Below are positions 1 through 22,343 of a stretch of DNA of 22,343 nt, piece by piece (position 1 is the first letter of the stretch; each line of letters opens with the position of its first letter). Location: IMG/VR virus record IMGVR_UViG_3300009008_001135, positions 1 through 22,343 of that record; one strand, written 5' to 3'. The notes under the pieces were generated by a model. It saw only the letters and a list, made by a program, of their open reading frames with translations. It was not told the origin of the DNA and did no database searches. This stretch comes from a virus. Both the position numbers and the translations under genes were made by a program.

Positions 1-2387
1 TCCTTCATAAGTTTTTTCAGCTTGTCCATAAACTCATCTTTTGTATTTATGCGAATATCCTCACCCTTATCAAGTCCATTATAAAATACATCCATTTGTA
101 TCCCTCCATCCTCACCATCAATCTTTTCAGTTAAATAATCTATGTTCAGCCTATAATTACGGAATACCTGCTTCAATTTTCGCCCATCCTTTTTTCGCGT
201 AGTTAAACCTTCTTCAACCTTTTTCATCTTCCCACTCTTTTCAAGATTCACAATAGCCTTGGCTTCTACTTTATCTATTGATTGTCCCTGCAAAGAAAAA
301 ATCATTCTCTTACTATTCTTATCCAAGGTCTCCAAATGCTTCATGGTATCTCTTAAATCCTGTAAATCATCCAGGGTAAGGTCTTGTATATTCCTTTTAT
401 CCAACCTATCTAAATCCTTCTTTGCTCTCTCGGACAAGAACGCTTCCGGATGTTCATCAAAATAATCTTTCATTGCCGCCAAATCCAAATACTTCTTCTC
501 TGTCATAGCAGTTAAATCCAAAGAATCCTTAATTTTCTCAATAGGGTCTCTGTAACGAGCCAACATCCCTTTGGTTTTAATTCCCTTAATATCGGCTTTC
601 AATTTGTTGACTCTTTTACTCATTTCTTTTCTAGCTCTAGTATTGATTTCTACTTGTCTTTTCCTCGCTTTCTCAGCCTTAATACCACTCTTTTTACCTG
701 CAAAATATCCTCGCCTTGCCCCTACTGCTTTCCCCTCCATTTTAGCTCTCAAAAGCGTTTTCTCTCTGACTTTCTTCATCTCACCAATTCTGACATCTTT
801 CATAATATCCCTAACAGTAACCTTGCCTGACATCTCATCTATGCGTGCATTTACCTTGTTATCTACCCATTGTTTGTATTTTGTCTCAAGTGGTTCGGTA
901 CTTGCAGGTTTTTTTCTATTAGCCCACGTATCTTTCAATGTGGTAAAAATATCATTAGTATCAGGAATAGTTTGCTCACCCCATTCCTCCATAATCTTCT
1001 GATCTAAATCACTAAATTTCTCAAGGAAAGCAGATAAGGTTTTACTAGGATGTGTACGCATTTTTTGTTCAGCAAACTTGATAGCCGAAGATAAATCCAT
1101 ATCCATCAGCCCTGGTATTACCTTCTTGTATCTACCTAAATTCCTGCTATAATCATCTAAAAATTGTCCATGATTCTCCGTATAAGCCTCTCCAGCCACT
1201 TCTGCTTCAATCAATTCCAAATCTTCATCAGGTATTTCTATAAAACCATCCTCGTCCCCATAAATACCTTGCTGTAATTGAGCAAATTTTGCAGGGTCTT
1301 TTATCCCTTCCGGTATTTCTGGATACAAAGCCATCAACCTATTCTCCCCAAAAAAACTAGAGAGTATGGGCGAAGTCCTTGCCCCCACAGCCTCCAATGC
1401 TTGTTCAAACACAGCTGGCACAGTTTTACTGGTTACAGTCTCTGCCTCCACTAAAAACTTGGAAACTGTACCCGATTGAGCTTCTTTCGGTAACCAATTA
1501 AGAATATTCTTAAACCACTCAACCCATGCTCGTTTTGTTTTTATAGTTATTCCTTCTACGAATCCACCTTCAGCTTTTGTTTGTTCAGCTAGTTTTAAGA
1601 ATGCTTCCTTGTGTTTAAATACATTCGCTATAGCCTGGTTACCATCAGAAGTTATAGCACTAACATTACCAGTTCTATAGCCTCTAACTGAAGACAAAAT
1701 TTCACTCGAGAAAATCCACTTCTCATCAAACTTAATTTTATCTAAACCTTTTATTGCAGCAGATGTTGTAAAATGAATACCTGCTGCTAATACACCAGTT
1801 AAAATAGCATTAACAGCAGACTCGCCTATGCTAGCCCCTTCTCCGTAAGCACTTAAACCACCTTCCGCACCCCAATATAAACTTGTTTTAGCTAAACCTT
1901 TAGCAGTTGTCCCTGATATAAGCTTAGGCAAAAAAGTTTGTCCTTGACTTCCAAGATAATCAGAGAAACTAGCTTTTACACCTGTTGTTAATGCCTTTGT
2001 GCCAGAATACCCTACAGCAGCTTTAAGTCCAACCAATCCAAGTTCTCCAACAGCAGCAACAGTCAAAACATCAGCTATATCTTCTGCTGCCTGTCTAAAT
2101 GTAGTCGGAGGAGTTATTCTACCAATATTTTCACCACTAGGTAGTGTCAAAGTCTTTTCTTCTCCTGTGATAGCATAATAAGCAATACCATAAGTCAACA
2201 TTGTACCTAGTCTAATTGCAGGTTCGACAACTATATCCTGAACAAAACTCACAACCTTCTGCCCTATTTTTGTTCCAAATTGAGCTGATATTGTAATCGC
2301 ATCTGTATCTTCTCCAAATGTAGTCTTGCCAAAAATAACACCCTTCCTTTTATCCTCCTCTAATGTAGTAGTTGGAAATAGACTCAT
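1..2387 (-). CDS. Large internal virion / polyvalent-type ejection protein (3' end outside window)
   Basis: An open frame runs from ATG at 2387 to the left edge with no stop, about 795 residues, so the C-terminus is missing. Residues about 60-230 are rich in Gly, Ala and hydrophobics with helix-like stretches. Residues about 480-600 are very basic (GKAVGARRGYFAGKKSGIKA and following). The last 180 residues are charged and helical and contain a segment of the form DLTLDDLQDLRDTMKHLETL. To me this resembles helical regions of the very large polyvalent proteins that some podoviruses eject with their DNA; that is family recognition from memory, not a search. It follows the CHAP protein gene with an 18-nt gap. 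TTTAAC lies 12 nt before the ATG. Plus-strand frames inside it (such as 571-1002) are shadows. The frame was checked at several points. Confidence is high that it codes, moderate on role. Confidence 0.85.
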   Translation of the reverse strand, partial: MSLFPTTTLEEDKRKGVIFGKTTFGEDTDAITISAQFGTKIGQKVVSFVQDIVVEPAIRLGTMLTYGIAYYAITGEEKTLTLPSGENIGRITPPTTFRQAAEDIADVLTVAAVGELGLVGLKAAVGYSGTKALTTGVKASFSDYLGSQGQTFLPKLISGTTAKGLAKTSLYWGAEGGLSAYGEGASIGESAVNAILTGVLAAGIHFTTSAAIKGLDKIKFDEKWIFSSEILSSVRGYRTGNVSAITSDGNQAIANVFKHKEAFLKLAEQTKAEGGFVEGITIKTKRAWVEWFKNILNWLPKEAQSGTVSKFLVEAETVTSKTVPAVFEQALEAVGARTSPILSSFFGENRLMALYPEIPEGIKDPAKFAQLQQGIYGDEDGFIEIPDEDLELIEAEVAGEAYTENHGQFLDDYSRNLGRYKKVIPGLMDMDLSSAIKFAEQKMRTHPSKTLSAFLEKFSDLDQKIMEEWGEQTIPDTNDIFTTLKDTWANRKKPASTEPLETKYKQWVDNKVNARIDEMSGKVTVRDIMKDVRIGEMKKVREKTLLRAKMEGKAVGARRGYFAGKKSGIKAEKARKRQVEINTRARKEMSKRVNKLKADIKGIKTKGMLARYRDPIEKIKDSLDLTAMTEKKYLDLAAMKDYFDEHPEAFLSERAKKDLDRLDKRNIQDLTLDDLQDLRDTMKHLETLDKNSKRMIFSLQGQSIDKVEAKAIVNLEKSGKMKKVEEGLTTRKKDGRKLKQVFRNYRLNIDYLTEKIDGEDGGIQMDVFYNGLDKGEDIRINTKDEFMDKLKKLMK

Positions 2388-2399
2388 AATTATTAAAAA

Positions 2400-2405
2400 G
2401 TTAAA
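2400..2405 (-). promoter_or_regulatory. YYTAAC start-associated motif of the ejection protein gene
   Basis: TTTAAC lies 12 nt before the ATG at 2387, between the stop codon of the CHAP protein gene and this start. No GGAGG-like site is present. Confidence 0.5.
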
Positions 2406-5366
2406 TTATTTTAATTTCCACTTTTGTTTATCTTCATCATATTTATAGCCTAGTCCTTCAAGAAAATCCTCGGCTTCCGTAGCAGAAAGCCCATAATCCT
2501 GCTCAAGACGTACAATAACTTCCTCTGGCGTATATTCTCCGCTTTCTAATTTTGGACCTACATCGGAAGCAATCGCCTCTGATTCCAGTAACTGATATTC
2601 TGAAACACTTGAAACTAACTCATTAAATGCTTCTAGTTCTTCTGAAGTATCCAAATATTCTCTCGCCGCGTCTACATCTGACTGAGTAAAAGATCCTTTA
2701 TCTTGATAAGCAGAATCTAAAAGAGTCGTAGCCATACCTAAATTATCACTACTGGAATCATCAGATTTGTAAGGAATAGTTGTCGAATAAGTCTCTACGC
2801 CTGAAGGACTCAATCCTTCAACTTGATAATCGAAAGTTGGCATGATGTAACTTGCCTCAACAGGATGCCAGAATCCTATCACACTAGAATCATCTAATGC
2901 CAAAGTCCTTCCTGTAGTTACTGTATTTGAACGATAATTGGCTTCTTCAAGTATCATCTCGCCACCTGAAGTAAATCCTACAATTATGGCTGTATGTCCC
3001 CAAGTACCTTCTGAAGTTTGAACAACGTCTCCTACTTGTGGCATATCTTCTTCTATCGTAAATCCGTATAAATCTACCCATGATTCCCTGTTTGCAATAC
3101 TATCCAACCCATAAGGCATATTCGAATACTGTTCCCTCACATAAAACACACAATTACCTGCATAATCACCGCTATAAGCTATCTCTACCATGTCTCCAGT
3201 AGCACTCGAAGTCATACCCTCAATCGGCTGTATATTCCCATATTTATCAGTCGCAACAAGATAACCAAGCTGTTCAGATAGCTGTGCATTATAAGTATAA
3301 GTCATAGGCTCATATTCTACTACCAAGGACTGTGCCAAAAACTCTTCCGGCAATCCTAGCGCTGAAGTATAATCCATCATTGAGTCCTTGACACTATCAG
3401 GCAAACTATCCCAATCTTTTCCTGCATAAGTATTTATCAACGTACTTAAATTATTAGCAGCATCATTCTTTTCAGTCTGTGCTATATCAAGAGCAAGAGA
3501 AGTTTCTTGATATGCTCTATTCCACATTTCATTGGATACGTCAAATTCCCACTGTTTTTGATCCTGTTCAATCTGGTATAGGTTATTCGTTAAGGTAGTT
3601 AAGGCTGTTAATTGTGTAGTTTGTACTTCTTGTAAAGACATTATCTCACTTAACGCAATCTCATCCATTTTAGTATTATATGCTTCATACGCTGCACTTT
3701 CTTTTGCTGCTAAACTTATCCCTTGTTCTTCTACAGTATTTAAGTAAGTATACATTAACTGTGTTTTCGCATTCTCTAATTGCAAATCAGCAGCCCAGTA
3801 ATTCGTATCATATAAGGTTAATTGAGCCTGTGCATTATCAATTACAGTTGCCATCAAGCTTAATCCTGCCGAACTATCAGCAGCCCCCATCCAATTTAAT
3901 TTAGCTTTCATATATCCTTCAAGACGTGCGTTCTGTTGTTCCATTTGTCCCTTTGTATAATTATATTCTGCTTCCAGTGCTACCTGCTGTGCTTCATAAG
4001 AAGAAACACCCAAATCCGCTTGTTGTTTTGCCACCTTGACAAGCAGGGATTCCATTGTGGTAGCTGTTACCTTTGCTCCCTCCTCAGTCCAATCTATATC
4101 AGTAATTAAATCCATCTCTTCTATTGCTGTCTGGTTAGTTGATAAAACACCCTGTAATGTTTCTTCTGTCCTTGCAGCAATCGAGCTATAAACATTCTGT
4201 AATGCCGTGAAATAATCATTACTTTGGTCAATAGCTGTCTGGGCTAAGATCAACTGCATCATCTCACCAGAACTCGTAGTCGATAAGTCCTGGTCCTCAC
4301 CTATCAAACCTTCCAACATAGAATTTAAACTACTGAAATCCATTGAAGCATACCCTACAAGCTCTTCTAAAAGAGTACTCGTACCAGAAGCAGTATAAGT
4401 ATAAGTATCTTCTTCGGTAGTTTCGAGGACATCATCAACTACCTGGTCATTTACGCTACCTCCCTGATTCCTCCACTTGCTCAGGGCTTCCTGATACTTG
4501 GCTACCCCTTCGTCTCCATAAACAGCCCTAATTGCGTTCAGATGAGGCTGTTTCTCACCGGCCATCATCAAATCAACATCATCACTGGAAAATCCTAGTT
4601 CTGTCAAAGCTTCTGTATCAGCTACCTCTGTTTCCACAAACCCCTGTAAAATAGCCTTAATCTCATCCTCAGAAGCACCATCCTGATAAGCTTTTTGTAT
4701 TGCAGCTTGTAGCTCCTCGTTAGAAGTATCAATCTGTACTCCTAATTCTTGCTCCAAGCCTGTAAGTTGATTCGTAAAATCTGTCTCAAATTCTCCTAGT
4801 GTTGACAGAAACTCTTGTCGCTGTTCTAGGAACTGTTCATTCAAAGAAGTTAATTGGCTAGAGAGTCCGGTTATTGTGCTATATAACTCAGTTAATTGTG
4901 CCGATATCTCTGTTGTATCGGTAGTAACTGTAGTCGTAGTTACTTCAGGAACTTCTTCGGTAGTAACTTCGGGAACTTCTTCTACAGTTACTTCTCCCGT
5001 ATGAGGTGTGATCTGCTGACCAGTCTCAGTTGGCGTATATGTATGCGTCTCTGGTTCAGGCTCAGGCCCAGCTGCTGCTGCTGCAATAGATTCTGCTGCT
5101 GCCGCTGCCGCTTCCTGAAAACCTGTAAATCTACTCATTAAATCCTGACTTTGCTGCAAGGATTCCGCTCGCTGCCCTTCAGGATCTACTTCAGAGCTGG
5201 TAAATAAAACCCCCGTCTCTGTTAAGGTTGCAGTACCTGTCTGACCAGCTTCAAATCCAGTAAGAGTAATTCCACTTATATCGGATTCTTGCTGTTTACC
5301 ACCTCCGACATCCTGTTCCAATACGATACCGTCCTCGGTAACTCGAAATGTTACTTCTGTAGCCAT
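2406..5366 (-). CDS. Tail-tip/tape-measure-like virion protein with CHAP peptidoglycan hydrolase domain
   Basis: 986 residues. The first 75 are beta-rich; residues about 85-150 are low complexity (an Ala run, then EPEPE and Val-Thr-Glu-Pro repeats). Residues about 150-640 are Gln/Glu/Leu-rich and mostly helical, with coiled-coil potential, as in tape-measure or internal virion proteins. A CHAP domain covers about 730-840: the catalytic Cys is in AGNCVFYVREQY (near residue 738), the His in WGHTAIIVG (near 790), and the acidic partner probably in MILEEAN. CHAP enzymes cut peptidoglycan as amidases or endopeptidases; on a virion protein this suggests local wall digestion during DNA entry. A helical tail of about 140 residues follows. 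The leader is AT-rich with no clear YYTAAC. It could be called a tail lysin or a tape measure; the gene order suits an ejected podovirus protein. Confidence 0.85.
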   Translation of the reverse strand: MATEVTFRVTEDGIVLEQDVGGGKQQESDISGITLTGFEAGQTGTATLTETGVLFTSSEVDPEGQRAESLQQSQDLMSRFTGFQEAAAAAAESIAAAAAGPEPEPETHTYTPTETGQQITPHTGEVTVEEVPEVTTEEVPEVTTTTVTTDTTEISAQLTELYSTITGLSSQLTSLNEQFLEQRQEFLSTLGEFETDFTNQLTGLEQELGVQIDTSNEELQAAIQKAYQDGASEDEIKAILQGFVETEVADTEALTELGFSSDDVDLMMAGEKQPHLNAIRAVYGDEGVAKYQEALSKWRNQGGSVNDQVVDDVLETTEEDTYTYTASGTSTLLEELVGYASMDFSSLNSMLEGLIGEDQDLSTTSSGEMMQLILAQTAIDQSNDYFTALQNVYSSIAARTEETLQGVLSTNQTAIEEMDLITDIDWTEEGAKVTATTMESLLVKVAKQQADLGVSSYEAQQVALEAEYNYTKGQMEQQNARLEGYMKAKLNWMGAADSSAGLSLMATVIDNAQAQLTLYDTNYWAADLQLENAKTQLMYTYLNTVEEQGISLAAKESAAYEAYNTKMDEIALSEIMSLQEVQTTQLTALTTLTNNLYQIEQDQKQWEFDVSNEMWNRAYQETSLALDIAQTEKNDAANNLSTLINTYAGKDWDSLPDSVKDSMMDYTSALGLPEEFLAQSLVVEYEPMTYTYNAQLSEQLGYLVATDKYGNIQPIEGMTSSATGDMVEIAYSGDYAGNCVFYVREQYSNMPYGLDSIANRESWVDLYGFTIEEDMPQVGDVVQTSEGTWGHTAIIVGFTSGGEMILEEANYRSNTVTTGRTLALDDSSVIGFWHPVEASYIMPTFDYQVEGLSPSGVETYSTTIPYKSDDSSSDNLGMATTLLDSAYQDKGSFTQSDVDAAREYLDTSEELEAFNELVSSVSEYQLLESEAIASDVGPKLESGEYTPEEVIVRLEQDYGLSATEAEDFLEGLGYKYDEDKQKWKLK
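4938..4995 (-). repeat. 24-nt tandem repeat inside the CHAP protein gene
   Basis: Two nearly identical 24-nt units (4938-4961 and 4962-4985) are followed by 10 nt of a third. They encode the EEVPEVTT-type repeat of the low-complexity linker between the Ala-rich segment and the coiled coil. The length keeps the reading frame, so copy number can change without breaking the protein. Confidence 0.8.
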
Positions 5367-5383
5367 ATTATTTTAAATTATGA

Positions 5384-6565
5384 TTAAGCGTATCTAATTA
5401 TGTAATTCAAGGTTATATAAGGCGGCATATTCTCATGCGCAGTATCAGAACCAGTTGAACTTGTTGCGGTAGAACCACCAGATTCCATTCCTGCACCAGT
5501 TCCTCCATGTAATGTATCACCAGCATGTACAGAAACAGTATGGGTGTGAGCTGGTAATTCTGCTGTTACAAGAGTATGTGTCTCAGAACCTTCTGTACCA
5601 CCAAGAGTATCAGCATTCGCATGAGTAACAACATTAGCACTTGCACCACCCATATCATCTTGACCAAGAGGAAGTCGTCCTCTTAAATCTGGAAGATTAA
5701 ATGTAGTCGAACCATCTCCAACCCCATAAGTTGTACTAATAACTGCAAACAGTGTTGCGTAAGTTGATCTTGAAACAGCACTACCATCACAAAGCAGATA
5801 ATTAGCAGGAGCTGTATCCGTAGTCCATAATAATAATGATCCAATAGGCACAGGCGGTCCATCATTTAACCAATCATTATCAAGCTTATTACTACCATCT
5901 GCCACAGGTACAACACTTGCCGCAGGAGTAGCATTAAATACATTTGTGTCAGTCAAATCACACGCAATTACTCCAGCAGTAACTGTAATACCATTACCAC
6001 CACTAACACCAGCACCAGTACCGAAAGGCGTACTAGAAGAACCATCGTCAGAATAAATCCAGCCAGAGGTACCACTATCATAAGCGAAATAAGGTTTATT
6101 AGCATCAGCATTTTGAGCGTAAAAGAATATATCGACATCTGTTTCATCACCAACTCTAAAAGCAGTACCTGATGTACCATTTGTACCATCCATAATATTG
6201 TTAATCTGTTCAACTCCCTCATGGTTAGATACGCAGCCGATAGAATCACCAGGACGATGATTGTTACCGGTAGTAGTTCCTGCACCAATACCGAATAACG
6301 GTATAGTTCGCCCATTAGTAGCAATCGTGATTGTAGTTATTCCACTAGCAGTCGAATGTGAACTTGCCATGATACGTTCAGCACGAGAGTTATCCTTGTT
6401 GATAATAAAATCCAAGGTAGTAGATTGCGGTGTTCTTGCCGCTTTGGTTTTTGTGTCAAAGAATCTAACCGTAAAGGTAGAACCATCACCATCACTTGAA
6501 GATAGTGAGGTAACAAGTGTACCTGCTAGGTTAGTTTCCTGACTGACGAGAGTTGCAATAGCCAT
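5384..6565 (-). CDS. Phage tail collar-domain protein (short tail fibre type)
   Basis: 393 residues. Residues about 238-310 are a clear tail-collar domain: PVPIGSLLLWTTDTAP, then YLLCDGSAVSR, then TTFNLPDLRGRLPLGQD. The C-terminal part has the His-rich ELPAHTHTVSVHAG segment and ends in PPYITLNYIIR, the usual close of collar or microcystin-dependent-type proteins. The first 230 residues are Thr/Ser/Gly-rich beta structure, probably the virion attachment and shaft, with a linker VPVADGSNKLDNDWL just before the collar. Such proteins sit at the tail and contact the host surface. The gap to the upstream propeller gene is 2 nt and to the CHAP gene 17 nt, so they are one transcription unit. No YYTAAC; TATAAT is 9 nt before the start. 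Confidence 0.87.
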   Translation of the reverse strand: MAIATLVSQETNLAGTLVTSLSSSDGDGSTFTVRFFDTKTKAARTPQSTTLDFIINKDNSRAERIMASSHSTASGITTITIATNGRTIPLFGIGAGTTTGNNHRPGDSIGCVSNHEGVEQINNIMDGTNGTSGTAFRVGDETDVDIFFYAQNADANKPYFAYDSGTSGWIYSDDGSSSTPFGTGAGVSGGNGITVTAGVIACDLTDTNVFNATPAASVVPVADGSNKLDNDWLNDGPPVPIGSLLLWTTDTAPANYLLCDGSAVSRSTYATLFAVISTTYGVGDGSTTFNLPDLRGRLPLGQDDMGGASANVVTHANADTLGGTEGSETHTLVTAELPAHTHTVSVHAGDTLHGGTGAGMESGGSTATSSTGSDTAHENMPPYITLNYIIRYA

Positions 6566-6567
6566 AT

Positions 6568-8172
6568 TTATGTGATTATAGAATTATTGATTAAATTATC
6601 AGGTATCTCCTGTTCTGACTTGTAATCATACTTAATATTGAAATAATCTATCCTAACAGGTCTGCCTTCACCTTCATACCAAAATTCATACCAGAACTCA
6701 TGTCCCTCATTTACATTAGCTGGTAACTGAATCCTTTGCGCAAATCTGTAATACTGATAATCGTCACCAGTACCATCTGCACCAATGTACTCTGCGCCAA
6801 TATCATCATCTCCAATATATCCACCACTAACAGATGTAACTAACGCAGTATCATCTATTTCAAATGTCTGGCTTTCACCATCCGCATGAGCTGTTAAATA
6901 AAATATCGCTCCTTCCGGCATAGCACCTGCTATTTCAATGTAAGGAGTTTTCTTCTTCAGAAGCTCAGTTCCGAAGTTAAATGTTTTAGTACTATACCTG
7001 CGTTCATACTCTTGATTTGCAAACGAATAATCATCTGTTACAAACCTATAAACCTTGTCTTCTGTCGAACTACCCCAATACAGTTCTTCATCTGTATCTT
7101 CACGATGAATAGCAAAATCAGCAATAGGAAGATTCTTATAAACCCATGAATTATATTTTGTACTGTAAACAAACGTCTGGTTATTGTCAGTAAACGCATC
7201 TCCGATAGGTACAGACAACCAGTAATTCTTGTTAAAAAACGCACCTGCTGCCATTTCTTGATACTCATAATTCATGCTTTGAATAATTGGATCAATCTTC
7301 CATGACACACTATTCACAACAAAATTATCAGTATTAAGTTCCAAATCCTGTCCATAAAATTTCACACCTTCTCTCGACAAGAAAAACGTATCATCATAAA
7401 CCTGCTGACATGCTTTGTGAGCTACTCCGCCTGTACCCAGCATTACATCGTTCTTAACAGGAGTATAGGTATAAGTCGCATCGTCAAAGCTAAACGTAAC
7501 TTCCTGCGCATGATTATCTTCCATCAGAACTAGAAGTGTCTTGTTGGCTGTTTTCTTAATACCCAGAATTCTATTATTGAATCCTATCGTACCACCTCCT
7601 GCAAAATCATCCTCGTCTTCGGAAGCATTATAATAAAGTGTTCTGTCGAGAGCCATAAATAAGAATCCTAACATCTCTTCTACTGCATAAGCTCCTAAAG
7701 GAGAATCTGTTAAATCAGCAGAAGTCAGAGTGCCTGGAGCTGATTGATAAACTCTTTTAGCTCTAAATCCTGTATTGCTAGGAGCTACTATCAGATTAGG
7801 AGTAGAACTAGCACCTTTATATTCAACTGTACCTACATACGAACTAGCACCAGCAAATGTCCCGATAGAACTAGCTGTACCAGCAGAAATATTTATTTGA
7901 TAAATCACATCATTCGATACAGCTACCAAATATCTGTTATCAGAATCATGCGTAAACGAGGCAAGAGCCTGGATTTTAGAGCTAGTACCGAGGTCTACTA
8001 CCTCCTCATACCCAGGACTCGTCACTATTGCCCCTTTTTGCGTGATATCCCAGTTTTTTATGAGTGTAGCCTCTGCTGGCTCGCCTGAGTAGTCAGGAGC
8101 GATGCTACGGGCATTATAATCGTTATTTTGGCCTAACGAGAAATCTCTGATTGTAAAAAATTGTGCTGCCAT
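6568..8172 (-). CDS. Beta-propeller-like tail/neck protein (nozzle or stabilisation type)
   Basis: 534 residues, almost wholly beta structure, with repeated blade-like strands such as KIQALASFTHDSDNRYLVAV, VEEMLGFLFMALDRTLYY and TLLVLMEDNHAQEV, and later YWLSVPIGD and TFVYSTKYNSWVYKNLP. The strand pattern and its place between adaptor and collar genes fit the propeller-type proteins that extend the podovirus neck (P22 gp10-like stabilisers, T7 gp12-like nozzles). The C-terminal 130 residues look like a separate beta-sandwich (FYLTAHADGESQTFEID, then RIQLPANVNEGHEFWYEFWY). Its ATG overlaps the TAA of the adaptor gene by one base (TAATG), so translation is probably coupled. No exact YYTAAC. The family call is from pattern and position; a receptor-binding role is possible. 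Confidence 0.65.
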   Translation of the reverse strand: MAAQFFTIRDFSLGQNNDYNARSIAPDYSGEPAEATLIKNWDITQKGAIVTSPGYEEVVDLGTSSKIQALASFTHDSDNRYLVAVSNDVIYQINISAGTASSIGTFAGASSYVGTVEYKGASSTPNLIVAPSNTGFRAKRVYQSAPGTLTSADLTDSPLGAYAVEEMLGFLFMALDRTLYYNASEDEDDFAGGGTIGFNNRILGIKKTANKTLLVLMEDNHAQEVTFSFDDATYTYTPVKNDVMLGTGGVAHKACQQVYDDTFFLSREGVKFYGQDLELNTDNFVVNSVSWKIDPIIQSMNYEYQEMAAGAFFNKNYWLSVPIGDAFTDNNQTFVYSTKYNSWVYKNLPIADFAIHREDTDEELYWGSSTEDKVYRFVTDDYSFANQEYERRYSTKTFNFGTELLKKKTPYIEIAGAMPEGAIFYLTAHADGESQTFEIDDTALVTSVSGGYIGDDDIGAEYIGADGTGDDYQYYRFAQRIQLPANVNEGHEFWYEFWYEGEGRPVRIDYFNIKYDYKSEQEIPDNLINNSIIT

Positions 8173-9305
8173 TAGCGTGAAAAGTAATTAAGTCGTTCAT
8201 ATCTTGATTTAAGACGTTTAGCTGTATTCCCATAAACACCCTGCCATGAAGCCAGGGCATTTCTGATCTCTGTTTGTTCCACATATTGTGAAGCTTCATA
8301 CTCACCTGCATTCAGCAGAAGCCTACGAAGCGCCAGTAACGCTATTAACTCAATTGATTTATCTGACAATAAACTGTCATCTGAACCTATGCTCATAGTA
8401 GTAGGATCTTGGATATAATGTACTAAGACCTGATCTACAGTTGTATCATTCAAGAAAAACCGAAGTCCTGCATCAACCATCGAATAATCATAAGTACAAA
8501 CATCACCCTCTCTTCTGTAGAATTCGTCAGGATCAGTCTTAAGATACTCGCTTCCTGTATCTAAATCTTCAACCATCAACACACGATTAAGTGTACTTAG
8601 ATCAGAAGGAAAACTTCCTACCATCCAATCAGAATTAGCAGGAATCACCTTCATAGCATCAAGTAAGAAACTCGAACTAGAAGATTCTGTTATTTCGATC
8701 TGTACCCAGTCTACGGCTGTCCAATCTACAGTTCCCGTATATGTAAAATCCTTGAGCGGAAGTCTTCTGCTACCCCAGTTATTATCATTAGCAATAGTTA
8801 CAGCATATTCTCCATAATTGGATGAATCATTGCCTATCCTAATGGTAAAAGCTGAATGAGCAGTATAATCCGTAAAATTAAAATAAAAGAACAGAAATCC
8901 TGCTACCGGAGTACCAGTTCTTCTGCCTGTATAACTTGAATAATCATTCGAGGTTACAGCTCCTGTCCAAGTAGCTGTATTGCTAGAATTAGTCCAACTG
9001 AAACTACCAGAATAAGAACCCTCATTGTAAGTAGTACTGCTTGTAGGAGCAACACCATCATCTGATTCTGTCCAGACAGCTTGAATGGCTCCATCTGTAG
9101 CATATTCAAAAGCATCTACAGTATCTCCATATCTCGTCAAAGTTATAAACTCTTTCTTCCTGAACTCTTCAGGTTTATATTCATCTGTAAACTCTTGCAC
9201 TGCATAATTTATTGCAGCAGTTCGAGCTTCATCTGTATGAAAGGTTTCGGATGTAGTTCCTAGCCTTCTTGACAGGACTACATCATACTCGTCTAAAGTT
9301 GACAT
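8172..9305 (-). CDS. Head-tail adaptor/connector with an inserted carbohydrate-binding-like domain
   Basis: 377 residues. Residues 1-80 (AAINYAVQEFTDEYKPEEFR) and about 245-377 (DDSLLSDKSIELIALLALRR, then GEYEASQYVEQTEIR) fit the helical adaptor proteins that dock under podovirus portals. Between them, about residues 85-225, is a Ser/Thr/aromatic-rich jelly-roll-like segment: FLFFYFNFTDYTAHSAFTIR, then RIGNDSSNYGEYAVTI, then WVQIEITESSSSSFLLDAMK. That strand order, ending in a DAMKVIP strand, is typical of carbohydrate-binding modules. I infer a sugar-binding domain carried on the neck. CTTAAC precedes the ATG by 11 nt and includes the TAA stop of the gene upstream. It is followed by the propeller gene with a one-base overlap. 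Confidence 0.65.
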   Translation of the reverse strand: MSTLDEYDVVLSRRLGTTSETFHTDEARTAAINYAVQEFTDEYKPEEFRKKEFITLTRYGDTVDAFEYATDGAIQAVWTESDDGVAPTSSTTYNEGSYSGSFSWTNSSNTATWTGAVTSNDYSSYTGRRTGTPVAGFLFFYFNFTDYTAHSAFTIRIGNDSSNYGEYAVTIANDNNWGSRRLPLKDFTYTGTVDWTAVDWVQIEITESSSSSFLLDAMKVIPANSDWMVGSFPSDLSTLNRVLMVEDLDTGSEYLKTDPDEFYRREGDVCTYDYSMVDAGLRFFLNDTTVDQVLVHYIQDPTTMSIGSDDSLLSDKSIELIALLALRRLLLNAGEYEASQYVEQTEIRNALASWQGVYGNTAKRLKSRYERLNYFSR

Positions 9306-9317
9306 ATTTTAAAAGGG

Positions 9318-9947
9318 TTAAGGAGCAGTAGGAGGTATAGTAAGCGTCACTGTAACAGTTCCTGCGGCAATGCTTTTAGAAACAATAGGCCACACATAAA
9401 GCAGAACATTATTGGCATCTATAAAATGGTAACCTGTATGGGTATCATCAATTGCAGCAGGACCAAATTTGTCCCGTGGAAGTTGAATATAATTATCAGC
9501 AATATGAACATCATCCACACCATTCGGCATTGTGCTTTGTGGAAACGCCCACGTTGAGTTGCCTACAGGATTATGCGACATATCAGCATTTGTATTATTG
9601 TACAAATTCGCAAACTCCTTCAGATCTCCTGCTAACGGGTGTGCTGGCAAAGCTTTAGCTGCTGGACTGTCTCCTGGCTCTGGTTCTGTATACAGAGACG
9701 GATTATCAGCTATAAATGTATCCAGATCTGTTCGTAAGATTCTCCTGCAACTAGGTATTGCTAATAACTGAGCACGTTCTTCTGCGCTCTTTACAGCGAC
9801 AGGTATAATGTAACAAGTCTGATCTTGCGACAGCGCAAGTTCATAATTATGACCATCTCCACCTACATTTTCTGCATCATTTATGGCAACCCAAGCATCA
9901 AAGGTTTCCTTGAGAATAACGAAGTAATCTTTTGTATAAGTCGGCAT
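9318..9947 (-). CDS. Unrecognised virion-cluster protein, 209 residues
   Basis: I do not recognise this family. The first 80 residues look alpha/beta and soluble (KDYFVILKETFDAWVAINDA, then CYIIPVAVKSAEERAQLL). A Pro-rich linker follows near 88-105 (PEPGDSPAAKALPAHP), then a segment with several Asn, Asp and His, and a C-terminal beta stretch GTVTVTLTIPPTAP. It lies between the glycan-binding-like protein (3-nt gap) and the adaptor (12-nt gap), so a neck or tail role is likely from position only. TCTAAC lies 9 nt before the ATG and overlaps the last codons of the upstream gene. No signal peptide or membrane segment is seen. Confidence 0.75.
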   Translation of the reverse strand: MPTYTKDYFVILKETFDAWVAINDAENVGGDGHNYELALSQDQTCYIIPVAVKSAEERAQLLAIPSCRRILRTDLDTFIADNPSLYTEPEPGDSPAAKALPAHPLAGDLKEFANLYNNTNADMSHNPVGNSTWAFPQSTMPNGVDDVHIADNYIQLPRDKFGPAAIDDTHTGYHFIDANNVLLYVWPIVSKSIAAGTVTVTLTIPPTAP

Positions 9948-9950
9948 AAA

Positions 9951-11141
9951 TTATCGGTTAGATTGTAATAAAGCTTCAATAAATTCTTTCTCACTCGCAG
10001 TAGTAGTATTTGGGATACTGGCGATCACTTCAAAAGGCCCTTTCCCTGGCCAACCTGCGCTACCAGTTGAACTTATATAGCCAGCATGACAATAAGCAGT
10101 ATTATTGGCATAAATCGGGTCAACATGTGCACCTGTTGAATAAGTAACTGGGTAGTCAGTCCCATTAACCCTTGTCTCTTCCGTGCCACCTGCACCATCA
10201 TATTCGTGAAGTATAACAACCCTACCCAGTGAATACGGACTTGTTCCGCTACCATTATAGATTGAATGTGTTGCGCCATCATCGCTCACATAGCCTCTAA
10301 CAGTATCTGCACCATAGTAATTCAAGGCATGAACAATGCCTTTTTTAGAATTATACTCATCCCATCCGGATTGAATACCTTTACAGGTAGCACTTGGTGT
10401 AAAAAGTGAAATCATAGTAACTTCACTTGTAAAATCAAGATCACCACCACTATTCCAATTCAGAGCATAATCACTTGAATTTGAATAATCATAGCTTTTA
10501 CCATCCCAGGCTGCCGGATCATATCCCATCGGAAACATATTCGCGTGTATATCATTCTGAACAGGGCGGAACTCAAAATCATCAACAAGAACTGTCAACG
10601 GTGTACTTGTACCAGCATTGTAAACTTGACAGGCTAAAGTAGTACCAAAAGGAAACTGTAAGTACCGTGTCCCTTCAACAGCACCATCAGAAGAATCAAA
10701 AGTCTCCTCCATCGCTCTATACCAAGGTGTCCATGCCACAATTCTAATTTTTGCGTACCCTGCTGTAACTCGGATTTTAAAATTAAACTGATATGTCTGA
10801 TTTAAAGTAATTCCTGCTGTAATACTTTGTGAAAATATAGCATTTCCGTAATCAGTATCGCCAGTAGTTAGCTGAGCGCTTGTACCACTAGAATCCCAAG
10901 GCAAAGTAGTTTCCTCCGAAGGCGTACCTGTACCAAGATGATTCCAGTCGTCTGCGATTCCACCAGTAAATGTCTCGAATCCACCATTTGAAAGTACAGC
11001 ACCAGCTGCACCTAGATTTAGATCAGTATCCGTAAGGTTTCTAACGCAACCCTCCATCATATTTCTATAATCATACACTTTGTCAGCCCCCATCTGTCTA
11101 AGGACAAATGCAGCGTCTTGTACTGGACTTGGAAAAATCAT
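9951..11141 (-). CDS. Virion protein with two glycan-binding-like beta-sandwich domains
   Basis: 396 residues. The N-terminal 45 residues (PVQDAAFVLRQMGADKVYDY) may be a virion anchor. Residues about 48-195 look like a carbohydrate-binding module of the CBM4/9 type: VLSNGGFETFTGGIADDWNH, then FSQSITAGITLNQTYQFNFK, closing with TVLVDDFEFRP. Residues about 230-396 look like a concanavalin/LamG-type lectin fold: EVTMISLFTPSATCKGIQSG, then RVVILHEYDGAGGTEETRVN, then GKGPFEVIASIPNTTTASEK. Such modules bind cell-surface polysaccharide, so I infer host adhesion. TAAAC, a variant of the start motif, lies 10 nt before the ATG. The gap to the next gene is 3 nt. No catalytic motif is visible. Domain calls are from strand patterns. 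Confidence 0.65.
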   Translation of the reverse strand: MIFPSPVQDAAFVLRQMGADKVYDYRNMMEGCVRNLTDTDLNLGAAGAVLSNGGFETFTGGIADDWNHLGTGTPSEETTLPWDSSGTSAQLTTGDTDYGNAIFSQSITAGITLNQTYQFNFKIRVTAGYAKIRIVAWTPWYRAMEETFDSSDGAVEGTRYLQFPFGTTLACQVYNAGTSTPLTVLVDDFEFRPVQNDIHANMFPMGYDPAAWDGKSYDYSNSSDYALNWNSGGDLDFTSEVTMISLFTPSATCKGIQSGWDEYNSKKGIVHALNYYGADTVRGYVSDDGATHSIYNGSGTSPYSLGRVVILHEYDGAGGTEETRVNGTDYPVTYSTGAHVDPIYANNTAYCHAGYISSTGSAGWPGKGPFEVIASIPNTTTASEKEFIEALLQSNR

Positions 11142-11153
11142 ATTATTTAAAGT

Positions 11154-11882
11154 TTAGTAAGTATAAATACTTGCAAGGTTACCATCAGCTGAATCACGAA
11201 TTACACTAAAAGTTGCATCTCCAAATGGAAATGGACCATATAAAATATTCTTAATTATCTTAATATCCGGTAATGCAGCTGTAGCTGTAGTAGTGAAATT
11301 GATATGACAATCTTCATCTGCATAAAAATAAATTTCATTAGGTGTATTTGCTAATGTTACATCTGATGCTGAACTTGTAAAAGCATCAACCTCCTGATTA
11401 ACAGAACCACCTGATGCACTACCCCGCGAAGCAACTGAATAAGATGTAGCAGTAAGTGAAACTTGCGTAGATGCCTTCTTGATATAAGCAATACCATGAA
11501 CATAATCTACACAATAATCACCATCAGTTTGCAAATGTGCATCAAACAAAGTAAGTCTATCTGTAAAATTACTTCTGTCTACAGAATCATAATCAGTAGG
11601 AAGAGGTACTTCTGTCGTAGCAGCAGTTGAAGTAAATGAGAGCGAAGTGTCATTGTTAGAAGCTGGCATATCACCTAAGAAATTCAATATAGAACCTTGG
11701 GCAAATTTAGCAGCCACTACAGTACCAACAACTTGACCTGCGTCGACTGTTGGAGTGCCTGAACTATCATAATAAAACTGAACAGTTTCCCCTGAAACTG
11801 ACCTCACTCTTTTAGAGTCATCAATTGCTTCCGTTGGCATACCTCTTGAAGTAGAGACATAATTTTGGTTGTCGAGTAACAT
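11154..11882 (-). CDS. Unrecognised beta-rich virion-cluster protein, 242 residues
   Basis: No family recognised. The sequence is Thr/Ser/Asp-rich with short beta strands: ETVQFYYDSSGTPTVDAGQV, then YCVDYVHGIAYIKKASTQVS, then NEIYFYADEDCHINFTTTAT. It has no membrane segment or coiled coil, which suits an exposed structural protein. It is the first gene after a 106-nt intergenic region with two competing hairpins, so its expression, and that of the downstream tail genes, may be set there. TTTAAC lies 10 nt before the ATG. A capsid-decorating or neck role is possible from position alone. Confidence 0.75.
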   Translation of the reverse strand: MLLDNQNYVSTSRGMPTEAIDDSKRVRSVSGETVQFYYDSSGTPTVDAGQVVGTVVAAKFAQGSILNFLGDMPASNNDTSLSFTSTAATTEVPLPTDYDSVDRSNFTDRLTLFDAHLQTDGDYCVDYVHGIAYIKKASTQVSLTATSYSVASRGSASGGSVNQEVDAFTSSASDVTLANTPNEIYFYADEDCHINFTTTATAALPDIKIIKNILYGPFPFGDATFSVIRDSADGNLASIYTY

Positions 11883-11892
11883 AATTGTTTGA

Positions 11893-11898
11893 GTTAAA
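11893..11898 (-). promoter_or_regulatory. YYTAAC start-associated motif of the 242-residue protein gene
   Basis: TTTAAC lies 10 nt before the ATG at 11882, in a non-coding leader. It is therefore not explained by codons or by an upstream stop. Confidence 0.5.
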
Positions 11899-11936
11899 AG
11901 ATTTATATCCCCTATTACAGTATCCGACGTTTGTCA

Positions 11937-11981
11937 CCCCCTGATTCTGTAAGAGAGGGGGGAGTTTCAACCTACTCCCCC
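11937..11981 (-). promoter_or_regulatory. Two mutually exclusive hairpins between the 84-residue and 242-residue genes
   Basis: Read on the minus strand, GGGGGAGT (11981-11974) pairs perfectly with ACTCCCCC (11965-11958) across an 8-nt loop. The same C-tract, as CCCCCT (11961-11956), can instead pair with AGGGGG (11942-11937) across a 13-nt loop. Both cannot form at once, which is the layout of an attenuator or regulatory switch. Neither is followed by a T-run, so a simple intrinsic terminator is unlikely. The first hairpin begins 7 nt after the stop of the 84-residue gene, so ribosomes could influence which form folds. Confidence 0.55.
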
Positions 11982-11988
11982 AAAAGGT

Positions 11989-12243
11989 TTATTTGCCCTC
12001 CTTCGGGACGGGCTTTTCTTCTTTTTTCTCGGCCTCTTTCTCCGCTTCGACCTCCTCTTTTTTCTTAGCTTCCTCCTGCGCCTTGAGAATCTCAGCGGCA
12101 TTTACAGGATTTCTGAGGAGTCCCTTAACGTGAATAAGAGACACTGCCTGGTCTTCACCTCTGACCTGGCGAGCTTCAACAGAAGCTAGTAGGTATTGCA
12201 CTACGTCCTCTGTGAACTCGTACTTGTAGAGTTGGTTTTCCAT
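11989..12243 (-). CDS. Small helical phage protein, 84 residues
   Basis: Residues 1-55 are helical (YKYEFTEDVVQYLLASVEAR, then AVSLIHVKGLLRNPVNAAEI) and resemble small uncharacterised proteins often found in phage structural clusters, with a pattern of aliphatic residues ending in L-x-N-P. Residues 55-84 are a Lys/Glu-only charged tail (EEAKKKEEVEAEKEAEKKEE). No catalytic motif is seen. CTTAAC precedes the ATG by 10 nt. The gene lies between the fibre-like gene (52-nt gap) and the hairpin region. The lagging charged tail could be an assembly or folding helper for its neighbours, which is speculation. Confidence 0.78.
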   Translation of the reverse strand: MENQLYKYEFTEDVVQYLLASVEARQVRGEDQAVSLIHVKGLLRNPVNAAEILKAQEEAKKKEEVEAEKEAEKKEEKPVPKEGK

Positions 12244-12253
12244 GACATATATG

Positions 12254-12259
12254 GTTAAG
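12254..12259 (-). promoter_or_regulatory. YYTAAC start-associated motif of the 84-residue protein gene
   Basis: CTTAAC lies 10 nt before the ATG at 12243, well clear of the upstream gene, which stops at 12296. Confidence 0.5.
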
Positions 12260-12276
12260 AAATAAAACTTCTAAAT

Positions 12277-12289
12277 GGCCATTATGGCC
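12277..12289. repeat. Perfect inverted repeat GGCCAT-T-ATGGCC after the fibre-like gene
   Basis: A 6-bp palindromic pair with a single central base begins 6 nt after the fibre-like gene stop. As RNA only a 4-bp GGCC stem with a 5-nt loop is likely, and no T-run follows closely. It may be a protein-binding site, a weak RNA hairpin or chance. Confidence 0.4.
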
Positions 12290-12295
12290 TCAATC

Positions 12296-14932
12296 TTAGG
12301 ACATTGCAGTCCATTTAAGTGTAACTGTACCAGTAGCTAACAAGCTTGTTGAAGCACCAGCCCAGTTATCAGCTGCGTTATAGTGAACTGTCTTGGTATG
12401 ACCAGACATGTTCATTGAGATACCAGTCATAACACCTGCTACAGCAGCAGACATATTCACATCAACCGAACCATTACAGTCTGTTGCCGCAAAACCTGTG
12501 ATGTAATCCTCCATGGTAGTACCATTCAATGCAGCAATAGCACCTGAACCAATTACTGATCCGATACCACAATCAGGTGTATCAGCTTGGATAGCTGCAT
12601 CACCTTGTAGTGCAACACTTGAATATGTAACTTCATGGACATGAGCACCAGCAGGGAATGTGTAGATCAAAGCTCCGACAGCTAAGTTACCTGCACCTCC
12701 AATAGCACCTAGATCAGCATTCGTAAGTGTAAGAACAGTAACATGGTTACGTCCATCACCATACTCTTTAGCTGTTACATTTGTGCCAGGAGTACCAACA
12801 GTTCCAGTATTTGTGATGTCACCATCAACAACAAGATCACCAGAACCGTTCATGTTCATTTCAATGTTTCCATTTGCTCCATCAATAATTGAAATGTCAC
12901 TTGTAGTTGTATTCCCAGTCCTGAGTACAAGATCCTGGTTACCTGATGATTGCAACATGCCAGAAGTGGCACCGTCACCAACAGCAACTGCGTTAACTGT
13001 ATGTAGAAGCCTTAATCTTTCAGTAAGAGTTCCTTGATTATCAATCGCGAAACTCATGTCTGAATCAGGATTCGCCGCTGAAATATCGTCGACTATTACG
13101 TCAATACGACCATAGTCTTCGTCTGCAACAGCGTCGTCTTCACCTGTAAAGAGAATTCGTCCTACCACATCAGCATTAGCTTGCGAGCCTCCTTGATGTG
13201 AAAGTCGTAATACAGGACCAACAGCACCTCCATCAACTGAACGAACTTCAACTTCACCAGAAGTAGCTGGTTGAAGAATAATAACTTCAGCAGCACCATC
13301 TTTAATGGTAATGCTTCCAGTACTCGCATTTCCAGTTTGAAGTACAAGATCAAAGTTACCACTACTCGAGATAGTTGCATCATTACCACCACTACCAACT
13401 GCTATTTTACCTGTAGTGTCTGGCTGTAGCACAATGTCTCCTGCTGCACCATCTATAATCGAAATCACACCAGTCGTAGCATTTCCTGTCTGGATATTGA
13501 TGTTGTGATCTCCGGAAGATGTAATAGTAGCACCTCCGTCACCAACTACCAAAGTAGAAGCCATCAATGAAACGCCAACATTATCAAGACGTAGAAGTTC
13601 AGTAAGAGAGTTGTTAATCAACACACTCCAACCAAGCCTACCATCTTCGGTGGTATCAGTTTCGTCAAGGATAGTAGCATCCATACGACCATAAACAGTT
13701 TTATTACTACCATCATCCTCACCTGAATAATTAATTCGTGTAATCACATCATTAATCGCAGGAGAGCTTGAGTCATGATGGTATTCTGCAATAACACCTA
13801 TAGCACCGCCATCAGTTTGCCTAACAGACAAAACGTCTGCATTAGCTGCGTCTGAAATCAAAATAGTTTCACCACCAGAGACAGTAAGATCACCATCACT
13901 AACGACAAGATCACCAGATTGTACTTCAGCAGCAGTTGTACCTTCAGCAGTACCTTGCATAAGAACTCTACCATCTTCGCGTACAGCAAATACTTCTGTA
14001 GTTGTGTGCATATCTACCACGGAAATCGCTGACCCAGTACCACCCATTGTGACACTGTTGATATTTACACGAAGTACGTCACCAGTAGTAACAGAAGTGC
14101 CATCGATTAGTACTCCAGTACCAGTAGTAACAGCTGATGGATTAAGGGTCATTGATGTACCACTTGTAGTAGTAGCATCAACAAGATTTACAGTTCCGTC
14201 TGTCATAACAAGATTACCTGAGCTTAGAGTCAAGTTACCTGAGGTTAAGACTGCGTTACCTGTAAATGTAGAAGTCCCAGCCACTGTTCCATCAATAGCA
14301 GCAGTAGGATTTAAATTAACTGTATCAACATAAGCATTCGCGTAATATAAAGGTCCTACGGAACTACCTAAATCGTCAGTCGAATCGACACTTGGGACAA
14401 TGTTACCTGTAGTAGACATAACACCAGCTCCTGTACCAGCAATATCAGCAGTCGCATTAAAATTGACTGTTTGAACCCAACCATTTAACCAATAAGACCC
14501 AGAAGAACCAAGGTCATCAGTCAAGGTTGTATCAGAAACAAGAGATGTATTAATAGCAACAGCAGCAAGATTATCAAGGGCTACTGTAGCTCCACCAGCA
14601 CTACCAATCAGATCAAAATTACAAGCTGTAGTTGTACCTACATTCTCATAAAGTCCTGATGTGCCAGCTCCTACATTAGTGTCGATATATAAACATCCTT
14701 TAGCGTAACCAGCAGCTCCATCATTAAGAGTTGCAGTACCAGAAGCATAAAGAACGTCATCGTTTTCATCCCTGTCATAAACAAGGACAGTTTGGCTGTT
14801 GATGCCCGTAGAAACTCCAGGTCTTGTAAAAGAACCTGTGGCATCAACAACCTCATTACCGCCTACTTGGATTGAACCATAAACATTCAACCCACCTAAG
14901 GCAGTTGAGTCACCTATTATAGTTCTAGCCAT
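12296..14932 (-). CDS. Repeat-built head-fibre or decoration-like virion protein, 878 residues
   Basis: The protein is Gly/Thr/Ser/Asp-rich beta structure with several internal repeat types. Two DLGSS...VNxNxTA units lie near residues 139 and 185. Three SSGxxxxxxxTGNxxT units lie near 470, 520 and 660. Two long modules start at GGAIG (about 373) and GGAVG (about 565), each holding a GEDD motif, a YGR motif and an LTExLRL motif. This is typical of elongated beta-helical or triple-stranded fibre shafts. The C-terminal 150 residues (YTFPAGAHVHEVTYSSVALQ, then CGIGSVIGSGAI) look like a globular beta domain. The gene lies 19 nt after the major capsid gene with TTTAAC 11 nt before its ATG, so I infer a capsid-attached fibre. 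A tail fibre is the alternative. Confidence 0.65.
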   Translation of the reverse strand: MARTIIGDSTALGGLNVYGSIQVGGNEVVDATGSFTRPGVSTGINSQTVLVYDRDENDDVLYASGTATLNDGAAGYAKGCLYIDTNVGAGTSGLYENVGTTTACNFDLIGSAGGATVALDNLAAVAINTSLVSDTTLTDDLGSSGSYWLNGWVQTVNFNATADIAGTGAGVMSTTGNIVPSVDSTDDLGSSVGPLYYANAYVDTVNLNPTAAIDGTVAGTSTFTGNAVLTSGNLTLSSGNLVMTDGTVNLVDATTTSGTSMTLNPSAVTTGTGVLIDGTSVTTGDVLRVNINSVTMGGTGSAISVVDMHTTTEVFAVREDGRVLMQGTAEGTTAAEVQSGDLVVSDGDLTVSGGETILISDAANADVLSVRQTDGGAIGVIAEYHHDSSSPAINDVITRINYSGEDDGSNKTVYGRMDATILDETDTTEDGRLGWSVLINNSLTELLRLDNVGVSLMASTLVVGDGGATITSSGDHNINIQTGNATTGVISIIDGAAGDIVLQPDTTGKIAVGSGGNDATISSSGNFDLVLQTGNASTGSITIKDGAAEVIILQPATSGEVEVRSVDGGAVGPVLRLSHQGGSQANADVVGRILFTGEDDAVADEDYGRIDVIVDDISAANPDSDMSFAIDNQGTLTERLRLLHTVNAVAVGDGATSGMLQSSGNQDLVLRTGNTTTSDISIIDGANGNIEMNMNGSGDLVVDGDITNTGTVGTPGTNVTAKEYGDGRNHVTVLTLTNADLGAIGGAGNLAVGALIYTFPAGAHVHEVTYSSVALQGDAAIQADTPDCGIGSVIGSGAIAALNGTTMEDYITGFAATDCNGSVDVNMSAAVAGVMTGISMNMSGHTKTVHYNAADNWAGASTSLLATGTVTLKWTAMS

Positions 14933-14943
14933 AATAATATAAG

Positions 14944-14949
14944 GTTAAA
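14944..14949 (-). promoter_or_regulatory. YYTAAC start-associated motif of the fibre-like gene
   Basis: TTTAAC lies 11 nt before the ATG at 14932, in the 19-nt gap after the capsid gene. Confidence 0.5.
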
Positions 14950-14951
14950 TA

Positions 14952-15848
14952 TTATACAATCCAATGAGTACCTAAATAGTCAACAGCACCAGCGTTACAA
15001 GCCAGGTCAATTTGAACAATGTCATTACCTGTGTTTGTATCACGGTCTGGTGTTAATTCAGGTCCGTAAGCGATCTGATACTCTAATCGGTGCATCATCT
15101 TGTCAGAGACAAGAGCAGCTTCCCAGTTAGCAGTATCATCAAGTTGTTCCCAGACAACTGGGATAATTCCAGATTCTGTAACAACATTGATAGATGTGTT
15201 AGCATCTTCAGGTGTCATAGGAGAACCTAGAAGTTTCTTCGCAGTGTGCATGTTCCTTGTAGGAACGACCAGATACTTAGGTTGAAGACCCATAATTGTA
15301 CCATTGTGGTCTTGTTGCATGCGAAGTGCTTCAATAGCTGATTCAAGATTAGCCAATGTCAACGAACCTGTTGTGGTGTTATCTTGGGTAGCGCCTGTAT
15401 CACCTATAAGGTGAGCAGCATTAGCCAAAGATAAGCCATCCCAGGTAACTGTTGTGCCTGCTGCTGCGATCAATAGATCAGCAGCAAGTGCATCCATCCT
15501 GATTCTAGCTAAATAGCCAAGTTTTTGTGCATCTTCAAGAGCAGAACCATAATGATCTTTTTCTTTCATCATTTTAGTAATATGAACTGCTTCTTTGAAG
15601 ATAAGTTGTGCGACAGTCTGCGTACCAACAACTTTAGGATTTTGTTGGTTGTATGCAGCGCCATCAGAAACTGCGTTGAACGCAGCCGACATTCCACCTC
15701 GGACTGAGAAAGTTTCCTCAAATCTTTGGTTCGGGTCCATCCGGAAAATTTGCTCATATTTTGACTGATACCCTTGGTATCCAGCATCAAAAGATTTCGC
15801 TATCTCCAACTGTACCTCTGTCTCATAATTATGATATGTAACTGCCAT
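14952..15848 (-). CDS. Major capsid protein
   Basis: 298 residues, forming the icosahedral shell. It has an N-arm (MAVTYHNYETEVQLEIAKSF), an extended region with FEETFSVRGGMSAAFNAVSD, and a spine-helix-like segment EAVHITKMMKEKDHYGSALE. A domain follows with ANLESAIEALRMQQDHNGTI and the strand PKYLVVPTRNMHTAKKLLGS. The C-terminal part VSDKMMHRLEYQIAYGPELT, then a strand ending DYLGTHWIV, matches how HK97-fold capsid proteins with a Mu-like or encapsulated-DNA topology close. Length and position after scaffold- and decoration-like genes support this. There is no N-terminal delta domain and no nearby protease. TTTAAC lies 10 nt before the ATG; the gap to the upstream gene is 26 nt. Confidence 0.9.
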   Translation of the reverse strand: MAVTYHNYETEVQLEIAKSFDAGYQGYQSKYEQIFRMDPNQRFEETFSVRGGMSAAFNAVSDGAAYNQQNPKVVGTQTVAQLIFKEAVHITKMMKEKDHYGSALEDAQKLGYLARIRMDALAADLLIAAAGTTVTWDGLSLANAAHLIGDTGATQDNTTTGSLTLANLESAIEALRMQQDHNGTIMGLQPKYLVVPTRNMHTAKKLLGSPMTPEDANTSINVVTESGIIPVVWEQLDDTANWEAALVSDKMMHRLEYQIAYGPELTPDRDTNTGNDIVQIDLACNAGAVDYLGTHWIV

Positions 15849-15858
15849 AATTTATTCA

Positions 15859-15864
15859 GTTAAA
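15859..15864 (-). promoter_or_regulatory. YYTAAC start-associated motif of the capsid gene
   Basis: TTTAAC lies 10 nt before the ATG at 15848. As this should be one of the most strongly translated genes, the lack of any purine-rich site here is informative. Confidence 0.55.
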
Positions 15865-15874
15865 GAATTAAAGT

Positions 15875-16348
15875 TTATTGAAGATTGAATGGAACTACAA
15901 CGTCGATGGTCTCATTACCAGAAGTACTGTCATAGGTGACAATAGTAAGAACACCGTTTGAGGTATCATTCTCATCGATTTCTTGGTCAGCAGCAGCCAT
16001 TTCAAGTGTAACTTGAGTGTCAATGATTGCTTGGGCAAGATTGCCTGGTGTATCAGGAGTACCACGGACAACAAGTCCGCTTGGATGGAACATAATTTCT
16101 ACCGTACCATCAGCTAGTGCTGTATCAGTTGAATTAGATACAGCCATACCTACCCATGAAGAAGTAGAAGAAGCTCCATCACCAGCTTTTGCCACATAAC
16201 CTGGATTACTACCATCGACAATAACAAGATCACCAATAGCAATCGAAGCAGCAGCTCCAGCAACAACATCAAAAACTCGTGTTACTGGTGAATCGCCACC
16301 TACTGTACCAACAACCCTGAAGTCTCCTGTGTATTGTGTTGCGGCCAT
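15875..16348 (-). CDS. Probable capsid decoration/stabilising protein, 157 residues
   Basis: A small all-beta protein: FRVVGTVGGDSPVTRVFDVV, then ASIAIGDLVIVDGSNPGYVA, then WVGMAVSNSTDTALADGTVE and VEIMFHPSGLVVRG. The pattern of a value or attribute loop (GDLVIVD, GYVAKAGDG, VGMAVS, GTVEIM) is typical of small capsid-surface proteins that share folds with DUF2190-like or decoration proteins. It lies between scaffold (8-nt gap) and capsid (26 nt). CCTAAC, 11 nt before the ATG, overlaps the end of the scaffold gene. It could instead be a minor head protein. Confidence 0.65.
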   Translation of the reverse strand: MAATQYTGDFRVVGTVGGDSPVTRVFDVVAGAAASIAIGDLVIVDGSNPGYVAKAGDGASSTSSWVGMAVSNSTDTALADGTVEIMFHPSGLVVRGTPDTPGNLAQAIIDTQVTLEMAAADQEIDENDTSNGVLTIVTYDSTSGNETIDVVVPFNLQ

Positions 16349-16356
16349 AGAATTGT

Positions 16357-17097
16357 TTAGTTAGGATATATAGGAATTGAATAGCTGCCTTTCTTTTCGA
16401 ATTGCTCAGCTATTCCCTGAAAGTCTTCAGCAGATTTAGCTCCCGTATAGAAAGCATGTTTCTTAATTCTTTCAGGTGAGAGAGGGACTTTTGCTTTTGC
16501 CTTAGCGTCTTCTGGTCTTTTAATCACATCACCTTTACTGCGGAAACTATAAGATTTCCCAGGTTTCATCTGATTAGCAGCCATATCAACAGCCTTCTCA
16601 AAAGTAACAGTCTCCCCCGCTATTTCTGTCCCCTCGAAAGTTTTCACTAAATCATCAAACTTAGGCTCGTTATCAATAGTGAGTCCGAGTTGCGACTTGA
16701 TAGATTTAAGCGTGTTCTTCCGATTCTGTTCATGGGTTTTAGAAAGTTTTTCAACCTGCTTTGAGAGGTTTTCTAAAGCAGGGCTGTCTTCTTCCGTTTC
16801 CTCATAAAGAGAAGTATACTCTTCGCCAAATTTCTCTGTAAGATAATTAGCATTGTATTCATCTTTAGAGATTTCAGCGAGCTCTCTACGAGCATCTTCG
16901 CTAGTCTTGGCAAGCCTTACCAAGGTAGCGAACGCGGCTTTTCGTGATTCGCCAAGTTGCGCTGCCTTGCGAGTCATTTCAGCCTGCTCTTCATCCTTTT
17001 TAGGAGTATCCTGCGCGGACTCCTTGCCAGATTCCTCTGGGGTATCCTTCTTCACTGCTTCTTTCGCAGCTTTGTCAGACCCTTTTGGTGTAGCCAT
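16357..17097 (-). CDS. Probable scaffolding protein
   Basis: 246 residues, highly charged. Residues 1-45 are disordered and Lys/Glu/Asp/Pro-rich. Residues about 40-135 are helical and likely coiled coil (AFATLVRLAKTSEDARREL, then ALENLSKQVEKLSKTHEQNR). The C-terminal third is basic (SFRSKGDVIKRPEDAKAKAK, then SPERIKKHAFYTGAKSAEDF), as in scaffolds whose basic tail binds capsid protein. Scaffolds guide capsid assembly and leave before DNA packaging. Position between portal and capsid genes is standard for one. TCTAAC lies 10 nt before the ATG, after a structured leader. Confidence 0.72.
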   Translation of the reverse strand: MATPKGSDKAAKEAVKKDTPEESGKESAQDTPKKDEEQAEMTRKAAQLGESRKAAFATLVRLAKTSEDARRELAEISKDEYNANYLTEKFGEEYTSLYEETEEDSPALENLSKQVEKLSKTHEQNRKNTLKSIKSQLGLTIDNEPKFDDLVKTFEGTEIAGETVTFEKAVDMAANQMKPGKSYSFRSKGDVIKRPEDAKAKAKVPLSPERIKKHAFYTGAKSAEDFQGIAEQFEKKGSYSIPIYPN

Positions 17098-17107
17098 AGT
17101 AATATGG

Positions 17108-17113
17108 GTTAGA
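17108..17113 (-). promoter_or_regulatory. YYTAAC start-associated motif of the scaffold-like gene
   Basis: TCTAAC lies 10 nt before the ATG at 17097 and just downstream of the leader hairpin at 17120-17167. Confidence 0.5.
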
Positions 17114-17119
17114 ATATAG

Positions 17120-17167
17120 AGAAGGTTTTCGCCTCTAGGAGGCTTAATCCCTCATTCCAGCCCTTCT
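17120..17167 (-). promoter_or_regulatory. Structured leader before the scaffold-like gene
   Basis: On the minus strand an outer pair AGAAGG/CCTTCT (17167-17162 with 17125-17120) encloses an inner hairpin GCCTC-CTA-GAGGC (17143-17131). The element lies wholly in the only non-coding stretch between the overprinted ORF and the scaffold-like gene. There is no T-run and I see no good -35/-10 pair, so an mRNA-processing or translation-control role is more likely than termination or initiation. Confidence 0.4.
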
Positions 17168-17183
17168 ACAGCTGTCAGAGATA

Positions 17184-17510
17184 TTAAATACCTAGTTGTG
17201 TAAGAATTTTAAGCGGATCAGTTTCTTCTTTCCGTTCTTTGTTCTTCTTTTTCTCAGCTTTCCCCTGTTCCAGTAATGCTCCAAAAATCTGCTCAAGCTG
17301 CTCCAGCCTCCCCGCCAGCCTCCCCTCCTCGTACGGGCTGAGCTGCCTGCGCTTCTGCACCAGTTGCAGCAGGTTGGCGTGATACAGTCCCTCCACCAGT
17401 TTCAGGACCGCCTTGAACTGGTCCTTGTTGGCCAGTTGCCCCAGGAGTTGCCATTCCGCCCTTGTCAGGTTGCTGCCCGAATGGGAGACTCTTCTCGTCA
17501 CGAATCGCAT
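17184..17510 (-). CDS. Possible small helical protein overprinted on the portal 3' end
   Basis: Read in the +1 frame relative to the portal, this frame is open from about 17588 to a TAA at 17184, overlapping the last 72 portal codons and running 109 nt past the portal stop. From the ATG at 17510 it would be 108 residues; an ATG at 17570 (128 residues) is possible. The product looks like a real helical protein: LTRAEWQLLGQLANKDQFKA, then LSPYEEGRLAGRLEQLEQIF, then a Lys-rich segment and DPLKILTQLGI. Small proteins with an FxxLL...GRLxxLExxxxLL pattern are common next to phage portal genes. Against it: within the overlap the portal frame has the usual A/T third positions while this frame has G/C ones, there is no YYTAAC before either ATG, and GC-rich DNA makes chance open frames. 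Confidence 0.5.
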   Translation of the reverse strand: MRFVTRRVSHSGSNLTRAEWQLLGQLANKDQFKAVLKLVEGLYHANLLQLVQKRRQLSPYEEGRLAGRLEQLEQIFGALLEQGKAEKKKNKERKEETDPLKILTQLGI

Positions 17511-19449
17511 AGATAATATCTTCGAGAGTTTTTGCGAAGATGCCTTTTTGAGCTTTTGGAAGAATTGCATATTCTTTTGATTTAGCAAATAATCTGTACT
17601 TATGTAACCTTCTCATGTTGTTGCCATCACGAGAAATTGTAGGTTTAATACCAAGAGCAATCTGCTGAACGTGATAATCCATCTCATCCATCCCGTCAAC
17701 TATTCTGCCTGCTGAATTGAAGATTGCATCCACATCAATATCGGTAAATCGTTTACCAGCCTGTTTAGCCAACATCTCGAAATCTGTACTAGCGAGAAGT
17801 TCAGGGCTAACCTGAGCTGTACTAAATAATATCTGTAAATACCACTGCAATGACTGTAATTCTTGCTCCTTCCTGACTGTATCTTCGACTTTCTCTACAA
17901 TATCGAACATAATATAATTAGGTTCAACTACCTTATCATTCAACTTAAAATAACCTGTGTACCCCCGTGCTGGAGTAAATTCAGGCTGATGAGTAGCGTT
18001 ACGCTGTGAAACATGAAAGTCCTCGATAGGTATAGTGTGATATGTCAATTTACCATCTACACCCTCATAAGGCTTCGCCATAAATTGACAAATATTCATA
18101 AACCTCTGATAGAGTGAATTTTTCTCTGCTCGAATCGTGTTCTGTAAAACATTCTTACGGATTCTACGTTTCATAGATTCCTGTTTCGCAAGAGTTTGGG
18201 TAGCAAGTTCATTCGGTTGCACAAACAAAGCACGAGAATCATCTCCTGTTACCTGGATCTGTAAATCCTCCAAAATATTCTTAACAGCATTTGCAGGTTC
18301 CACACTGGAACCAAAGGTGAGAGGCTGAATCGCATCACCTATCTTCCCTCCATTTAAACCTCTCAACGTAAATAACGCACCAGGTTCTAGCTGATTCTCG
18401 TCCGGATCGAACAAAACATCACCAGAAACAGCTAATACAGGCTGCTGAGAGAGTTTTGCATTATCTATCATTAAATTCACCAAAACCTCCTTAACCATCA
18501 CAAACGGAGCTTGGACTTCGGTTTCTGAAATACCCCATATCGAATCATCTCGTTTGTAATTATATCTGAATGAAACAGGAATACGTTTATGTTTAAACGG
18601 AATTGCTCCGAAATAAATTTCTTTGCCATTCGCTACAAATACATGCCAATCATTCACACAATCCCAACCTTCAAATACCACTACATACTGTGATTTAGCA
18701 TTTTCTTTCTCTTCAAACTCATGTTTATGAGACATCCTCTCGATTCCGAGATGTTCAACACCACCCCAATTAACAGGATGAATATCCTCAATATCGAATC
18801 TTTCTTTATCACCAAAATCACGTTGGAACTGTTCCCATGAATAAATCTTACGTTCATAAAACCAATCCATACCTCTGTTTCCATGAGGATCATGGTCAAC
18901 ATTAGCAGTCGGATCAGGAAAAGCATCTCGTATATCTACAGTAGTCGGAGCTAAACCATAATAACTTACTCGTTTCTCAGGATCTTTATGCTCTAAAAAA
19001 AGAGAATGATCGTCTGTCTCAACGTAATCATTCTCTACTAGGGCGACAGTATGTTTTTCGATACCAGTCCCGTAATCAACAGCATTACTAATCGCATCAA
19101 CCAGAGCTGTTTTACGGTCACTTTGCAGATCAAAATGATCGACAATAGCTCTGCTAGGCACAGCCATATCGTAATCACCTGCGAGTGTACTTTTAAACGT
19201 AACTTCTGTCAGATTCTCTAACATATCTGATTTTTTACGTTCAAGAGCACCGAACAGTTCAGGTAAACGATAAGCAGATCGCCAGTCGTCACCATCAATA
19301 ACTTTATCCTCATGTAACTGCATCAACTGTTTGATAGCAGTTACTTTCAAATTCAGCTTAATCTTAGAATCAGCCGAATCACGAATACGCCTCATGTGTA
19401 GATGAGACCTATCCTCTTGGTTGGTAGGTACATCGTAATAATCCTCCAT
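17293..19449 (-). CDS. Portal protein
   Basis: 718 residues, the size of podovirus portals. The dodecameric portal is the DNA entry channel and packaging-motor base at one capsid vertex. The N-terminal wing has helical segments (DSADSKIKLNLKVTAIKQLM). The central part has portal-typical elements: IPFKHKRIPVSFRYNYKRDD, then GISETEVQAPFVMVKEVLVN, then LDDLQIQVTGDD-like residues and LATQTLAKQESMKRRIRKNV, where the long stem/crown helices lie. The last 65 residues are a Gly/Ala/Gln/Pro tail of low complexity with locally high GC, overlapping a second frame. It stops at TGA. TCTAAC lies 11 nt before the ATG, and a promoter plus hairpin precede it. Upstream is terminase large subunit (78-nt gap). 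Confidence 0.92.
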   Translation of the reverse strand: MEDYYDVPTNQEDRSHLHMRRIRDSADSKIKLNLKVTAIKQLMQLHEDKVIDGDDWRSAYRLPELFGALERKKSDMLENLTEVTFKSTLAGDYDMAVPSRAIVDHFDLQSDRKTALVDAISNAVDYGTGIEKHTVALVENDYVETDDHSLFLEHKDPEKRVSYYGLAPTTVDIRDAFPDPTANVDHDPHGNRGMDWFYERKIYSWEQFQRDFGDKERFDIEDIHPVNWGGVEHLGIERMSHKHEFEEKENAKSQYVVVFEGWDCVNDWHVFVANGKEIYFGAIPFKHKRIPVSFRYNYKRDDSIWGISETEVQAPFVMVKEVLVNLMIDNAKLSQQPVLAVSGDVLFDPDENQLEPGALFTLRGLNGGKIGDAIQPLTFGSSVEPANAVKNILEDLQIQVTGDDSRALFVQPNELATQTLAKQESMKRRIRKNVLQNTIRAEKNSLYQRFMNICQFMAKPYEGVDGKLTYHTIPIEDFHVSQRNATHQPEFTPARGYTGYFKLNDKVVEPNYIMFDIVEKVEDTVRKEQELQSLQWYLQILFSTAQVSPELLASTDFEMLAKQAGKRFTDIDVDAIFNSAGRIVDGMDEMDYHVQQIALGIKPTISRDGNNMRRLHKYRLFAKSKEYAILPKAQKGIFAKTLEDIIYAIRDEKSLPFGQQPDKGGMATPGATGQQGPVQGGPETGGGTVSRQPAATGAEAQAAQPVRGGEAGGEAGAA

Positions 19450-19460
19450 AAGTAAAATTT

Positions 19461-19466
19461 GTTAGA
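19461..19466 (-). promoter_or_regulatory. YYTAAC start-associated motif of the portal gene
   Basis: TCTAAC lies 11 nt before the ATG at 19449 and directly after the 5' hairpin (19467-19497). Confidence 0.5.
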
Positions 19467-19497
19467 GGGAGTGAGTTGCAACCCTAGAAGGACTCCC
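19467..19497 (-). promoter_or_regulatory. Hairpin at the predicted 5' end of the portal transcript
   Basis: On the minus strand GGGAGT (19497-19492) pairs with ACTCCC (19472-19467) across 19 nt that contain the palindrome GTTGCAAC. The promoter at 19503-19531 predicts transcription starting at or next to the first stem base, so the mRNA would begin with this stem. A 5'-terminal stem often protects bacterial mRNAs from decay. The stem bases and the core GGTTGNAACTC recur in the hairpin at 11958-11981. Confidence 0.5.
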
Positions 19498-19502
19498 ATC
19501 TA

Positions 19503-19531
19503 ATCATATTACTTAGCCTTATACTGGTCAA
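19503..19531 (-). promoter_or_regulatory. Sigma70-type promoter for the portal transcript
   Basis: TTGACC (-35, 19531-19526) is separated by exactly 17 nt from TATGAT (-10, 19508-19503). Each box differs from consensus by one base. The -35 box overlaps the terminase large-subunit stop codon. The predicted start is about 19494-19497. Confidence 0.65.
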
Positions 19532-20874
19532 TATGTCAAATATCTATTTTTAGGTACTTTACTATAATGGTTACCAGCTTTCTGTCCAGTCAATTCTTTA
19601 TATTTATCCATCAAGAGTGTTTTTCTATCTTTAACAACTTTCTTTTTTACTTTCGGAGCGTTCCATAACGCAAGACAGAGAGAGATTACACAGTCATCAT
19701 GCATCCCTTTTATATTAGGATGGCCGTAAGTTACTCTACCTTGCGCTGTTTTCTGTTTCTCGAAGGTTTCAAGTTCATCTATCAGTGCCTGAAACGGAGG
19801 AATTGAAATATCTTGATGGTCGAATTTAATTACTGCGTTTTCTACCAGCTGTCTTTTTGTTTTCAAATTAAAATGCACAGGTGTCAAGTAGAGTCCTTGT
19901 TGTTGAAGGTCTCTGTAAATAGGATCACCAACTCCGGTTGAATCAATTATGATGCGACTAGGGTTTCCTTCGCTCAAATACCGTCTAGCCATCGCTTCGA
20001 TCTTAGTTTTCTGAAATGACCATGACAATTCATTAAACCGTTCAATCCAGACAATTTTATCACAACACACATCATAGACAGTTATGACGGTAAAATCTTC
20101 TTTTTGAGCTAAATCCACTCCAATTTGGTAAAAATGTCCAGGTTGGGGAGGCGAAACTTCGTTTTTAACGCATTTTCTGATGTTGTGGAAGGGTGAACCC
20201 CCGTCATCCGAAAATAACGCCTTATACTCTTGATTATACGTTTCTATAGGAGTAGTTCTGCGGATTTCTTCAAGTTCATCTTTGTCTATGATGCCTGATG
20301 TTTCTGCTGAAAGCGTAAATGCTTGCCAGCTACGGCGACTTTTAGCATAAACATACATCTTGAAAAAGAAATCTTTCGATTTCGGAGTACCTATAAACCA
20401 AATCCATCCTTGGTTAGCTGCAAGAACTGGTCGAAGGATTTGATTCCAGAGTTCTTCGAGCTTGTGATCTTGGGACTCATCAACAATGATACCGTAGGGG
20501 TCCTTTCCACGAAGGGCGTCAAAGTTGTCTGAACCTCGTAGTTCGATACGGGCGTCGTTGAAGAGTACAACTGAGAGTTCTGTTTCATTTTTCTTTTTAA
20601 TTAGTTCTTTAGGGATACAGTGGAACAGCATTTTAGGATCGTTCCAGATGATACCTTTAGCCTGACGGAAAGTAGGAGCGATATACCAGAAGGTTCTTCC
20701 GGCATTTTCTTCCTTACAAGCCTCCATAATCAACTTGTTGATCGCCATCAGGCTCTTTCCAGCTCTCCTGTGTACTACCAACACTTTGTTCCTCGCTTGG
20801 TTGCTCAGAATCTCCAACTGAAACGGACGTTTCTCCGGCTGATAATTGTGAGGAATCGTTATTTGTTTGTCCAT
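19528..20874 (-). CDS. terL: Terminase large subunit (packaging ATPase and nuclease)
   Basis: 448 residues. The ATPase half has a family-typical start (PHNYQPEKRPFQLEIL), a variant Walker A HRRAGKS (35-41), Walker B IIVDE (129-133) and the coupling motif GTP (162-164). The RNase H-like nuclease half has metal-binding Asp254 (IGVDLAQ), Asp311 (IIIDSTGVGD) and Asp393/394 (GMHDDC). It pumps DNA into the prohead through the portal and cuts concatemers. The start at ATG 20874 is supported by the conserved N-terminal pattern, with TAAAC 10 nt upstream. That start lies within the small-subunit gene, giving a 161-nt overlap. It stops at TGA. Confidence 0.97.
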   Translation of the reverse strand: MDKQITIPHNYQPEKRPFQLEILSNQARNKVLVVHRRAGKSLMAINKLIMEACKEENAGRTFWYIAPTFRQAKGIIWNDPKMLFHCIPKELIKKKNETELSVVLFNDARIELRGSDNFDALRGKDPYGIIVDESQDHKLEELWNQILRPVLAANQGWIWFIGTPKSKDFFFKMYVYAKSRRSWQAFTLSAETSGIIDKDELEEIRRTTPIETYNQEYKALFSDDGGSPFHNIRKCVKNEVSPPQPGHFYQIGVDLAQKEDFTVITVYDVCCDKIVWIERFNELSWSFQKTKIEAMARRYLSEGNPSRIIIDSTGVGDPIYRDLQQQGLYLTPVHFNLKTKRQLVENAVIKFDHQDISIPPFQALIDELETFEKQKTAQGRVTYGHPNIKGMHDDCVISLCLALWNAPKVKKKVVKDRKTLLMDKYKELTGQKAGNHYSKVPKNRYLTY

Positions 20875-21343
20875 AATTAAGTACGTTTACGGTTATACCA
20901 CCTCCTGCGCTACCTATACCACCTCCTGTACGTTTCTTCACCTTATTATATTCGGAGATGGCTCTCATTTTATTCGAGAGATCCTTGTCCTGCTTAATTA
21001 CTTTCAGCATTTCACCATCTACTCCGTAATCTGTCAATCCTTGAGCAGCGAGTAATTCAGTTATTCGTGTCTGAATTTTAGGTCTCTTCAGGATATGATA
21101 AGCATTATTCACATTCGAATCATTCCCATCCTTATTATTCAATTTATATCCGGCTGCTGCATAAGCATCTCGTGGTCGTCCGAATGTTTCAGGATGACTT
21201 ATGCAACAGAAGGCTCTACAGAAATTTTCTTCTAGAACAGTCAACTTAACCTCGCTACCTGGATACTTCATTTTCGCCTGTCCTACAGCTGGTTTATTCT
21301 TGTTCGCCTTCTTCATCGCTGGATGGACTGGTATTAGTTCCAT
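20714..21343 (-). CDS. terS: Terminase small subunit
   Basis: 209 residues. Residues about 32-105 fit the DNA-recognition region of small terminases: LTVLEENFCRAFCCISHPET, then RDAYAAAGYKL, then VNNAYHILKRPKIQTRITEL. A helical part (MLKVIKQDKDLSNKMRAISE) and a Gly-rich linker follow. The last 53 residues, Ser/Glu/Gln/Asp-rich, are encoded in a region shared with the large-subunit gene. It selects viral DNA for packaging and feeds the large subunit. The start is uncertain: ATG 21343 overlaps the zinc-finger gene by 50 nt; ATG 21316 and ATG 21271 are alternatives, the last leaving no overlap. None has YYTAAC. Confidence 0.82.
   Translation of the reverse strand: MELIPVHPAMKKANKNKPAVGQAKMKYPGSEVKLTVLEENFCRAFCCISHPETFGRPRDAYAAAGYKLNNKDGNDSNVNNAYHILKRPKIQTRITELLAAQGLTDYGVDGEMLKVIKQDKDLSNKMRAISEYNKVKKRTGGGIGSAGGGITVNVLNYGQTNNDSSQLSAGETSVSVGDSEQPSEEQSVGSTQESWKEPDGDQQVDYGGL
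20894..20928 (-). repeat. 14-nt direct repeat encoding the small-terminase Gly-rich linker
   Basis: CAGGAGGTGGTATA occurs twice (20928-20915 and 20907-20894) with 7 nt between and encodes GGG-containing linker sequence. It contains a Shine-Dalgarno-like AGGAGGTG, but the nearer copy is 23 nt from the large-subunit ATG, too far to act as a normal ribosome site. Confidence 0.7.
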
Positions 21344-21725
21344 AATAAGCGTCTATTCCGTGTTTAAATAATAAATTACGAATCGATCCCATCAACTTAC
21401 CATCTTCACTTTTCAATTCATCGATCATTCGATTCACCATCGCACGTTCGTTTCCGCTCATGCTCTGGTAATCGAAAAACTTACTCACTATCCGTATCAT
21501 ACTCCGTTTAAAACTCTCCACAGCCTCCTTATCTAACGCAGGTTTCTTCTTGTAATTCGGTTCAACGAACTCATCAATCCCCTCACTCAGATTCACAGGT
21601 TCTTCTCCAGCTTCCTTGATCTCCAGCTTCTTCCTCAGCATTTCGTTCTCACACTTGATTTTGTGTGCATAGGGAACAGCGCCTCCGGCGAACTTCTTCC
21701 CGCACACTTTACAGATACTTGGCAT
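21294..21725 (-). CDS. Small C2HC zinc-finger protein
   Basis: 143 residues. Residues 5-25 form a zinc-binding pattern C5-x2-C8-x12-H21-x3-C25 (ICKVCGKKF, then AHKIKC). A charged linker follows, then a helical region about 65-125 (AVESFKRSMIRIVSKFFDYQ, then NRMIDELKSEDGKLMGSIRN) and an acidic tail. The finger may bind DNA or protein; the family is not recognised. It is the first gene of the unit that continues with terminase, so a packaging or late-regulatory role is plausible from position only. CTTAAC lies 11 nt before the ATG, and a sigma70-type promoter lies just upstream. Confidence 0.8.
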   Translation of the reverse strand: MPSICKVCGKKFAGGAVPYAHKIKCENEMLRKKLEIKEAGEEPVNLSEGIDEFVEPNYKKKPALDKEAVESFKRSMIRIVSKFFDYQSMSGNERAMVNRMIDELKSEDGKLMGSIRNLLFKHGIDAYYGTNTSPSSDEEGEQE

Positions 21726-21736
21726 GTTTGGTATTT

Positions 21737-21742
21737 GTTAAG
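21737..21742 (-). promoter_or_regulatory. YYTAAC start-associated motif of the zinc-finger gene
   Basis: CTTAAC lies 11 nt before the ATG at 21725 and would be near the very 5' end of the transcript from the promoter at 21753-21781. Confidence 0.5.
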
Positions 21743-21752
21743 ATGTATAAGT

Positions 21753-21781
21753 AGCATAAAACTTTTACTTCTTGCTGTCAA
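21753..21781 (-). promoter_or_regulatory. Sigma70-type promoter for the terminase unit
   Basis: TTGACA (-35, 21781-21776, perfect) and TATGCT (-10, 21758-21753) are separated by exactly 17 nt. The box pair lies in the 65-nt gap after the methyltransferase gene. The predicted start, about 21745, leaves a leader of about 20 nt. Confidence 0.7.
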
Positions 21782-21790
21782 TTTTTAAGT

Positions 21791-22343
21791 TTATTTAATA
21801 GTTCTTCGAATCTTTTCATTTTGAGTTAGAGTCTCCATTTGTTTATTTTCCGTAAATTCAAAAAGTGTTTGATTTTTCTTTAATGATTTTTGCTTACTTG
21901 GTTTTCTATAATTTTTAGAAGTAATATCAGGTTCTAATCTATGAAGTGATTTGTTGTAATAATCTTCCATGATTTCAAAACCTATAAATTGCCTATTTAA
22001 ATTTTTTGCAGATACAGCAGTTGTTCCGCTTCCCATAAATGGATCAAAAATGATTTGATCTTCGATTGTTGTAAGTTTTATTAAGTATTCAATAAGTTTT
22101 TCAGGCTTTTGTGCTTCATGTATTTTTTTTTCATGTTTTTCAAAGCCAAACTCTAAAATATTTGTTGGACTTGAGCCATTAATTTTACATTCCTCAATAT
22201 TCATTGCCCCAACTTCATTTTTCAAAACATTATCAGTTATTGTATGTTTATATGGTTTAAAAAACCATGCAATAGGTTCATAAATAGGGGCTAAGTTTCC
22301 AAGTCTCCAACCCTCCCATTTTTCTGCCTCTTCATGCAATCCT
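21791..22343 (-). CDS. DNA methyltransferase, C-terminal part (5' end outside window)
   Basis: About 184 residues, open to the right edge; an in-frame TTG at 22339 is not a convincing start. It shows RLGNLAPIYEPIAWFFKPYK, then the KPEKLIEYLIKL element and the S-adenosylmethionine-binding motif I as DPFMGSGTTAVSAKNLNRQF, followed by IGFEIMEDYY. This order, with the catalytic DPPY expected upstream of motif I and so outside the window, fits beta-class N6-adenine or N4-cytosine methyltransferases. Phage enzymes of this kind usually modify viral DNA to resist host restriction. Base composition is more AT-rich than the structural genes, which may mean separate acquisition. The specificity cannot be read from the sequence. 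Confidence 0.85.
   Translation of the reverse strand, partial: GLHEEAEKWEGWRLGNLAPIYEPIAWFFKPYKHTITDNVLKNEVGAMNIEECKINGSSPTNILEFGFEKHEKKIHEAQKPEKLIEYLIKLTTIEDQIIFDPFMGSGTTAVSAKNLNRQFIGFEIMEDYYNKSLHRLEPDITSKNYRKPSKQKSLKKNQTLFEFTENKQMETLTQNEKIRRTIK

Follow-up and report, generated by a model that had tools for sequence, protein, structure and literature searches.

T7-type ejection proteins, as set out in the available text of PMC8954989, are stored within the capsid, exit before the DNA and provide the genome with a path across the cell envelope. Polyvalent proteins are defined, in the available sections of PMC5512222, by the combination of disparate domains. A known counterpart of the protein considered here is Bbp10 of Bordetella phage BPP-1. 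It carries the annotation 'crystallin beta/gamma motif-containing protein', and the BPP-1 record describes it merely as 'part of the structural protein cassette'; literature searches under the gene name Bbp10/Bbp11 or the other annotated name yielded nothing on Bbp10.

The Bbp10 core is found in 40 listed phage records, of which those named below were examined. A Pfam scan covered eight giant proteins (BPP-1, vir555, Vibrio 1.185.O, HU1, SR18, CP2, Carin1 and Ab9); Nostoc Nsp-JY18 and Limnohabitans DC33, whose genes are cut by the fetched stretch, and two fecal fragments fell outside it. The eight range from 1,974 to 2,854 aa. LPD22 exceeds the cut-off in six (not vir555 or Ab9), and four contain an enzymatic domain above cut-off: a PBECR1 nuclease in BPP-1, ART-PolyVal in SR18, PBECR5 in Carin1, and PBECR5 together with GNAT in Ab9. 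Enzyme matches in Vibrio 1.185.O (GNAT) and vir555 (ART) are solely sub-threshold in Pfam. The vir555 giant also matches an endolysin family (phrog_873, residues 611-726), and that of Vibrio 1.185.O a ParB C-terminal family (phrog_2579, residues 949-1032). Judged by the positions of the matches, the effector domains of these relatives sit N-terminal of the core: they are confined to the first 1062 residues, and the matches to the Bbp10-type core come after them.

Two of these records are of separate interest. The host of vir555 is given as Methanomicrobiales, and the genome carries a BPP-1-type virion cassette in which one gene is annotated as an internal virion protein and another encodes a Bbp10-type giant; whether the methanogen is correctly assigned, or is an unusual host, is worth checking. 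Limnohabitans phage DC33 (PQ492659.1) is filed under Inoviridae, yet has a 39-kb genome and a Bbp10-type giant, and that placement looks wrong.

The window analysed here is the whole of the 22,343-base virus record IMGVR_UViG_3300009008_001135. IMG/VR classes the record as linear, and its left edge is therefore the end of the record. Running off this edge is a frame of 795 codons (Table 1), which the frame listing gives with a complete N-terminus and no C-terminus. The first-pass annotation had noted at least 795 open residues, leaving the strand unstated, and the frame withstands comparison with chance: when bases 1-2387 were shuffled 500 times, the longest stop-to-stop frame in all six frames was 210 codons. 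Over 787 codons compared with its one orthologue (below), pN is 0.28 and pS 0.73; purifying selection acts on the frame.

Table 1. Coordinates of features in the window
Feature	Position	Strand	Basis
Ejection / internal virion protein (putative), first 795 of ~1,430 expected residues	3..2387	minus	Start ATG at 2387; C-terminus lost at contig end
Beginning of the conserved core (residues 557-795), with homology to a section of the Bbp10 / PHROG 28077 core	3..719	minus	PHROG, phmmer, hhalign
N-terminal region (residues 1-556), Ala/Gly-rich in part and hydrophobic in places, without a recognised domain	720..2387	minus	Domain searches, composition
Hydropathy maximum over 19 residues (107-125; Kyte-Doolittle mean 1.79)	2013..2069	minus	Hydropathy
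986-aa protein with CHAP murein-hydrolase domain near its C-terminus	2406..5366	minus	PF05257 1.7e-7; PDB 2lrj 9.7e-6, 2k3a 0.0034
CHAP domain, residues 731-810	2937..3176	minus	Pfam
Rest of head/tail cassette: collar-type fibre, tail-like proteins, capsid, scaffold-like (by position only), connector/portal-like, large terminase	5384..20874	minus	Pfam, PHROGs

The central part of the protein is basic, as had been proposed, with a net charge of +18 in residues 501-600. A charged helical part, proposed alongside it, is plausible by composition; helices do not emerge from the AlphaFold model of residues 1-795, which was built from a two-sequence alignment and has a mean pLDDT of 38.5, too low for a fold to be read. 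The same is true of the model of orthologue residues 550-1429 (mean 39.3, again from two sequences). A 19-residue mean hydropathy of at least 1.5 is reached in two of the 14 proteins of the record that were examined. The highest stretch of the 795-residue protein (residues 107-125) is only a possible membrane-contacting segment, because the best stretch of the orthologue is lower, at 1.56.

A complete orthologue is present in a single relative, IMGVR_UViG_3300023210_000168 (27.8 kb), where it spans 1,429 aa and then stops. The two proteins share the N-terminal start MSLFPT and are 59% identical over residues 1-794 (E 1.9e-294). The relative was reached by searching viral_contigs with the terminase and the portal-like protein, which returned two contigs; searches with the 795-residue protein or the CHAP protein singly gave no close relative, and scans with three alignments added no further contig. 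The second contig, IMGVR_UViG_3300007510_000522 (10 kb), encodes terminase, portal-like and capsid proteins 100% identical to those of the record and has no ejection-protein gene; it and the record seem to be one virus entered twice. Two alignment-based scans of genome_contigs found nothing, and hence no host or provirus was identified. Among phages, tblastn with the 795-residue protein (E limit 1) gave one weak match (E 0.7) and with the portal-like protein none at E 1e-3, while the orthologue (E limit 10) retrieved 21 records, the best at E 2e-6.

Provided that the gene continues like that of the relative, the part missing from the record would amount to ~635 aa; its C-terminal part is read from this one relative, the record's own continuation lying beyond the contig end. 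The leftward extension and domain search suggested in the first-pass annotation could thus be run on the relative's complete copy, where the stop comes ~635 residues on and none of the listed domains reaches cut-off. The description 'very large' holds in relative terms, the orthologue being shorter than each of the eight giants. The first gene downstream of the orthologue resembles HNH proteins weakly, below the Pfam cut-off (E 0.0026). The next has a weak papain-type match, likewise below cut-off in Pfam (E 0.011), and matches the peptidase family phrog_16701 at E 9.6e-8; then come a small gene with a hydrophobic stretch discernible by eye and, closing the run, an M23 peptidase gene (Pfam E 1.2e-13). 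This succession marks the end of the structural cassette. The papain-type gene (16372-16968 of the relative's piece L006) has its NSWG end within the match; it could possibly encode a C1-type peptidase, perhaps a lytic one.

In the profile search of the visible part that was proposed at the outset, residues 603-786 match phrog_28077 at E 4.9e-9. In the orthologue the same family is the best match (residues 585-1246 to profile positions 707-1358, E 1.3e-37), and phrog_9880, which BPP-1 Bbp10 itself matches with 2331 bits, aligns with residues 960-1234 (E 2.2e-17). Using phmmer, the orthologue has two collinear matches to Bbp10 (580-788 to 1260-1465 and 961-1222 to 1623-1882), and further matches to three more of the annotated giants and to a pair of fecal phage fragments that carry no annotation. 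As controls for these scores, each of four relatives was shuffled locally 50 times and reversed once, which gave 204 sequences. With the full orthologue, all four real relatives score 19.6-35.6 bits against 1.3 for the best control; with the 795-residue protein alone, Bbp10 rises above the best control (13.6 against 3.9 bits), which none of the other three relatives surpasses. A comparison by hhalign with a trimmed four-protein core alignment of Bbp10-type proteins aligned orthologue residues 550-1245 over 635 columns with a probability of 99.4 and, computed on one target, E 5.8e-21; the 795-residue protein alone reached a probability of 34% (E 4.2e-4). On these alignments, residues ~550-1245 and the C-terminal core of the giant Bbp10-type proteins of BPP-1-like phages are homologous. 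By this core the full orthologue belongs to the Bbp10 / PHROG 9880-28077 family, and the 795 residues alone point the same way more weakly.

Homology and position lead us to conclude that the gene product is very probably the largest of the ejection (internal virion) proteins in a short-tailed phage. Of the proposal that it is a polyvalent ejection protein, the ejection half gains from the core homology and the murein-hydrolase neighbour; the polyvalent half gains no support. Neither the 795-residue protein nor the orthologue has anything above cut-off in Pfam or NCBIfam, and PADLOC gave no match to either at E 0.1; on these searches no enzyme shows in the missing ~635 aa. Peptidase, helicase, methyltransferase, ART and LPD domains do not reach cut-off anywhere in either sequence; PBECR and MPTase domains were not detected, and LPD22, common in the family and not universal, is absent from both by Pfam. 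The best hit of a PDB profile search with the two-sequence profile (E 0.48) is at chance level, and no solved ejection protein was matched. HExxH, Walker A, GxGxxG, (D/N/S)PP(Y/F/W) and STS are enzyme motifs; the first four are absent from both sequences, as is cysteine, and an STS triplet occurs in the orthologue only, at residue 27. Two sub-threshold Pfam matches to the basic helical stretch, DeaD_dimer (E 0.031, in the 795-residue protein) and Tricorn_C1 (E 0.11), were dismissed as matches of composition.

The expectation that enzymatic domains would follow further on is contradicted by the layout of the relatives: their LPD22 and effector domains precede the core, in a zone that corresponds to residues 1-556 and is complete in the record. 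Effector functions placed in the missing part fare no better, the relative's last ~635 residues having no domain above cut-off. The zone itself still leaves some room for such a function. If the protein is truly polyvalent, released in the host along with the DNA and equipped with an effector domain that has diverged beyond recognition, that domain would most likely sit in residues 1-550, which match nothing in the libraries searched and whose models are too poor for the fold to be judged; half of the giants do carry recognisable enzymes there. Set against the empty searches and absent motifs, and an N-part of just ~550 aa compared with ~1,220 in Bbp10, we consider such a protein improbable. 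A broader version, in which residues 1-550 are an undescribed injected effector or a membrane-channel domain that replaces LPD22 and the PBECR/ART/GNAT cargo, is also unlikely, with a modest chance of being correct; if true, the lineage would show gain or loss of cargo on a conserved ejection core.

The putative ejection-protein gene directly follows the gene for the CHAP protein, where the structural cassette nears its end. The CHAP protein has a single cysteine, Cys739, and a His791, both kept in the relative. Among six phages scanned, the protein just upstream of the giant contains an SLT transglycosylase domain in four (BPP-1, HU1, SR18 and CP2) and lacks it in vir555 and Vibrio 1.185.O; in Carin1 and Ab9 a lysozyme or endolysin is annotated upstream. 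By gene order, the CHAP protein holds the same slot as the SLT protein beside Bbp10.

Several genes in the remainder of the cassette have no match at all. The connector/portal-like protein matches phrog_332 (E 1.1e-8), a family annotated as head-tail adaptor in vir555 and presumably the podoviral portal. Two tail candidates of the record gave no hhalign match to BPP-1-type tail proteins, for which reason we only infer the short-tailed morphology. The protein could instead belong to the tail shaft of a long-tailed phage, for example as a tape measure, being very long, helical-looking and encoded near the end of the tail genes; the hit of a 242-aa neighbour (11154-11882) to a major tail protein (phrog_807, E 0.03) is at chance level. 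Neither the 795-residue protein nor its orthologue matches a tape-measure family in Pfam or PHROGs, however, and their homologues lie in BPP-1-like phages, where a transglycosylase and a protein annotated as internal virion protein are encoded nearby. No sheath or tape-measure family was matched among the 19 frames of the record scanned against PHROGs, although some of the matches are labelled just 'tail protein'. We regard a tail-shaft role as highly improbable and retain the ejection protein as the preferred reading.

Three further features may be recorded. PDB matches of a 377-aa protein to penicillin-binding protein 4 (E 0.029) were taken as chance. The fibre proteins of the record (5384-6565) and the relative (6566-8887 of piece L006) are alike by eye at the N-terminus and different downstream; that of the record has a tail-collar domain, that of the relative (773 aa) no Pfam match, and the difference looks like a swapped receptor-binding part. 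A 134-aa frame on the minus strand (17184-17588), with no PHROG match at E 0.1, overlaps the end of the portal-like gene and has a 132-aa counterpart in the relative (5045-5443 of piece L003).

The translation starts bear on the host. We surveyed 36 ATG starts, 17 from the minus strand of the record and 19 from the 27.8-kb relative; the count leaves out a TTG start at 17588, which has no TAAC, and some frames of the relative, mostly with TTG or uncertain starts. A Shine-Dalgarno 4-mer precedes none of the 36. A TAAC ending 8-12 nt before the ATG precedes 26 (11/17 in the record, 15/19 in the relative). The same placement is seen at 16 of 543 non-start ATGs of the coding strand and at 11 of 235 ATGs of the opposite strand; shuffling 2000 times gave 2.8 on average and 10 at most. 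Position -3 is A in 27 of the 36, and G is nearly absent. In vir555 the corresponding counts are 0/27 for TAAC and 21/27 for Shine-Dalgarno, and in BPP-1 2/16 and 9/16. For Flavobacterium/Bacteroidetes the available text of PMC6847099 gives a lack of Shine-Dalgarno sequences, A at -3 and A-rich positions from -14 to -11; a Bacteroidota host would therefore fit. The conserved T and C of TAAC go beyond the pattern in that text, and literature linking TTAAC with the anti-Shine-Dalgarno was not found.

How such a protein might work can be sketched by analogy with the T7-type ejection proteins, to the extent that the available text of PMC8954989 describes them. The protein would probably be stored inside the capsid above the portal and exit through the tail ahead of the DNA; the neighbouring CHAP protein would open the peptidoglycan, and the ejection protein would help to form a trans-envelope path for the genome. 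The conserved core (orthologue ~550-1245) may be the shared structural and translocation part, and the N-part may touch the membrane or other ejection proteins. As far as one relative can tell, what lies past the contig end is a conserved ejection-family core with no recognisable hidden enzymes. The comparison separates this C-terminal core from the N-terminal effector cargo of the larger relatives, and the protein, compact and otherwise ordinary within a known ejection-protein family, offers structural work a useful minimal case.

Comparison with known systems places the protein as follows. Polyvalent proteins, in the available sections of PMC5512222, resemble it in that the gene lies among virion genes and the core is common to proteins with polyvalent-type domains; they differ in their pair of disparate domains, which neither the 795 aa nor the 1,429-aa orthologue contains. 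T7 gp16 (1,318 residues) is similarly large, with hydrophobic stretches and a murein hydrolase among the virion genes; in the available text of PMC8954989 the transglycosylase is inside gp16, whereas the hydrolase domain here sits on a polypeptide of its own, the CHAP protein. The PDB profile search found no sequence similarity to the gp14-15-16 type. PHROG 28077 (1,524 positions, no function assigned), the best-matching family, is similar in total length to the orthologue, whose N-terminal ~585 residues are outside the match. Bbp10 (2,052 aa, PHROG 9880) has a ~1,220-aa N-part with LPD22 and the PBECR1 nuclease, unlike the ~550 aa without a recognised domain here; it shares the slot directly after the murein hydrolase in the virion cassette and a collinear core, orthologue residues 550-1245 corresponding to about 1222-1900 of Bbp10 at about 20% identity.
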